From NCBI RefSeq assembly GCF_000152985.1, contig NZ_CH672395.1, positions 1,030,567-1,094,566 on the forward strand: a stretch of DNA of 64,000 bases, in the 5' to 3' direction. Below, one piece after another: positions 1-64,000 of this stretch (position 1 is its first letter; each line of letters opens with the position of its first letter). Origin of the DNA: Leeuwenhoekiella blandensis MED217. Lineage in GTDB: Bacteria > Bacteroidota > Bacteroidia > Flavobacteriales > Flavobacteriaceae. The notes beneath the pieces are model-generated. The model was given only the letters and a program-made list of their open reading frames with translations, made no database searches and was not told the DNA's origin. The position numbers and the translations under genes were made by a program.

Positions 1-2274
1 GATCATATCTGAAGTCTTATTTTGGTATACATCAACCGAAGCATTAAAGCGCTCATTGAATAGTGCCAGATCAAGACCAAGATTCAGTTTGCTTACGGTT
101 TCCCATTTTAGTTCAGGGTTTCCGATGTTTCCACGGACTAAACCTTGAATTCCTAACAAGTTTTGAGAAACGTAAAGTTGTTGTGCAGTGAAGTTGCCTA
201 TATCATCATTTCCGCTTACACCAAAACTTGCTCTTAGTTTCAATAAATCTAACGCTGAAGCATCTTTTAAGAATTCTTCTGACGAAATTAACCAAGCTCC
301 GGAAGCCGAACCAAGTGCTGCAAATTGCGAATCACCAATGCTGAATCCTCCATTTTGAATATTGTCGCCAAAACGGCTTGAGCTGTCGATAGAACCGTTA
401 AAGGTCAAAAAGTACTTGTTAAGGTAATCGTATTCTGCACTTAGGTAAGCATTTACCCAGTTCCATTCTCCTAAAGAACCTCCTACTACACGTAGCAAGT
501 TGCTACCTGCACCTACAGTTGTAAAATCATCTGTAGCAGAGTTAAAGCCTAAACCTAGATCACTTTCAGACTCGTTGCTTTGGGTACGTAACCCTAATCT
601 TAAGTCAAGACCATGTTTGTAATTAAAACGCTTGCCATAATTTAAATAGGTATCTGTATAGAGTGTGTAAAGACGCTGCACTTCACTACCACTGCGGTTA
701 TTTCCTATAGCAGTAGGTAAGATCACATCGGCTACACCAAAGTCTGGTATAAAGAAAGATTCACGCTCTTTATTATACGTAAGACCTGCGAGCATATTCG
801 CTTCAAGATTATCAGAAATCTTATAGTTAAAATCAAGGTTTCCGTAAAAACGATAGTTTTTGTTGATCCCAATACCATTGTCAAGAATAGCGACCGGGTT
901 ACCCACATTAAAAAGATCTACATCAGAAAGGTTAGGAGATACTTCACCGCTAGCATTAATTGCATTGATCGCTGTAAAAGGCGCTTTGGTTAATGCTAAA
1001 TACATTGGGCTTGTTTTGTAAGCTAACCCTTGATCTCTTAGATTTTCAGTATTGTGAATGAACGATAGGTTTGCATTTACTGATAACTTTTCGGTAAGGC
1101 GTAAAGCTGCGTTAAGTCGGGTGTTGTAGCGTTCCAGATCTGTTTCTCTAATAATTCCTTCACTTCTAAGATAGCCTACAGAAAGGCCATATTTTGCGAT
1201 GTCATCACCACCTCTAATCTTTAAGAAATAGTTTTGATTGGCGCTACTTTTAAATACCTGATCTTGCCAGTTGGTTTGATTGTGGTATTGGTAATAGGCT
1301 TCGTTCTGTCTATCATCGATCATCCAAGGCATATTTGCAATTTGTTGTTGCGAATCACCACGGGTTGCAATAAGTTGAGATAAATAGGTTCTATAATCTC
1401 CGGCACGCATTACAGGCAAATCGTCTGGCTTCTGGTTGATGCCGCCGTACATTGTAAAATCTATTTTAGTACTTAGATCAACCGGGCGGGTAGTGGTAAT
1501 AATAATTACCCCATTAGCGCCTTTGGTACCATAGATTGAAGAACCATCTTTTAACACGGTTACATCTTCAATATCTTTAACTTCAAGCATTGATAGCGGA
1601 GAAGAGCTGGTATACTGAATGATCCCAGAACCATAGTCTTCATCATCGTAGATCATTCCATCTACAATAAGTAAGGGTTTGTTTGTAGCATATAGCGAAT
1701 TGAAACCTCTTAATGTAAGGTTTGCTCCGGCACCGGGAACACCAGATTTACGGGTACTGTGTAAACCGGCAACACGGCCTTGTAGAAAATCGCCAACCGA
1801 CTCGTTTACCGGATTTCCCCATTGGCCTTTAGAAAAATCTACTGTTGTCGCAGCTTTAGGATTGGTATACTGCAGCTGCTTACCACCCGGTAGTTCAGAC
1901 TCTTGATAGAATTGCGAGTAGCTTGTTTCAAAGAGTTCGATCTCCAGGTTGCTAGACTTATTGTTTAAAGGAAACACTTTGGTCTGAAATTCTTGTCCGC
2001 TGATGGTGAGTAGTGTATTAAGGTGAGGTACATTAATAGCAAATGTTCCATCCTCGTTACTAATCGCTGCAGAGAAGTTTTTTACCGCAATATTGATTCC
2101 CGAGATACCGGTGTTTGTGGCGGCATTTTTTATGATACCGGTAACCTCAATGCCTTTTTGAGAGGTGCTATCTACCGGGGTAGAATCATTGGTATCTTGA
2201 GCATACAATCCCTGCGTTACTCCGCTGCAGAGCAGTACACTTAGAATACAGGTTAGTTGTAATATTTTGAGCAT
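1..2274 (-). CDS. SusC/RagA-like TonB-dependent outer-membrane receptor (partial, 3' end beyond window)
   Basis: The minus-strand frame is open for 758 codons from an ATG at 2274 to base 1, so the C-terminal part of the barrel lies outside. I translated it: a signal peptide ending in LYAQ, then a carboxypeptidase-regulatory-like beta-sandwich (about residues 45-120), then a plug domain with the SusC signature LKDGSSIYGTKGANGVIIIT near residues 240-260, then barrel strands. SusC-type receptors import oligosaccharides with a SusD lid, driven by TonB. It is the sixth gene of the minus-strand operon and starts 20 bases after a FAS1 lipoprotein gene. No SusD follows within the window; one may lie past the left edge. 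The family call is firm, the substrate (probably a pectin fragment) is inferred from context. Confidence 0.9.
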   Translation of the reverse strand, partial: MLKILQLTCILSVLLCSGVTQGLYAQDTNDSTPVDSTSQKGIEVTGIIKNAATNTGISGINIAVKNFSAAISNEDGTFAINVPHLNTLLTISGQEFQTKVFPLNNKSSNLEIELFETSYSQFYQESELPGGKQLQYTNPKAATTVDFSKGQWGNPVNESVGDFLQGRVAGLHSTRKSGVPGAGANLTLRGFNSLYATNKPLLIVDGMIYDDEDYGSGIIQYTSSSPLSMLEVKDIEDVTVLKDGSSIYGTKGANGVIIITTTRPVDLSTKIDFTMYGGINQKPDDLPVMRAGDYRTYLSQLIATRGDSQQQIANMPWMIDDRQNEAYYQYHNQTNWQDQVFKSSANQNYFLKIRGGDDIAKYGLSVGYLRSEGIIRETDLERYNTRLNAALRLTEKLSVNANLSFIHNTENLRDQGLAYKTSPMYLALTKAPFTAINAINASGEVSPNLSDVDLFNVGNPVAILDNGIGINKNYRFYGNLDFNYKISDNLEANMLAGLTYNKERESFFIPDFGVADVILPTAIGNNRSGSEVQRLYTLYTDTYLNYGKRFNYKHGLDLRLGLRTQSNESESDLGLGFNSATDDFTTVGAGSNLLRVVGGSLGEWNWVNAYLSAEYDYLNKYFLTFNGSIDSSSRFGDNIQNGGFSIGDSQFAALGSASGAWLISSEEFLKDASALDLLKLRASFGVSGNDDIGNFTAQQLYVSQNLLGIQGLVRGNIGNPELKWETVSKLNLGLDLALFNERFNASVDVYQNKTSDMI

Positions 2275-2294
2275 AACAATTGGTTTAAAAGACA

Positions 2295-3749
2295 TTACTT
2301 AATTACAGGTACTAGTTTTAAATAATCTAAGGTTAGTGTATTTGCACCTGCAGATCCGGTGTTGGCAGCAATAAGTGAGATTAGATCCAGCATACCTGCT
2401 TCGTCTAAAGTAAATTCACCTATGTACCGCTCCTGATAATCGTTTGGAGGAACATCGGTATAATCTAAGGTCGCAATAGGATCTGCAACCGTACCATCCT
2501 CTTGAAAAGTACCACCGAAACGTAAGCGTTGTGAGAAGGTGTTGTTTTGAATATCGTTAATTGCGCGCCAGTAAACCTGATAGGTTGTGCTGTAAAGGTT
2601 ATTGGCATTGTAATAAATAGCAAACAAGGGTTCCCCGTGATTCTGAACCATAATGTCATAGAACATTTCTCCGGTAGGATCTTCTTTTTCGCGATAATAC
2701 GTGTTTCCGCGCTTATCATCCTGACTGAAACCGGAAGGTTCTTCGCCTTCAATCCTTGTTGTAAGCAGGCGTGTTTCTAAAGGAACATCCAGGCTGCTCA
2801 TCACATACACAATCCCATTACTTAGCTGAACTTCTTCAACAATATTATCTGTATTGATCGGGATTTTTACTCCAAATTTTGACGTAAGCGTGTCGGGTAA
2901 ATTTTCACGTGCAATAGCTTTGTGCAAAGCCATATCTCTTACCGCAAAATAGCTGGCATATGTAGTTGTAGAATCCTCATTACTCTTAATAAGATAAGGC
3001 TCCAGCTTTTCTACTTCAGCATCATAAGCATCATCTTGTAATAAGAAAAAGGTGTATTTATTTTGCTCGTTGTTTAAGTTATAAACGTTTGTGAAAAACG
3101 AGTTTGTAAGAGAATCAGCAAACATCCCAGGCATATCTTCAGCATTTGCTTTGGCTACACTATCTCTGCGATATAAATTGAATTCATCAAGTTCAATTAA
3201 GAACGAACTCATTTTATTATCGGCAGTTGCGTTGATGTATTCCCAAATGTTTTGCTTAGGCGCAAGGGCTTTATCAACAATATGAAAAAGACCATTGGAA
3301 GCATATTGATCTGCGGTTACTACCTGAGCATCAGACATCACCGTACCGTTTTTAAACTCAAGGTACTTGTTAGAAAGCATTTGAACCGTTACTGTATCTG
3401 CTTCGGTTACCGATGAAACTGCGGTAAGCGCTATGTGGTTTTCTACAAAAAGTCTTTTTGCAGCATCACTCGCTAAAGCTTCACTCGCAACATTAGATAA
3501 TGCTTCGTTAGTTGGTGCCCAAACCGTGTAGGTTTTAGAACCGGCCAGAATAGCGTCATAACCGGTTTCTTCTAAAAGTGCTCCAAAATCTGAAGTTTGC
3601 GAGCCAGATACGATCCTTTGCGTTAAGTTTTGCCCCAGATTATCATCTGTAGTGCTACTGTGATCTTCCCAAGGGTCTGAGCAAGCTGCTGTAGCAAGAA
3701 GTAAAAGTCCTGCTGCAAAAGCTTTAGTATATGTTTGTAATCTTATCAT
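2295..3749 (-). CDS. FAS1 (fasciclin) domain lipoprotein with C-terminal beta-sandwich
   Basis: A 484-residue protein. The N-terminus is a lipoprotein signal with lipobox TAAC (Cys23), so it is probably anchored in the outer membrane. Two FAS1-like domains follow: the first has the typical TVWAPTNEAL strand near residue 75 and ends in LFHIVDKAL; the second carries YTFFLLQDDAY and ends in NGIVYVMSSL. The last ~160 residues are rich in aromatic and beta-strand patterns and look like a carbohydrate-binding sandwich, but I cannot name the family. FAS1 domains are adhesion or binding modules. Being placed between SusC/SusD genes suggests a surface glycan-binding role like that of SusE/SusF, which is inference. 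Confidence 0.8.
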   Translation of the reverse strand: MIRLQTYTKAFAAGLLLLATAACSDPWEDHSSTTDDNLGQNLTQRIVSGSQTSDFGALLEETGYDAILAGSKTYTVWAPTNEALSNVASEALASDAAKRLFVENHIALTAVSSVTEADTVTVQMLSNKYLEFKNGTVMSDAQVVTADQYASNGLFHIVDKALAPKQNIWEYINATADNKMSSFLIELDEFNLYRRDSVAKANAEDMPGMFADSLTNSFFTNVYNLNNEQNKYTFFLLQDDAYDAEVEKLEPYLIKSNEDSTTTYASYFAVRDMALHKAIARENLPDTLTSKFGVKIPINTDNIVEEVQLSNGIVYVMSSLDVPLETRLLTTRIEGEEPSGFSQDDKRGNTYYREKEDPTGEMFYDIMVQNHGEPLFAIYYNANNLYSTTYQVYWRAINDIQNNTFSQRLRFGGTFQEDGTVADPIATLDYTDVPPNDYQERYIGEFTLDEAGMLDLISLIAANTGSAGANTLTLDYLKLVPVIK

Positions 3750-3785
3750 CCTCGTTTGGATTAATTTAGTTTAGTTGTTTTTGAT

Positions 3786-5474
3786 TTATTCATCGATTAG
3801 TCCGTCACCACCTGCTTCCATTTTTGGATACAGTTGATCCATATCAACAGGTCTGAACTCTATAACGTCTATCCAAGATGGGCCACCAGCGTATGCCAAT
3901 GATTCTAATGTTATAGTATGTCTTCCTGTAGTTGGAACTTCAATGATACCTGCTAATCTCGAGTTGAATCTGCTTGTTGTAATATTTAAGTGGCGTTTGT
4001 AACCCTGTGATTCTAGTACGCGTTCTGGTAAATCTGTGTTTCCGTACTCTGTGAAATTTATAAGTCTAGGTAAAGCTTCCCCATTAAATAAAGCGCGCAC
4101 AGAACTTGAGGCACGACCATTTTGACGATAGGAAACCCAAACTTTATAGCGCCCTTTGATAAGTACAGGGGTTGTGAATTCCAAATTATTTATAACTCCG
4201 GTTCTATGTCTGAGAAGTTCAACAACGTCACCGTGCCAAGCCTGAGAAAGTTGAGCCCCATCACCTGTGGCAGCAGCTAAGTAACCCAATCTAAATGCTG
4301 CGTTTCCTTCCCAAGTTACTTCAGATAACTCTGATCTGGAAAGATCTGCATAGTTACCCGGCTTTCTAAATACCGAGCTCAACTGTCTAAATTCTGGTTG
4401 ATCTGCAACATCGAAATATACGGGAGCAGGAAAACGTTTTTTGATAAAGAAGTTATCGTTTACATAATGTAGCACTCCGTTTGACGCAGTTACATCACTT
4501 TGAGATCTGTTGATTTGAACACCGGGTTCAAAAACGCCATTAAAAGTTTCTTCGTTAAGTAGTAAAGAATCGCTTGCAAGTTTAACGCTTATTACTTCAA
4601 GAGGTGCTTTAGTAAGAACCACAGATTTTACAGCAAGATCTGCCAAGTAGTCTAATTCTGGAATTATGCGATAAGCCACATAAAGATTAAGACTGTCAAG
4701 CGGGTTTGTAGGGTCATCAAGATGACTATAGCGCTCTTTTAAATCATTTAAAGTATTAAAACCTGCTTCTTGAAAAACCTCGTTTGTTTGAGCCAATACA
4801 CTCACATGGCTAGAAATACTATCCTGATCGTAAGTTAACGGTTCATCTAAAGTGTCGTACCAGCCTGTTTCTCTGATCAGTTCGGCAAACAGCGATAAAG
4901 AAGGGTCTTCGTCAATAGTTTCGGCTAAAGTTTGATCTGCTACTTCCAAAGCTTTGTCAATCACGTGTATTACACCGTTACCCACTTCAACATTAGAAGA
5001 AATGATACGCGCATCTTTATTAACGGTAATATTAGACTGCCCGTCACGGTTTACAGCACCGGTGATCAAAAACTGACCTTGTAAACTAGGTGTGGCAATT
5101 TTACCATCATTAAATTGAACTGTAGTAAACACTTCATCGATAATATGCAATTTGGCTAACTCTTGCAGGTCTTCCATTGGGACATCTGCAACGTTTGAAG
5201 CTCCTAGATCACTTAGGTATTGATTTACTGCGTCATTTGTTGGTAAGAACAGCGTGTAGGTGCCATACGTATTCATAAATGATGCGTAATCTGTTACATC
5301 AAGAATTTCTAAGAACAGAGAATACTCTTCTTCATTAGCTCTTAGAAACTCGGTGATGTTCAACGTTTCGTCAGTTGATTCTTTATATTTTTCTTCTGTA
5401 CAACTTAGAACCAAACCGGTAAAAACAACCAGTAGTGTAAGTGTGTATAACGAGGGTCTGAATAGTGTTTTCAT
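3786..5474 (-). CDS. FAS1 (fasciclin) domain lipoprotein with C-terminal binding-type domain
   Basis: A 562-residue lipoprotein (signal peptide with lipobox VLSC, Cys25). FAS1 domain 1 shows YTLFLPTNDAV near residue 72 and closes with GVIHVIDKAL; FAS1 domain 2 is more divergent and closes with GVLHYVNDNF. From about residue 350 comes a ~200-residue beta-rich domain with KVWVSYRQNG and a closing GRHTITLESLAY...WIDVIEF pattern typical of sandwich folds that bind carbohydrate. It begins 6 bases after the susD stop, so it is co-transcribed with SusCD. Likely a surface-exposed accessory to glycan capture; the binding specificity is not visible from sequence. Confidence 0.8.
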   Translation of the reverse strand: MKTLFRPSLYTLTLLVVFTGLVLSCTEEKYKESTDETLNITEFLRANEEEYSLFLEILDVTDYASFMNTYGTYTLFLPTNDAVNQYLSDLGASNVADVPMEDLQELAKLHIIDEVFTTVQFNDGKIATPSLQGQFLITGAVNRDGQSNITVNKDARIISSNVEVGNGVIHVIDKALEVADQTLAETIDEDPSLSLFAELIRETGWYDTLDEPLTYDQDSISSHVSVLAQTNEVFQEAGFNTLNDLKERYSHLDDPTNPLDSLNLYVAYRIIPELDYLADLAVKSVVLTKAPLEVISVKLASDSLLLNEETFNGVFEPGVQINRSQSDVTASNGVLHYVNDNFFIKKRFPAPVYFDVADQPEFRQLSSVFRKPGNYADLSRSELSEVTWEGNAAFRLGYLAAATGDGAQLSQAWHGDVVELLRHRTGVINNLEFTTPVLIKGRYKVWVSYRQNGRASSSVRALFNGEALPRLINFTEYGNTDLPERVLESQGYKRHLNITTSRFNSRLAGIIEVPTTGRHTITLESLAYAGGPSWIDVIEFRPVDMDQLYPKMEAGGDGLIDE

Positions 5475-5480
5475 AGCTTT

Positions 5481-6974
5481 CTAGTTATAAAATGGGTTCT
5501 GTGTTAAGGCTTTATTGGTAAACAGTTCAAATGTATTTATAGGTAAATAATGACTGTTGGGATCTCTCAATTTAGCAAGAATACTTTGCTGTTGACTCGC
5601 AGGAGCACTACGTAAAGCGACACCGAGTAAAATGTCTAGATTCTCGTAATTGTTCTTACGTGCATTGCGCAATACATCAAACCAGCGTTTACCTTCAAAG
5701 GCAAACTCACGAGCACGTTCTGCTAAGATGTATAATCTAATGTTGTCTTGATCTTCTGGAGTAACAAACTCCTGTGTTTGATCGATAGCTTCTCGAGTTT
5801 CTCTAAGATTCTCAATAATAGCAATCGCTTCTTCGCCGTTTCCTAATTCGTTGAGCGCTTCAGCTTTCATTAACAGGACATCAGCATAACGGTATACAAA
5901 CCAGTGGGTGTCTGATTCCTGAAGGGCTTTTCTTTGGTTTTCGTTAAGTCCGGTAAATTTGTAAATCTCATTAGTTCCGGGTACAAGGGAAGCACGCTCA
6001 CCACGTACATCTTTGTTTTCAGGGTCATCAAAATCAACACCAAAAACTTCTTCCAATACTGGTGGAGCAGCCAAATACTGAGGCTGTTGCAAGAATATTT
6101 GATAGAACGGATTACGGTTTTCAGGCGTGTATTGTAGTTCAAAAATACTTTCGGTAGAATTTCCTTGTGCAAACACAATGTTGAACCATTGCGGACTCGC
6201 ATCAATCAATTCAAACTGTCCAGAATTTATTACTTTATCGGCAGCAACAATCGCTTCCTGATAGTTTTCCATCCATAAATGCACATCGGCTTGCATCGCG
6301 TTGATCGCATATTTTGTTATACGCCCTTTATTTTCAGGAACGTTACCATAATCTTCGACACTTAAGCGTTCGGCTTCATTTAAATCTGTTAGAACCTGAG
6401 CAAATATCTGATCCTGTGGTGTCGCAGGAAGTTGAAAATTATCACCATCAGACAAAGTTGCATCTAGCTTTAACGGAACATCTTTAAAAGATCTTGCCAG
6501 AGTAAAGTAGAGATACGCTCGTATGGCTAATGCTTCAGAGATGTAGTTGTTTAATTCACTTGACTCAATTGTAGGATCAATTTCAAGCACTCCCGGTGCT
6601 AGGTCGATTACCGTGTTGCAATAGTTTATGATTCGGTAAAACTGAGACCAGGTAGTGATACTGTTAGAAGGTAAAATATTTGTAGTAATGATATCACTCT
6701 GGTCATTTGAGGTAAACGCTCCAGGAGCAACCATACCTCCTCTAAGCTCACCATACATAAAAATGTATTCGGCTAGTGTAAGATCGTTTTCAGACGGAGG
6801 TGTATTAAGCATAGCAGAATAAATACCTACTACAGCAGCCTGAACATCTTCTTTGGTTTGCCAAAACTCCTGGCGTACCGTACCATTCTCAGGTCGAAGG
6901 TCTAAATAGCTATCGCAAGACAAACTAAGTGCTGCCAGAAGGATAGCGAGTATATGTGTAATTCTAGTGTGCAT
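5481..6974 (-). CDS. susD: SusD/RagB-family outer-membrane nutrient-binding lipoprotein
   Basis: A 497-residue protein with lipobox SLSC (Cys20) followed by the family-typical start LDLRPENGTVRQEFWQTKEDV. The middle has the TPR-like pattern of RagB/SusD, for example ALAIRAYLYFTLARSF near residue 147 (the conserved R-A-F/Y-xx-xxL helix) and YAINAMQADVHLWMENYQEAI. The C-terminal part carries LAERAREFAFEGKRWFDVLR, the usual SusD tail motif. It forms the lid over the SusC barrel that is encoded 17 bases upstream. The substrate is probably a pectin-derived oligosaccharide, inferred from the neighbouring genes. Confidence 0.95.
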   Translation of the reverse strand: MHTRITHILAILLAALSLSCDSYLDLRPENGTVRQEFWQTKEDVQAAVVGIYSAMLNTPPSENDLTLAEYIFMYGELRGGMVAPGAFTSNDQSDIITTNILPSNSITTWSQFYRIINYCNTVIDLAPGVLEIDPTIESSELNNYISEALAIRAYLYFTLARSFKDVPLKLDATLSDGDNFQLPATPQDQIFAQVLTDLNEAERLSVEDYGNVPENKGRITKYAINAMQADVHLWMENYQEAIVAADKVINSGQFELIDASPQWFNIVFAQGNSTESIFELQYTPENRNPFYQIFLQQPQYLAAPPVLEEVFGVDFDDPENKDVRGERASLVPGTNEIYKFTGLNENQRKALQESDTHWFVYRYADVLLMKAEALNELGNGEEAIAIIENLRETREAIDQTQEFVTPEDQDNIRLYILAERAREFAFEGKRWFDVLRNARKNNYENLDILLGVALRSAPASQQQSILAKLRDPNSHYLPINTFELFTNKALTQNPFYN

Positions 6975-6991
6975 AGATCAATTTTTTCTAA

Positions 6992-9900
6992 TTAAAATCT
7001 TGTTTGTATTCCTAAAGTAAATCGACGTGTTGGAGGCGTACGTGAATAATCGATAGCCATTCCAAAAGGATCACCTCCGCGCATGTTTACTTCCGGATCC
7101 TGACCGCGATAGTTTGTGAATGTAAGCAGGTTATCTGCTGTTACATATACACGTAAGTCGTCAAGTTTCCATTTTTTAAGGAAGGGTTTTGTGAAATTAT
7201 AACTGAAGGTCGCAGAGCGAAAACGTACAAAAGAAGCGTCTTCTACATAGCGGTCAGATCCTAACCAGTTATAACCAGCTCCATAAATCGCACGCGGCAT
7301 ATCGGTTTGATCACCAGGGTTTCTCCATCTTGAAAGTACAGCGGTACTTTGATTATCGTAGGTGTACATATTAGTGGTTAACATATCGGTACCGTTTACG
7401 ATATCGTAATCAAGGCGATAAGTAAAGAACAATAACAACTTAAACTGATCATTAAATGTTACCGAAGGTCCAAAACCACCGGTGAATTTAGGGTTACTGT
7501 TTCCTAAATAAACCACGTCACGACTGTCGATGTTTCCATCTTTGTTGATGTCTTCGTAGATTGCATCCCCAGGTTGAAATACATAATCTGTATTTGGATA
7601 GTTAAAACGCATATAAACGGTTTGACCATTAGGACCGGTAATTACATTGCCATTAGCATCACGCGCCTGTGTAGACTCAAGATCCGGGTAAACTCCTTTA
7701 AAGCGATATCCGTAGAAAGAACCAAATGGATTATCTGTTTGTAAGAATCTTTTGAATTCTCCATTACGGTCAACGTTACCACGCTCGTTAGGATAGAACT
7801 CAGAGATCTCACGAATGATATTCTGGTTACGTGCAATGTTGAAATTGAAGTCTACTTTCCATTTGTCGGTTTTAACCGGAGTGGTATATAAACCTACTTC
7901 CCAACCTTGGTTGTCTAGCGTACCTACGTTTTGGTCAGACAAGTTGTTGTAACCTGATACTGTGGTCAAATCAACATTTTGGAATAAAAGATCTTCGGTT
8001 CTGTTTTTGTACACGTCTACATCAAGCATTATTCTTCGGTCGAACAGCTGTAGATTTAAACCAATGTTTTGTCCTGTTAAGGTTTCCCAACGCAGATTCT
8101 CTAATTCAATATTTTGAGGGTAAACTCCGCTCATTCCTAAATATTCAGAATTGAAGTTTCCGTAGATATTAAAATATCGGTAATCATATCTTGGTGCGCG
8201 ACCTGACTGCCCGTAACTAGCTCTGAAACTAAAGTCATCAACAAAATCAAAATCTTGCATAAAAGGCTCGCCAGAAACTCTCCATCTCGCTGATGCAGAA
8301 GGGAAAAGGGCATAACGGTTACCCGGGCCAAATTTTGAATTCCCGTCGCCACGTACACCTACGTTAAGAATATAACGGTCTAGAAGGCTATACTGCGCGT
8401 TTACTAATGCCGCTACGTTACGCGACTGACTGTTATTGTTATAAAGTTGCAATTCGGCATTTTGCGTTCTTGAAGGAACCGAAGGATCTGTAAGCAATGA
8501 AGACGCTGTGTTTGAAGTCAATGCTTGGTGTGACTCGTATCTAAAATCATTAGTTTGAATAGAAAGGAGCGTTTGTAAACTATGGTCTTTTCCTATATCT
8601 GGAGTATAAATGAAATTGGTTTTAGAAGTCACACTCGCAATATCAACATCTGCATCTGAAGCTTGGTTTACCACCGTTTCAGTAAAAGGTCTTCCAGTCG
8701 CATTTTGCGGTAAAAAGGCTTTAGCTTTTGTACTGTTGAAGTCAAACTGTAAGTCGAATGTAGAGATCAAACGACTTGGGATCAAGTCAACTTTCAAGTT
8801 AAAGTGCGGTACGATACGTTCACCGGTTTGCTCATTAGAGGCATACTCTGCCATAGCCACCGGGTTATAGGTTCTGCTGTAAGCACCTTGAATGTTTTGA
8901 GCAGGGGAGAAGTAGTTAGGAGTTAAGTCTCCTACATCGTCATATTCAAAAATACTCATGTTTGGCATTTTTGTATAAGCGACACTTCTTAAGCGATCTC
9001 CATTACCGGTTCCGTTTACGTAGTTACGATCTGTAACCGTATGCGTATAGGCAATATCTGCTTTAAATCGAATACGGTCAGAAACCACATAGTCTAAATT
9101 TAGACGACCGTTGATACGCTGAAAAGCGGTTCCCTTAGTAACCCCTTTAGAATCATAATATCCTACAGAAGTATAATATCTTGCTTTCTCACCACCACCT
9201 TGTAATGAAAGGTTGTGTTCTCCAGTTAGACCTGTTTGAGAAATAGCATCTACCCAATTGGTGTTGTTTCCGTAATTTTTAAAGAAATACACTTCTTGAG
9301 GGTCGTATTGAAATTCTTTAACGGTAAGCGTATTCAAAGGAGTACCATTACGATTCATAAATTCCTCCGGAATCAATTGCGAATATTGATCACCGCTAAG
9401 CATAGGGATCGTCTGTGGTAATTGCATATAAGTACCTCTAAAGGTGTATCCAATTTTAGGAGCCCCTATAGAACCACGTTTCGTGTTGATCACAAGTACA
9501 CCACTTGCTGCACGCGCTCCCCACATTGCAGTAGCAGCGGCATCTTTTAAAATAGTAATACTTTCAATATCAGATGGAGCAATATTCAATAAGGCAGCAT
9601 AGCCTTGTTCATCTGCTGAACCAAAGTTGAAATCCTCAGGGATTGAAGTTTCGTAGGGCATTCCATCTACAACAACTAAAGGGTCTGAAGAACCTGTAAT
9701 CGATGAAGTACCACGTATACGTATTTGCATCCCTGCACCAGGGTCACCTGAATTTGCTGTAATATCTACACCGGGTACACGCCCTTGAAGTGCTTCATCA
9801 ATAGATGCAGCTTGTGTGTTTTCTACATCGGCAGCTTTAACGGTAACCGTACTGGTCGTCATGTTCCGTTCAGAAATGTCTAAAAGACCGCTTTCTGTTG

Positions 9901-10270
9901 GTTTTTCAACGCTAATCATAACTTCATCCAACTCATCTACAGAAGGTGTAAGGTTGATGGTATAGCTGGATTTACCGGTAAGCGGTATCGTTTGCGAGGT
10001 ATACCCTAAGGTTGAAATTACCAGTTTGTTGTTTCTGTTTTTTATACGAATTGCAAAGTTTCCATCAAAATCTGCAATCACCCCGGTTACGGTACGATTT
10101 TCCGCATCTTGCTCTGCAATCGTTGCTCCGGGAATAGGTTGGTTATTTGAACTATCTAAAATGGTCCCCCGAACTACCATATTGGCGTCTTGCCCATAGA
10201 AAGGATTAGCGGCAAAAACTATAAGGAGTACGGTGAAACAATAAAATATAGTTGTGTTAAGTTGTCTCAT
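6992..10270 (-). CDS. susC: SusC/RagA-family TonB-dependent outer-membrane transporter
   Basis: Complete, 1092 residues. Order: signal peptide ending at YGQ (about residue 27), carboxypeptidase-regulatory-like domain (about 32-110), plug with the SusC box VDGMPYETSIP near residue 202 and ILKDAAATAMWGARAASGVL near 242, then a long 22-stranded barrel ending in the aromatic terminal residue of RRFTLGIQTRF. The gene starts one base after the stop of a FAS1 lipoprotein gene and is followed 17 bases later by susD, so the three are translationally close. It imports oligosaccharides across the outer membrane using TonB energy. Substrate by context: pectin or rhamnogalacturonan fragments. Confidence 0.96.
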   Translation of the reverse strand: MRQLNTTIFYCFTVLLIVFAANPFYGQDANMVVRGTILDSSNNQPIPGATIAEQDAENRTVTGVIADFDGNFAIRIKNRNNKLVISTLGYTSQTIPLTGKSSYTINLTPSVDELDEVMISVEKPTESGLLDISERNMTTSTVTVKAADVENTQAASIDEALQGRVPGVDITANSGDPGAGMQIRIRGTSSITGSSDPLVVVDGMPYETSIPEDFNFGSADEQGYAALLNIAPSDIESITILKDAAATAMWGARAASGVLVINTKRGSIGAPKIGYTFRGTYMQLPQTIPMLSGDQYSQLIPEEFMNRNGTPLNTLTVKEFQYDPQEVYFFKNYGNNTNWVDAISQTGLTGEHNLSLQGGGEKARYYTSVGYYDSKGVTKGTAFQRINGRLNLDYVVSDRIRFKADIAYTHTVTDRNYVNGTGNGDRLRSVAYTKMPNMSIFEYDDVGDLTPNYFSPAQNIQGAYSRTYNPVAMAEYASNEQTGERIVPHFNLKVDLIPSRLISTFDLQFDFNSTKAKAFLPQNATGRPFTETVVNQASDADVDIASVTSKTNFIYTPDIGKDHSLQTLLSIQTNDFRYESHQALTSNTASSLLTDPSVPSRTQNAELQLYNNNSQSRNVAALVNAQYSLLDRYILNVGVRGDGNSKFGPGNRYALFPSASARWRVSGEPFMQDFDFVDDFSFRASYGQSGRAPRYDYRYFNIYGNFNSEYLGMSGVYPQNIELENLRWETLTGQNIGLNLQLFDRRIMLDVDVYKNRTEDLLFQNVDLTTVSGYNNLSDQNVGTLDNQGWEVGLYTTPVKTDKWKVDFNFNIARNQNIIREISEFYPNERGNVDRNGEFKRFLQTDNPFGSFYGYRFKGVYPDLESTQARDANGNVITGPNGQTVYMRFNYPNTDYVFQPGDAIYEDINKDGNIDSRDVVYLGNSNPKFTGGFGPSVTFNDQFKLLLFFTYRLDYDIVNGTDMLTTNMYTYDNQSTAVLSRWRNPGDQTDMPRAIYGAGYNWLGSDRYVEDASFVRFRSATFSYNFTKPFLKKWKLDDLRVYVTADNLLTFTNYRGQDPEVNMRGGDPFGMAIDYSRTPPTRRFTLGIQTRF

Positions 10271-10271
10271 C

Positions 10272-12506
10272 TTATTCGGTATATAAAAGGTAGTTGTCTA
10301 CTAGGTGGATTAAACTTCGGTCTGCGAGATTGTTACTTTCGCTTGGGATATAATTAACGATACGGCCTGCTGAATCGACAAAACTTAATTCTCCCGGACT
10401 GGTGACTAAGCCTATGTAAGTCTTTTCTCCAATACCATCACGACGTAAGGTTTCGATTTGGCCGCTTAATAATCCATCATCAGAAGCGGTGCGTGTAGCA
10501 AGAATATGGTAGCGTATAAAGTCTGCCACTTGATCTTGTTGGCCCGAAAGTGGAGGATTAAACTCAGGAGTTCCTGTAGCCGGATCGCCGGGCAATATGC
10601 CATCGCGTACAGCTTGTTCAATTGCAGCATTATTAGGAATCACAAAAGTATATGAAGTACCTAGTTCTACTCCGGTTATGGTGCCTGCAGCTGGATCATA
10701 AAGAGGAGAGTTTCTTAAATAATTGTAGAAATTTGCATATTCAGATCCTGGCTCTTCAGCAAGACGCATAATATCCATTCCTTGAGCCTCTTCACTAAAC
10801 TGAAGAAGATTGTCTATATAATACGTGCGTCCGTTGCGTTGATCTTCAAAGCCAATGATGTTTACACGATCTCCAATAACTTCATTTCCTGCGGCGTAAA
10901 CCGTATTGTTTTCCCATTTAATGTATTCTCCAGGAAGATCAAAGTCTCCTGATCGTATAATACCCGAACCAGAAAGGTCATTCAGTTCGTCATTAGGTGT
11001 AGGTACGATGCCATTATAAAGAATACGTAGTAAGCGAGATCGAGCTATAGTACCAGTAACAACATTTCCTGTTGCCGGGTCTGTAAACACCCATTCTTCT
11101 CTGTTGATATTGTAATCGTATCCTAAATCTCTCAACACGTTGTCAGAAGGAAGAAAAAGCGTGTACCTACTATTAATATTGCTTATGATCTCACGATATC
11201 CTGATCCGTCATTATAAAGACGTGTCGCTAAAGTGAATTCAGGATCCAAGTAAGCAGAGGTATAAACGCTAAAAAATAAATTGGACTCTTGTACTTTTGA
11301 GGTTCCGTAGAAAAATCCGTTGCTCAGTATTTCAGCCTCCTCAACTTCTGTATTGATGTCAATTCTTATGTCTTCTTCTAAAGCATTACTATAGGCTTCT
11401 GCAATCGATGGCCATACAGCATTTTGAACCATATGTGCATTTATAAAGTCTTCAAAAACATATTTTGGAAGTTGATCTAGAGATGGGTAATTTTTTAATA
11501 AAACTTCATCAATAAAATCTTGTAAAACATCATTTTGAGGAACAAACAGCGTATACGCATCGCTTTGACCATCATTGTCTGCTTCTTTAATAAAGTTTTC
11601 ATTATTGGGTGAAAATGATAACGCAGGATCATAAACCTTTACATAAACCTGATCAGTATTTCTGGTGAAATTTTGATAGGTAGTTGTTGCATCCTGATCA
11701 AATACATAATTTACCAGATTGTCTTCGAGAAGACTTCTAAAAATACTGTAGTTGGGAGATTGTTCTAGTTTCTGATCTAAATTAACAAGAGGAAGTGAAA
11801 CCTTATCTACCTCGTGAATTATTCCGTTTTCAGCAATAATATCTGCTGCGACAGTTTCTGCTGCTAATACATTAAAACCGGTGTAGGTTTCTTCAGGAAA
11901 GAAAAAATTATAGTCATAAGCACCTAAATTGTTGGTTGCCATGAATTCATCTACAAAGTAAGTAAGATACTTGTTATTGTTATCCCCCGGAATATAAGGA
12001 TCACCTCCCGGCGCATTATTCCTATTAGAAGAAGCGACAACGATTTCGTTTCCATCTACTGTTTTAGTTTCAAAACCGTCATAATAAGCAGTTCTTCTTC
12101 TAAAGGCGTTATCTTCTTCCCAGCCTACGTTTGATTGGTAATCAGAAAGACGTTCTGTTCTAAATGCGTTATAAATAAGAGCGTATCTCACGATCTTATT
12201 TGCCATAACGGAATCGATTTCATTAACGTCTGAAATTCCTTGTTCTTGAAAGAAACGTTCAAAAGCCTCGTCGTTAGGCGCCATCATGGTCCAATATCCG
12301 GCTTTACCCAGAATATCTTTGTAATTGGCTTTTTCGATCAGACGCGTAAGGTTTGTAAAATTGCCCTGCGCTTCAAGTTGTTGATAGATAGGATCTTCAA
12401 GATCATCAGGCCTTGCATAGTACTCATCAAATTCCTTAGAGCTACAACCCGCGATAACGATTGCGCAAAATAGGTACGATAAGTACGAGAGTAATGGTCT
12501 ATTCAT
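10272..12506 (-). CDS. Multi-FAS1-domain lipoprotein, first gene of the SusCD operon
   Basis: A 744-residue lipoprotein (lipobox IAGC, Cys21). I see about four FAS1 units, each recognised by a T-hhh-P-N/S-D-x-hh strand: WTMMAPNDEAF (~residue 72), YTLFVPQNDVL (~318), YTLFLPSDNVL (~450) and YTFVIPNNAAI (~625); the last ends in SLIHLVDNYLLY. It is the promoter-proximal gene of the minus-strand operon, upstream of SusC, which is where some Bacteroidota systems place accessory surface proteins. Function is likely glycan or cell-surface binding; no catalytic motif is visible. Confidence 0.82.
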   Translation of the reverse strand: MNRPLLSYLSYLFCAIVIAGCSSKEFDEYYARPDDLEDPIYQQLEAQGNFTNLTRLIEKANYKDILGKAGYWTMMAPNDEAFERFFQEQGISDVNEIDSVMANKIVRYALIYNAFRTERLSDYQSNVGWEEDNAFRRRTAYYDGFETKTVDGNEIVVASSNRNNAPGGDPYIPGDNNNKYLTYFVDEFMATNNLGAYDYNFFFPEETYTGFNVLAAETVAADIIAENGIIHEVDKVSLPLVNLDQKLEQSPNYSIFRSLLEDNLVNYVFDQDATTTYQNFTRNTDQVYVKVYDPALSFSPNNENFIKEADNDGQSDAYTLFVPQNDVLQDFIDEVLLKNYPSLDQLPKYVFEDFINAHMVQNAVWPSIAEAYSNALEEDIRIDINTEVEEAEILSNGFFYGTSKVQESNLFFSVYTSAYLDPEFTLATRLYNDGSGYREIISNINSRYTLFLPSDNVLRDLGYDYNINREEWVFTDPATGNVVTGTIARSRLLRILYNGIVPTPNDELNDLSGSGIIRSGDFDLPGEYIKWENNTVYAAGNEVIGDRVNIIGFEDQRNGRTYYIDNLLQFSEEAQGMDIMRLAEEPGSEYANFYNYLRNSPLYDPAAGTITGVELGTSYTFVIPNNAAIEQAVRDGILPGDPATGTPEFNPPLSGQQDQVADFIRYHILATRTASDDGLLSGQIETLRRDGIGEKTYIGLVTSPGELSFVDSAGRIVNYIPSESNNLADRSLIHLVDNYLLYTE

Positions 12507-12519
12507 TTAGTTGTTGATT

Positions 12520-12535
12520 ATAGTAGTTATACTAT
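12520..12535. repeat. Inverted repeat in the leader of the susCD operon
   Basis: ATAGTA-GTTA-TACTAT, a perfect 6-bp inverted repeat 14 bases before the first start codon of the minus-strand operon. It could form a small RNA hairpin near the ribosome-binding region or be a protein site. Role unknown. Confidence 0.35.
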
Positions 12536-12584
12536 GAATACAATTTAGCGTAAAATTAAATTGATTCAATATTATTAATCAGGA

Positions 12585-12611
12585 TGTTAAATTAATTAAC
12601 ACTCAAATTTA
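12585..12611 (-). promoter_or_regulatory. Candidate promoter (-7 box) and operator of the susCD operon
   Basis: On the minus strand, 12611-12604 reads TAAATTTG, matching the Bacteroidota -7 consensus TAnnTTTG. Directly downstream, 12601-12585 is the palindrome TGTTAAATTAATTAACA. No good TTTG box is seen at the expected distance upstream, so the promoter call is tentative. The leader to the start codon would be about 95 bases. Confidence 0.4.
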
Positions 12612-12730
12612 TAATGATGATCTTTTTTAAGTATCCTGCTCTAACCTGCTTATGCTTAACTAAATCCTTTAAGTATAGTTATTTGTTGAATCCTGAATCC
12701 TAGCTAAAGCCTTTGTTTGGTTGAGATACG

Positions 12731-12743
12731 TGTAAATTTTACA
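12731..12743. promoter_or_regulatory. 13-bp palindrome shared with the kduI promoter (copy 1)
   Basis: TGTAAATTTTACA, a perfect odd-centred palindrome. The next nine bases are also almost the same as those after the copy at 15331-15343. Two near-identical sites of over 20 bases in regulatory regions of the same locus suggest a transcription factor site. Which factor is unknown. Confidence 0.5.
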
Positions 12744-12892
12744 TTAATAAAAAAATTAACAACTTTTTAGAGTTCAAGACTATATGATGATTAAAATGCC
12801 AATTTTAGAGTGTATTTGGAGTGGTTTTTTGGTCAAAATTGAGGGGCAAAATGATAAATCAGACCAATAACAGGGCTAATTTCAATCATTCT

Positions 12893-12938
12893 TTTGATAA
12901 GTTGAAAGAGAATATTAGATTTGTGTAATCGATTGTAT
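12893..12938 (+). promoter_or_regulatory. Promoter and LacI-type operator of the GH105 operon
   Basis: TTTG at 12893-12896 and TAGATTTG at 12916-12923 are separated by 19 bases and fit the Bacteroidota consensus. The palindrome-like site GTGTAATCGATTGTAT (12923-12938) begins on the last base of the -7 box, so a bound repressor would cover the start point. The GH28 promoter has the same three parts at the same spacing. Confidence 0.6.
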
Positions 12939-12955
12939 TTTTATAAACTACAAAA

Positions 12956-12967
12956 GAAATCGATTTC
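12956..12967. promoter_or_regulatory. Second AATCGATT-type palindrome near the GH105 start
   Basis: GAAATCGATTTC is a perfect 12-bp palindrome 21 bases before the GH105 start codon and about 29 bases (nearly three helical turns) from the centre of the first site. It may be an auxiliary operator for the same regulator. Confidence 0.35.
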
Positions 12968-12988
12968 GTATTTTAAAAATCGCTGTAT

Positions 12989-14215
12989 ATGAAGCAAAAG
13001 ATTCCTTACCAAGCATTTATTCCTTTAGTCCTTTTCTTGTTTTTTATGGGCTGTAAAGAGCGTCGGCAAACCGAAAATATCTCCGCTTCTGTTAAAATGA
13101 AATCAGAACCTGTAAATCAAAAATGGTCTGAGCAAATGGCGCAGTCTATTATGACTCGGCATCCAGAGTCTTATCAGATCGAAGATCGAGACACTCCAAA
13201 ATGGGGGTATACGCATGGTCTTGTGCTTAATGCTTTTTTACAACTGTATAAAGAGACGGGAGATGAAACATATTATAATTATGTAAAAGGCTATTTAGAC
13301 GAACTCATCAATGCAGATGGTTCAATAAAAACCTACCCTTTTGAAGACTATAATATAGATAAGATCAATCCCGGTAAACTGCTTTTTACCTTTTATGAAA
13401 AGACTAGGGAAGAAAAGTATCTTAAAGCGATGCAGCTTTTAAGAAAGCAACTTGAAGAACATCCGCGTACATCACAAGGTGGTTTTTGGCATAAGAAGCG
13501 TTACCCAAGTCAGATGTGGTTAGATGGTCTTTATATGGGGGCGCCTTATTATGCGCAATATGCAGTCACTTATGGTGATGCTGAGAATTTAGCTGATGTT
13601 GCAAAACAGTTTGAACTCATTCAGGAACATGCAATTGATCCCGAAACAAAACTTTTATATCACGGTTGGGATGAAAGTAAAGAACAAAAATGGGCAAATC
13701 CCGTGACAGGGGTTTCACCCAATTTCTGGTCGCGTTCTTTAGGTTGGTACGCGATGGCTTTAGTTGATGTTCTTGATTACTTTCCCGAAGATCATCCTAA
13801 AAGAGCGCTGTTAATTTCGTACTTGAATCAGCTCGTAGAAGCGCTAATTCCTTTTCAGCATGAAAGCGGTTTATGGTACCAAGTGCCTACAATGGGTGAT
13901 AAGGAAGGAAATTATTTAGAAGCTTCGGGATCAGCAATGTTTGCTTATGCCATTGCAAAAGGTGTGAATAAACGTTATCTTGACACTTATTTTAAAACGG
14001 TCGCGAATAAAGCTTTTGACGGGTTAACTCAAAAGCTGATCAAACGTAATGATGATGGTACCATTACACTTACCCAAGTTTGTGCAGTGGCCGGTCTTGG
14101 GGGAGATCCGTATCGCGATGGTTCTTATGAGTATTATGTTAATGAACGCATTCAAACTAATGATCCTAAAGGAACCGGCCCTTTTATTATGGCTGCGCTT
14201 CAATTAGGACGCTAA
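12989..14215 (+). CDS. GH105 unsaturated rhamnogalacturonyl/galacturonyl hydrolase (lipoprotein)
   Basis: A 408-residue protein with a lipoprotein signal (lipobox FMGC, Cys22). The rest is an (alpha/alpha)6 barrel of the GH88/GH105 type: YTHGLVLNAFLQLYKETGD near residue 73, the segment MWLDGLYMG with the likely catalytic Asp179, and NFWSRSLGWYAMALVDVL near 248. These enzymes remove the 4,5-unsaturated uronic acid left at the non-reducing end by pectin or rhamnogalacturonan lyases, by hydrating the double bond. The lipid anchor suggests periplasmic or surface action. First gene of the plus operon; DUF4861 follows after 21 bases. Confidence 0.88.
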   Translation: MKQKIPYQAFIPLVLFLFFMGCKERRQTENISASVKMKSEPVNQKWSEQMAQSIMTRHPESYQIEDRDTPKWGYTHGLVLNAFLQLYKETGDETYYNYVKGYLDELINADGSIKTYPFEDYNIDKINPGKLLFTFYEKTREEKYLKAMQLLRKQLEEHPRTSQGGFWHKKRYPSQMWLDGLYMGAPYYAQYAVTYGDAENLADVAKQFELIQEHAIDPETKLLYHGWDESKEQKWANPVTGVSPNFWSRSLGWYAMALVDVLDYFPEDHPKRALLISYLNQLVEALIPFQHESGLWYQVPTMGDKEGNYLEASGSAMFAYAIAKGVNKRYLDTYFKTVANKAFDGLTQKLIKRNDDGTITLTQVCAVAGLGGDPYRDGSYEYYVNERIQTNDPKGTGPFIMAALQLGR

Positions 14216-14236
14216 CCATTTATATCTAATTAAATT

Positions 14237-15241
14237 ATGAAATTAAACCTTGTTCTAGGTGCGGCATTGCTCGCTGCTTTTGTGTCTTGTAAAGAAAAAA
14301 AAGATAAGAATATTGTAGAAGAAATCGTAGAAATAGAGGAGGTGACTCCTGAAACTTATGCAGAGATTTCAATTAAAAAAGGAGGGTCTTGGAAGGAAGG
14401 CTCACGGGAGTATGATGGCGGAGCATTTGAAAATGTTGACGAACTAGTCGTTCCTGAAGAGCATACAGATCATTCTTGGTATATACGTTATGAAGGTCCG
14501 GGTTGGGAGAATAAACAAATCGCCTATCGCCTATATCTAGACTGGAGAAATGCAATGGATATTTTTGGTAAAAAAGTAGATACGCTGGTGCTTCCATACG
14601 TAGGGACAGATGGTTTTGATTCCTATCATAACAATGCACCTTGGGGGCAAGACATTCTTAAAGCCGGGAAATCTATGGGGATTGGCGGCTATGGAAGATT
14701 CACCGGTGACACGATCGCGCATTTTAACGAAGTAGCAAAAACAAGCGTTAAGGTGGCTAATGAGGAGGCACATTCTAGTGTAACTATTGATTATGAAGGT
14801 TGGAAAACCGGAGACGTCACTACCGATTTAAAATCGGTGATCAGTATTTTTCCTGAAGATCGTTTCCTTAAGGCAGAGCTTACGCCTAATACTTCCTTTG
14901 AAGGTTTGGCTACGGGTATCGTAAAATTTGATGATATTCCTGTAATGGAAGCGACCAGTGAAAGTGGTGCTTGGGCATACATTGCAACCTATGGTGTGCA
15001 AACCCTAGCCGGTGAAAATGATCAATTAGGAATGGCGATCTTCTATAAAACAGATCAGGCTAAAGCAACAGAAGGTCCGCACGACCACTTAGTCGTGTTC
15101 AATGCTTCAACAGAAACACAAACCTATTATATTTTAAGTGCCTGGGATCAAGAACAAGATGGTATCAAGTCTAAAGAAGCTTTTGAGCAGGATTTAAACG
15201 AAAAATTAGCAACACTTGATGCAAATGGTATGCTAGAATAG
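14237..15241 (+). CDS. DUF4861-family lipoprotein of pectin loci
   Basis: 334 residues with a lipoprotein signal (lipobox FVSC, Cys19). The body fits what I recall of DUF4861: a KGGSWKEGSREYDGG start (residues ~47-62), the YEGPGWENKQIAYRLYLDWRNA segment, and NNAPWGQDILKAGKSMGIGGYG near residue 133. The family is found beside pectin and rhamnogalacturonan genes in Bacteroidota; its biochemical role is not something I can state with certainty. It sits directly after the GH105 gene, so it likely acts on the same oligosaccharides in the periplasm. The charged and aromatic residues in the conserved segments would suit a sugar-binding or catalytic site. Confidence 0.7.
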   Translation: MKLNLVLGAALLAAFVSCKEKKDKNIVEEIVEIEEVTPETYAEISIKKGGSWKEGSREYDGGAFENVDELVVPEEHTDHSWYIRYEGPGWENKQIAYRLYLDWRNAMDIFGKKVDTLVLPYVGTDGFDSYHNNAPWGQDILKAGKSMGIGGYGRFTGDTIAHFNEVAKTSVKVANEEAHSSVTIDYEGWKTGDVTTDLKSVISIFPEDRFLKAELTPNTSFEGLATGIVKFDDIPVMEATSESGAWAYIATYGVQTLAGENDQLGMAIFYKTDQAKATEGPHDHLVVFNASTETQTYYILSAWDQEQDGIKSKEAFEQDLNEKLATLDANGMLE

Positions 15242-15305
15242 GTGTACCATACAGTACAGGATAAGCATCGTTCTTGTGATATTTATATTTGACTCATTGC
15301 GAACA

Positions 15306-15317
15306 TTACGATCGTAA
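15306..15317. promoter_or_regulatory. Palindrome upstream of kduI
   Basis: TTACGATCGTAA is a perfect 12-bp palindrome 13 bases before the TGTAAATTTTACA site. It may be a further regulator site; nothing else supports it. Confidence 0.3.
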
Positions 15318-15330
15318 CCTTAAGATAAAA

Positions 15331-15368
15331 TGTAAATTTTACATTTATAAAATAGAATTGTAAATTTG
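15331..15368 (+). promoter_or_regulatory. kduI promoter with 13-bp palindrome (copy 2)
   Basis: TAAATTTG at 15361-15368 matches the -7 consensus. The -33 position, TTTA at 15338-15341, lies inside the palindrome TGTAAATTTTACA (15331-15343), the same site as at 12731-12743. A factor bound here would touch the -33 region. This promoter would start the kdu-uxa-TRAP operon. Confidence 0.5.
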
Positions 15369-15484
15369 AGAAAAGTCAGTGGCGCGATGAGACGCTTATG
15401 ACCTTGTTTTATTCATAAAAGATTGCCGGTTTCTGAAGGTGATCATTGAAAAACGAATCAAATTTTAATCTGAAAAAACACAAA

Positions 15485-16318
15485 ATGACAAAATCAGAAT
15501 TTAGATACGCCCACCATCCAGAAGATGCAAAGCGATACACAACCCAAGAATTAAGAGATCATTTTTTGATCCCAGAATTATTTGTAAAAGATGAGATCAA
15601 CCTTACTTATACAATGTATGATAGATACATTGCAGGAGGTGCATTTCCGGTGGATAAAGCCTTAAAACTTGAAGCGATAGATGAGTTGAAAGCTGAGCAT
15701 TTCTTAGATCGAAGAGAGCTTGGGGTGATCAATGTAGGTGGAAAAGGTAAAATCACTGTTGATGGTGAAGCTTATGAAATTGGACATCGCGAGGCGGTTT
15801 ACGTAGGTAGAGGTGTAAAAGAGGTGATTTTTGAAGCGACTGATGAGCAGCCGTATTTCTATATCAATTCTGCTCCGGCGCATAAGGCATACCCTACAAA
15901 AAAGGTAACCAAAGCAGATGCCGAGGTTGTTGAGTTGGGCGACACCAAGACTTCAAATAAGCGTGTTATTAATAAGCTTCTTGTAAATAGTGTGGTAGAA
16001 ACTTGCCAGTTGCAAATGGGAATGACTGAGCTTCAAGAAGGAAATGTATGGAATACGATGCCGCCACACACGCACGAGCGTAGAATGGAAGTATATTTCT
16101 ATTTCGACTTAGAAGAAGGGCAAACCATCAGCCATTTTATGGGGCAGCCACACGAGACCCGTCATATTTTTATGAAAAATCATCAGGCGGTAATTTCTCC
16201 GGAGTGGTCAATTCACGCAGGTGCAGGAACTTCTAACTATACCTTCATTTGGGGAATGGCAGGAGAGAACCTGGATTATGGCGATATGGATAAAGTAACT
16301 CCAGACGAATTAAAATAA
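15485..16318 (+). CDS. kduI: 5-dehydro-4-deoxy-D-glucuronate isomerase
   Basis: 277 residues from the ATG at 15485 (an upstream in-frame start at 15446 would add 13 residues with no family counterpart). KduI isomerises 5-keto-4-deoxyuronate, made from unsaturated galacturonate, to 2,5-diketo-3-deoxygluconate in the cytoplasm. The bicupin zinc site is visible: His195 and His197 in PPHTHERRMEVYF, Glu202 and His244 in WSIHAG, matching the known E. coli ligand pattern. Length is normal for the family. KduD follows after 7 bases and takes its product. Confidence 0.96.
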   Translation: MTKSEFRYAHHPEDAKRYTTQELRDHFLIPELFVKDEINLTYTMYDRYIAGGAFPVDKALKLEAIDELKAEHFLDRRELGVINVGGKGKITVDGEAYEIGHREAVYVGRGVKEVIFEATDEQPYFYINSAPAHKAYPTKKVTKADAEVVELGDTKTSNKRVINKLLVNSVVETCQLQMGMTELQEGNVWNTMPPHTHERRMEVYFYFDLEEGQTISHFMGQPHETRHIFMKNHQAVISPEWSIHAGAGTSNYTFIWGMAGENLDYGDMDKVTPDELK

Positions 16319-16325
16319 AGACAGT

Positions 16326-17087
16326 ATGAGTTTTTTTAGTTTAGAAGGAAAAACAGCTTTAGTAACCGGTTGTAAACGTGGAATTGGCTTCGCAATGGCA
16401 GAAGCTTTAGCAGAAGCGGGTGCAGATATCCTTGGCGTATCTGCGTCTTTAGAGACTTCGGGTTCTGCTATAGAAAAGGCTGTTTTGGCCACGGGTAAAA
16501 AATTTACAGGATATCAATGTGATTTTTCAGATCGCAAATCGCTCTATGCTTTTATTGAAAAAGTAAAGTCAGAGAACAGTAAGATCGATATTCTCGTAAA
16601 TAATGCCGGGACTATTTTAAGAGCACCGGCCGCAGAGCACAGCGATGAGTACTGGGACAAAGTGATCGAAGTAAATCAAAATGCCCAGTTTATTTTGAGT
16701 CGTGAACTGGGTAAAGAAATGGTGAAACGAGGGAGTGGTAAAATCATATTCACAGCCTCTCTGCTCACTTTTCAAGGTGGAATTACCGTTCCCGGATACG
16801 CTGCTTCTAAAGGTGCTATAGGCCAGCTTACGATGGCTTTGTCTAACGAGTGGGCAGGTAAAGGAGTGCAGGTAAATGCAATAGCTCCGGGATATATCGC
16901 TACAGATAATACCGAAGCTTTACGTGATGATCCAGACCGCAGTGCCTCCATTCTTGCACGTATTCCTGCAGGTAGATGGGGAAAACCAGAAGATTTTAAA
17001 GGCCCTATAATTTTCCTTGCATCACCTGCAAGTGATTATATGAGCGGGACTGTAATGACCGTTGATGGCGGTTGGATGGGTAGATAA
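16326..17087 (+). CDS. kduD: 2-dehydro-3-deoxy-D-gluconate 5-dehydrogenase (SDR family)
   Basis: 253 residues of classical short-chain dehydrogenase: cofactor motif TGCKRGIG (residues ~14-21), NNAG near residue 93, and the catalytic Tyr158-x3-Lys162 in GYAASKGAIG. The C-terminus ends in the SDR pattern MSGTVMTVDGGWMGR. It reduces 2,5-diketo-3-deoxygluconate to 2-keto-3-deoxygluconate (KDG), using NAD(P)H. Its place right after kduI makes the KduD identity strong compared with other SDRs. Confidence 0.93.
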   Translation: MSFFSLEGKTALVTGCKRGIGFAMAEALAEAGADILGVSASLETSGSAIEKAVLATGKKFTGYQCDFSDRKSLYAFIEKVKSENSKIDILVNNAGTILRAPAAEHSDEYWDKVIEVNQNAQFILSRELGKEMVKRGSGKIIFTASLLTFQGGITVPGYAASKGAIGQLTMALSNEWAGKGVQVNAIAPGYIATDNTEALRDDPDRSASILARIPAGRWGKPEDFKGPIIFLASPASDYMSGTVMTVDGGWMGR

Positions 17088-17108
17088 TACCAAAAATAAA
17101 ACAAGATT

Positions 17109-18536
17109 ATGAGTACAGCAGATACAGCAAGCCGTGTGAAGAACACGTTTATTACAGATAACTTTCTTTTGCAAAATAAATATGCAGAAGAACTTTATCA
17201 CAAGTATGCGGCACCACAACCTATAATCGATTACCACAATCATCTGCCACCGGCAGAGATTGTGGCAGATCGTCAATTTGAGACGATTTCTCAGGTGTGG
17301 CTTAGTGGTGATCATTATAAATGGCGGGCCATGCGCACGCTTGGTGTAAATGAGCGTTTTATCACTGGTGACGCTAGTGATGAGGAAAAGTTTTTAGCTT
17401 GGGCAAAGACTGTTCCCCACACGTTGCGTAATCCATTGTATCATTGGACGCATCTTGAGTTGAAGCGTTATTTTGATATTGATGAATTGCTTAATGAGCA
17501 GTCTGGTCCGGAGATCTATAAGGAAGTGAATCGCCAGTTACAGCTTAAAGAAAACAGCTGTCGCGGTTTGCTAAAGCAAATGAATGTAGAGACGGTTTGT
17601 ACTACAGAAGATCCACTTGATACGCTAGAGCAACATCGTAAGTATGATGGTAAAAAGGCTGGACTCAATATGAGCACAGCTTTTCGTCCTGATAAAGCAA
17701 TTTTGATTGAAGCTGAAGGTTTTAATGCTTATCTAAATGAGCTGGAGGATGTAGCCAAAATAAGTATTGCTACGTATACAGATCTGCAGGATGCCTTACG
17801 TCAGCGTATCGACTTTTTTCACGAGAACGGCTGCAGACTTTGTGATCACGGCTTAAACCAGATTTCTTGGGCAGAAGCTTCAGAAGCAGAGATCAAAGAG
17901 ATCTTTAAAAAGCGCCGGGGAGGTGCAGATCTAGCACCGCAAGAAGTAGAGCAATTTAAAACGGCTATTCTGCTCTTTTTAGGAGAAACCTATCACGAAT
18001 TAGGTTGGGTTCAGCAGTTTCACTTGGGAGCTTTACGCAATAATAATAAACGAATGCTGGCTCAATTAGGTCCGGATACCGGATGGGATTCGATAGGTGA
18101 TTATTCACAGGCAGAAGCTTTATCTAATTTTCTAAACGCTTTAGACAGCAAAGACAAATTGACCAAAACCATCATTTACAATTTGAACCCTTCAGACAAT
18201 GAAGTGATGGCGACGATGATAGGAAATTTTAATGATGGAAGCGTGAAAGGTAAAGTACAACTTGGTTCCGGATGGTGGTTTTTAGATCAGAAAGACGGGA
18301 TGGAAAAACAAATGAACGCGCTTTCTAATATGGGGCTCATCAGTTGTTTTGTTGGAATGTTAACAGACAGCCGTAGCTTTTTATCTTTTCCGCGTCACGA
18401 GTATTTTAGAAGAGTTTTATGCAATCTTTTTGGTCAAGAAATCGCTTCTGGTGAATTGCCTAATGATATGGATCTGGTGGGGCAAACTATTGCTAATATT
18501 AGCTATCATAACGCTAAGGAATATTTCAACTTCTAG
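17109..18536 (+). CDS. uxaC: Glucuronate/galacturonate isomerase
   Basis: 475 residues, normal for UxaC. An amidohydrolase-like TIM barrel: the N-terminal metal motif DYHNHLPP near residue 40, LYHWTHLELKRYF near 109, and the conserved QFHLGALRNNN segment near 302, then GDYSQAEALSNFL and the C-terminal FPRHEYFRR. The enzyme opens both uronate branches: D-galacturonate to tagaturonate and D-glucuronate to fructuronate. Its products go to UxaB, encoded in the same operon, and to the mannonate oxidoreductase type SDR encoded at 30854. Confidence 0.96.
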   Translation: MSTADTASRVKNTFITDNFLLQNKYAEELYHKYAAPQPIIDYHNHLPPAEIVADRQFETISQVWLSGDHYKWRAMRTLGVNERFITGDASDEEKFLAWAKTVPHTLRNPLYHWTHLELKRYFDIDELLNEQSGPEIYKEVNRQLQLKENSCRGLLKQMNVETVCTTEDPLDTLEQHRKYDGKKAGLNMSTAFRPDKAILIEAEGFNAYLNELEDVAKISIATYTDLQDALRQRIDFFHENGCRLCDHGLNQISWAEASEAEIKEIFKKRRGGADLAPQEVEQFKTAILLFLGETYHELGWVQQFHLGALRNNNKRMLAQLGPDTGWDSIGDYSQAEALSNFLNALDSKDKLTKTIIYNLNPSDNEVMATMIGNFNDGSVKGKVQLGSGWWFLDQKDGMEKQMNALSNMGLISCFVGMLTDSRSFLSFPRHEYFRRVLCNLFGQEIASGELPNDMDLVGQTIANISYHNAKEYFNF

Positions 18537-18542
18537 AATAGG

Positions 18543-19556
18543 ATGGGTACAACTCAAAAAATAGTCACCTTTGGTGAAGTGTTGCTTAGGCTTTCTCCCG
18601 CAGAAAACCGAAAGCTATCACAAGCAAAATCCCTAGATTTTTTCTTTGGAGGTACCGAGATGAATGTAGGGGCTTCTTTAGCTGTTTTAGGCGAAGATGT
18701 GGCACACATTACCGCAGTTTCTGATGATATAGTGGGTGATGCTGCGTTAGCGAGTATGAGACAATATGGGCTTGATGTTTCAGCCGTTCAAAAAGTAGCA
18801 CATCCTATAGGTCAATATTTACTTGAAGTAGGTTCTGGAATGCGCAGCAGTCAGATTGCTTACAATCGTTTGAATGGTTCATTTGCCAATATTCAGCCTG
18901 AAACTATAAACTGGGATCAGACTTTTGAAGATGCAGCTTTTTTTCATTGGACGGGTATTACACCGGCAATTTCTGAGGCTGCTTACCAAGCTTTAAAAGC
19001 CGCTTTGATTTCCGCGAATGCGAAAGGATTACAAATCACTGCAGATCCTGCATATCGAAGTAATCTGTGGCAATATGGGCGTAACGGTCAGGAGGTTTTG
19101 AAAGAACTCGTAGGGCTTTCAACCATTTTTATTGGTGGCGTAAACGAGATCAATGAAATTCTGGGAACTTCTTTTGAATTGAATCAGGAAGGCTTTATCG
19201 CCGCAAGCAAAAAGTTGATGACCGAATGTCCCAATATCAAGCAGGTTTTTGATAAAATACGAACCGGTTTAAGTGCTTCCTGGCAAAAGATTTATGGGCG
19301 AGCTTGGGTTGATCAAACCTATATAGAAACCAATGAACTTGAAATCACACAAGTGGTTGATCGCATTGGTACCGGTGATGCTTACGCAGCTGGTTTGATT
19401 TATGGTTTACTTCATTATGATGCTGAAAAAGCCTTGAATTTTGCTAATGCCGCGTGTGCATTGAAGCATACCATTTTGGGAGATGTGAACTTAGTTTCTG
19501 TAGCTGAAATAACCGAAGTTATGCAAGGCAATACAGGAGGAAGAATTAAAAGATAA
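18543..19556 (+). CDS. kdgK: 2-dehydro-3-deoxygluconokinase (PfkB family)
   Basis: 337 residues with the PfkB layout: N-terminal GGTEMNVGASLAVLG (the GG switch, residues ~32-46) and the C-terminal signature RIGTGDAYAAG with the catalytic base Asp279. It phosphorylates KDG to 2-keto-3-deoxy-6-phosphogluconate. The gene begins 6 bases after uxaC and 11 bases before the aldolase gene, which gives the two-step KdgK-KdgA route in one transcript. The sugar specificity follows from this context. Confidence 0.94.
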   Translation: MGTTQKIVTFGEVLLRLSPAENRKLSQAKSLDFFFGGTEMNVGASLAVLGEDVAHITAVSDDIVGDAALASMRQYGLDVSAVQKVAHPIGQYLLEVGSGMRSSQIAYNRLNGSFANIQPETINWDQTFEDAAFFHWTGITPAISEAAYQALKAALISANAKGLQITADPAYRSNLWQYGRNGQEVLKELVGLSTIFIGGVNEINEILGTSFELNQEGFIAASKKLMTECPNIKQVFDKIRTGLSASWQKIYGRAWVDQTYIETNELEITQVVDRIGTGDAYAAGLIYGLLHYDAEKALNFANAACALKHTILGDVNLVSVAEITEVMQGNTGGRIKR

Positions 19557-19567
19557 AAAAATACTTA

Positions 19568-20239
19568 ATGGCAAAATATACTCGAATAGAAGTAGTGCTT
19601 CAGATGAAAGAAAATGGGATTGTACCGGTTTTCTATAATGCAGATCTAGAGGTTTGTAAACAGGTTTTAAAGGCTTGTTATGATGGAGGATTACGCACTT
19701 TTGAGTTTACCAATCGTGGCGATTATGCGCACGAAGTTTTTGGCGAACTCAACAAATTTGCTAAGGCAGAACTCGACGGGATGATGATGGGAGTGGGTTC
19801 GGTTTTAGATGCCGGCACGTCATCGTTGTACATTCAGCTGGGAGCAGATTTTATTGTTTCACCGGTGGTTAATGCCGAAATGGCAAAAGCGTGTAACCGT
19901 CGAAAAGTAGCCTGGATGCCGGGATGTGGTTCGGTTTCTGAAATTTCGTATGCCGAAGAATTGGGAGCAGAAGTGGTTAAGATATTCCCAGGTGCGCAGG
20001 TAGGAGGTCCGGCTTTTGTTAAAGGAGTTAAAGGGCCATTACCTTGGGCAAGCATTATGCCTACCGGAGGTGTGAGCCCAACCGAAGAAAACCTTAAAGA
20101 ATGGTTTGCAGCCGGTGTACACTGTGTAGGAATAGGATCAAAACTCTTCATTAAAAATGCTGAAGGCGCATTTGATTACGCTGCCATTAGCAGTAAAATT
20201 AAAGAAGCGCTTCAGCTGGTTAAAACCTTACGTTCATGA
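19568..20239 (+). CDS. kdgA: KDPG / 4-hydroxy-2-oxoglutarate aldolase
   Basis: 223 residues of a class I aldolase barrel. The Schiff-base lysine is Lys138 in VVKIFPG (matching the KFFPA region of the E. coli enzyme), and MPTGGVSPTEENLKEWFAAG forms the phosphate-binding region. It splits 2-keto-3-deoxy-6-phosphogluconate into pyruvate and glyceraldehyde 3-phosphate. Its stop overlaps the dctP start by 4 bases (ATGA), so the two are translationally coupled. Confidence 0.94.
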   Translation: MAKYTRIEVVLQMKENGIVPVFYNADLEVCKQVLKACYDGGLRTFEFTNRGDYAHEVFGELNKFAKAELDGMMMGVGSVLDAGTSSLYIQLGADFIVSPVVNAEMAKACNRRKVAWMPGCGSVSEISYAEELGAEVVKIFPGAQVGGPAFVKGVKGPLPWASIMPTGGVSPTEENLKEWFAAGVHCVGIGSKLFIKNAEGAFDYAAISSKIKEALQLVKTLRS

Positions 20240-21228
20240 AAAGTTTAAAACACGTATTCGTTTTTACGCTGGCAACCGTATTGCTGTTAAGTAATTACAG
20301 CTGTACAGAGGCTTCTGATACCCGCGTTATCAAACTTGCTCACGGGCTGGATGTAACACATCCCGTACATAAAGCGATGGTCTTTATGGGCGAACGCCTG
20401 AAGGAAAAGTCAGCTGGGAAAATGAGTTTAGATATTTATCCCAGTCAGCAGTTAGGTTCTGAGCGTGAATGCCTGGAGCTTTTGCAAATAGGTAGTCTGG
20501 GAATGACAAAAGTATCTACCGGTGTTCTTGAGAATTTTGCTCCACAACTTAAAGTTTTTGGTCTCCCCTTTTTGTTTAGAGATGCAGAACATCGTTTTGC
20601 TGTATTAGAGGGAGAGATCGGCGAAAAGCTTTTGAGTTCAAGTATCCCGCAGCGTTTAAAAGGACTTACTTTTTATGATGCAGGAAGCCGTAGTTTTTAT
20701 ACAAAAGAGCCCGTTGAAACTCCAGAAGATTTAGAAGGCTTAAAACTTCGTGTGATGGAGAGTCAAACCGCTATGAATATGGTGAAAAACTTAGGAGGTT
20801 CGCCTACGCCTATTGCTTGGGGTGAGTTATACACCGCTTTGCAGCAAGGTGTTGTAGATGGTGCAGAAAATAACCTGCCCAGCTTTTACTTATCGCATCA
20901 TTATGAAGTGTGTAAATATTTTGTGGTAGACGAGCACACGGCATTACCTGACGAACTTTTAATAAGTACATTGATCTGGAATGACTTGTCTGAAGAAGAA
21001 CAAAAATGGGTGAAGGAAGCAGCCGACGAATCGCTCGAGTTTGAAAAGAAAATTTGGCACGAAGCAGAGATGGAAGCCCTTGCAGAAATTCAAAAGGCAG
21101 GAGTTGAAGTTATAACTCCAGATAAAGAACCCTTTCGCAATCGTGTGAAATCGATGTATGAGCAATTTTCTGAAGATCCTGATATGAAAGAACTCATTGA
21201 AGCAATTCAAGCGGTTAAAACCAATTAA
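20236..21228 (+). CDS. dctP: TRAP transporter substrate-binding protein (lipoprotein)
   Basis: 330 residues; the signal peptide ends in SNYSC, so it is probably a lipid-anchored periplasmic receptor instead of a free one. DctP features: IKLAHGLDVTHPVHKAM near residue 32, EDLEGLKLRVMESQTAMNMVKNLGGSPTPIAWGELYTALQQGVVDGAENN at about 163-215, where the conserved Arg (KLRV) pairs with the carboxylate of organic-acid ligands. It likely brings uronates to the DctQM permease encoded next. The carboxylate ligand is known for the family; the uronate identity is inferred from the operon. Confidence 0.92.
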   Translation: MKSLKHVFVFTLATVLLLSNYSCTEASDTRVIKLAHGLDVTHPVHKAMVFMGERLKEKSAGKMSLDIYPSQQLGSERECLELLQIGSLGMTKVSTGVLENFAPQLKVFGLPFLFRDAEHRFAVLEGEIGEKLLSSSIPQRLKGLTFYDAGSRSFYTKEPVETPEDLEGLKLRVMESQTAMNMVKNLGGSPTPIAWGELYTALQQGVVDGAENNLPSFYLSHHYEVCKYFVVDEHTALPDELLISTLIWNDLSEEEQKWVKEAADESLEFEKKIWHEAEMEALAEIQKAGVEVITPDKEPFRNRVKSMYEQFSEDPDMKELIEAIQAVKTN

Positions 21229-21229
21229 T

Positions 21230-21697
21230 ATGAAACAAAAGTTAGACAAAATCCTTGGAGCTATTTTAGTTTTTCTAATGGCTTCAATCGTTATCGCAGT
21301 GCTTTGGCAAGTGTTTTCACGTTATGTGCTTCAGTCTGCGAGTTCGTTTACCGAAGAAATCGCGCGGTATTTATTGATCTGGATTGGTATTCTGGGAGCA
21401 GCATATGCCGCGGGCCAACAAGACCATTTGGCGATTAATATTCTTCCGCCTAAGCTCGATGAAAAAAGCCGAATCAAACTTCGTATTGGGATCAATATCC
21501 TGATTATGTTGTTTGCATTTTTTGCACTCATCGTTGGTGGTGCAAATTTGGTTTACGTCAATTTTGAATTAGGACAATACTCTGCAGCCTTGGGATTACC
21601 CTTAGGAGTTGTTTATGCAGTATTACCTATCAGCGGAATTTTAATTATCTGGTATAAAGCCATTGAATTGGCTAATCCTCAAAAATATTTAGCCTAA
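21230..21697 (+). CDS. dctQ: TRAP transporter small permease subunit
   Basis: 155 residues from the ATG at 21230, which directly follows the dctP stop; an upstream in-frame ATG at 21197 lies inside dctP and is less likely. Four hydrophobic segments are seen at about residues 8-30, 45-62, 83-105 and 122-142. The motif SFTEEIARYLLIWIGILGAAYAAG is typical of DctQ. It pairs with the large subunit DctM, whose start codon overlaps its stop (TAATG). Confidence 0.93.
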   Translation: MKQKLDKILGAILVFLMASIVIAVLWQVFSRYVLQSASSFTEEIARYLLIWIGILGAAYAAGQQDHLAINILPPKLDEKSRIKLRIGINILIMLFAFFALIVGGANLVYVNFELGQYSAALGLPLGVVYAVLPISGILIIWYKAIELANPQKYLA

Positions 21698-22983
21698 TGA
21701 TCGAAGTTTTAATTCTTGTATTGGTATTTTTTGTGTTGTTAGGTATTGGGGTTCCGGTGGCTTGGTCTATTGGTATTTCTTGCCTCTTAACCATTATGGT
21801 TTCTATAGATTCGCTAGCTAGTGTTACCACGATAGCCCAGCGTATGGCAACCGGTTTAGACAGTTTTTCACTCTTGGCAATTCCGCTTTTTGTACTTGCG
21901 GGGCAAATCATGAATCAAGGAGGTATCGCTCTGCGACTCATCAATTTTGCAAAAGCCTTAATGGGAGCTTTGCCAGGTGGACTCATCTATGTCAACGTCA
22001 TTGCAGCGATGCTTTTTGGAGCGATCTCAGGATCTGCGGTAGCTGCAACTTCTGCAATTGGTGGAATTCTAGGGCCTTTTATGGAAAAAGAAAATTATTC
22101 TAAAGAGTTTGGGGCAGCGATTAATATTACTGCTTCAACTACGGGATTGATCATTCCTCCCTCTAATGTGTTGATCGTGTATTCTCTAGCGAGTGGTGGC
22201 GTTTCTATTGCGTCACTCTTTTTAGCAGGCTATATTCCTGGAATTTTAATGGGACTCGCTCTGATGCTTGTCGCTGCATTTTGGATCAAAAAGAAAGGAT
22301 ATCCGGCAGGAGAACGTAGTAGTCTAGGAGCTGTTTTGAAGACCTTTTTAGACGCTTTACCTAGCCTCTTGTTACTTGTAGTCGTAATTGGAGGTATTGT
22401 AACCGGTATTTTTACCGCAACTGAAGCTTCAGGGATTGCAGTTTTGTACTGCTTAGTATTGTCTTTTGCCTATCGCGAGTTAAAAGTATCTAGCCTAAAA
22501 AGTATCTTCTTAAATTCTGTGGGTACTACAGCTATTGTAATGCTTTTGATCGCTACTTCTATGAGCATGTCTTGGGTGATGTCTTTTGAAAATATTCCAC
22601 AAAATGTAAGTGCTGCTCTGCTTTCACTTAGCGAAAACAAATTTGTAATACTCATCATCATCAACATCCTGCTTTTATTTGTGGGTACTTTTATGGATAT
22701 GACTCCCGCAGTCTTGATTTTTACACCTATATTTTTGCCGGTAGTAACCAGCATGGGTGTAGAGCCTGTACAATTTGGAATTATGATGGTGATGAACCTG
22801 TGTGTGGGACTTTGTACACCACCGGTGGGCGCAGTACTTTTTATTGGAGTAGGAGTCGCTAAAACATCTATCCAGAAAATTATGAAGCCGTTGCTGCCAC
22901 TTTATGCCGTTATGGCGATTATCTTATTAATGGTGACTTTTATCCCGGCAATAAGCCTTTGGTTACCGTCACTCTTTGAATAA
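21697..22983 (+). CDS. dctM: TRAP transporter large permease subunit
   Basis: 428 residues, about 11-12 hydrophobic helices, the usual length for DctM. Conserved pieces are IPLFVLAGQIMNQGG near residue 62, the GAISGSAVAATSAIGGILGP loop near 109, TTGLIIPPSNVLIVYS near 148, and DMTPAVLIFTPIFLPV near 332. It drives sodium-coupled uptake across the inner membrane. With DctP and DctQ it supplies free uronic acids to the UxaC/KduI enzymes of the same operon. Confidence 0.95.
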   Translation: MIEVLILVLVFFVLLGIGVPVAWSIGISCLLTIMVSIDSLASVTTIAQRMATGLDSFSLLAIPLFVLAGQIMNQGGIALRLINFAKALMGALPGGLIYVNVIAAMLFGAISGSAVAATSAIGGILGPFMEKENYSKEFGAAINITASTTGLIIPPSNVLIVYSLASGGVSIASLFLAGYIPGILMGLALMLVAAFWIKKKGYPAGERSSLGAVLKTFLDALPSLLLLVVVIGGIVTGIFTATEASGIAVLYCLVLSFAYRELKVSSLKSIFLNSVGTTAIVMLLIATSMSMSWVMSFENIPQNVSAALLSLSENKFVILIIINILLLFVGTFMDMTPAVLIFTPIFLPVVTSMGVEPVQFGIMMVMNLCVGLCTPPVGAVLFIGVGVAKTSIQKIMKPLLPLYAVMAIILLMVTFIPAISLWLPSLFE

Positions 22984-23012
22984 AACTAACCTATTTCAAC
23001 CTAGATTAACCT

Positions 23013-24452
23013 ATGGAAAACTTAAACAGAACTAACGTGGGATATACCGAAAAACTACCTATAAAAGTCATTCAATATGGCGAGGGTAATTTTTTGAGAG
23101 CCTTCGTAGATTACATTATAGATAAACTGAATAAAGAAGCCAACTTTAACGCCGGAGTTGCAGTAATTCAACCTCTTGCAGGCGGAATGGTGGGGATGTT
23201 GAATGAACAGGACGGACTTTACAACTTGTTTTTAAGAGGTATTAAAAATGGGGAAGAGACCGAAGAGATTCATACCATTTCTTGCGTTCAAGACGGAATT
23301 AACCCCTACGACGATTATGAGCGGTATCTGGCCTTAGCCGAAGGTGAAGATCTAGAGTTTTTGATCTCAAACACTACTGAAGCAGGAATTAGTTTTGACG
23401 ACAGTGATACGCTAGAGGGTACACCGCATTCTAGTTTTCCGGCAAAAGTTACTGCCCTTCTATATAAACGCTTCAATCATTTTGATGGAGCAGCAGATAA
23501 AGGACTTACGATCATCCCTTGTGAATTGATCAACCATAATGCAGATACGCTTAAAAAAATCATTTTACAGTATGCAGATTTGTGGGAGTTGGGGGATGCA
23601 TTTAAATCATGGATAGAGACCAGTAATAGCTTTCACAATACTTTAGTAGACCGCATTGTGCCGGGTTATCCTAAAGATGATATTGATGCGTATCAAAGTC
23701 AGTTAGAATTTAAAGACAACCTTATTGTTTCAGCAGAAACCTTTTTGCTTTGGGTAATTGAAGGCGATGAGGCTTTAAAAGCTAAAATTCCGTTTGATCA
23801 GATAGACGATAACGTTTTGGTAGTTGAAGATATGCAGCCGTATCGCACGCGTAAGGTGCGTATTCTTAATGGCGCGCATACGACAATGGTACCGTTTTCT
23901 TTGCTCTACGGAAATGAAACCGTAAAAGAAACAGTAGACAATGAGTTTACCGGTAAGTTCGTGCGTGATGCAGTTTTCAACGAAATTAATCCAACCCTTG
24001 ACCTTTCTGAAGAAGAACTGAATGAGTTTGCAGCTGCGGTTTTTGATCGATTCAGAAATCCGTTTATCAAGCATTTGTTATCTAGTATTGCACTCAATAC
24101 GGTATCAAAATTTAAAGTGCGTGTGCTTCCTAGTCTTTTAGCTTTTGAGCAAGCGTACAATCGATTACCTGAAAATCTTACCTTTGCTTTAGCTTGTTTA
24201 ATTCGGTTTTACAAAGGCACTTGGAAGGGTAAAGCATTGCCCATTAAAGACGATGCAGCCGTTGTTGCATTTTTTGATGAGGTGTGGAAAGAAGACAATT
24301 ATGCGGCAGTTTCTCAAGCTGTGTTAAGCAATTTGACATTTTGGGATCAAGACCTGACCAAGATTGAAGGATTAGAAGAGCGCATCACTACAGCGCTTGC
24401 CTTAATTGAAGAAAACGGAGTAGAAGAAGCCTATAAAAAATATACAGTTTAA
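23013..24452 (+). CDS. uxaB: Tagaturonate reductase (altronate oxidoreductase)
   Basis: 479 residues of the mannitol-dehydrogenase family. The N-terminal Rossmann part shows VIQYGEGNFLRAFVDYIID (residues ~9-27), and the C-terminal domain has the catalytic segment RKVRILNGAHTTMVPFSLL near residue 284, with the conserved K-x-x-x-x-N-G-x-H core. It reduces tagaturonate to altronate with NADH. It lies between the TRAP transporter and uxaA, the enzyme for its product. The alternative UxuB (fructuronate) is less likely because the galacturonate genes surround it. Confidence 0.92.
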   Translation: MENLNRTNVGYTEKLPIKVIQYGEGNFLRAFVDYIIDKLNKEANFNAGVAVIQPLAGGMVGMLNEQDGLYNLFLRGIKNGEETEEIHTISCVQDGINPYDDYERYLALAEGEDLEFLISNTTEAGISFDDSDTLEGTPHSSFPAKVTALLYKRFNHFDGAADKGLTIIPCELINHNADTLKKIILQYADLWELGDAFKSWIETSNSFHNTLVDRIVPGYPKDDIDAYQSQLEFKDNLIVSAETFLLWVIEGDEALKAKIPFDQIDDNVLVVEDMQPYRTRKVRILNGAHTTMVPFSLLYGNETVKETVDNEFTGKFVRDAVFNEINPTLDLSEEELNEFAAAVFDRFRNPFIKHLLSSIALNTVSKFKVRVLPSLLAFEQAYNRLPENLTFALACLIRFYKGTWKGKALPIKDDAAVVAFFDEVWKEDNYAAVSQAVLSNLTFWDQDLTKIEGLEERITTALALIEENGVEEAYKKYTV

Positions 24453-24475
24453 GAGCTGTTATTAAGATTAAAAGT

Positions 24476-26092
24476 ATGAAGAGTAAGCTGATAAAAGTTC
24501 ATCCTGATGATAATGTAGCAGTAGCTCTGGTAGATTTATTTGCCGGAGATGTTGTAGAGTTTGAAGGACAATCCCTCAAAATTTTAACCGATTCTAAAGC
24601 GAAACATAAAATAGCCTTGGTCAATTTAAAGGCTGATGATCCTATTTTTATGTATGGCGTTTTAGTGGGTAAAGCTTTAAGTGCAATCGATGTGGGTGGT
24701 TTGCTTACTACAGAGAACGTAAAGCACGAGGCTAATTCGGTATCTCAAAAAACAGAGACTACCTCGTGGACGGCTCCAGATATTTCAAAATGGAAAGACC
24801 GCACTTTTATGGGCTACCATCGTGAAGATGGCCAAGTGGGTACACAAAATGTTTGGTTGTTTTTTCCCCTGGTGTTTTGTGAAAACCGAAACATTGAGTT
24901 GCTTAAAGACGTTTTTGAGAAGGAACTTTCTTTTCATAAAGCGAGTAAGCAACGTCAACTCTTGCGCAATTTAATCAATGGCGCTCCAGAAGATACAGCT
25001 GTAGCAGAAATAGAGGAGGAGCAGGCTATTTTTGATAATATTGAAGTGAAATTTATCACCCATCAGGGCGGCTGTGGAGGCATTCGTCAGGATTCGGTTT
25101 CCTTATCAAAACTGCTCGCGGGTTATGTAAATAATCCCAATGTTGCCGGTGCGACCGTTTTAAGTCTTGGATGTCAAAACCTGCAAATAGATATTTTTAA
25201 AAATGCCCTTGCAGAGAAAAGTGCAGCCATCAAAAAGCCTGTGCTTATTTATGAGCAGCAACAAGAAGGCACGGTAGATGAAATGCTAGCTAAAATCATT
25301 AAAGACTCTTTTGAAGGAATCAAAAAAGCCAATCAGATCAAGCGTCAACCAGCGCCTATCTCTAAATTGAAAATGGGCTTAGAATGCGGTGGTTCTGATG
25401 GGTTTTCAGGGATTTCTGCAAATCCCGCTTTGGGTTATGCGTCAGATATTCTAGCTGCAGTAGGAGGTTCACCTATACTTTCAGAATTTCCAGAATTATG
25501 CGGTGTAGAGCAAGAATTGGTCAATCGTTGTGTTTCTGATGAAGATGCAGAACGTTTTATGCACTTGATGAAGGCTTATGAGAAATCGGCCGTAGATGCC
25601 GGTTCTGGCTTTGATATGAATCCATCTCCGGGAAATATCAAGGATGGTTTGATCACCGATGCGATGAAATCTGCCGGAGCAGCCAAAAAAGGAGGAACTT
25701 CACCTATTCAAGCAATTCTCGATTATGGTGAATATGTCACCAAACCGGGATTGAATTTACTTTGTACTCCCGGAAATGATGTAGAAAGTACCACGGCTAT
25801 GGTGGGTTCTGGTGCCAGTGTTGTGGTGTTTACTACAGGATTGGGTACGCCTACAGGAAATCCTATCGCTCCTGTGCTTAAAGTGGCCTCAAACAGTACC
25901 TTAGCGCGCAGAATGCCAGATATTATAGATATAGATAGTGGTGCGGTTATACGCGGAGAGAAAACTATTGAGGAAATGGGAGAAGAAATTCTAGAACACG
26001 TCATTCAGGTTGCGAGTGGCGAAGTGCAATCAAAAGCTGATGCGCTAGGGCAAGATGATTTCATCCCCTGGAAACGTGGAGTATCTCTTTAA
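24476..26092 (+). CDS. uxaA: Altronate dehydratase
   Basis: 538 residues, normal for full-length UxaA. An N-terminal SAF-like domain (about residues 1-80) is followed by the GYHREDGQVGTQNVWLFFP segment near 117, HQGGCGGIRQDS near 197 and LKMGLECGGSDGFSGISANPALGYASDIL near 300, which carry the conserved cysteines of this iron-dependent dehydratase. It turns altronate into KDG. Last gene of the operon; a strong hairpin terminator follows 27 bases after its stop. Confidence 0.95.
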   Translation: MKSKLIKVHPDDNVAVALVDLFAGDVVEFEGQSLKILTDSKAKHKIALVNLKADDPIFMYGVLVGKALSAIDVGGLLTTENVKHEANSVSQKTETTSWTAPDISKWKDRTFMGYHREDGQVGTQNVWLFFPLVFCENRNIELLKDVFEKELSFHKASKQRQLLRNLINGAPEDTAVAEIEEEQAIFDNIEVKFITHQGGCGGIRQDSVSLSKLLAGYVNNPNVAGATVLSLGCQNLQIDIFKNALAEKSAAIKKPVLIYEQQQEGTVDEMLAKIIKDSFEGIKKANQIKRQPAPISKLKMGLECGGSDGFSGISANPALGYASDILAAVGGSPILSEFPELCGVEQELVNRCVSDEDAERFMHLMKAYEKSAVDAGSGFDMNPSPGNIKDGLITDAMKSAGAAKKGGTSPIQAILDYGEYVTKPGLNLLCTPGNDVESTTAMVGSGASVVVFTTGLGTPTGNPIAPVLKVASNSTLARRMPDIIDIDSGAVIRGEKTIEEMGEEILEHVIQVASGEVQSKADALGQDDFIPWKRGVSL

Positions 26093-26118
26093 GACAACCC
26101 TATAGATTAAGAAAATTG

Positions 26119-26150
26119 AAAAAAAGGAGGCTGTTTAGCTTCCTTTTTTT
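26119..26150. terminator. Bidirectional terminator between uxaA and the LacI-family gene
   Basis: An AAAAAAGGA-GC stem pairs with GC-TCCTTTTTT around a TGTTTA loop, with A and T runs on both sides. The hairpin overlaps the last codons of the convergent LacI-family gene, so it can serve both transcripts. Confidence 0.85.
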
Positions 26151-27169
26151 GATGAGGTATCCCGAGTATAAAGTTCCGGGCTTAACACCACTTTTTTCTC
26201 AACTTGAACGTTTTTCTTAACATCAGAGATTTGTTCTAAAAATACTTGAGCAGCAATCTGTCCCATAAGAACCGGTGTTTGGCCCACAGTAGTCAATGGT
26301 CGTTCTAGATATTTTGTAAAGGGTTCGTTACTAAAACCTACAACCCCTATATCTTCAGGAATTTTAAAACCATGAGCGCGTAATTCACGCATGCCTCCCA
26401 GAGCAACATAATCACTTGCAGAAAATAGGGCATCAAAAGCGATCTTGCGCTTCATCAATAATTTTACGGCTTCAATACCTGCTTCAACAGTACTGCTTAC
26501 CTGCATAATTAAGTTTTCATCAATAGCAATATTATGATCATTGAGTGCAGCAACATAACCATCATAACGATGCTTGTAAATCTGTAATTTATGATCACCG
26601 CCTATATGCGCTATTTTTTTATAGCCTTGCTCAATTAGATGGGTAGTGGCATTGTAAGCACCTTCGTAGTCGTTAATCGTAACCGAACTCACACCCGAAA
26701 TATCTTTTTTACGATCAAAAAAGATAAGCGGTATGCCTTCATCACGTACTTCCTCAATATGCTTTACATCTTCTGTAGTTTTAGATACTGAAATGAAAAT
26801 TCCATCAATATGTGTATTCAATAAAGTCTTAAGCTGCTTGGCTTCATTGTTTACATCTTCGTGAGATTGACAAATAATAACGTGATAACCTTTAGGCTCA
26901 AGTTCTTCCTCAATACCTCGTATTACCGAAGCAAAAAAGGTGTGATTGATGTACGGAACCACAACACCTACGTTAAATGTTCTACCACTTTTCAAGGCAA
27001 GTGCAAGTGCATTTTGTTGATAGTTAAGCGCCTTGGCTGTCTTCAGCACCAGCTCTTTGGTCTTTAAACTCACGCGGTTGCTGTCGTTTAGCGCACGTGA
27101 TACCGTTGCGGCACTGATATTTAATTTTTTCGAAATATCATAGATGGTTACCTTTTCTTTTTGACGCAT
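26135..27169 (-). CDS. LacI-family transcriptional regulator
   Basis: 344 residues. N-terminal helix-turn-helix VTIYDISKKLNISAATVSRALND (residues 7-29, broken here by no gap) with the hinge helix region KALNYQQNALALALKSG, then a periplasmic-binding-protein-like ligand domain from residue ~62 (FNVGVVVPYINHTFFASVIRGIEEE; VTINDYEGAYNATTHLIEQGYKKIAHIGG). It sits between the two catabolic operons and reads toward the first. Palindromes of AATCGATT type at the GH105 and GH28 promoters are the natural candidate operators. The inducer is probably a uronate intermediate; both points are inference. Confidence 0.93.
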   Translation of the reverse strand: MRQKEKVTIYDISKKLNISAATVSRALNDSNRVSLKTKELVLKTAKALNYQQNALALALKSGRTFNVGVVVPYINHTFFASVIRGIEEELEPKGYHVIICQSHEDVNNEAKQLKTLLNTHIDGIFISVSKTTEDVKHIEEVRDEGIPLIFFDRKKDISGVSSVTINDYEGAYNATTHLIEQGYKKIAHIGGDHKLQIYKHRYDGYVAALNDHNIAIDENLIMQVSSTVEAGIEAVKLLMKRKIAFDALFSASDYVALGGMRELRAHGFKIPEDIGVVGFSNEPFTKYLERPLTTVGQTPVLMGQIAAQVFLEQISDVKKNVQVEKKVVLSPELYTRDTSSKKGS

Positions 27170-27334
27170 AACTTTTAGAGGATTGTAATCGTTTTCAATT
27201 TAGAGTTTTTTTTAATCATTTAATAGATTCTCAACTTTTTTCACTTCTAAGCAATAATCATAATTGGCTTTATCCATTATGAAATGATTGTTATTTTGAG
27301 GTTTAAAATCAATTTTCAATAAATCTCAGTGCTT

Positions 27335-27384
27335 TTTGTTTGCATACTCGTAATTAATATTTATTTTTATGCAATCGATTGCAT
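27335..27384 (+). promoter_or_regulatory. GH28 promoter with perfect 16-bp palindromic operator
   Basis: TTTG at 27339-27342, 19 bases, then TATTTTTA at 27362-27369 (one mismatch to TAnnTTTG). The perfect palindrome ATGCAATCGATTGCAT (27369-27384) begins on the last base of the -7 box, exactly as at the GH105 promoter. The palindrome also lies in the region shared with the divergent LacI-family gene, which may thus control itself. Confidence 0.6.
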
Positions 27385-27440
27385 TTTTGTTTACAGAATG
27401 TCTTCAATCCAAATAGCTTCTAAAATTTAAAAATCTATTT

Positions 27441-28892
27441 ATGTCGTTACGTTTAATAAGAAATCGATATCGTAATATCTTACTGCTTGCTTTGGGATTT
27501 ATGCTTGTAACGGTATTTTCATGCAAGAATGCTAAAGAAAAAACTCAGGATGAAGCAGTGCTGAAGGAAGACGTTTGGGCTCAAGCGGATGCGATCATTC
27601 AGGAAATAGGAAAGCCTAGTTTCGCTGATACAACGTTCAATATTCTGGATTATGGAGCTCAAGAAGGAGGTACTGTTTTAAATGCTGATGCAATTGCAGA
27701 TGCCATTGAAGCTTGTAATGCCGCAGGTGGTGGAAGAGTTTTAATTCCGGCAGGGCGTTTTCTTACGGGGCCGATTCATTTAAAATCTAATGTTAATCTT
27801 CATTTAGAAGAAGGCGCAGAGGTGTTATTTACCACAGATAAGTCAGCTTACCTTCCTGTAGTGCATACTTCTTATGAGGGAATGGAGATTATGAATTATT
27901 CTCCGCTTATTTATGCCAAAGGGCAAAAGAACATCGCGGTTACAGGAAAGGGTACGTTCAACGGTCAGGCTGATAAAGAGAACTGGTGGCCTTGGTGTGG
28001 AGCCGAGCGTTACGGCCACAAAGAGGGAGCACCAAAACAAAAAGATGATCATAATATTCCGGCGCTTTTTACAATGATCGAGGATGGAACTCCGGTAGAA
28101 GAGCGCATTTTTGGTGAAGGACATCAATTGCGTCCTTTATTTCTTGAGACGCTGGAGTGCGAGAATGTATTGATTCAAGGAGTGACGTTCACCAATGCAC
28201 CGTTTTGGGTAATTCATCCTTTAAAATCAAAATATGTGACCGTAGACGGTGTGACTGTAAATAGTCACGGCCCTAATAATGATGGTTGTGATCCTGAATA
28301 TTCAAAGTATGTACATATTACCAACTGTAAATTCAATACCGGTGATGATTGTATCGCCATAAAATCAGGACGTAACGGTGACGGTCGACGTGTTAATATC
28401 CCTAGTGAAAATATTGTGGTCGAAAATTGCGATATGAAAGACGGCCACGGCGGAGTAGTTATGGGAAGTGAGATTTCTGCCGGCGTGCGTAATGTTTTTG
28501 TACGCAATTGTACGATGAACAGTCCTAATCTTGATCGCGCCATCAGAATCAAGACCAATACCTTGCGCGGTGGTTTTGTAGAGAATGTTTACGTAAAAGA
28601 TATAGAAGTAGGACAGGTAAAAGAGGCGGTGCTCAAAATCAACACGTATTATGGGATTTACGGGAAGCAAGAGGGCGAATTTATACCAACGATTCAAAAC
28701 ATAAATCTTGAAAATGTTACCGTTGAAAATGGAGGGAAATATGGTTTGTTGATTCAAGGTAGAGAAGAGAAGCCTGTCACAGGAATTAGTTTTAAAAACG
28801 TAACTATAAAAAATGCAGACACGCCGTTAAAGGTGGAGCATTGCGAACCAATAAGCTACACCAATACAACGATAAATCAAAAAAGCTATTAA
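27441..28892 (+). CDS. GH28 polygalacturonase-type glycosidase (lipoprotein)
   Basis: 483 residues; lipoprotein signal with lipobox VFSC (Cys29). A right-handed parallel beta-helix: NILDYGAQEGGTVLNADAIADAIEAC near residue 68, then the GH28 catalytic motifs NNDGCDPEYSKYVHI (the NxD site, near 279), TGDDCIAIKSGRN (the DD site, near 300), DGHGGVVMGSE (the G-H-G site, near 336) and RAIRIKT (the RxK site, near 369). All four family motifs are present, so it should be active. It hydrolyses polygalacturonan or rhamnogalacturonan; exo or endo mode is not decidable by eye. Confidence 0.94.
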   Translation: MSLRLIRNRYRNILLLALGFMLVTVFSCKNAKEKTQDEAVLKEDVWAQADAIIQEIGKPSFADTTFNILDYGAQEGGTVLNADAIADAIEACNAAGGGRVLIPAGRFLTGPIHLKSNVNLHLEEGAEVLFTTDKSAYLPVVHTSYEGMEIMNYSPLIYAKGQKNIAVTGKGTFNGQADKENWWPWCGAERYGHKEGAPKQKDDHNIPALFTMIEDGTPVEERIFGEGHQLRPLFLETLECENVLIQGVTFTNAPFWVIHPLKSKYVTVDGVTVNSHGPNNDGCDPEYSKYVHITNCKFNTGDDCIAIKSGRNGDGRRVNIPSENIVVENCDMKDGHGGVVMGSEISAGVRNVFVRNCTMNSPNLDRAIRIKTNTLRGGFVENVYVKDIEVGQVKEAVLKINTYYGIYGKQEGEFIPTIQNINLENVTVENGGKYGLLIQGREEKPVTGISFKNVTIKNADTPLKVEHCEPISYTNTTINQKSY

Positions 28893-28938
28893 TTCAATTT
28901 TGTAGTGAACGTCAATTCTTTTGATTTTAATTAAGCGT

Positions 28939-28972
28939 GAAAAAGGCTTGCCCGACCGGGTTAAGCTTTTTT
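28939..28972 (+). terminator. Hairpin after the GH28 gene
   Basis: AAAAAGGCTTGCCCG pairs imperfectly with CGGGTTAAGCTTTTTT, followed by T-rich sequence. It lies 47 bases after the GH28 stop and 24 before the esterase start, so it may end or attenuate transcription between them. Confidence 0.6.
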
Positions 28973-28995
28973 CTGTTTAAATAAAGGCTTTGATA

Positions 28996-29952
28996 ATGAA
29001 AACAAATTTTGGTCTCTTAATCGTTTATTGCTTCTGTTTTTTCAATGGAAATTCTTTGCTTGCGCAGGAGCAAAAGATAGAGGTTAGACCGTATACGATT
29101 CAGACAACTTATGAAAAGCTAAAAAACGATTATCCTTTTATAAAACCTATCGAAGCATTGAAGTCGGGGCCTTTTATATCTATGGAGAATCTAATTTACA
29201 CAAGTATTGAAGGTCGTGATTTGAAGGCAGATGTTTTTATACCTAAAGACACTTCAGAAAAACGTCCGGCAATTTTATTGGTTTTTGGCGGCGGTTGGAT
29301 CAGTGGAAGTAAAGCCAACGTAAAACCTCTTGCACAGCATTTTGCAGCCAATGGCTACGTTGCAGTTACTGTTGATTATAGATTAAGTACTGAAGCGGTC
29401 TATCCTGCGGCTGTAAAAGATCTTAAGGCGGCAATCCGTTGGATGCGAGACCACGCTGAAGAATTCCATATTGATTCAAAAAAGATAGCCATCTTAGGTA
29501 ATTCGGCAGGGGCACAATTGGCCACACTAGTCGGTGTTACCGGAAATTCTGAAATTTATAAGGATGAGCAGAATACAACCTCAGATGTAGTGCAAGCGAT
29601 TCTCAACATCGATGGCATCGTTTCTTTTACGCATCCCGAATCAGAAGAAGGAGCGATCGCGGCAAAGTGGCTCGACGGTAAACGGAGAGAGAATCTCAAG
29701 AATTGGGAAGAAGCTTCGCCTTTAACTCACGTAAGTGAGACGACGCCTCCTACACTTTTTGTAAACAGTGCCCAACCGCGTTTTCATGCCGGTCGTGATG
29801 ATATGTTGCAGATTTTAGAGCAGCATAATATTTATAACGAAGTACACACGTTGCCCGATACTCCGCATTCATTTTGGTTGATGCAGCCTTGGTTCTATAC
29901 AACGCTTCAGTATTGTTTGTCTTTTTTAGGTCGTGTTTTTAATACGGAATGA
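28996..29952 (+). CDS. Secreted alpha/beta-hydrolase, probable carbohydrate esterase
   Basis: 318 residues from the ATG at 28996 (an in-frame TTG at 28990 is less likely). A signal peptide ends at SLLAQ, so it is exported. The fold is of the esterase/lipase type: oxyanion-hole segment LVFGGGWISGSK near residue 96, nucleophile elbow GNSAGAQLA near 171, and a late His in LPDTPHSFWLMQPW near 292; the acid is probably the Asp in GRDDMLQILE. Placed between a GH28 and a CE12-type esterase, it likely removes acetyl or methyl esters from pectin. The exact ester is not visible. Confidence 0.8.
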   Translation: MKTNFGLLIVYCFCFFNGNSLLAQEQKIEVRPYTIQTTYEKLKNDYPFIKPIEALKSGPFISMENLIYTSIEGRDLKADVFIPKDTSEKRPAILLVFGGGWISGSKANVKPLAQHFAANGYVAVTVDYRLSTEAVYPAAVKDLKAAIRWMRDHAEEFHIDSKKIAILGNSAGAQLATLVGVTGNSEIYKDEQNTTSDVVQAILNIDGIVSFTHPESEEGAIAAKWLDGKRRENLKNWEEASPLTHVSETTPPTLFVNSAQPRFHAGRDDMLQILEQHNIYNEVHTLPDTPHSFWLMQPWFYTTLQYCLSFLGRVFNTE

Positions 29953-30044
29953 AATGGAAAAGCAGTACTACTTAAAAAACTGTCCACGCTTCGCTAGCGA
30001 TAACTGGAAGCCAAAAGATTTAATTTCAATTTAAAATACATGTA

Positions 30045-30830
30045 ATGAGTAATTTAAAAATGACAATGCTTCTTATTGCAGTAGTTCTAACTTCTGCTTT
30101 GAGCGCACAAGAAAATCCAACGCTTTATTTAATTGGAGATTCAACAATGTCAGATAAGAAAAATCCGGAACAGAATCCTGAACACGGTTGGGGGCAAGTG
30201 CTACCGGAATTATTGACCGAAACTATAAAGGTGAGTAATCACGCTGTTAACGGGCGTAGCAGCAAAAGTTTTATTACCGAAGGGCGTTGGGAAGCAGTTT
30301 TAAAAACGCTGAAAGCGGGCGATTTTGTGTTCATTCAGTTTGGGCATAACGACCAGAAGTACAAAGACAGTACGCGCTATACCAATCCGTTTACGCAGTA
30401 CCGATATAATTTGGAGCGTTATGTGAAGGAAACCCGAGAAGCCGGAGCAACACCAATTCTTATGTCTTCAATCGTAAGACGAAAATTCAATGAATACGGC
30501 ACACTCGAAGATACTCACGGAAATTATCCCCTGGTCGTGCGTATGGTGGCCAGAGATCTGGAGGTTCCGTTTATAGATATGCAATACTTGACAGAACGTT
30601 TAGAACGAAAGTATGGTCCAGAAAAATCAAAGTCGATTCACTTGCATTTTGAGCCAGGCGAAAATGACTATTACAAAAACGGAAAACACGATGATACGCA
30701 TTTGTCGTATTCAGGAGCAAAACTTATTGCAAGCTTAGCATTGCAAGAAATTGCACGACAAGATTTAGCTTTAGAAAACTACATCAAACTTGAGGTTTTA
30801 AAAGCAGATATTGTTACTTTGAAAGACTAA
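30045..30830 (+). CDS. SGNH-type rhamnogalacturonan acetylesterase (CE12-like)
   Basis: 261 residues with a cleavable signal peptide ending in LSAQ. The four SGNH blocks are clear: GDSTMSDK with the nucleophile Ser (residues ~30-37), the Gly of NGRSSKSF near 67, FGHNDQKYKDS near 100 (Asn), and DDTHLSYSGA near 220 (Asp and His). This set fits CE12 rhamnogalacturonan acetylesterases, which strip acetyl groups so that lyases and GH28/GH105 enzymes can act. The next gene begins 23 bases later. Confidence 0.9.
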   Translation: MSNLKMTMLLIAVVLTSALSAQENPTLYLIGDSTMSDKKNPEQNPEHGWGQVLPELLTETIKVSNHAVNGRSSKSFITEGRWEAVLKTLKAGDFVFIQFGHNDQKYKDSTRYTNPFTQYRYNLERYVKETREAGATPILMSSIVRRKFNEYGTLEDTHGNYPLVVRMVARDLEVPFIDMQYLTERLERKYGPEKSKSIHLHFEPGENDYYKNGKHDDTHLSYSGAKLIASLALQEIARQDLALENYIKLEVLKADIVTLKD

Positions 30831-30853
30831 TCATTAACCAAAAAATACGGACT

Positions 30854-31669
30854 ATGAAATCCTTGATTTCGGTAGAAAATAAAATTATTGTCATCAGTGG
30901 CGCAACAGGAGTTTTAGGCGAAGCGATGACGCGTTCGCTAGCAGCAGCCGGTGCTCACGTTGTAATACTGGGACGTAATCAGGCTAAAGTAGATGCGCTG
31001 GTAGATAGCATCAAGCAGGATGGAGATCAGGCTTCGGGAGTCGTTGCAGATGTAACGAGTAAAGCAGCTTTGATCGAAGCTAAAGACGAGATCGCCAATC
31101 ATCTGGGATATATCGATGTGCTCATAAACGCCGCAGGCGGAAATATGAAAGGAGCGCTCATCCTCCCTGAGCAAACACTCGCAGATGCAGATGTAGAAGA
31201 AATGCGCAAAGTCATCGACCTGAATTATATTGGAAGCTTTTTACCTACACAGGTTTTTCTTCCGTTGCTCGAAAAGTCAAAGAAAGGAAGTGTTTTAAAT
31301 ATTTCATCTGTTGCAGCACATTTACCACTTACGCGTGTTATGGGTTATGCTTCAGCAAAATCTGCAATAGAAAACCTTACACAATTCTTAGCCATTGAAT
31401 TTGCACAAAAACAGGAGAATCCTATTCGTGTGAATGCACTGGCTCCTGGATTTTTCTTGACCGAACAAAACCGCGAGTTGCTTACCAACAGTGACGGAAG
31501 CCTTACCGATCGAGGCGAGAAAATTATCGCGCATACACCTTTAGGTAAATTTGGTGATCCCCAAGATTTAAGCGGTGCTATTCATTGGTTGTGCAGTGAC
31601 GCAGCAAGTTTTGTGACGGGTACAGTAGTTACTGTAGATGGCGGTTTTAAAGCTTTTGCAGGAGTTTAA
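30854..31669 (+). CDS. SDR-family fructuronate reductase (D-mannonate oxidoreductase type)
   Basis: 271 residues of short-chain dehydrogenase: SGATGVLGEAM cofactor motif (residues ~15-25), NAAGG near 93, catalytic Tyr-x3-Lys in MGYASAKSAIENL near 163, and the C-terminal VTGTVVTVDGGFKAF. It directly precedes uxuA, so it most likely reduces fructuronate to mannonate in place of the unrelated UxuB dehydrogenase. Family assignment is firm; the reaction rests on gene order and on knowledge that SDR-type mannonate oxidoreductases occur beside uxuA in other bacteria. Confidence 0.85.
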   Translation: MKSLISVENKIIVISGATGVLGEAMTRSLAAAGAHVVILGRNQAKVDALVDSIKQDGDQASGVVADVTSKAALIEAKDEIANHLGYIDVLINAAGGNMKGALILPEQTLADADVEEMRKVIDLNYIGSFLPTQVFLPLLEKSKKGSVLNISSVAAHLPLTRVMGYASAKSAIENLTQFLAIEFAQKQENPIRVNALAPGFFLTEQNRELLTNSDGSLTDRGEKIIAHTPLGKFGDPQDLSGAIHWLCSDAASFVTGTVVTVDGGFKAFAGV

Positions 31670-31684
31670 TTTTAAGTAAGAAAG

Positions 31685-32854
31685 ATGATTCAAACAATGC
31701 GATGGTACGGGCATAAAGACCTCGTTACCTTACAAGATATTCGACAGGCCGGAGCCACAGGCGTAGTGCACGCCATGCACGAAATAACCAATGGTGAGGT
31801 TTGGTCTCTGGAAGCTTTACAGCAAAGAAAACAAGAGATTGAAGCAGCCGGTTTAGATTGGAAAGTTGTAGAAAGTTTACCCGTTACAGAGCCCATAAAA
31901 ACCCGTAGCGGCGACTTTCAGAAGCATATTGATAATTACAAACAGTCTTTAATTAATCTAGGTAAAATAGGTGTTGAAGTCGTTTGTTATAACTTTATGC
32001 CGGTGCTTGACTGGACGCGCACCCAATTGGCCTATCCTTTAGAAAACGGAGCTACAGCTTTGCGTTTTGACTGGGCACACCTGGCAGCTTTTGATTGTTT
32101 TATGCTCAAGCGAAAAGACGCTGAAAAGGAGTACAGCGAAGCGATTTTAGCCGAAGCAAAACATTTTTTTGAATCTGCTACCACCGAAGAAAAACAGCAA
32201 TTAGAAAATGCTATAATTGCCGGTCTTCCCGGAGCAGAAGAAGGATACGATCTTCAAGGCTTACAAACTGCTATAGATAAATATGCAGCAATAGACGAGA
32301 TTCAGGCGCAGGAGCATTTAAAATTATTTTTGAATGAAATAATACCGGTTGCAGAAACCGCCGGAATTGCGATGGCCATTCATCCAGATGATCCGCCGCA
32401 TCCATTTTTTGGACTGCCGCGTATTATGAGCAAAGCTTCAGATATAAAGCGATTATTAGAGGATAATGCGAGTGCGTTTAATGGTGTTACGTTTTGTACA
32501 GGTTCTTTTGGAGCACGTGCAGATAATGATTTGGTTCAAATGATCAACGATTACGGAAGCCATATTCATTTCATTCATTTACGAAGTACCAAAAGAGATG
32601 CTACAGGCAACTTTTTTGAAGACAATCACCTCGAGGGCGATGTGCCGATGCCGGCTGTTGTACACGCGCTATTAGAAGTAGAAAAGAGTAGAGGAAAGCA
32701 ATTGCCTATGCGACCTGATCACGGTCACCAGATGCTTGACGATCTTAAAAAACCTTTGGCACATCCCGGCTATACTGCGATAGGTCGCCTAAAAGGCCTG
32801 GCAGAATTGCGTGGGGTAATTGCCGGAATAGAATTTATGCAAGACAAGAACTAA
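31685..32854 (+). CDS. uxuA: Mannonate dehydratase
   Basis: 389 residues, a TIM barrel of the UxuA family. Seen motifs: MRWYGHKDLVTLQDIRQAG at the start, VVCYNFMPVLDWTRT near residue 98, IAMAIHPDDPPHPFFGLPRIM near 230 and MRPDHGHQML near 339, which together give the conserved His, Cys and Asp metal ligands. It dehydrates D-mannonate to KDG, the common intermediate phosphorylated by KdgK of the first operon. Spacing to kdgF is 4 bases. Confidence 0.96.
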   Translation: MIQTMRWYGHKDLVTLQDIRQAGATGVVHAMHEITNGEVWSLEALQQRKQEIEAAGLDWKVVESLPVTEPIKTRSGDFQKHIDNYKQSLINLGKIGVEVVCYNFMPVLDWTRTQLAYPLENGATALRFDWAHLAAFDCFMLKRKDAEKEYSEAILAEAKHFFESATTEEKQQLENAIIAGLPGAEEGYDLQGLQTAIDKYAAIDEIQAQEHLKLFLNEIIPVAETAGIAMAIHPDDPPHPFFGLPRIMSKASDIKRLLEDNASAFNGVTFCTGSFGARADNDLVQMINDYGSHIHFIHLRSTKRDATGNFFEDNHLEGDVPMPAVVHALLEVEKSRGKQLPMRPDHGHQMLDDLKKPLAHPGYTAIGRLKGLAELRGVIAGIEFMQDKN

Positions 32855-32858
32855 AACT

Positions 32859-33200
32859 ATGAGTACAAAAACGGAAAGCGACGTGTTTTTTAAAACGAAA
32901 GAAACTGCGTGGGAGCAGGCCGATACGGGAATTACAAGACAGATCGTCGCTCACAATAGTGATTTAATGGTGGTGAGTGTCAAGTTTGAAAAAGGCGCTA
33001 TAGGTACGGTTCACGATCATATACATACCCAAGGAAGCTATGTGGTTTCGGGTAAGTTTGAAATTACAATTAACGGTAAAAGTGAAATTCTAGAAGCAGG
33101 CGACGGATTTTATGTTCCGCCGAACGCACCTCACGGAGCAAAATGTCTGGAAGCAGGGATATTGATCGATTCGTTTAATCCGGCTAGAGAAGATTTTTGA
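32859..33200 (+). CDS. kdgF: KdgF-type cupin (unsaturated uronate conversion); stop codon supplied by an IS
   Basis: 113 residues, a single cupin domain with the metal-binding pattern GTVHDHIHTQGSYVVSG near residue 48 and YVPPNAPHGAKC near 87. KdgF proteins speed the opening of 4,5-unsaturated galacturonate to the linear keto-form used by KduI. The TGA stop is the first three bases of the inserted IS3 element. Without the element and one 4-bp target copy the next codon would be TAG, so the protein is unchanged. Transcription now runs into the IS and its native terminator is 1.3 kb further on. Confidence 0.9.
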   Translation: MSTKTESDVFFKTKETAWEQADTGITRQIVAHNSDLMVVSVKFEKGAIGTVHDHIHTQGSYVVSGKFEITINGKSEILEAGDGFYVPPNAPHGAKCLEAGILIDSFNPAREDF

Positions 33201-33234
33201 GTCGTCCTAAAATAGGTTGACAGTTTTTAAAAGT

Positions 33235-34122
33235 TTAAATCAATCCGGTGAAGCTAGCTTCACCGGATTTTTTGTTGTGTATAAAATTAGGTGTTTTGTA
33301 GTTAAGGCTTAGATGTGGTCTTTCATTGTTATATGTTTTTATTGACTGCTGAATCAACAGTCTGAGTTCTTTACCTGTATTGCATTTGTTTATGAAGAAC
33401 TCTTCCTTCAATATCCCGTTAATTCGTTCTGCTAACGCATTTTGATAGCAGTCATACCCATCTGTCATTGATGGTAATGCATTTGATCGCTTCAATTGAG
33501 TTTGATATAACGAGGAGCAATATTGCAAGCCTCTGTCAGAATGGTGTATTACCTCGCTTGATGTGGTTCTACTTTTATTAGCCATTTTCATTGCTTTAAC
33601 TACATTTTCTGCACTCATATCATCACTTAGGTGGTAGCCCATTATTTTTCTGCTAAAAGCGTCTGTCACCAAGGAAAGATAGTGAGTTCTTTCTCTACTC
33701 TTGATGTAAGTAATATCGCTTACAAAGTATTGCTCTGGTCTTACGGGCGTAACATCTTTCATCAGGTTGGGGTGTTTTTTTAGCCAATGCCTAGAATCTG
33801 TTGTTCTTGTGTAATTCTTTTTTTGTTTTATAAGCATTGATTCTGACCTGAGATAGTCAAATAGGGCATCTCTGCCTATTTTAACTCCCATCTTTTGAAA
33901 CTCAACCTTGAGTAAATAATACAGTTTACGAGTGCCTAGCCTTGGCATTTGCCGGCGGACCCTTAAAATCAGCGGTTTGATTAAAGCAAGTTCATCAGCT
34001 CTTATCTGTTCTCGCTTTTCTGATTGATAGACAGCCTGTCTGCTTATCCCAAACAATCTGCAACAACGTGACAGGCTTAGTCGGTGTTCTTGCCGGATTC
34101 GTTGGATTGATTGGGCAAATGC
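33235..34122 (-). CDS. IS3-family transposase OrfB (DDE integrase), made by frameshift
   Basis: The frame runs from the frameshift site at 34122 to the stop at 33235 (295 residues). An apparent start at 34056 is a TTG inside the frame, not a likely true start. From that TTG, the DDE triad is Asp114 (VSDITYI), Asp174 (HHSDRGLQYC) and Glu210 (QNALAERINGILKEEF); the last two are 35 residues apart, as in IS3 enzymes. A helix-turn-helix-like segment (LFGISRQAVYQSEKR) precedes it. OrfAB fusion would have about 412 residues and act as transposase. Confidence 0.93.
   Translation of the reverse strand, partial: AFAQSIQRIRQEHRLSLSRCCRLFGISRQAVYQSEKREQIRADELALIKPLILRVRRQMPRLGTRKLYYLLKVEFQKMGVKIGRDALFDYLRSESMLIKQKKNYTRTTDSRHWLKKHPNLMKDVTPVRPEQYFVSDITYIKSRERTHYLSLVTDAFSRKIMGYHLSDDMSAENVVKAMKMANKSRTTSSEVIHHSDRGLQYCSSLYQTQLKRSNALPSMTDGYDCYQNALAERINGILKEEFFINKCNTGKELRLLIQQSIKTYNNERPHLSLNYKTPNFIHNKKSGEASFTGLI
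33242..33269 (+). terminator. 28-bp perfect palindrome with T run inside the IS end
   Basis: A perfect 28-bp palindrome centred at AGCTAGCT, arms AATCCGGTGAAGCT, followed by TTTTTTG on the plus strand. It encodes the last codons of OrfB on the minus strand. On the plus strand it is a strong intrinsic terminator facing transcription that enters from kdgF. Confidence 0.75.
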
Positions 34123-34472
34123 TTTTTTCGAATAGAAGTTCCGTATTGCTGATCTGAGATGTCGATCATCGTGTTGAGAATCTTATTTTTAAGCTTCTCA
34201 TCTGATAGCTCTTTTTCAAGCCTCTTGATCTTTTGAGCAGGTGTTTCTTTCATTGTGTTACAGGTAAGTCTTGTCTTTGGTTTACTCCAGTCTAAGTTAC
34301 CGTGTTTGCGTAACCAAACCAAAACAGTACTCCTTCCTTGAATACCATATGCTTTTTGGGCTTGCTTATAAGTCATTTCGCCCTTTTCTACCTGAGATAC
34401 AACCGCCAATTTAAAGCCTAAATTGTAATCACGCTGAGTGCGTTTCTTCTCAGCTCCTTCTGAGTCTTTCAT
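34077..34472 (-). CDS. IS3-family OrfA (helix-turn-helix DNA-binding protein)
   Basis: 131 residues. Helix-turn-helix of the transposase_8 type: NLGFKLAVVSQVEKGEMTYKQAQKAYGI then STVLVWLRKHG (residues ~17-60), followed by a leucine-zipper-like coiled coil KIKRLEKELSDEKLKNKILNTMID (~82-106) typical of IS3 OrfA. It contains the A-AAA-AAG slip site near codon 117. Alone it may act as a regulator of transposition. Confidence 0.92.
   Translation of the reverse strand: MKDSEGAEKKRTQRDYNLGFKLAVVSQVEKGEMTYKQAQKAYGIQGRSTVLVWLRKHGNLDWSKPKTRLTCNTMKETPAQKIKRLEKELSDEKLKNKILNTMIDISDQQYGTSIRKKHLPNQSNESGKNTD
34122..34128 (-). other. Programmed -1 ribosomal frameshift site of the IS
   Basis: On the minus strand the heptamer A AAA AAG lies in the right phase of orfA (codons CGA AAA AAG). 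After a -1 slip, reading continues GCA TTT GCC ... straight into the OrfB frame with no stop, giving the OrfAB transposase. Confidence 0.85.
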
Positions 34473-34526
34473 AAATAAGTCGAATTTGTGTCAACTTATT
34501 TCAGGACGGGACATTTTTAGAATAAG

Positions 34527-34554
34527 AAAAAGCAGCTTTTATGCTGCTTTTTTT
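34527..34554 (+). terminator. Terminator of the original uxuA-kdgF operon, now beyond the IS
   Basis: AAAAAGCAGC-TTTTAT-GCTGCTTTTT, a 10-bp perfect stem followed by T's. Removing the IS puts it about 13 bases after the kdgF stop, its natural place. Confidence 0.85.
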
Positions 34555-34639
34555 GTTTTATGAGTTTCTTAGGTAATTTAATAGAATGCTTCACGACCAA
34601 TCTCCAAATAGAAGAATTTAGATAATGGAACTAAATAAA

Positions 34640-35347
34640 ATGAAAGTCGAAATCTGGAGTGATATTATGTGTCCGTTTTGCTACATAGGCAAACGAAACT
34701 TTGAAAACGCACTTGAACAGTTTTCGCAGCGCGATCAGATACAAGTGATTTGGAAAAGTTTTGCACTTGCTCCAGATTTGCAAACAGACACCAGCATAGA
34801 TAGTAACCTATTTCTTCAAAAACATAAAGGGATGTCTGGAGCTCAGGCAACCGAAGCGATTAAGGGTGTTACACAGATGGCAAAAGCCTCCGGACTCGAC
34901 TATGACTATGATAATGTTGTTGTGGCAAATACAAAAAATGGCCATCAACTGATTCATCTTGCAGCTCAAAAGGGTCTACAAAATGAGATGAAAGAACGCT
35001 TGCTAAAAGCTTATTTCATCGAAGGACATAATGTAGACGACACGCAAACTTTGATCAACTTGGGAACAGAGGTTGGTCTCGATGAGGTAGTTGTCAAGAA
35101 GACCTTAGAAGAACAGGAATTCTCAGCTTACATAGAACAGGACATTGCAGAGGCGCGTAACATTGGAGTTACCGGTGTGCCGTTTTTTGTTTTTGACAGA
35201 AAATATGCGGTATCAGGAGCACAACCCGAAGCAGCCTTTTTAGATATTTTGAACAAATCATTTTCAGAATGGTTTGCAAAGCAGGAGTTACCACATTTAG
35301 AGGTCTTAGAAGGACAAAGTTGTGATACTGATGGCAACTGTGACTAA
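34640..35347 (+). CDS. DsbA/FrnE-family oxidoreductase
   Basis: 235 residues from the ATG at 34640 (MKVEIWSD is the usual family start; an ATG at 34625 would add five residues). Thioredoxin-fold with an inserted helical domain: redox motif CPFCYIG at residues ~12-18, KSFALAPDL near 44, and the cis-Pro region GVTGVPFFVFDRKYAVSGAQP near 178. No signal peptide, so it is cytoplasmic, as FrnE proteins are. The C-terminus adds the cysteine pair of SCDTDGNC, which may form a second thiol pair. A terminator follows 22 bases after its stop. Confidence 0.92.
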   Translation: MKVEIWSDIMCPFCYIGKRNFENALEQFSQRDQIQVIWKSFALAPDLQTDTSIDSNLFLQKHKGMSGAQATEAIKGVTQMAKASGLDYDYDNVVVANTKNGHQLIHLAAQKGLQNEMKERLLKAYFIEGHNVDDTQTLINLGTEVGLDEVVVKKTLEEQEFSAYIEQDIAEARNIGVTGVPFFVFDRKYAVSGAQPEAAFLDILNKSFSEWFAKQELPHLEVLEGQSCDTDGNCD

Positions 35348-35369
35348 AAGTCAATACAGGTTAAGATTG

Positions 35370-35401
35370 AAAAAACTCTCGATTATTGTCGAGAGTTTTT
35401 T
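35370..35401 (+). terminator. Terminator after the FrnE-like gene
   Basis: AAAAAACTCTCGA-TTATTG-TCGAGAGTTTTTT, a 13-bp perfect stem with A and T runs, so it can work in both directions. Confidence 0.92.
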
Positions 35402-35520
35402 GTTTTGTCTTGACCCTTCCGGTTATGATTCTTATTAAATATGTGAGAACCACGAGCGTAAAAGAAGAAGAAAAGCACAAGGATATTAAATAAGTAAAAC
35501 GGTTTGTGGTAACTTCGATT

Positions 35521-36294
35521 ATGCAGAACTTTCTATTGAAAACCCGCTTCCTTTTTATTGTAATACTTGCGGTGTTCACAGCTTGTAGAACAACAGAAGA
35601 ACACAAAACAATTACTATCGCTACTGCCGCCAATATGCAATTTGCAATGCAAGAGTTGGCCGACACTTTTACTCAAAAAACCGGAACTTCTTGCGATGTG
35701 GTTATCAGTTCGTCGGGCAAGCTCACGGCGCAGATAAAAGAAGGAGCCCCGTATGATATTTTTGTAGCTGCCAATATGAAATATCCGCAGGAGGTTTATG
35801 CTGCTGGTCGAGCCAAAACTAAGCCTAAGATTTACGCCTACGGAAAGCTGGTGCTTTGGTCTTTAAATGAAAATATAGGTGTGGATCTTGAAACGCTAGA
35901 AAGCGAAGCGATACACCATATCGCTCTTGCAAATCCTAAAACTGCACCTTATGGTACCGCAGCAGTTTCGGCTTTGACGCAGTTGAAAATATATGATAGG
36001 ATTCAAAATAAATTGGTCTTTGGAGAAAGCATTTCGCAAACCAACCAGTTTATTTTATCTGGCGCTGCAGAGCTGGGTTTTACTGCAATGTCTGTAGTCA
36101 AAGCGCCGTCTATGAAGTCTCGCGGAGTTTGGATAAGCGTAGTAGATTCTTTGTATGATCCTATAGAACAAGGTGTGGTTTTGATTGAACACGATGCCAC
36201 AACTAAACCTGAGGCAGTCGCATTTTATGAATATCTTTTTTCTGAAGAAGCGCAGGAAATTCTTCAAGATTTTGGATATTCGATACGTGAATAG
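35521..36294 (+). CDS. modA: Molybdate ABC transporter substrate-binding lipoprotein
   Basis: 257 residues from the ATG at 35521 (a GTG at 35506 is also in frame). Lipobox FTAC, Cys23. ModA features: TIATAANMQFAMQELADTFTQKTG near residue 34, SSGKLTAQIKEGAPYDIFVAANMKYPQ near 66, NPKTAPYGTAAVSALTQL near 140 and the closing DFGYSI. Such proteins bind molybdate or tungstate outside the inner membrane. The stop overlaps the start of the next gene by 8 bases. Confidence 0.93.
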   Translation: MQNFLLKTRFLFIVILAVFTACRTTEEHKTITIATAANMQFAMQELADTFTQKTGTSCDVVISSSGKLTAQIKEGAPYDIFVAANMKYPQEVYAAGRAKTKPKIYAYGKLVLWSLNENIGVDLETLESEAIHHIALANPKTAPYGTAAVSALTQLKIYDRIQNKLVFGESISQTNQFILSGAAELGFTAMSVVKAPSMKSRGVWISVVDSLYDPIEQGVVLIEHDATTKPEAVAFYEYLFSEEAQEILQDFGYSIRE

Positions 36295-36691
36295 TTTTAA
36301 CGGACATATACAAACTATCGAAGTAAACGGAAACTTGAGTTTAGTTCGGGTTTCGATTACGCCCAAGCTTCAGCTTAAGGCTATTGTGATCGATACGCCA
36401 GAAACCGCTGCTTACCTTCAGCCTGAAGCTTCCATCACTGTACTTTTTAAGGAAACCGAAGTGATTATTGCAACCGCAGAAGTGCCAGAGATCAGTTTAC
36501 AAAATCGAATCCCCGCAAGTATTAGTTCAATAGATCAAGGAAAACTACTCACTAAACTCAAATTACAATCAGATGCCGGAGTGTTCACTTCGATCATAAG
36601 TACAGATTCAGCATTACGATTACAGCTAAAAGAAAAAATGATGGTCATCGCAATGATCAAGTTAAACGAAGTAATGCTACGTGCTTTATGA
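36287..36691 (+). CDS. Two-domain molybdate-binding Mop/TOBE protein
   Basis: 134 residues from a GTG at 36287; other in-frame starts (from 36185) lie inside modA and add a sequence unlike the family. Two similar halves of about 65 residues: NSFNGHIQTIEVNGNLSLVRV and NRIPASISSIDQGKLLTKLKL open them, each followed by the TOBE strand pattern. Mop-type proteins bind molybdate or tungstate in the cytoplasm. Start overlaps the modA stop and its own stop overlaps modB (ATGA), so it belongs to the mod operon. Confidence 0.8.
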   Translation: MNSFNGHIQTIEVNGNLSLVRVSITPKLQLKAIVIDTPETAAYLQPEASITVLFKETEVIIATAEVPEISLQNRIPASISSIDQGKLLTKLKLQSDAGVFTSIISTDSALRLQLKEKMMVIAMIKLNEVMLRAL

Positions 36692-37359
36692 ATTGGGAAC
36701 CGCTAGTACTCACGTTTAAATTAGCTTTGTTCACGACCTTAATTCTTTTGGTCGTCGCATTGCCTTTGGCACGCTGGCTGAGCTCTACACATTCAAAATT
36801 AAAACCGGTAATAGAAACTTTGGTCAGTATGCCGTTAGTACTGCCACCTACAGTTTTAGGCTTCTATTTTTTAATAGCTTTTAGTCCAAATAATTTCTTC
36901 GGAAACTGGCTAGAGGAATGGCTGGGAATAAAATTGGTGTTTTCATTTACAGGCTTGCTGGTCGCTTCGGTTTTATACAGTTTACCTTTTATGGTACATC
37001 CTATTCAGTCGGGTTTAAGCAGCATTCCAAAGTCGGTAACCGAAGCTGCTTATGTCATGGGAAAGTCGCCGTTAGAAACGCTTTTTAAAGTTCAGCTCCC
37101 TCAAATTAAGCCGGCATTACTTACAGGTATTGTATTGTCTTTTGCACATACTGTTGGAGAATTTGGTGTGGTTTTGATGATAGGAGGTAACATTCCCGGG
37201 AAAACAAAAGTGGCTTCTATCGCTATTTATGATGAGGTAGAAGCGCTTAATTATGAGGCTGCACATTTATATTCCTTTATTCTTTTTGCCATTACCTTTT
37301 GCATTTTACTCGCGATTTATCTCATCAACGGAAATCATTTTAAAAGCCTTTGGAAATGA
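36688..37359 (+). CDS. modB: Molybdate ABC transporter permease
   Basis: 223 residues with about five membrane helices. The permease motif near residue 118, TEAAYVMGKSPLETLFKVQLPQIKPALLTG, carries the conserved EAA-loop Gly that contacts ModC. LVSMPLVLPPTVLGFYFL near 43 is typical for ModB. It forms the inner membrane channel and overlaps both neighbours by four bases. Confidence 0.95.
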   Translation: MNWEPLVLTFKLALFTTLILLVVALPLARWLSSTHSKLKPVIETLVSMPLVLPPTVLGFYFLIAFSPNNFFGNWLEEWLGIKLVFSFTGLLVASVLYSLPFMVHPIQSGLSSIPKSVTEAAYVMGKSPLETLFKVQLPQIKPALLTGIVLSFAHTVGEFGVVLMIGGNIPGKTKVASIAIYDEVEALNYEAAHLYSFILFAITFCILLAIYLINGNHFKSLWK

Positions 37360-38234
37360 TTGAAATTGATTTTAAAAAGAAACTTAATGGAGGAGATGGA
37401 GTTTTTGATCTGGCGCTGAAGCTACATATTGAAGCTTCAGAATTAGTGACGATTTATGGCCCATCTGGTGCAGGCAAAACTTCAACCTTGAGAATGATAA
37501 GTGGTTTGATGAACCCAGATTCCGGAAGTCTGGTAGTTAAGAAAGAAATCTGGTATGATAGCGCAAAAGGGATCAATAGGAAACCTCAGGAGCGTAGTAT
37601 AGGTTACGTTTTTCAAGATTATGCACTGTTTGCCCATATGACGGTTTTTGAGAATTTGAAGTTCGCCAGAGGAAAAAGAGATGCACATAATCCGATTGAA
37701 GAACTTTTGGAGGTGATGGAACTGCAACAGCTAAAACATCGCAAACCTGAAACCTTAAGCGGCGGACAAAAACAACGAGTGGCACTTGCTCGAGCGCTTG
37801 TGCAAAAACCAAAACTGCTATTACTTGACGAACCTTTTGCGGCTTTAGATAATACCATTCGGTTTAAGCTTCACGAATATTTAAAACGCGTGCAAGAACA
37901 CTATCAAGTGACAACAGTTTTAATTTCGCATGAAGTAGGTGAAATTATAAAATTGGCAGATCGGGTAGTGGTTTTAGAGGTAGGTCAAGTCGTGAAAGCA
38001 GGGACGCCAGATGCGGTTTTTGCCAATCAAAACCTAAGCGGAAAGTTTCAGTTTCCCGGGATTGTTGTTAAGATCGAAAACGAAGAAGTGCTTAGTGTAG
38101 TGACAGTACGCATACATACACAGATAGCTAAAGTTGTGGTTCAACACGAGGAAGCGCAAGCACTTAGTCTAGGCGATCAGGTTATGGTGGTTTCAAAAGC
38201 ATTCAATCCTATTCTCTACAAATTAGAAGCCTAG
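37356..38234 (+). CDS. modC: Molybdate ABC transporter ATP-binding protein
   Basis: 292 residues from the ATG at 37356, which overlaps the modB stop (ATGA); a TTG at 37350 is in frame but unlikely. Walker A GPSGAGKTS near residue 32, Q-loop FQDYALF near 83, signature LSGGQKQRVALARAL near 130, Walker B LLLLDEPFAALD near 154 and the switch His in LISHEVGE near 189. The last ~65 residues form a TOBE/Mop domain. It powers molybdate uptake. Confidence 0.95.
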   Translation: MIEIDFKKKLNGGDGVFDLALKLHIEASELVTIYGPSGAGKTSTLRMISGLMNPDSGSLVVKKEIWYDSAKGINRKPQERSIGYVFQDYALFAHMTVFENLKFARGKRDAHNPIEELLEVMELQQLKHRKPETLSGGQKQRVALARALVQKPKLLLLDEPFAALDNTIRFKLHEYLKRVQEHYQVTTVLISHEVGEIIKLADRVVVLEVGQVVKAGTPDAVFANQNLSGKFQFPGIVVKIENEEVLSVVTVRIHTQIAKVVVQHEEAQALSLGDQVMVVSKAFNPILYKLEA

Positions 38235-38247
38235 TCATAAAACAAAA

Positions 38248-38275
38248 AAAATCCGGAATGCATATCCCGGATTTT
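38248..38275. terminator. Bidirectional terminator between modC and fbp
   Basis: AAAATCCGG-AATGCATATC-CCGGATTTT, a 9-bp perfect stem with A run before and T run after, serving two convergent genes. Confidence 0.88.
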
Positions 38276-38299
38276 GTCTAATCTTTTAAAGGTGTCGTT

Positions 38300-39307
38300 T
38301 CAGTCTTTTTGTTGTAAGAACCATTCAATTTTTTCTACTTCAGTTTTACAACCGCAATAGAATGGTGCACGCTCGTGCAATTCGTTAGGGATTCGTTCCA
38401 TTATGCGGCCATAACCGTCAGATGCTTTTCCGCCTGCCTGTTCCGTTAAAAAGGCCATTGGATTACACTCGTAATTCAATCTAAGTTTTCCTTTAGGCGC
38501 TTTGGTTCCTTCGGGATAAAGGTATACTCCGCCTAAAAGCATGTTGCGATGAAAATCTGCTACTAACGAGCCAATATATCTAGATGTAAAGGGTCTGTTT
38601 TCTTCTTCATTAAGTTCTTGCGCCCAGCGTATAAATTTTTTGATCCCCTTTGGGAAATGTACATAGTTTCCTTCATTTACCGAATAAATACGCCCGGAAT
38701 CAGGATATCGCATATTGGGATGCGACAGAAAAAAAGAACCAATTCCCGGGTCAAAAGTAAAGCCGTGGGTGCCGTTACCCGTGGTATAAACCAGCATTGT
38801 TGAAGTCCCATAAATAAGATAACCGGCAGCCACTTGATTGATGCCTGGTTGTAAAAAATCGTCTAAGGTTACCGGAGTTCCCATAGGACTAATTCTACGG
38901 TAAATACTAAAAATGGTTCCCACGGTTATGTCGACGTCAATATTTGAAGAACCGTCCAGCGGATCTATAAGCACTACATAATTTGCGTTTTTATGCTGTT
39001 CTTCATTAAACACAATAAAATCTTCAAGCTCTTCTGATGCGAGACCGCAAATATCACCACGGTCGCGCAGTGTACTTATAAACATATCGTTTGCAAGGAT
39101 GTCAAGCTTGGCTTGTGTTTCTCCCTGAACATTTTCTTTACCGGCCTTACCACGTATTTCTGCCAGTCCGGCTTTATTGATTTCTTGATTCACCATTTTT
39201 CCTGCAAGGCGTATAGCACTCAAAAGCGCGGTGAGTTCGCCTTTGGCATACGGAAAATCTTTTTGGTTTTGAACAATAAATTCGCCTAGTGTGGTGTGTC
39301 TTTCCAT
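38300..39307 (-). CDS. fbp: Class I fructose-1,6-bisphosphatase
   Basis: 335 residues, normal for class I FBPase. The metal and substrate signature [28 protein letters not shown] is at about residues 103-130 and the sugar-phosphate loop [25 protein letters not shown] near 240-265; the end has the [21 protein letters not shown] stretch. It carries out the last dedicated step of gluconeogenesis in the cytoplasm, useful to a cell growing on uronates that enter as triose and pyruvate, which is a loose link only. Confidence 0.96.
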
Positions 39308-39610
39308 AAAATTGTGTTCTGGTTGGTCTGTGTAGAAAATTTAGGTTTTCATTAAAAAATGTGTCAAATACATTTTTTACAATCAATTACTTTTCGTTTT
39401 TAGTGATAATTACGCAATAAATTGCAAGTAAAGTTAATTTAAAGTTTTGTGATAAGTGATCTGCAGATTGATAATTAATCTAGGCTTAAAACTTATAAAA
39501 TCGAATTATTTGCACAAGAATTAGGAATACTTAAATGAAGCATTAAAATTGTTTTAAAACCTGAGCTAACTCGATCAAAACTGCTAATTTCGAGCCTAAT
39601 ACTAGATTTT
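39308..39610. promoter_or_regulatory. Divergent intergenic region between fbp and the NADH dehydrogenase gene
   Basis: 303 AT-rich bases with no gene. TAATTTCG at 39585-39592, one mismatch to the -7 consensus and 19 bases before the start codon, may be the plus promoter; no matching -33 box is clear. GCAAT-AA-ATTGC at 39414-39425 is an inverted repeat of unknown use. Confidence 0.35.
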
Positions 39611-40879
39611 ATGAGTAAACATATTGTAATTATAGGTGGAGGTTTTGCCGGAATCAATCTCGCAAAAAAATTAGGTAAAGTCTCCAGCTACAAAGTGACC
39701 TTGGTAGATAAGAATAATTACAATTTTTTCCCTCCATTGTTATATCAGGTATCAACAGGATATTTAGACCCGTCGAGTATAACTTTTCCGTTTAGGAATC
39801 TGTTTCGAGGTCAGGTTAATCTGCGTTTTAGAATGGGAACCTTTGAAGAGGTAAAACCTGAAGAACAGAAAATCATTTTAAACAATGGCGAGTTGACTTA
39901 TGATTATCTCGTATTGGCTACGGGAACGCAAACCAATTATTTTGGGCTTGATCAAATAGAAAAGCATGCGATCCCGATGAAGACTTTAGAAGATGCGCTT
40001 GACATGCGCAATCTTCTTTTGCAACGCTTGGAACAGGCTACGCGTATCGATGATACTTCCCAGCGTTTGCCGTATTTAAATATGGTCATTGCCGGTGGAG
40101 GGCCAACCGGAGTCGAAATTTCAGGAGTTTTTGCAGAATTGCGTAACCATACTATAAGAAAAGAATTTCCTGAGCTTATAGGTTCAGGAAGTCGTATTTA
40201 TCTAATAAATGGCGGAGGAGAACTGCTTTCTCCTATGAGCGAAAAAAGTCAGAAATATACTTTAGAGCAGTTGCAGTCGATGGGTGTTGAGGTGTTACTC
40301 AATACGCGCGTAGTAGACTTTGACGGGGAAAAAGTCTTGATGAAAGATGGTTCGCACATTTACAGTAAAAATCTAATTTGGGCTACCGGAGTTACGGGAT
40401 TTCGATTTAAAGGTATTCCAGACACATCCTATGTCCGCGGAAATCGATTAAAAGTAGATGAAGTTAATCGCATAGAAGGACTTAAAAATGTTTATGCGAT
40501 AGGGGATTCTTCATTGAGTGTTTCAGATCCAAAATTTCCAACAGGACACCCGCAATTGGCTCAGGTGGCTATGCAACAAGGACGCGTGCTGGCCAAAAAT
40601 TTTAAGCGCATGGTAAAGAACAAGCCGCTTAAACCCTTTACTTACCTAGATAAAGGCTCAATGGCGATTATAGGAAGTAACAAAGCTGTTGCTGATATGC
40701 CCAAACCTAAAATGCACTTCAAGGGTTTTATGGCGTGGTTCATTTGGTTATTTGTACATCTGTTTGCTCTTATCGATTATCGCAATCGCGTGCGTACTTT
40801 TTACAATTGGTCAACCGAATATCTTACCAAAAACCAAGACTTACGACTAATTATAAGACCGAGTCGTAAGAAGCTTTGA
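39611..40879 (+). CDS. ndh: Type II NADH dehydrogenase (NDH-2)
   Basis: 422 residues. FAD-binding GGGFAG near residue 8 followed by E/D at strand end (LVDKNN), the LLYQVSTGYLDPSSI segment near 46, NADH-binding VIAGGGPTGVEISGVFAE near 160, and the FAD-contact ALGDSS-like motif AIGDSSLS near 299. The C-terminal part (FMAWFIWLFVHLFALIDYRNRVRTF) is hydrophobic or amphipathic and attaches the enzyme to the inner membrane. It passes electrons from NADH to quinone without pumping protons. Confidence 0.93.
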   Translation: MSKHIVIIGGGFAGINLAKKLGKVSSYKVTLVDKNNYNFFPPLLYQVSTGYLDPSSITFPFRNLFRGQVNLRFRMGTFEEVKPEEQKIILNNGELTYDYLVLATGTQTNYFGLDQIEKHAIPMKTLEDALDMRNLLLQRLEQATRIDDTSQRLPYLNMVIAGGGPTGVEISGVFAELRNHTIRKEFPELIGSGSRIYLINGGGELLSPMSEKSQKYTLEQLQSMGVEVLLNTRVVDFDGEKVLMKDGSHIYSKNLIWATGVTGFRFKGIPDTSYVRGNRLKVDEVNRIEGLKNVYAIGDSSLSVSDPKFPTGHPQLAQVAMQQGRVLAKNFKRMVKNKPLKPFTYLDKGSMAIIGSNKAVADMPKPKMHFKGFMAWFIWLFVHLFALIDYRNRVRTFYNWSTEYLTKNQDLRLIIRPSRKKL

Positions 40880-41437
40880 TTTACATTCACAATCTAAGCA
40901 TAATGATGAACTTATTTAACAAGTAAAAACGTACATAAAATTTAATTGAATACAGCTTGCCTTCTAGGGAGTGTTCTAATGGCTTAAATTAAACGATTTA
41001 CTAAATGGATTAAATTGAATTTAATTGTAACTATTTGTATGCGTGTCTATTAATAATTTTATTTACTTGTAAAAAAAGTATTTTTTTAATTTGATTTCCT
41101 ATCGAAAAAATCTTAAACAATAAAAATAAACTTGTAAAAAATTAAAAAAATAAAAAACTAAACCGATAAAGTTTTGTATTTAATCTACATTTTGTGCTTT
41201 TTGTGGAATTCTTATATAGTTTAGTATAAAGAAAAACTAATAACTCTCATTTTCTTCTCCAAAATTGACGTTCAATCTTGTTTCTGCTCATAGTTTGTCC
41301 TGAGCGTTAGCAGGATTTTTCTCACCCCTAAGTATTGGTAAAATATTGATTGTTAGAAGCTTGTATTTTCAGGCCAGATCATCTTATGCCTAAACTTAGT
41401 GTTTTAATTAACCTCTCAACCTTAAAACAACGTGATT
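40880..41437. other. Long AT-rich upstream region of the giant adhesin gene
   Basis: 558 bases without a coding frame. The part 41040-41170 is extremely A/T rich. A possible promoter is TTTG at 41191-41194 with TAGTTTAG at 41217-41224 (one mismatch, 22 bases between), leaving a leader of about 200 bases. A weak hairpin TCCTG...CAGGA followed by T's lies at about 41298-41320. Neither is strong. Confidence 0.35.
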
Positions 41438-44400
41438 ATGGTGAACTTTACTTTTCGAAATTTCTTTTTCAAAACTGTTCTTTGTTTCCTCTTTCTATTT
41501 AGTGTAGGACAAAAGCTTTATGCGCAAACGCAAACGTTTGCTACAGAACTGGTTGATGTAGATCCAGATTATGTAACTAATGCATCTTTCGCTGTAGATG
41601 GTGATTTGAATACCACAGCAGAGCTTGATGCCTCAAGTGGTATCGTGGCAGGGATTGGAGCTTACGACAGTTTTATAGAAATAGGTTATGCTGCCCCGGT
41701 ACCGGCAAATACAACCACTTTTGTACGAATCGATACTGAAGATGAATTGCTGCGTGTATTGCTAGGCGGTGGATTAGGTAACCTCCTTGGTGATGTGCTC
41801 GGTGTTGTTTTAGTAGGAAATCAAGAATTCACCATAGAGGCGCGCTCAGGGAGTACAACGGTTCTAAGTGCAGACTCATCAGACCCTAATACATTTGATT
41901 CGGCGCGTGTGCGTGTGGTTACTGATGCTGACGGTGCAATGTACATCGCAATGACTCCAGATCAATCCTACAGTAGTATATACATTACAAACAGTATTGG
42001 ATCTTTATTAGGTTTAGGAAATACAAGAACTTTAAATGTTCGAGGAGCTTTTTACACAACAGGTTCTGCGGTTTGTAATGATGCTAATTATACTTCTTTT
42101 GATGGTGATGGCCTTAGTTTAGATTTATTGACAATTGGTGGTGCCGGCGTTACTAATCCTGAAAATGCGATTGATAATGATCCCAATTCGTTCTCAGAAC
42201 TAAGTTTAGGGATTTTAGATGTTACCGCTTCAATCGAGCAACTTATTTATTTTGATACCCCTTCGCAACCAACTGAAGATTTTAAAATTGGTTTAAGCGT
42301 AGACCCAACATTGTTAGCCTTAGGTGTGGTAAATAATATCACATTTGAAGCTTACAATGGACCTACATTAGTCTCAAGTTCGAGTCTTTCATCCCTATTA
42401 AATCTTGATCTGTTGGGATTATTGCAAGGCGGTGCTGTCGTGCAGGTTCCTTTTGACGTCGCGGGACCTGCAGACCGCATTGTGGTACGATATACTTCTT
42501 TGTTAGGAGTGAATGTCTTACAAAAGCTAGATTTATATGACGTGGCGATTACACCTGCTATTCCCGTAATCGACCCAGCCTCAGAGGATATTGAAGTTTG
42601 TGCGGGCGATAGTGCTTCTTTAGTAGCTACAACTGCTTCCTCTGGAGCTGAACTTCGCTGGTACGATAGCGCTTCTGGCGGAAGTTTATTAGCAACCACA
42701 GCAAGTGGCGAGGCTTTTACCACGCCAACATTAACTGAAGATACGACCTTTTATGTAGCTTCATTTTTAGCAGGTTGTACCGAAGAATCAGCACGGGTAG
42801 CTGTAGAAGTAACCGTAAACCCGTTACCAGAATCAGGAGACATCACTGTTTTAGGTTTTGATGCACCTATTTGTATTCCTGAGATTCTAAATATCGTTCC
42901 AACGACCACGATTAACGGAGACTTCAATTATTACTTAGATGCAAACGGAACCCTGCCGATCACAGACGGATTGGTAGAAGACGGCATTACGTATAGCATC
43001 AATGCCGATGGCGAACTGGAAGTTGAAGGATTAACCGAGGCTGATAGTCCGTTTAGAGTTTATGTGAGTGTAGTAGATGCAGTTACCGGATGTGAGAATG
43101 CACCTGGAGACCTTCAAGTTGTAGACATAACTTTAGATGGCGGCCCAGAACCAACGATCACTCTAGATCCTGTTACGGCAGATAATATCATCAATGCAGC
43201 CGAGGCCGGTACTACCATTGCAGTAAGCGGAAGCGTAGGAGGCGATGCCGAAGCTGGCGACCCTGTGGTGGTTACCGTAAACACCTTTACTTACAATACC
43301 ACAGTAGCCGGCGACCTTAGCTTTTCGGTAGATGTAGCAGGAGCACAGTTGGTGGCAGATGATGACCTTAGTGTTGATGCTTCGGTAACCGCACAAAATC
43401 TATTACTGTGTGAGACTACAGTAGCAACCACGCAGGCTTATACAATAGATCTTGATGATCCTACACTTCCTACAGTAGATTTTCAGATCACCAATACAGA
43501 CACCCCAACCATTACCGGAACAGCAGATTCTGTAGATGAGCTTACGGTTAGCGTAGACGGAATCACCTACAGCGAAGGAGATGGTAATTTGATAGATAAC
43601 GGTGATGATACCTGGACGCTTATTATTCCGGGTGCTAATGCGCTTGATGATGGAGTTTATGATGTAATAGCCACAGCAACTGATGCTGCAGGCAACAGCA
43701 GCAGTGATGCTACTACCGATGAACTTACGGTAGACACCACAGCACCTACAATCCCCACGGTAAATACTCAGGAAACCAGCGATACCACACCTACGGTGAC
43801 CGGAACCGCAGATTCTGAAGATACTATTGTAGTTACGTTAAACGGAGAGACCTACAGCGAAGGTGATGGGGATCTAACAGACAATGGTAATGATACCTGG
43901 ACGCTGGATGTCCCTGCCGGAAACGAACTGGCAGATGGCACCTATGATGTAGCGATCACCGCTACCGATGCTGCCGGCAATTCTTCTTCAGATGTTACTG
44001 TAGATGAATTGGTGATCAATACGACGCTGCCTACCCAGCCTACGGTAGTGTCACAGGTGACCAGCGATCAAACCCCAACGATCACGGGAACTGCAGATTC
44101 TGCAGACGACCTGACCGTTACAGTGAACGGTGTAGTTTATGCCGAAACAGGAGCCTACCTTACCGATAATGGCGATAACACCTGGACATTGGTAATTCCT
44201 GTAGCGCTTGCTGAAGGGGTTTATGATGTAACGGCAACAGCAACACAAGGTATCCAAAGTGCTACCGATCCTACAAATGGAGAACTTCCAATAGACATCA
44301 CAGCACCTGCAATCCCAACAGTAGATTTCTTGACCACAAATGACAATACGCCAACGATCACTGGTACAGCAGATTCTTCAGCAGATTTAGTAGTGACGGT

Positions 44401-47400
44401 AAATGGAGTCAATTACCCGGAATCAGGAACCGATCTTACTGACAACGGAGACGGTACGTGGAGTTTAAATATATCTGTGATTCTAGCAGATGGCATCTAC
44501 GATGTAGTAGCCACTTCAACAGATGCAGCCGGAAACTCCAGTGTAGATGCAACAGTAGATGAACTTATCATCGATACCGTACTACCAACAACTCCAACAG
44601 TAGACTTTTTAACAACTAACGACAACACACCAACCATCACAGGTACTGCAGATTCTGTTGATGATTTGGTGGTAACTGTTGATGGTGTTGCTTACCCGGA
44701 AAGTGGTTCAGATTTAACAGATAATGGTGATGATACTTGGACGTTAGTTATTCCTTCTCCACTTGTAGAAGGTACTTACGACGTAGTAGCTGCTGCAACC
44801 GATGCCGTTGGCAACAGCAATGTAGACGCTACAACCGATGAACTTACCATAGATCTCACCGATCCTACAGTTCCAACCGTAGACTTTTTAACAACAAATG
44901 ATAATACTCCGATAATTACTGGTACTGCAGATTCAATAGATGATTTAGTGGTGATTGTTGACGGTATTACTTATCCGGAAAGTGGTTCAGATTTAACAGA
45001 TAATGGTAATAATACATGGACGTTAGTTATTCCTTCAGCTTTAGCAGATGGCACTTATGATGTGCAAGCTACTGCAACCGATGCGGCAGGCAACTCGAGT
45101 GTTGATACTACTACCGATGAACTTACAATCGACACTTCCGCACCTACTGTACCTACTGTTGATTTGCTATCAACCAGCGATACGACACCAAGACTTACGG
45201 GTACGGCAGATTCTGTAGATGATCTTACGGTTGCAGTAGACGGAGTGATCTATACTGAAGGCGATGGGGATTTAACTGATAACGGTGATAATACGTGGAC
45301 TTTAGATATACCTGTAGCACTGGCTGAAGGGACTTATGATGTGGTAGCAACTGCGACCAATACTTTAGGCACTTCAAGTGTAGATGCTACCACCGATGAA
45401 CTTACTATAGATCTTATGATTTGTAATAGTCCGTCGTTTACCACTACCAGTGTAAGTGGATTAGGTCTGCTAGGAGCCGGAGTCACAAATCCAGATAACG
45501 CGATAGATGGAGATGTAAATACATTCTCTCAACTAACGCTCGGTGTGGTGAGTGTGGCAGCTTCGGTAGAACAAGAAGTTTACTTTGATGCTGCGACTCA
45601 GGCAACCGAAGATTTTAAAGTAAGCCTCAGCATAGACCCTAATTTATTGGCTGTAGGCGTGGCAAATAATATCACTTTTGAAGCTTATAATGGAACCACT
45701 TTGGTATCCTCATCTACGCTTTCCAGCTTATTGAGTTTAGATTTGTTAGGATTATTAGAAGATGGTGATATAGCAGCGATACCTTTTGATGTAGCCGGCC
45801 CGGCAGATCGGGTAGTGGTGCGTTTAAATGCACTTCTAGGAGTAAGTCTTGTACAGAGTCTTGACTTTCACGATATCGCAATTACGTCAAGTCTTCCCGT
45901 AATCGACCCAGCCTCAGAGGATATTGAAGTTTGCGCGGGCGATAGTGCTTCTTTAGTAGCTACAACTGCTTCTTCTGGAGCCGAACTTCGCTGGTACGAT
46001 AGCGCTTCTGGCGGAAGTTTATTAGCAACCACAGCAAGTGGCGAGGCTTTTACCACGCCAACATTAACTGAAGATACGACCTTTTATGTAGCTTCATTTT
46101 TAGCAGGTTGTATCGAAGAATCAGCACGGGTAGCTGTAGAAGTAACCGTAAACCCGTTACCAGAATCAGGAGACATCACTGTATTAGGTTTTGATGCACC
46201 TATTTGTATTCCTGAAATTCTAAATATCGTTCCAACGACCACGATCAACGGAGACTTCAATTATTACTTAGATGCAAACGGAACCCTGCCGATCACAGAC
46301 GGATTGGTAGAAGACGGCATTACGTATAGCATCAATGCCGATGGTGAACTGGAAGTTGAAGGTTTAACCGAGGCTGATAGTCCGTTTAGAGTTTATGTGA
46401 GTGTTGTAGATGCAGTTACCGGATGTGAGAATGCGCCTGGAGACCTGCAGGTTGTAGACATAACTTTAGATGGCGGCCCAGAACCAACGATCACTTTAGA
46501 CCCTGTTACGGCAGATAATATCATCAATGCAGCCGAGGCCGGTACTACCATTGCAGTAAGCGGAAGCGTAGGAGGCGATGCCGAAGCAGGCGACCCGGTG
46601 GTGATTACCGTAAACACCTTTACTTATAATACCACAGTAGCCGGTGACCTTAGCTTTTCGGTAGATGTAGCAGGAGCACAGTTGGTGGCAGATGATGACC
46701 TTAGTGTTGATGCTTCGGTAACCGCACAAAATGTATTACTGTGTGAGGCTACAGTAGCAACCACGCAGGCTTATACAATAGATCTTGATGATCCTACACT
46801 TCCTACAGTAGATTTTCAGATCACCAATACAGACACCCCAACCATTACCGGAACAGCAGATTCTGTAGATGAGCTTACGGTTAGCGTAGACGGAATCACC
46901 TACAGCGAAGGAGACGGTAATTTGATAGATAACGGTGATGATACCTGGACGCTTATCATTCCGGGCGCTAATGCTCTTGATGATGGAGTTTATGATGTAA
47001 TGGCCACAGCAACTGATGCTGCAGGCAACAGCAGCAGTGATGCTACTACCGATGAACTTACGGTAGACACCACAGCACCTACAATCCCCACGGTAAATAC
47101 TCAGGAAACCAGCGATACCACACCTACGGTGACCGGAACCGCAGATTCTGAAGATACTATTGTAGTTACGTTAAACGGAGAGACCTACAGCGAAGGTGAT
47201 GGAGATTTAACAGACAATGGAAATGATACCTGGACGCTGAATGTCCCTGCCGGAAACGAACTGGCAGATGGCACCTATGATGTAGCGATCACCGCTACCG
47301 ATGCTGCCGGCAATTCTTCTTCAGATGTTACTGTAGATGAATTGGTGATCAATACGACGCTGCCTACCCAGCCTACGGTAGTGTCACAGGTGACCAGTGA

Positions 47401-50400
47401 TCAAACCCCAACGATCACGGGAACTGCAGATTCTGCAGACGACCTGACCGTTACAGTGAACGGTGTAGTTTATGCCGAAACAGGAGCCTACCTTACCGAT
47501 AATGGAGATAACACCTGGACATTGGTAATTCCTGTAGCGCTTGCTGAAGGGGTTTATGATGTAACGGCAACAGCAACACAAGGCATCCAAAGTGCTACCG
47601 ATCCTACAAATGGAGAACTTACAATAGACATCACAGCACCTGCGATCCCAACAGTAGATTTCTTGACCACAAATGACAATACGCCAACGATCACCGGTAC
47701 AGCAGATTCTTCAGCAGATTTAGTAGTGACGGTAAATGGAGTCAATTACCCGGAATCAGGAACCGATCTTACTGACAACGGGGACGGTACGTGGAGTTTG
47801 AATATACCTGTAATTCTAGCAGATGGCACCTACGATGTAGTGGCCACTTCAACAGATGCAGCTGGAAACTCAAGTGTAGATGCAACAGTAGATGAACTTA
47901 TCATCGATACTGTACTACCAACACTTCCAACAGTAGACTTTTTAACTACAAACGACAACACACCAACCATCACAGGTACTGCAGATTCTGTTGATGATTT
48001 GGTGGTTGTGGTAAACGGAGTGACCTATAATGAGGGAGGCGGTATTCTTTTAGATAACGGCGATGATACTTGGAGTTTGACCATTCCCGATGTGAATATT
48101 CTTTCAGATGGAATATATGATGTAGCAGCCATTTCAACTGATGCAGCAGGAAACAATAGTATGGATGCTACAGTAGACGAATTGACGATCGATACTACAG
48201 ATCCAACGCTTCCTACGGTAGACTTTTTGACGACAAATGACAATACACCTGCCATTACAGGAACTGCAGATTCCGTAGATGATTTGGTAGTTGTCGTAAA
48301 CGGTGTTACCTATACTGAAGGCGATGGAAATTTGGTTGATAATGGCGATGACACTTGGAGTTTGACGATTCTTGATGCCAACGCGCTTCCTGACGGAACC
48401 TACGATGTGATGGCCACAGCAACCGATGCTGCAGGCAATAGCAGCAGCGATGCTACAGTAGACGAATTGACAATTGATACGGTAGCACCAACACTTCCAA
48501 CAGTAGATTTCTTGACTACAAATGACAATACGCCTACGATCACAGGAACTGCAGATTCCGTTGATGATTTAGTGGTTGTGGTAAATGGAGTGACCTATAT
48601 TGAAGGAGATGGAGATTTAACTGATAACGGTGACGACACTTGGAGTCTGACAATACCGGATGCGAATGCACTTCCTGACGGGATTTATGATGTGATGGCC
48701 ACAGCAACCGATGTTGCTGGAAATAGCAGTGTGGATGCTACAGTAGACGAATTGACTATTGACACCGTAGCACCAACACTTCCAACAGTTGATCCTCTGA
48801 CTACAAATGATACTACACCAACGATTACGGGTACTGCAGATACCGATGATAATTTGGTAGTTGTAGTCAATGGAGTAACTTATGTAGAAGGAGATGGAAG
48901 CTTAATCGATAATGGGGATGATACGTGGAGTTTGACGATTCCTGAAATCAACGCACTTCCTGATGGAACCTATGATGTTATTGCTGTCGCAACTGATATA
49001 GCCGGTAATAGCAGTAGTGATGCAACTGTTGACGAACTTACCATTGACACCGTAGCACCAACGCTTCCAACCGTAGATTTCTTAACAACGAATGACAATA
49101 CGCCTACGATCACGGGTACTGCTGATTCCGTTGATAATTTGGTAGTTGTAGTCAATGGAGTAACTTATGTAGAAGGAGATGGAAACTTAATCGATAATGG
49201 CGATGATACTTGGACTCTGACGATTCCTGATGTCAATGCGCTTCCTGACGGGACATATGACGTTCTGGCCACAGCGACAGATGCAGCCGGAAACTCAAGT
49301 GTAGATGCTACAGTAGACGAATTGACTATTGATACGGTAGTACCAACACTTCCTACAGTAGATTTCTTAACAACAAACGACAATACGCCTACGATTACGG
49401 GTACTGCAGATTCTGTTGATGATTTGGTAGTGACCGTAAATGGAATCACTTATACTGAAGGTGACGGAAATTTATTTGATAATGGAGATGATACTTGGAC
49501 TCTAACGATTCCTGATGCTAACGCACTTCCTGACGGAACTTTCGATGTGATGACCACAGCAACCGATGCTGCAGGCAATAGCAGCAACGATGCGACAGTA
49601 GACGAATTGACTATTGATACGGTAGCGCCAACGCTTCCTACAGTAGATTTCTTGACTACAAACGACAATACACCAACAATCACAGGAACTGCAGATTCCG
49701 TAGATGATTTGGTAGTTGTAGTAAACGGAGTTACCTATACTGAAGGTGATGGTAATTTGGTTGATAATGGCGATGATACTTGGAGTTTGACCATTCCTGA
49801 TGCTAATGTACTTCCTGACGGAACCTACGATGTGATGGCCACAGCGACTGATGCTGCGGGTAACAATAGCAGCGATGCTACAGTAGACGAATTGACTATT
49901 GATAGGGTAGCGCCAACGCTTCCAACAGTAGATTTCTTAACAACGAATGACAATACGCCTACGATTACTGGTACTGCTGATTCCGTTGATGATTTAGTGG
50001 TGACCGTAAATGGAGTTGATTATGCCGAAACGGGTACAGATTTGATTGATAACGGAGACGATACGTGGTCGTTAAATATTCCTTTTGTACTTCCTGATGG
50101 GATCTATGATGTTATGGCCGTTGCAACCGATGCAGCCGGAAATAGCAGTATGGACGCTACCATAGATGAATTGACGATCGATACTACAGACCCAATCCTT
50201 CCAACGGTAGACTTTTTGACTACAAATGACAATACCCCTACGATTACGGGTACCGCAGATTCAGTTGATAATTTGGTAGTTGTAGTCAATGAGGTAACTT
50301 ATGTAGAAGGAAATGGAAGCTTAATCGATAACGGCGATGACACGTGGAGTTTGACCATTCCTGATGCCAACGCGCTTCCTGACGGAACCTATGATGTTAT

Positions 50401-53029
50401 GGCGGTTGCAACTGATATTGCCGATAATAGCAGCAGTGATGCTACAGTAGATGAATTGACTATTGATACGGTAGCACCCACACTTCCAACAGTAGATTTC
50501 TTAACAACGAATGACAATACACCAACGATCACAGGAACTGCAGATTCCGTTGATGATTTAGCGGTTAGCGTAAACGGTGTTACCTATGCTGAAGGTGATG
50601 GTAATTTGGTTGATAATGGCGATGATACTTGGAGTCTGACAATACCGGATGCGAATGAGCTTCCTGACGGAATTTATGATGTGATGGTCACTTCAACAGA
50701 TGCAGCCGGTAATAGCAGTATGGATGCTACAGTAGACGAATTGATAATTGATACGGTAGTACCAATACTTCCAACAGTAGATTTCTTAACAACGAATGAT
50801 AATACGCCTACGATCACAGGAACTGCAGATTCAGTTGATGATTTGGTAGTTGTAGTAAACGGAGTGACGTATACCGAAGGTGATGGCAATCTGGTTGATA
50901 ATGGAGACGATACTTGGTCTTTGACGATTCCTGATGCCAATGCACTTCCTGACGGAACTTATGATGTGATGGCCACAGCGAGCGATGCAGCCGGTAATAG
51001 CAGCAGCGATGCTACAGTAGACGAACTGACTATTGATACGGTAGCGCCAACACTTCCAACAGTAGATTTCTTGACTACAAATGACAATACGCCTACGATT
51101 ACGGGTACTGCAGATTCCGTTGATGATTTAGTGGTTGTGGTAAATGGAGTGACCTATACTGAAGGTGATGGAAATTTGGTTGATAATGGTGATGACACGT
51201 GGAGTTTGACCATTCCTGATGCTAACGCGCTTCCTGACGGAATTTATGATGTGATGGCAACCGCTACTGATGCTTTTGGTACCAGCAGTATGGATGTCAC
51301 AGTTGATGAATTAACGATCGATACAATCGTTCCAACGCTACCTACAGTAGATCCTTTAACTACAAATGACACTACACCAACGATTACGGGGACTGCTGAT
51401 TCTGTAGATGATTTGGTAGTTGTAGTAAACGGAGTGACTTATACCGAAGGTGATGGCAATCTGGTTGATAATGGAGACGATACCTGGAGTCTTACGATCC
51501 CTGATGCTAATGCACTTCCTGATGGGACCTATGATGTGATGGCGACAGCTACTGATGCTGCGGGCAACGTCAATATGGACGCTACAATAGATGAATTGAC
51601 TATAGATTCAACCGCGCCCGGAATTCCAACAGTTAATAGCCAGACGACGGCTGATGTAACACCTGAAATTACAGGTACCGCAGATTCTTCAGGAAACTTG
51701 ACGGTTTCTGTTAATGGAGTGACCTATACCGAAGGCGATGGAAATTTAACCGATAACGGTGATGATACTTGGATCTTGAGTATTCCTTTAGGAAATGAAA
51801 TTGAAGAGGGTGTTTATGATGTGGTCGCTACCAATACTGACGCCTTGGGGAATTCAGCTACAGATGCTACTGTTGACGAACTAACTATTGATTTGGGCGT
51901 TCCTACAGGAAATCAAAATCAGACATTTTGTGCTTCAGATCAGCCTACTGTCGGTGATCTTGTTTTAGACCAAGATACTATCGTGTGGTATGCTTCAGAA
52001 ACTGGCGGAACTCCTCTTGCAGACTCGACTGTTCTGTCTAATAACACCACATATTATGCAGCATTAGTTGTTGATGGTGTGATAGGTATGACTCGATTAG
52101 CAGTTACGGTATTGCTTACAGATCCAATTTCTGCAACTATCGATGCTTCGGCAGCGGTGGCTTGCCTTGGTGCTGAAATTACTTATACCACTCAGCCGGG
52201 AATGAGTAATTATATGTGGATGATCACTCCCGGTGGTAGTATAGTATCCGGTGGAGGATTAGATGATAATTTTATTACCGTAGTCTGGGACTTACCTGGT
52301 GACAATACAGTAGACGTTTCATTTGACAGTTCGTTAAGTTGTATTGTAGATAACACAGCATCATTGGATGTAGTTGCAGAAGCTTGTTCTGATCTTACAA
52401 TTTCTAAAACAGTGAACAATCTTGTTCCGGCGATTGGAGAGCAAATTACCTATATGATAGAAGTGACCAATACCGGTCAAACCACATTGACATCGGTACA
52501 AGTAAGTGAAGTATTGCCTTCTGGGTTAGAATTTGACAGTTTTACCGCTCCGGTTGGAACGTATAACCCGCTTACAGGAATTTGGATTCTTCCAGAGCTT
52601 GCCGCAAACAGTAGTGCCACCTTAACGATTACAGTTACGGTACTCGAGACCGGGAACTATAGAAATGTGGCAGAGATCATCACTTCAAATCCTGTAGATA
52701 GCAATTCAGATAATAATTCAGATGAAGTAGAGATCGATCCAGATTGCTTGATGGTCTTCAATGAATTCTCTCCTAATGGCGATGGAATGAATGACCTGTT
52801 TACGGTTAGATGTATTGATAAGTATCCTAATAATGTGGTAAATATTTATAACCGAGTAGGGCAGTTGGTCTTCACGGCAAATGGATACAACAACACTTGG
52901 AACGGAGTTTCTAATGTTGCTAATTCAATAAACAAATCAAGTGGTCTACCGGCGGGAACCTATTATTATGCAATAGAGCTAGGAGATGGTGATCGCACGC
53001 TTACCGGATGGGTTTATATCGCACGATAA
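41438..53029 (+). CDS. Giant Ig-repeat surface adhesin with type B T9SS C-terminal signal
   Basis: 3863 residues from the ATG at 41438 (a GTG two codons earlier is less likely). Signal peptide ends at LYAQ. Then: discoidin-like modules at about 30-212, 213-375 and 1328-1486, each with a Leu/Gly-rich stretch; CHU_C-associated Ig units (CAGDSASLV...WYDSASGG) near 385-460 and 1496-1571; 25 Ig-like repeats of ~95 residues (7 at ~675-1327, 18 at ~1786-3487) with the ITGTADS...TW.L.IP...G.YDV pattern; a further Ig, a PKD-like and a DUF11 unit; and a gliding-motility C-terminal domain from ~3770 (NEFSPNGDGMNDLF...GLPAGTYYYAIEL). It should be exported by type IX secretion and held at the cell surface. 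Role: adhesion, by analogy with SprB-like proteins. Confidence 0.92.
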   Translation: MVNFTFRNFFFKTVLCFLFLFSVGQKLYAQTQTFATELVDVDPDYVTNASFAVDGDLNTTAELDASSGIVAGIGAYDSFIEIGYAAPVPANTTTFVRIDTEDELLRVLLGGGLGNLLGDVLGVVLVGNQEFTIEARSGSTTVLSADSSDPNTFDSARVRVVTDADGAMYIAMTPDQSYSSIYITNSIGSLLGLGNTRTLNVRGAFYTTGSAVCNDANYTSFDGDGLSLDLLTIGGAGVTNPENAIDNDPNSFSELSLGILDVTASIEQLIYFDTPSQPTEDFKIGLSVDPTLLALGVVNNITFEAYNGPTLVSSSSLSSLLNLDLLGLLQGGAVVQVPFDVAGPADRIVVRYTSLLGVNVLQKLDLYDVAITPAIPVIDPASEDIEVCAGDSASLVATTASSGAELRWYDSASGGSLLATTASGEAFTTPTLTEDTTFYVASFLAGCTEESARVAVEVTVNPLPESGDITVLGFDAPICIPEILNIVPTTTINGDFNYYLDANGTLPITDGLVEDGITYSINADGELEVEGLTEADSPFRVYVSVVDAVTGCENAPGDLQVVDITLDGGPEPTITLDPVTADNIINAAEAGTTIAVSGSVGGDAEAGDPVVVTVNTFTYNTTVAGDLSFSVDVAGAQLVADDDLSVDASVTAQNLLLCETTVATTQAYTIDLDDPTLPTVDFQITNTDTPTITGTADSVDELTVSVDGITYSEGDGNLIDNGDDTWTLIIPGANALDDGVYDVIATATDAAGNSSSDATTDELTVDTTAPTIPTVNTQETSDTTPTVTGTADSEDTIVVTLNGETYSEGDGDLTDNGNDTWTLDVPAGNELADGTYDVAITATDAAGNSSSDVTVDELVINTTLPTQPTVVSQVTSDQTPTITGTADSADDLTVTVNGVVYAETGAYLTDNGDNTWTLVIPVALAEGVYDVTATATQGIQSATDPTNGELPIDITAPAIPTVDFLTTNDNTPTITGTADSSADLVVTVNGVNYPESGTDLTDNGDGTWSLNISVILADGIYDVVATSTDAAGNSSVDATVDELIIDTVLPTTPTVDFLTTNDNTPTITGTADSVDDLVVTVDGVAYPESGSDLTDNGDDTWTLVIPSPLVEGTYDVVAAATDAVGNSNVDATTDELTIDLTDPTVPTVDFLTTNDNTPIITGTADSIDDLVVIVDGITYPESGSDLTDNGNNTWTLVIPSALADGTYDVQATATDAAGNSSVDTTTDELTIDTSAPTVPTVDLLSTSDTTPRLTGTADSVDDLTVAVDGVIYTEGDGDLTDNGDNTWTLDIPVALAEGTYDVVATATNTLGTSSVDATTDELTIDLMICNSPSFTTTSVSGLGLLGAGVTNPDNAIDGDVNTFSQLTLGVVSVAASVEQEVYFDAATQATEDFKVSLSIDPNLLAVGVANNITFEAYNGTTLVSSSTLSSLLSLDLLGLLEDGDIAAIPFDVAGPADRVVVRLNALLGVSLVQSLDFHDIAITSSLPVIDPASEDIEVCAGDSASLVATTASSGAELRWYDSASGGSLLATTASGEAFTTPTLTEDTTFYVASFLAGCIEESARVAVEVTVNPLPESGDITVLGFDAPICIPEILNIVPTTTINGDFNYYLDANGTLPITDGLVEDGITYSINADGELEVEGLTEADSPFRVYVSVVDAVTGCENAPGDLQVVDITLDGGPEPTITLDPVTADNIINAAEAGTTIAVSGSVGGDAEAGDPVVITVNTFTYNTTVAGDLSFSVDVAGAQLVADDDLSVDASVTAQNVLLCEATVATTQAYTIDLDDPTLPTVDFQITNTDTPTITGTADSVDELTVSVDGITYSEGDGNLIDNGDDTWTLIIPGANALDDGVYDVMATATDAAGNSSSDATTDELTVDTTAPTIPTVNTQETSDTTPTVTGTADSEDTIVVTLNGETYSEGDGDLTDNGNDTWTLNVPAGNELADGTYDVAITATDAAGNSSSDVTVDELVINTTLPTQPTVVSQVTSDQTPTITGTADSADDLTVTVNGVVYAETGAYLTDNGDNTWTLVIPVALAEGVYDVTATATQGIQSATDPTNGELTIDITAPAIPTVDFLTTNDNTPTITGTADSSADLVVTVNGVNYPESGTDLTDNGDGTWSLNIPVILADGTYDVVATSTDAAGNSSVDATVDELIIDTVLPTLPTVDFLTTNDNTPTITGTADSVDDLVVVVNGVTYNEGGGILLDNGDDTWSLTIPDVNILSDGIYDVAAISTDAAGNNSMDATVDELTIDTTDPTLPTVDFLTTNDNTPAITGTADSVDDLVVVVNGVTYTEGDGNLVDNGDDTWSLTILDANALPDGTYDVMATATDAAGNSSSDATVDELTIDTVAPTLPTVDFLTTNDNTPTITGTADSVDDLVVVVNGVTYIEGDGDLTDNGDDTWSLTIPDANALPDGIYDVMATATDVAGNSSVDATVDELTIDTVAPTLPTVDPLTTNDTTPTITGTADTDDNLVVVVNGVTYVEGDGSLIDNGDDTWSLTIPEINALPDGTYDVIAVATDIAGNSSSDATVDELTIDTVAPTLPTVDFLTTNDNTPTITGTADSVDNLVVVVNGVTYVEGDGNLIDNGDDTWTLTIPDVNALPDGTYDVLATATDAAGNSSVDATVDELTIDTVVPTLPTVDFLTTNDNTPTITGTADSVDDLVVTVNGITYTEGDGNLFDNGDDTWTLTIPDANALPDGTFDVMTTATDAAGNSSNDATVDELTIDTVAPTLPTVDFLTTNDNTPTITGTADSVDDLVVVVNGVTYTEGDGNLVDNGDDTWSLTIPDANVLPDGTYDVMATATDAAGNNSSDATVDELTIDRVAPTLPTVDFLTTNDNTPTITGTADSVDDLVVTVNGVDYAETGTDLIDNGDDTWSLNIPFVLPDGIYDVMAVATDAAGNSSMDATIDELTIDTTDPILPTVDFLTTNDNTPTITGTADSVDNLVVVVNEVTYVEGNGSLIDNGDDTWSLTIPDANALPDGTYDVMAVATDIADNSSSDATVDELTIDTVAPTLPTVDFLTTNDNTPTITGTADSVDDLAVSVNGVTYAEGDGNLVDNGDDTWSLTIPDANELPDGIYDVMVTSTDAAGNSSMDATVDELIIDTVVPILPTVDFLTTNDNTPTITGTADSVDDLVVVVNGVTYTEGDGNLVDNGDDTWSLTIPDANALPDGTYDVMATASDAAGNSSSDATVDELTIDTVAPTLPTVDFLTTNDNTPTITGTADSVDDLVVVVNGVTYTEGDGNLVDNGDDTWSLTIPDANALPDGIYDVMATATDAFGTSSMDVTVDELTIDTIVPTLPTVDPLTTNDTTPTITGTADSVDDLVVVVNGVTYTEGDGNLVDNGDDTWSLTIPDANALPDGTYDVMATATDAAGNVNMDATIDELTIDSTAPGIPTVNSQTTADVTPEITGTADSSGNLTVSVNGVTYTEGDGNLTDNGDDTWILSIPLGNEIEEGVYDVVATNTDALGNSATDATVDELTIDLGVPTGNQNQTFCASDQPTVGDLVLDQDTIVWYASETGGTPLADSTVLSNNTTYYAALVVDGVIGMTRLAVTVLLTDPISATIDASAAVACLGAEITYTTQPGMSNYMWMITPGGSIVSGGGLDDNFITVVWDLPGDNTVDVSFDSSLSCIVDNTASLDVVAEACSDLTISKTVNNLVPAIGEQITYMIEVTNTGQTTLTSVQVSEVLPSGLEFDSFTAPVGTYNPLTGIWILPELAANSSATLTITVTVLETGNYRNVAEIITSNPVDSNSDNNSDEVEIDPDCLMVFNEFSPNGDGMNDLFTVRCIDKYPNNVVNIYNRVGQLVFTANGYNNTWNGVSNVANSINKSSGLPAGTYYYAIELGDGDRTLTGWVYIAR
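42561..44673 (+). repeat. 2.1-kb internal direct repeat, copy 1
   Basis: The segment matches 45894-48006 at a constant offset of 3333 bases (1111 codons), in frame. The encoded residues differ at only about a dozen of 704 positions. Matching stops sharply at both ends. Confidence 0.9.
45894..48006 (+). repeat. 2.1-kb internal direct repeat, copy 2
   Basis: Second copy of the segment at 42561-44673. It holds one CHU_C-type Ig unit, a linker domain and the first Ig-like repeats of the second array. Confidence 0.9.
46795..51900 (+). repeat. Tandem array of 18 Ig-like repeats, ~285 bp each
   Basis: The repeat unit is close to 285 bases (95 codons). Units in the stretch 48200-51600 are nearly the same at DNA level, with fixed words such as ACAATACGCCTACGATTAC. 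The arrangement suggests growth by unequal recombination; unit number may vary between strains. Confidence 0.9.
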
Positions 53030-53062
53030 TTTTTAATTCTCTCATTTTAAAATTTAGTTACC

Positions 53063-53986
53063 ATGACAAAAGTAGTAACCTATTTAGTTGAAATTATAAT
53101 TGTGTTCTGCAGTGCCTATAGTATCTATGGGCAGCAGGATCCCAATTATACACAGTATATGTATAATACGATGACCGTGAACCCGGCATATGTAGGGTCA
53201 TCAGATAATTTTAATATCACAGCAAATTATAAAGCACAGTTTACCGGGATTGATGGTGCACCAGAAACCATAAATCTTGGTCTCGAGACTCCGGTGACCT
53301 ATAATGTAGGTTTAGGATTAAACATTACGCGAGATGCTTTAGGACCTTCTGAAGATTTGAACATAGATGGTAATTTTTCTTATTCTATTAATATGTCAGA
53401 AAGAACCTATTTGTCCTTCGGTCTTAAGGCTGGTTTTAGAGTACTCAATGTGGATTTTAGAAAAGGAATATTTGATAATCCAAACGATCCTGCGTTTATG
53501 AATAATATCAACAACCAATTTCTTGGAATTCTAGGTGCAGGAGCTTACTTGTTTTCAGAAGATTGGTATTTGGGATTATCTACGCCAAACTTCTTTTCTC
53601 AAGAGTATTACAATGAAGAAGATACAATGGTTGATACCGAAGAGTTACATATGTATCTCATAGGAGGATATATTTTTGATATAGGCGGCAATACCAAATT
53701 CAAACCGGCTGTATTATTTGATTATACCGAAGGTGCTCCGTTACGAGCAAATCTTTCAGCAAACTTTTTATTCTTAGATAAGTTTACAGCAGGTATCGGT
53801 TATAGTTTGGACGCTTCTGTGAGTGGACTTGCCGGTTTTCAAGTGAGCGACAATATTTTTATAGGCTATGCTTATGATTATAATACCTCAGACTTCAATC
53901 AATACAATGATGGGAGTCACGAGATTTTGATCAAATTCTCATTAGCCCGCAGACGTGGCGCAACCTTCTCACCTCGATTCTTCTAA
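53063..53986 (+). CDS. PorP/SprF-family type IX secretion accessory outer-membrane protein
   Basis: 307 residues with a signal peptide ending in SIYGQ, then QDPNYTQYMYNTMTVNPAYVGSSDNFNIT, the classical PorP/SprF opening, and beta-barrel strands to the end. Proteins of this family work with type B C-terminal domains such as the one on the adhesin just upstream (33 bases away), in secretion or surface anchoring. It is probably dedicated to that adhesin. Confidence 0.95.
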   Translation: MTKVVTYLVEIIIVFCSAYSIYGQQDPNYTQYMYNTMTVNPAYVGSSDNFNITANYKAQFTGIDGAPETINLGLETPVTYNVGLGLNITRDALGPSEDLNIDGNFSYSINMSERTYLSFGLKAGFRVLNVDFRKGIFDNPNDPAFMNNINNQFLGILGAGAYLFSEDWYLGLSTPNFFSQEYYNEEDTMVDTEELHMYLIGGYIFDIGGNTKFKPAVLFDYTEGAPLRANLSANFLFLDKFTAGIGYSLDASVSGLAGFQVSDNIFIGYAYDYNTSDFNQYNDGSHEILIKFSLARRRGATFSPRFF

Positions 53987-53998
53987 AAACTCAGCTCT

Positions 53999-55921
53999 AT
54001 GAAATATCTATATATACTTTTTATTTTTTTACTGAATTTCTCAGTTTACTCTCAGAAACAGTTAGAGGAAGCTAATAAACTTCACGATCGGCACCTCTAT
54101 GTTGATGCCGCAACTGAATACGAACTTTATCTGGATAAAGCAGAAAATGTAGCTCCAGAAACCTATATGAATATTGGTGATACGTATTACAATCTAAAGG
54201 ATTTCAACAAAGCAAAGGAAGCCTACGAAAAATGGTACCGAGCGGTAGGTCCTAATCAGGATAATGCACAAGGGTATCAATACTACGATTCTTTGCGAAG
54301 CTTAAAACTATATGATGAGGCCCACGAGGTGGCAGAACGTTATTATAAGACTAGAGGTGCAGAAGCGCTTAGTAGTTATTATGAGGAGCGGGCTCGTTTT
54401 CAAGAATTGCTTAAAGGAGATACGTTATATGATATAAGAAACCTTGATTTTAATTCTGCATATGCAGATTTTGGTGGCGATTTTGACGAGAATGGCGCTT
54501 TCATATTTACCTCTGCCAGATATGATCGCGATAAGAAAATTTATGATCGAGATAATACCCCGTATCTTTCCATCTATAAAATAGGATTTCCATTAACAGA
54601 TAGTTCAGAAATGGTAAATCTGTACAATAAGGATTTAGAAAGTCAGTACCATGACGGTACAGCAACCTTTTCTCCTAACAGTGACTATTTCTATTATGCT
54701 TCAAGTTATCAATCAGGAAAGCAAAAGGTTTATGAAGGTGATAAACGAAATTATTTTAAAATCTATCGTGTAGACTTGACTGCCAAAAGATTTAAGAAAG
54801 AACTTTTGCCTTTTAATGGCGATGCTTATTCTACAGGACATCCATTTATTACCGAAGATGGTACCAAGTTATTCTTCGCTTCAGATATGCCAGGAGGTTA
54901 TGGTAAAGCAGATATTTATGTATGCGATATCTATGAAGATGGTTCGTTTTCTAAACCGAAAAACTTAGGTCCCAAAATCAATACCATTACAGATGATTTT
55001 TTCCCGTTTTTTGTAGATGATGTGCTTTATTTTTCTTCTGGTGGTCATGTAGGTTTTGGTGGCCTAGATATGTACAAATCTTATTTTAAAGACGGTATTT
55101 ATGGTACGCCCATTAATCTGGGACCGGTCATGAATACCAATTCAGATGATTTTGCCTACCTAGAAGGAGACGAACCTAACAAAGGTTTCTTTTCTTCAGA
55201 CCGTCCCGGAGGTAAAGGAGGAGATGATATTTATGCGTTCAATTATAATTTGGCAAAATGTGTACAATACATTTCAGGTACAGTCTATGATTTGGAGACC
55301 AAAGAACCCATTAAAGGAGCAAAAGTCACCGTATTTGATGAAGATGGAAAAGAATATGCTCGCATAGAAACCGGAGATGATGGTAGTTATTCGGTTGAAT
55401 TATTATGCGAATCAACATATACCATTGAAGCCAGAAAAGCAGGGTATAGCGAAGATCAACTAGACTTTGAAACAGACGTTTTACCTGACCGTAAAATGAA
55501 TATGGTTGATTTTAGACTGAAGGATCTTTCTGAAATTTTTGTGACCGATGGCGATATAGAAAAAATACGTATCGATCCAATTTACTTTGAATACTACCGC
55601 TACAATATTACCGATGTGGCTGCAATTCAATTGCGGCGTGTCATCGAAGTTATGGATGCTTATCCCGAAATGATCATCAAGATCGAGTCGCATACAGACC
55701 AGCGTGGTACAGATTATTTCAATAAAACGCTTTCTACAAATAGAGCAAACTCAACAAAAGATTGGTTAATCGAGAACGGTATAGATCCTTCTCGTATTCA
55801 AAGTGCTATTGGTTACGGCGAGTCCCAGCCCATTAATATTTGCGACGAAGAAGGAAAAACCTGTACAGAATTAGAATATTCTGAAAACAGAAGGTCTGAA
55901 TTCATCGTTGTAAGCAGGTAA
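53999..55921 (+). CDS. OmpA-family protein with TPR, PD40 repeats and carboxypeptidase-regulatory-like domain
   Basis: 640 residues. Signal peptide ending in VYSQ; TPR-like repeats (about 20-130: YMNIGDTYYNLKDFNKAKEAYEKW); PD40/beta-propeller blades (about 150-410: GTKLFFASDMPGGYGKADIYV, DVLYFSSGGHVGFGGLDMY, GFFSSDRPGGKGGDDIYAF); a beta-sandwich domain near 420-500 (GTVYDLETKEPIKGAKVTVFD); and an OmpA domain at 525-640 with IESHTDQRGTDYFNKTLSTNRA for peptidoglycan binding. The same gene order (adhesin, SprF, OmpA) is common in Bacteroidota. Likely anchors the surface complex to the wall. Confidence 0.93.
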   Translation: MKYLYILFIFLLNFSVYSQKQLEEANKLHDRHLYVDAATEYELYLDKAENVAPETYMNIGDTYYNLKDFNKAKEAYEKWYRAVGPNQDNAQGYQYYDSLRSLKLYDEAHEVAERYYKTRGAEALSSYYEERARFQELLKGDTLYDIRNLDFNSAYADFGGDFDENGAFIFTSARYDRDKKIYDRDNTPYLSIYKIGFPLTDSSEMVNLYNKDLESQYHDGTATFSPNSDYFYYASSYQSGKQKVYEGDKRNYFKIYRVDLTAKRFKKELLPFNGDAYSTGHPFITEDGTKLFFASDMPGGYGKADIYVCDIYEDGSFSKPKNLGPKINTITDDFFPFFVDDVLYFSSGGHVGFGGLDMYKSYFKDGIYGTPINLGPVMNTNSDDFAYLEGDEPNKGFFSSDRPGGKGGDDIYAFNYNLAKCVQYISGTVYDLETKEPIKGAKVTVFDEDGKEYARIETGDDGSYSVELLCESTYTIEARKAGYSEDQLDFETDVLPDRKMNMVDFRLKDLSEIFVTDGDIEKIRIDPIYFEYYRYNITDVAAIQLRRVIEVMDAYPEMIIKIESHTDQRGTDYFNKTLSTNRANSTKDWLIENGIDPSRIQSAIGYGESQPINICDEEGKTCTELEYSENRRSEFIVVSR

Positions 55922-55961
55922 TGAGAGGCGTTAGAATCTTTATTCTTCTAGATTTTGACGT

Positions 55962-55989
55962 AGAAACTCCCTCAATTGAGGGAGTTTCT
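55962..55989 (+). terminator. Terminator of the adhesin cassette
   Basis: AGAAACTCCCTC-AATT-GAGGGAGTTTCT, a 12-bp perfect stem about 40 bases after the OmpA-family stop, with T's after it. Confidence 0.85.
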
Positions 55990-56011
55990 TAGTTTTTAGA
56001 AGTGTAGAAAT

Positions 56012-56052
56012 AATAAAGCAGGTTTAACAAAAATTGTTAAACCTGCTTTATT
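56012..56052. terminator. Second long hairpin downstream of the adhesin cassette
   Basis: An 18-bp perfect stem (arm AATAAAGCAGGTTTAACA) with a 5-base AAAAT loop. Either a back-up terminator or a stem of a stable RNA; the T run after it is short. Confidence 0.6.
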
Positions 56053-56180
56053 GTCAAAAATGAGTTAGTATCTTTAATCATACAAAATGAATAATTTCAA
56101 GTATTTGTATTTTATATAAAAGCAACTGGTAAAATTGTATATAAGCAGGCATTTATGCTGATTTCAACTCTGATTCATTA

Positions 56181-56221
56181 GCTGTAGGGGGCTCATGGAT
56201 TTGTTGAAATTTGGTAGCCTG
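56181..56221 (+). repeat. Short repeated element, left copy
   Basis: Contains GCTGTAGGGGGCT, TTTGTTGAAAT and GGTAGCCTG in that order over 41 bases. The same words occur at 58091-58189 on the other side of the transporter gene. The GGCT and AGCC parts could pair to a hairpin. Confidence 0.5.
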
Positions 56222-56412
56222 CTTTTTCTTTTGCTTAAAACTGAAAATACTCAACACAATATCTTTTCAAGAGTATTGCTTAAAATAATTACTTAGCAAG
56301 GCTGGTATCAAAGCGCAAATCAAATTTTAAAGGGCTGCCTAAATTTTATATTTAATTATAGTATTTTAAGCGACGTATAGAAGCTAAACCTTCTAAAGTC
56401 TGTGCTATAGTT

Positions 56413-57894
56413 ATGAAATTAAACAAGTCGATATTTTTAGTTTTAGGTCCTTTACTTTTTGTAATCCTTCAGCAACTTGATCCTCCGGCAGAAATGCCTG
56501 AGTCTGCTTATGATATTCTTTGTGCAACCTTATGGATCGCCCTCTGGTGGGTCACCGAAGTTGTTCCTATTGCCGTAACCGCGCTTTTGCCAATCATATT
56601 ATTTCCGCTTATGGGAGCAGTAGATATTTCTACTACTACAGCATCATACGGTCATAAATATGTGTTTTTGTACTTGGGTGGCTTCATCCTAGCAATCGCT
56701 ATAGAAAAATGGCAACTTCATAAGCGTATTGCGTTGCACATCATACAACTCATAGGAACCAATGTCAAGAATATCATTTTGGGTTTTATGGTCGCCACCG
56801 CGTTTTTGTCTATGTGGATTTCCAATACAGCGACCTCTGTGATGATGTTACCTATAGGAATGTCAATCGTATCACAACTAAAAGATAACCCCAATACTAT
56901 AGAAGATGAGAATCGCATTTTTGGTAAAGCCCTTATGTTGGGAATTGCTTACAGCGCTTCAATTGGGGGGATGGCCACGTTAATCGGTACGCCGCCCAAT
57001 CTGGTTTTTGCAGGTTACATTCAAGAAGTCTATAATATAGATATCAGTTTTTTTCAGTGGTTTAAATTTGGTTTTCCTATTAGTATTGTGCTTTTGGCTA
57101 TTTCCTGGCTGTACCTTACCAATGTTGCTTATACATTTAAACAGAAAGAATTCCCCGGAGGAAAAGCAGAAATCAACCGACTTTTAAAAGATTTGGGACC
57201 GATGCAAAAGGAAGAAAAAGTTGTACTAGCTGTTTTTATAGGAACTGCTTTTTGCTGGATCACTCGATCTTTTCTTTTAGAAGCTTGGCTGCCCGGTATT
57301 GATGATACCATCATCGCTATAGCTGCCGGAATTTTATTATTTATGCTGAATGCCGGTGAAAAAGGAGAACGTATCTTAGATTGGAAAGAAGCGACAAATA
57401 TTCCTTGGGGCATTATTTTACTTTTTGGCGGCGGAATGGCTTTGGCGGCAGGTTTTGAAGAAACTGGTTTAGCGAGATGGTTTGGTTTGCAGATGACCTT
57501 ATTAGAGGCGTTACCGCTCCTATTACTTGTTTTACTGGTGATATTCAGTGTGAATTTCATTACTGAATTGACATCTAACCTAGCAACAACGGCGATGCTC
57601 TTGCCAATTTTGGCTCCAATAGCTTTAGAGCTTGACCTTAATCCGTATATGCTTTTAGTAGCAACTACTGTGGCGGCATCGTGTGCTTTTATGCTTCCGG
57701 TAGCGACTCCGCCTAATGCAGTTGTTTTTGGTTCAGGATATCTTAAGATTCCAGATATGGTAAAAGCAGGATTTTGGATGAACTTGGTTTCAATAGTATT
57801 CCTGACTTTAGTGGTGTATTTTCTGCTTCCGTTTGTTTGGGATTTTGAGCCTTTTGGATTTACATCAAAATTTGAATTACCTCCTGCAAATTGA
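56413..57894 (+). CDS. SLC13/DASS-family sodium-coupled anion transporter
   Basis: 493 residues with 11-12 hydrophobic segments. The two sodium/substrate motifs of the family are clear: SNTATSVMMLPIGMSI near residue 135 and TELTSNLATTAMLLPILAP near 393. Other signs are GTPPNLVFAGY near 193 and ATPPNAVVFGSGY near 436. The family carries dicarboxylates, citrate or sulfate across the inner membrane; I cannot tell which here. It is a lone gene flanked on both sides by short repeated elements. Confidence 0.93.
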   Translation: MKLNKSIFLVLGPLLFVILQQLDPPAEMPESAYDILCATLWIALWWVTEVVPIAVTALLPIILFPLMGAVDISTTTASYGHKYVFLYLGGFILAIAIEKWQLHKRIALHIIQLIGTNVKNIILGFMVATAFLSMWISNTATSVMMLPIGMSIVSQLKDNPNTIEDENRIFGKALMLGIAYSASIGGMATLIGTPPNLVFAGYIQEVYNIDISFFQWFKFGFPISIVLLAISWLYLTNVAYTFKQKEFPGGKAEINRLLKDLGPMQKEEKVVLAVFIGTAFCWITRSFLLEAWLPGIDDTIIAIAAGILLFMLNAGEKGERILDWKEATNIPWGIILLFGGGMALAAGFEETGLARWFGLQMTLLEALPLLLLVLLVIFSVNFITELTSNLATTAMLLPILAPIALELDLNPYMLLVATTVAASCAFMLPVATPPNAVVFGSGYLKIPDMVKAGFWMNLVSIVFLTLVVYFLLPFVWDFEPFGFTSKFELPPAN

Positions 57895-58196
57895 TCTCGA
57901 GATTGAGGTAAAAGATGTGATGGTTAGATGTAGCTTCTGCATCTTAGCGTTAGAACTTTATTATTTAGGTGTTAAATAGGACACTATTACGGAATTCCGT
58001 AAAGCATATTCTGGTCAATTTTATTTCTTTGCTCCCGGATAAGATTAAAAAAACGAGCAGGTAACGTAAAAGGAGTCGAGAATTTTGTTTGCTGTAGGGG
58101 GCTTTACAGAAGAATTGATTTTCAATACGTATCTGCTCTTTTTATAGGTAGCCTGTACGATGAATTGATCAGTACTTCTTTGTTGAAATCACGCAA
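57895..58196. other. Convergent intergenic region with repeated elements and a 16-bp palindrome
   Basis: 302 bases without a gene. TTACGGAATTCCGTAA (57987-58002) is a perfect palindrome. The repeated words described for the left copy occur at 58091-58189. No strong intrinsic terminator is seen although the neighbouring genes converge. Confidence 0.45.
58091..58189 (+). repeat. Short repeated element, right copy
   Basis: GCTGTAGGGGGCT (58091-58103), GGTAGCCTG (58147-58155) and TTTGTTGAAAT (58179-58189). The spacing and the order of the last two differ from the left copy. Confidence 0.45.
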
Positions 58197-58856
58197 TTAG
58201 GAAATGAGCTTTTTTAAATTTTCTATAGTATTTACCGGGTCTGAAGCTTTAAAAATATAACTCCCGGCAACCAATACGTCTGCCCCACAATTAATTAATT
58301 CTTGCGCGTTAGCATCTGTAACACCACCATCAATCTCAATGCGTGTTGAAGCATTATGGGTAAGAATGATCTCTTTAAGTTCCCGTACTTTTTTATAGGT
58401 GTTTTCGATAAACGATTGTCCGCCAAAACCGGGATTCACGCTCATAATGATCACTTGATCTATGTCGTTTATGACATCTTTAAGCAAGCTCACAGGAGTG
58501 TGTGGATTTAGCGCAACGCCAGCTTTCATGCCTTCAGCTTTTATCGCTTGTAATGTGCGGTGCAAGTGGGTGCAAGCCTCATAATGCACTGTGAGATTGT
58601 TACTGCCTAGTTGAGCGAAGGTTTTGATGTATCGGTCTGGATCTACGATCATAAGATGTACATCCATCACTTTTTTATTATGTTTTGAAATGGCTTGTAC
58701 AACGGGCATCCCAAAAGAAATATTAGGAACAAAAACTCCGTCCATTACATCTACGTGCAGCCAGTCGGCATCACTTGAATTGACCATTTTGATTTCGCTT
58801 TCGAGATTTGCAAAATCTGCTGCAAGAATAGAAGGGGCTACATATTTTGGAGTCAT
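58197..58856 (-). CDS. rpe: Ribulose-phosphate 3-epimerase
   Basis: 219 residues, a TIM barrel of normal length. Motifs: APSILAADFANLESEI (residues 6-21), the metal site WLHVDVMDGVFVPNISFG near 34, DVHLMIVDPDRYI near 66, MSVNPGFGGQSFI near 139 and IEIDGGVTDANA near 172. It interconverts ribulose 5-phosphate and xylulose 5-phosphate in the pentose phosphate pathway. Single gene; the hairpin at 58946-58970 separates it from rpoD upstream. Confidence 0.97.
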   Translation of the reverse strand: MTPKYVAPSILAADFANLESEIKMVNSSDADWLHVDVMDGVFVPNISFGMPVVQAISKHNKKVMDVHLMIVDPDRYIKTFAQLGSNNLTVHYEACTHLHRTLQAIKAEGMKAGVALNPHTPVSLLKDVINDIDQVIIMSVNPGFGGQSFIENTYKKVRELKEIILTHNASTRIEIDGGVTDANAQELINCGADVLVAGSYIFKASDPVNTIENLKKLIS

Positions 58857-58945
58857 GAATTCTTATTTTGATAGGTAAATTTAACCAATACTTATGGATA
58901 AGCATTTTTTGAAAGCGAGTAAGTACAAAAATTGCTACCATGAAA

Positions 58946-58970
58946 AATCCCCGGTAATCAGCCGGGGATT
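58946..58970 (-). terminator. Terminator of the sigma factor gene
   Basis: AATCCCCGG-TAATCAG-CCGGGGATT, a 9-bp GC-rich stem; on the minus strand it is followed by GGATTTTTC. It lies about 135 bases past the rpoD stop, before rpe. Confidence 0.82.
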
Positions 58971-59106
58971 CATTCATCAATCAAAAAACGAACAGTTATG
59001 ATGAACTGTTGTTACTTTAAATATTTTATTGGGGTTACAATTATAATGCAATTTAGTAAAAACCTAGCGAAACACCCCATATTTAACGAATTCTTGTAAA
59101 AAAGAC

Positions 59107-59970
59107 TTAACCTAAATAAGTTTTTAAAATTTTACTTCTTGAGGTATGCTTTAATCTACGGATCGCTTTTTCTTTAATTTGTCTCACACGCTCGCGGGTA
59201 AGATCAAAGGTTTCTCCTATTTCCTCCAAAGTCATAGGGTGTTGATGTCCTAGACCAAAATATAAACGAACCACATCTGCTTCGCGAGGAGTTAAAGTCT
59301 CTAGAGCACGTTCAATTTCGGTACTTAGAGATTCACTTAATAACTCACGATCGGGATTAGGTGATTCTCCAGAGCGTAGTACATCATAAAGGTTAGAGTC
59401 TTCTCCTTCGATCAAAGGCGCATCCATACTCACGTGGCGGCCCGCGTTCTTGAGAGATTCTTTTACCTCATTTACGGTCATATCAAGCTCTTTTGCGATT
59501 TCTTCAGGGCTAGGCGGGCGCTCATTGGCCTGCTCTAGAAAAGCAAAAGTCTTGTTGATTTTATTGATGCTACCAATTTTATTTAAAGGCAAACGTACAA
59601 TTCGCGATTGCTCAGCTAGGGCTTGAAGGATAGATTGTCTAATCCACCATACAGCATAAGAAATGAATTTAAAACCACGTGTTTCATCAAAACGCTGTGC
59701 AGCTTTGATGAGGCCTAAATTACCTTCATTGATCAAATCGGGTAGGGTAAGGCCTTGGTTTTGATATTGTTTTGCAACAGAAACCACAAAACGCAGGTTA
59801 GCTTTGGTTAATTTTTCAAGAGCGCGTTGATCGCCTGCTTTGATGCGTTGGGCAAGTTCTACTTCTTCATCAGCAGTAATAAGATCTACTTTACCAATTT
59901 CTTGTAAATACTTGTCAAGTGAAGCGGTTTCTCTGTTTGTAACCTGTTTTGTAATCTTAAGTTGTCTCAT
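59107..59970 (-). CDS. rpoD: Primary sigma factor, short RpoD type
   Basis: 287 residues, the compact form found in Bacteroidota (no long region 1.1 or non-conserved insert). Region 1.2 is near residues 16-45 ([19 protein letters not shown]), region 2 with the -10 reading helix near 55-125 ([32 protein letters not shown]), region 3 near 130-205, and region 4 near 225-285 with the helix-turn-helix [27 protein letters not shown]. It directs RNA polymerase to the TTTG/TAnnTTTG promoters noted in this window. Confidence 0.97.
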
Positions 59971-60117
59971 AGGACTATCACGTATTAAAAAATAGTTCCA
60001 CCGGAATTACCGGTACTCAATGTTAAATGCTCTGCCACTGTTTTGGACAGATACACTTATTATACGTAGGATCACTAAGAAAGGTTACAGAATTTTTTAA
60101 TTTTTTTTAGAAAATTT

Positions 60118-60138
60118 TAACACTTGGTCGAAGTGTTA
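60118..60138. terminator. Terminator downstream of the hybrid kinase gene
   Basis: TAACACTT-GGTCG-AAGTGTTA, an 8-bp perfect stem. On the minus strand it follows the kinase stop by 25 bases and is followed by a T-rich stretch. Confidence 0.75.
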
Positions 60139-60163
60139 TTTTTTCTCGGTAAAAGATTGACTT

Positions 60164-62884
60164 TTAGCCTTCTTTTAATTTAATGAGCTGCAGGTTGACA
60201 TCTAGAAGCGCTTTATTATACAAATTCTCAAAAGCTTTTAAATGCGCTTTAGCATCCGTTACCTTGTCAGGCTTGGTTATATATGCTTCAATTTTTTGCA
60301 AATGATGACCGGGTTGCGTCATCCCAAGGTTCATAAAGCTTGATTTCATTTTATGTGCAAGTGTACTGGCTCGAGGATAATACTCGCGCTCCACACAATT
60401 ACGCAGACTGTTTAGATCTTCAGGTGTTTCGGTGATGAATACTTCAAGCAGCGAGATCACAAAATCTTTATCATTATCAAAGATTTCAAAAAGGTTTTGG
60501 ATATCTACAGAAGTAGGTTCATTTTTGGGCGTACTATCGTCCTGACCTTTTTTTGGAATTGGTTTATTGGTCTCGGTATCTTCAGAAACTAACCAATATA
60601 AAACCTCTTTCAAGGCTTCTTCTTTTAAGGGTTTTGTAAGGTAAAAATCAATACCGGCTTTGATGGCATTTTTACGGGCCTCAGGAAAAACATCTGCAGA
60701 ACAAGCGACTATGGGTACTTTTTTTAGAAGATTTTTTTCAGATTTTCTGATCAAAGCGATTGCATCAAGTCCGTTCATAACAGGCATATGCATATCCATC
60801 AAAATAAGGTCGTAGTTTGTTTTGTTATTGGTGTAAATCGCAACAGCTTCCTCGCCGTTTTCGGCGATATCGGCTTCAACGTTTAAGCCATATAATAATT
60901 GACGAATATAGAATTGATTCATCTTATTGTCTTCAGCAACCAGGACTCTTAAACCTTTTAGACTTTGATTTTCAGTATCTGCGTGCTGCTCAAATTTTTG
61001 AATCTTTTGTCGTGTACTCTTTTTGTAATTCAGTTTAAAATGAAAGCTAGAACCTTTGCCGGGTTCGCTTTCTACAAACAAAGAACCTCCTTGCAGATTG
61101 ATCAACTCGTGAGTAATAGAAAGCCCTAGGCCGGTTCCATTAATTTTGGCGTGTTCAGGCTCATCTACCTGATAAAAACTCTTAAAAATATGAGGCAATT
61201 GATTTTTGGGAATCCCAATTCCGGTGTCGGTAACAATAAAGTTGATGGTTACCTTATCTGTTGTTTCTTCGATCAATTGAAGCTCCAATGTGATTTTACC
61301 TTGCTTGGTAAATTTAATGGCGTTTCCAATTAAATTAGTAATAATTTGATTGAGGCGATATTGGTCACCTACTATAATGTCAGGGATACGCTCATCTATT
61401 GTGGTAATAAGTTGAAGCCCTTTCTCACGCGCTTTAATTTCAAACGTACTTGTAAGATTAGATAAGACTTCCTTTAAGTTAAAATCCAGCGCTTGTAAAG
61501 AGAGTTTTCCGGCTTCAATTTTTGAAAAGTCAAGTATATCGTCAACTATAGAAAGCAAATTCTTTGCTGAAAAAGAGATGCCTTCAAGATTTTTCTCCAG
61601 CAGCTTTTTATCGTCTAAACCATTTTTTATGAGTAATTCAGACAGTCCAAGAATCACGTTTAAAGGAGTTCGTATTTCGTGACTCATATTGGATAAAAAG
61701 GTGGACTTTGCTTCAGCGGCGCGCTCTGCACTTGCTTTTGCACGTAAAGTATCGTTGCGTTGCGTGATATCACGTATAAAAATACTGAAGGTTTCAACCG
61801 GCTCAGAATAGTTATTGCTGAAACTTATTTCATAAGGTTCAATATTTCCTTTCTTATTTTTAAGATCAACTTCTTTACGATTGCCCAGTAGTTTGGGCAG
61901 TTTATTTTGATGCAGCGAACTGATGTCACTTTTAAAAGCACTGGTTACATCTTGCGGAAGCAATGCGTAAATAGAGCTTCCTATTAATTCTTTTTTAGAA
62001 AGTCCAAAAATGTTTGTGCTGAGTGTGTTACAGTCTTTAATGGTGCCCTGTGCATCAAAAAGGATGTAGCCGTCGAGCAAATTTTCTAAAACATCTACGT
62101 GAGTTGTTTTGGGCGCGTTGGCAGAATCAACCTTTTCCTCGGCTGCTTCAGTCGGTTCTAAAGGAGTATTGAAGAAGTTCTTTTGAGGAGACTCATGAAG
62201 TAAGGAGGTAAATAGCTGCGGAATGATGTCGTTAATTGAAACGACGGCTGGTATTTTCTCATAAAAGCTCAAGAATTCCTCTTTAGTTCCCGAAAAAGCC
62301 GAGTCGACAAAATCTTGCCCAAATAAAGCTCCAAACTCCTGATTGATTCTCAACGCATCATCCTTAATTCTTCTAAATGTATTGATTTGTTTAACAATGT
62401 CATCTGAAACAGGAGCTTTAAACGCCTTTGTAAGCGCATTGAGCCAAGAAATAGTATTAGTAAGCTCAGGGTCTTCATCTTTAAACTTTTTCAGAAGGAT
62501 TATAAGAAAAAACTGCGCCAAAAGTACTTCCTGATTTTTACCACTTACGTAAAGTGGAGCAAACGCATCAGAATTTGCAATCGAAGGAAAATTGAGCTTA
62601 ATTTCTTGTCTAAGCTTTTGCTCTGTGCTGATGTATCGGGAGTCATGATGAAGCAAATAATATTCAAGATCTAAATAAAAACTTGCAACACAAATTTCAG
62701 CGAGGTATTGATCCTCGGGAAATTCAAAGTTTTCAAGCTTAGATTCAATAAGCTTAAGGCGCGCTCCGGGTGTTCCCTGACCTATCAAATAATCAAAGAA
62801 ATTTTTAACCGGATCAGTGTCAGATGGACTCTGATTTATTTTGCTAGCCCTATGCGTAAAAAGACGATCTATAAATGAGCTCAT
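60164..62884 (-). CDS. Soluble hybrid histidine kinase (PAS-HisKA-HATPase-REC-Hpt)
   Basis: 906 residues with no membrane helix, so cytoplasmic. Residues 1-245 are a helical region I do not recognise. A PAS domain is at about 258-375 (ENLLDGYILFDAQGTIKDCN). HisKA follows with the phospho-acceptor His402 in SNMSHEIRTPLN, then HATPase with the N box NLIGNAIKFT and G box GTGLGLSI (about 500-630), a receiver with Asp697 in LILMDMHMPVMNG, and a C-terminal Hpt domain with His844 in LAHKMKSSF. The full phosphorelay lies in one chain. Its output partner and signal are unknown. Confidence 0.93.
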   Translation of the reverse strand: MSSFIDRLFTHRASKINQSPSDTDPVKNFFDYLIGQGTPGARLKLIESKLENFEFPEDQYLAEICVASFYLDLEYYLLHHDSRYISTEQKLRQEIKLNFPSIANSDAFAPLYVSGKNQEVLLAQFFLIILLKKFKDEDPELTNTISWLNALTKAFKAPVSDDIVKQINTFRRIKDDALRINQEFGALFGQDFVDSAFSGTKEEFLSFYEKIPAVVSINDIIPQLFTSLLHESPQKNFFNTPLEPTEAAEEKVDSANAPKTTHVDVLENLLDGYILFDAQGTIKDCNTLSTNIFGLSKKELIGSSIYALLPQDVTSAFKSDISSLHQNKLPKLLGNRKEVDLKNKKGNIEPYEISFSNNYSEPVETFSIFIRDITQRNDTLRAKASAERAAEAKSTFLSNMSHEIRTPLNVILGLSELLIKNGLDDKKLLEKNLEGISFSAKNLLSIVDDILDFSKIEAGKLSLQALDFNLKEVLSNLTSTFEIKAREKGLQLITTIDERIPDIIVGDQYRLNQIITNLIGNAIKFTKQGKITLELQLIEETTDKVTINFIVTDTGIGIPKNQLPHIFKSFYQVDEPEHAKINGTGLGLSITHELINLQGGSLFVESEPGKGSSFHFKLNYKKSTRQKIQKFEQHADTENQSLKGLRVLVAEDNKMNQFYIRQLLYGLNVEADIAENGEEAVAIYTNNKTNYDLILMDMHMPVMNGLDAIALIRKSEKNLLKKVPIVACSADVFPEARKNAIKAGIDFYLTKPLKEEALKEVLYWLVSEDTETNKPIPKKGQDDSTPKNEPTSVDIQNLFEIFDNDKDFVISLLEVFITETPEDLNSLRNCVEREYYPRASTLAHKMKSSFMNLGMTQPGHHLQKIEAYITKPDKVTDAKAHLKAFENLYNKALLDVNLQLIKLKEG

Positions 62885-63038
62885 AGGGTGTTATGCTTTT
62901 AACGAATAGCTAATTTCGTTTAACTGCTAAAATACTGATTTTATATGAATCATACATGATTTTATTTGTAGGAAAACTTTGATTATTAAAGAATTAAGGG
63001 ATTTCTATTAATAGTATATAATTTTTAATATAAATAAA

Positions 63039-63076
63039 AAAAAGAGGAACTTTTTAAATTAAAAGTTCCTCTTTTT
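63039..63076. terminator. Terminator of proA
   Basis: AAAAAGAGGAACTTTT-TAAATT-AAAAGTTCCTCTTTTT, a 16-bp perfect stem with A and T runs. It lies 18 bases past the proA stop on the minus strand. Confidence 0.93.
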
Positions 63077-63094
63077 GTTTTGTAAATCAGTTGT

Positions 63095-64000
63095 TTAGAC
63101 TCTTACGTGCCCATCACCGAATACATAATATTTATTAGTCACTAATTGTTTAAGACCTAAAGGTCCTCTATGGTGTAATTTATCGGTACTAATTGCTAAT
63201 TCAGCACCAACTCCCATTTGTCCACCATCGGTAAAACGTGTTGATGCATTGTGATAAACTGCAGCTGTATCTATGTTTTCCATAAAGGTTGTTGCAGCTT
63301 CTTTATCTGTAGTCATAATAGCACTTGAGTGTCCTCCACTATAGGTGTTGATTTTTTCCATCGCTTCGTCTATACTATCAACTGCACCAAGTACGATTTT
63401 CATTGCTAGAAATTCTTCATACCATGTGTCTTCATTAGGAATTACAGCATTTTCAGAAAGTACTTCTTTTGAGGCCTCGTCTGCCAAAACTTCTACACCT
63501 TTTGCTTTTAAGATTTCATCCAGCTCTTTAATTTTTACTTCGTAATCTGCGATATTTTTATCTACTAAAACTTTATCTAGCGCGTTACAACCTGAGATCT
63601 TATCTGTTTTAGCATTGATAATTACTTCAATAGTTTTAGCCCAATCAGCCTTTGGATGCACGTATAAAAAGTTGTTTCCTCTACCGCTTACTAAAACAGC
63701 ACATTTAGCGTGTTCTTTTACAAATCCAATTAAGCGCTCACCTCCACGAGGCACAATCAAATCTAAAGGTTGGTCAGGGTTCTTTAAGAAAGCCTGAGTT
63801 TCCTCACGATTCATTTGTAACATCGTTATCCAAGACTCATCGAGATCATTTTCGCGTAAGGCTTGTTTCCAACAATCTACAAGAACCACATTACTGAGAT
63901 AAGCTTCTTTACCACCTTTAAGCAAAATCTTATTGTTTGCTTTAAATGCTAAAACAGCTGCTTCGATGGTAACATCTGGCCGCGATTCATAAATGATCAT
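63095..64000 (-). CDS. proA: Glutamate-5-semialdehyde dehydrogenase (partial, 5' end beyond window)
   Basis: 301 residues of an aldehyde dehydrogenase fold; the frame is open to base 64000. The first visible residues IIYESRPDVTIEAAVLAFKANN are an internal ProA motif (about residue 100 onward), so the ATG at 64000 is not the true start. Catalytic Cys lies in TDKISGCNALDKVLVD near visible residue 138, and the end has YHNASTRFTDGGQMGVGAELAISTDKLHHRGPLGLKQL, diagnostic for ProA. It makes glutamate semialdehyde for proline synthesis. Expected neighbour proB would be upstream, outside the window. Confidence 0.96.
   Translation of the reverse strand: MIIYESRPDVTIEAAVLAFKANNKILLKGGKEAYLSNVVLVDCWKQALRENDLDESWITMLQMNREETQAFLKNPDQPLDLIVPRGGERLIGFVKEHAKCAVLVSGRGNNFLYVHPKADWAKTIEVIINAKTDKISGCNALDKVLVDKNIADYEVKIKELDEILKAKGVEVLADEASKEVLSENAVIPNEDTWYEEFLAMKIVLGAVDSIDEAMEKINTYSGGHSSAIMTTDKEAATTFMENIDTAAVYHNASTRFTDGGQMGVGAELAISTDKLHHRGPLGLKQLVTNKYYVFGDGHVRV

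Follow-up and report, generated by a model that had tools for sequence, protein, structure and literature searches.

A pectin and hexuronate locus with two alike promoters

The window, a stretch of 64,000 nucleotides from the marine bacterium Leeuwenhoekiella blandensis MED217, carries two operons with a LacI-family gene between them. The close, same-strand arrangement of the genes suggests that operon 1 is a single unit.

12989 to 26092, forward strand: operon 1, encoding GH88/105, DUF4861, KduI, KduD, UxaC, KdgK (PfkB), KdgA, the TRAP transporter DctPQM, UxaB and UxaA (Pfam)
26135 to 27169, reverse strand: LacI-family regulator P0001, 344 amino acids (PF00356, Peripla_BP_1/3)
27441 to 28892, forward strand: GH28 polygalacturonase-type gene, the first of operon 2 (PF00295)

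P0001 combines an N-terminal LacI helix-turn-helix (PF00356, 43 bits against a cut-off of 27) with a periplasmic-binding-protein-like domain (PF00532 and PF13377), as LacI-family transcription factors do, and its family and fold are beyond doubt. The PF13377 match ends at residue 339 of 344, leaving five residues, and by these Pfam boundaries no C-terminal tetramerisation helix of the type present in the looping repressor E. coli LacI was found. The recognition helix, ISAATVSRAL, is identical in two orthologs (L054 and L063) and carries one or two changes in three others (L061, L066 and L068).

Six promoter and operator elements precede the two operons.

12893 to 12896, forward strand: TTTG at -33, GH105 operon promoter (sequence)
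12916 to 12923, forward strand: -7 box TAGATTTG, GH105 promoter (6 of 6 to TAnnTTTG)
12923 to 12938, forward strand: operator O1 GTGTAATCGATTGTAT, GH105 operon (sequence, genome-wide pattern search, orthologous loci)
27339 to 27342, forward strand: TTTG at -33, GH28 promoter (sequence)
27362 to 27369, forward strand: -7 box TATTTTTA, GH28 promoter (5 of 6 to TAnnTTTG)
27369 to 27384, forward strand: operator ATGCAATCGATTGCAT of the GH28 operon, a perfect 16-bp palindrome (sequence, pattern search, orthologous loci)

An earlier note on this DNA had read the two promoters as sharing one layout, and the reading is exact to the base: at both, 19 bases separate TTTG from the -7 box, each 16-bp site begins on the final base of its box, and the two sites are the same at 13 of 16 positions, as it had claimed. 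Transcription is predicted to start at about 12928 (GH105) and 27374 (GH28). Both sites are even palindromes with a central CG, in line with the rule described for LacI-family operators (PMC4052901), and both promoters show the TAnnTTTG -7 box and weak -33 element of Bacteroidota sigma-A promoters. The GH105 box carries a G at -10, a base reported as 'virtually zero' at that position in F. johnsoniae promoters (PMC6847099), and G at -10 or -9 in boxes of the GH105 type is unusual against that set. In the GH28 box, the final G of TAnnTTTG is replaced by A.

The arrangement TTTG, 19 bases and box (at least 5 of 6) has four matches on both strands of the window, two of which are these promoters. 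The octamer AATCGATT occurs seven times in the window against 2.03 expected, a count reached in none of 100 shuffles, and the only exact matches to RTGYAATCGATTGYAT in the 4.24-Mb genome are the GH105 and GH28 sites. A whole-genome spacing histogram based on TTTGN{0,20}AANCGNTT was abandoned because its background was too high (524 + 497 matches).

Conservation of the register and co-occurrence with the regulator

The earlier note had named a lack of conservation in relatives as grounds for refuting its proposal; as judged by sequence comparison, position and register are kept in most orthologous loci. We aligned 32 pectin/uronate promoters from six genera, chosen for a core before a gene and not for a box. 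The -7 box at the operator offset scores at least 4 of 6 in all 32 and at least 5 in 30, whereas the -33 TTTG is weakly conserved, since only 17 of the 32 keep it exactly. Left out of this count were operon 1 of L071, whose DNA is the same as that of L070; L072, which has 44% identity and lacks a box; L093 and L113, where either the box or the gene is missing; L109, L110 and L115, where the match falls within a gene; the sites at the lacI start; and additional AATCGATT octamers in L065, L067, L068, L070 and L071. No core was found before operon 1 in L056, L062 (short contig), L064, L067, L068 and L069, or on the divergent side in L058, L059, L060, L063 (contig end), L064, L069 and L070, and AATCGATT is missing from the stretch around the LacI orthologs of G063 (L064) and G026 (L069). 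Two genomes without a core at the usual place have a site elsewhere, before kduI (L114 for G052, L117 for G027).

Across 299 Flavobacteriaceae genomes, the in-register element co-occurs with the LacI lineage of P0001, being present in 39 of the 42 genomes with an ortholog and in 15 of the 257 without. When TGYAATCGATTRC, a motif set before the survey, was required, the counts were 31 of 42 and 0 of 257; with NGYAATCGATTRC, picked afterwards, they were 38 of 42 and 0 of 257. Fisher values on these counts take no account of shared ancestry. Three genomes have the ortholog with the element uncounted, namely G010, G026 and the window's own genome (G000), the last because its GH105 site reads AATCGATTGT and its GH28 box ends in A, so that the strict family pattern is missed. 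Thirty loci were sampled from the survey: 20 of the 23 from LacI-bearing genomes lie upstream of susC or of a GH28, pectate-lyase or uronate-pathway gene, while the seven from genomes without the ortholog comprise five inside long frames, one with no clear gene and one before an aldolase gene.

These counts also bear on the idea that the identical layout is a coincidence, or exists because one of the promoter regions was duplicated recently. AT-rich DNA does often yield TAnnTTTG-like boxes, which occur at 0.9% of positions at a threshold of at least 5 of 6. Against this, the flanking DNA outside box and site differs between the GH105 and GH28 promoters, the register recurs throughout the aligned set, and the in-register spacing gives 112 matches in 54 genomes, compared with 15 matches in 13 genomes when the spacing is increased by 5 bp. 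We therefore give this idea practically no credence.

The main binder of the pectin sites could also be a paralogous LacI protein rather than the neighbouring P0001. The genome holds six PF00356 matches. For the closest paralog (2952302-2953315; 36% identity), ACGCAATCGATTGTGT, with the common AATCGATT core, lies in register upstream of a susC gene; as this paralog owns a similar site, cross-binding is possible. At E <= 1e-80, however, its group is unrepresented in G011 and G007, which both retain the two operators, so this paralog cannot be the sole regulator. Paralog sites in L139-L142 depart from the operator consensus TGYAATCGATTRCA outside the core, and the TGYAATCGATTRC element follows P0001 orthologs. 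The exclusion covers the closest paralog, one of five LacI proteins besides P0001, and we consider a paralog very improbable as the main binder. Among the five other LacI neighbourhoods of the genome only two show non-genic palindromes, in register in L092 and out of register in L126, so we do not extend the register to LacI proteins in general. A susC site at position 2012959 of the same genome is out of register.

Further operator candidates in the proposed regulon

Four additional sites were noted.

12954 to 12969, forward strand: leader operator O2 AAGAAATCGATTTCGT, 31 bp centre-to-centre from O1
24155 to 24170, forward strand: intragenic operator candidate GTACAATCGATTACCT in uxaB (conservation)
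27183 to 27198, reverse strand: operator candidate TTGTAATCGTTTTCAA at the lacI start (conserved core near the lacI start)
39377 to 39392, reverse strand: degenerate site AAGTAATTGATTGTAA, some 70 bp upstream of fbp (comparison with relatives)

The inventory of the earlier note was right about the two promoters and the leader palindrome, which is present as GAAATCGATTTC at 12956-12967, and missed the lacI-start, uxaB and fbp sites as well as the conserved leader spacing. The core AATCG[A/T]TT and the main site are 31 bp apart, centre to centre, in five of nine loci (the window, L053, L054, L055 and L057) and 21 bp apart in a sixth (L061); the core is absent in L058, L059 and L060, where the divergent and lacI sites are absent too. 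Both spacings are close to the peaks at 32 and 22 bp reported for paired LacI-family sites (PMC4052901), which supports the suggestion that this third palindrome may help. Of the 22 upstream regions compared, 10 have the same core no more than about 40 bp from the lacI start.

In uxaB, AATCGATT is kept in 11 of 12 Leeuwenhoekiella genomes, a count that includes L065, of the same genus, as the one without the site. Only 55 of 12,501 octamers are missing from no more than one of the genus genomes, and the uxaB AATCGATT is the sole palindrome among them (0.0014 expected). Among 462 uxaB windows scored for synonymous conservation, those that begin 5 to 2 codons upstream of AAT take the top four ranks. 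Three other candidates were dropped: an octamer in uxaC at 17225, not kept among the compared loci; one in a fasciclin gene at 12212, kept among these loci in L053 only; and one where the GH28 coding sequence begins (GAAATCGATATC, 27460-27471), a would-be second site that was too inconsistent, since the related octamers lie at 89 bp in L053 but at 74 bp in L057.

At the homologous fbp position, an intact AATCGATT is found in four of six relatives compared; in the two fbp promoters examined, the site is out of the -7 register and the -7 box is missing at that offset. P0001 might be an activator or dual regulator, similar to CcpA or Cra on some promoters, instead of a plain repressor. LacI-family proteins such as Cra and CcpA can activate from sites upstream of the -7 box, and from our reading of the upstream sequences the fbp site seems to lie upstream of a possible -7 box and not over the start. 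In the aligned pectin promoters, in contrast, the site lies over the predicted start, which is the position for occlusion, and promoter-overlapping cre boxes are described as repressing (PMC3463425). An activating or dual role is, in our judgement, unlikely.

P0001 as a probable local repressor, and related systems

Altogether, we consider it highly probable that P0001 acts locally, through start-point operators, to repress the catabolism of pectin and hexuronates. The proposal of the earlier note, that the intervening LacI-family regulator is the start-point repressor of both operons, is supported by the conserved register and by the ortholog co-occurrence; repression itself is what we infer from them. 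A P0001 dimer would bind cre-like even palindromes of consensus TGYAATCGATTRCA. As its first base is also the final base of the sigma-A -7 box, the operator would cover about -5 to +11. Without inducer, P0001 would prevent promoter opening or promoter escape at both the GH105-uxaA operon and the GH28 operon, and would limit its own gene through the lacI-start site. Repression of operon 1 may be aided by the second site three helical turns downstream (two in one species), the uxaB site may serve as an elongation roadblock or an auxiliary operator, and a sugar acid of the pathway (galacturonate, KDG or similar) would release P0001. A broader scenario, which strikes us as possible but on balance doubtful, is that in Flavobacteriaceae the LacI lineage evolved with an element of -7 box and operator, fused in one invariant register, that spread as a unit to new genes, together with a selected uxaB operator (roadblock or auxiliary) in a 12-gene operon and control of the gluconeogenic fbp.

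For the use of pectin and uronates in this large, mostly marine family, the analysis supplies a regulator together with an operator consensus, and predicts where transcription starts. The rigidity of the register means that regulon members can be found by pattern alone, and it provides an inducible promoter design that could readily be used in Bacteroidota. With the uxaB and leader sites, models of roadblock and cooperation become testable.

The best-scoring solved homologs of P0001 are CcpA proteins. Its operator matches the strong cre consensus TGAAAGCGCTTTCA of Bacillus subtilis CcpA at TG, AA, CG, TT and CA, with T and A beside the central CG where cre has G and C, and the known CcpA sites include some that overlap promoters and others that form roadblocks downstream (PMC3463425). 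CcpA, however, regulates globally and together with HPr-Ser-P, whereas P0001 would control a local regulon, and the likeness between them is one of sequence; a global role is disfavoured by the small number of sites in each genome, most of them at a single locus.

In the portions of the literature available to us, we found no description of these pectin/uronate operators, and a search with AATCGATT gave none on the subject by title among the matches listed. P0001 and its sites make a well-supported example of a gene switch of an established type, that of the LacI-family uronate regulators of Bacteroidota. The pectin PUL of Gramella flava contains kduI, uxaA, uxaB, TRAP genes and an annotated hexuronate repressor gene, exuR (PMC5306329); there the regulator is known by annotation only and the available text describes no operators, whereas operators are predicted here. 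In Bacteroides, KdgR (BT0487), UxaR (BT0824) and UxuR (BT1434) are LacI-family proteins predicted by comparative genomics to control glucuronate/galacturonate use (PMC3878776, PMC4052901). Going by their descriptions they resemble P0001 in family, in uronate catabolism and in phylum, although a register to the -7 box, as found for the P0001 sites, goes unmentioned in the accessible parts of these reports. Another Bacteroidota regulator of the LacI family, UxuR2 of Algoriphagus marincola HL-49, is assigned to galacturonate/glucuronate loci with the TRAP transporter UxuPQM-II (PMC5507952); like P0001, it is linked to uronate loci with a TRAP transporter and, albeit from a different genus, may be its ortholog.

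Promoters of the two pectin operons

The pectin and uronate genes form two operons with a LacI-family gene (344 aa, minus strand) between them. Operon 1 encodes GH88/105, DUF4861, KduI, KduD, UxaC, a PfkB kinase, KDPG aldolase, a TRAP transporter, UxaB and UxaA; the second, on the divergent side, begins with GH28 and continues with esterase/lipase-type genes, an SDR, UxuA and a cupin. The best-scoring solved homologs of the LacI-family protein are CcpA proteins, and orthologs at 85 to 89% protein identity occur in Leeuwenhoekiella palythoae, marinoflava, aestuarii and polynyae. The earlier note had described an identical layout at both promoters, which we found to match exactly, base for base (first two entries; the other two are further candidate sites outside that layout):

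12893-12938, GH105 promoter: TTTG (12893-12896), 19 bases, box TAGATTTG (12916-12923), site GTGTAATCGATTGTAT (12923-12938)
27339-27384, GH28 promoter: TTTG (27339-27342), 19 bases, box TATTTTTA (27362-27369), site ATGCAATCGATTGCAT (27369-27384)
27183-27198, operator candidate at the lacI start: TTGTAATCGTTTTCAA
39377-39392, LacI-type site, degenerate in the window, about 70 bp upstream of the fructose-1,6-bisphosphatase gene (fbp)

TTTG-N19-box with at least 5 of 6 box matches occurs four times on both strands of the window, two of the four being these promoters, and exact matches to RTGYAATCGATTGYAT are confined to them in the whole genome (4,244,565 bases). This rarity in window and genome confirms that the shared layout is real and above chance expectation. 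In the consulted portion of PMC6847099, the -7 box of Flavobacterium johnsoniae promoters occupies positions -12 to -5; on this basis transcription is predicted to start at 12928 and 27374, with the operators over -5 to +11.

A minus-strand susC/susD pair amid fasciclin-domain genes adjoins the pectin operon (2295-12506), and AATCGATT is absent from its promoter region; susC and a fasciclin gene also adjoin operon 1 in the relatives' loci L053, L054 and L057-L060. Elsewhere, a 3865-aa open frame (41432-53029) is followed by a PorP/SprF gene at 53063, an arrangement that resembles the pairing seen for adhesins of gliding motility or type IX secretion.

Conservation of the element and its co-occurrence with the LacI ortholog

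We compared 20 stretches, each up to 20 kb, around LacI orthologs of relatives. In most of these loci AATCGATT sites recur, in register, upstream of operon 1 and of the divergent gene, bearing out the conservation upstream of orthologous uronate genes that the earlier note had proposed to look for. The divergent-side site is kept although the gene varies (GH28, susC or SDR); in loci L064 and L069, AATCGATT is nowhere in the compared stretch. When 34 promoters from six genera (13 of operon 1, 13 divergent, 6 others and 2 fbp) were aligned on the central octamer of the operator, TAnnTTTG matched on average 5.09 of 6 at the window promoters' offset, the runner-up offset giving 3.82. The box reached at least 4 of 6 in 32/32 non-fbp promoters and at least 5 in 30/32, and both fbp promoters had 1 of 6 at the same offset. 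The -33 TTTG was exact in 17 of the 32 non-fbp promoters, in agreement with a -33 element that is weak in F. johnsoniae too, as far as the same portion of PMC6847099 describes it.

Across 299 Flavobacteriaceae genomes, the element pattern TANNTTNGNNNAATCGATTNC was matched 112 times, in 54 genomes; the controls gave 15 matches in 13 genomes (spacing +5 bp) and 24 matches (pattern reversed; counted by hand). The LacI ortholog, defined by E <= 1e-95, is present in 42 of the 299, and the element occurs in 39/42 of these versus 15/257 others. Requiring TGYAATCGATTRC, a motif set before this test, left 31/42 versus 0/257, and requiring NGYAATCGATTRC, picked after viewing the match list, 38/42 versus 0/257. 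Fisher values overstate the association because related genomes are not independent; counted by genus, the figures are 50/236 for the element and 36/236 for the ortholog. Three LacI-bearing genomes lack the pattern (G000, the window's own, G010 and G026), G000 because its GH105 site is AATCGATTGT and its GH28 box has a final A. An earlier search of 77 genomes (13 from the genus, 64 others; orthologs at >=50% identity) had found TGYAATCGATTRCA in 14/19 genomes with an ortholog versus 4/58 without, three of these four having intragenic hits and one a hit with no gene start nearby.

To describe the targets, we sampled 30 loci from the 112 matches, one per genome. Seventeen elements precede homologs of window pathway proteins or susC (kduI 6, susC 4, SDR/UxuA 2, and kduD, uxaC, uxaB, DUF4861 and GH28 1 each). 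Further targets assigned by Pfam are PF00544 pectate lyase (3), a laminin-G-type protein (1) and class II fructose-bisphosphate aldolase (1), and one is a protein without a Pfam match; among the remaining 7, L150, L153, L155, L165, L167 and L169 lie inside long frames and L164 has a short frame only. In LacI-bearing genomes, 20 of 23 sampled loci stand before pathway, susC or pectate-lyase genes, the other three being L157 and L159, before other genes, and L153, inside a frame. The seven from genomes without the ortholog comprise five inside frames, one without a clear gene and one before the aldolase. This last locus is L152, where element-like TAATTTGGCGCAATCGATTTC lies upstream of the class II fructose-bisphosphate aldolase gene in a genome without the ortholog at E <= 1e-95.

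Additional operator candidates

In the GH105 leader, a second site, AATCG[A/T]TT, lies 31 bp centre-to-centre from the main operator in 5/9 loci and 21 bp in 1/9, and is absent in 3/9; paired LacI-family sites have spacing peaks at 13, 22 and 32 bp in the consulted part of PMC4052901. A site similar to the lacI-start candidate lies near the lacI start in 10/22 upstream regions. The core of the fbp site is intact in 4/6 relatives and changed at one base in the window copy. Gluconeogenesis is required for growth on uronates, so the candidate agrees with the regulon. The fbp site is seen in L130, L131, L104 and L105, and CGAAAACGATTTCG occupies the homologous place in L133 and L134 (genomes G004 and G005).

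A further candidate lies inside uxaB (codons TAC AAT CGA TTA), where AATCGATT is kept in 11/12 genus genomes, the uxaB of L065 lacking it. Across twelve genes, 55 of 12,501 octamer windows are missing from at most one genome, and the uxaB octamer, singled out post hoc after being noticed, is the sole palindrome among them, against a composition-based expectation of 0.0014 (0.0006 when restricted to the 11 genomes carrying it). Synonymous conservation within uxaB peaks at the octamer in the 12 genomes, L065 included. The octamer lies outside the promoter register, and the more distant uxaB genes, those of L062, L066, L067, L070 and L071, lack it. Coding regions contain under 1% of the predicted LacI-family sites, according to the part of PMC4052901 consulted.

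The probable regulator and its place among known systems

The window's own genome has six PF00356 matches. The paralog nearest to the pectin LacI (36% identity) owns CGCAATCGATTG sites; at E <= 1e-80 it has no match in three genomes: G011 and G007, where both pectin operators are kept, and G009, where the pectin LacI and the sites are missing as well. The neighbouring 344-aa protein is the best candidate for the regulator of the pectin sites, the closest of the five paralogs being the only one individually compared. Locus L092 (G000:C1:2943000-2960000, locus position 9107) holds a LacI paralog with in-register ACGCAATCGATTGTGT upstream of a susC gene, which suggests that the start-point operator design recurs in another regulon. 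Sites of this type score 5, 4, 5 and 4 of 6 for the box, in the better orientation, in the own genome and three relatives. In L093 (G000:C1:2008000-2018000, position 4960), ATACAATCGATTGTAG lies about 35 bp upstream of a susC gene, out of register.

From family knowledge we infer binding, repression and an inducer at the pectin promoters: a LacI dimer on an operator at -5 to +11 would block open-complex formation or promoter escape. The candidate uxaB site may act as an auxiliary site or as an elongation roadblock, of the kind reviewed for PurR, GalR and CcpA (PMC10310618, in part). Galacturonate/glucuronate genes are predicted to be under LacI-family control in Bacteroides (PMC3878776, PMC4052901) and likewise in Algoriphagus (PMC5507952), in the sections consulted. 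Among the open-licence papers listed on the subject, no title or abstract opening describes these operators. LacI-family control of uronate genes is thus already known as a type, to which the present case is a well-supported new addition; unusual about this system are the strict promoter-operator register and the intragenic candidate site.
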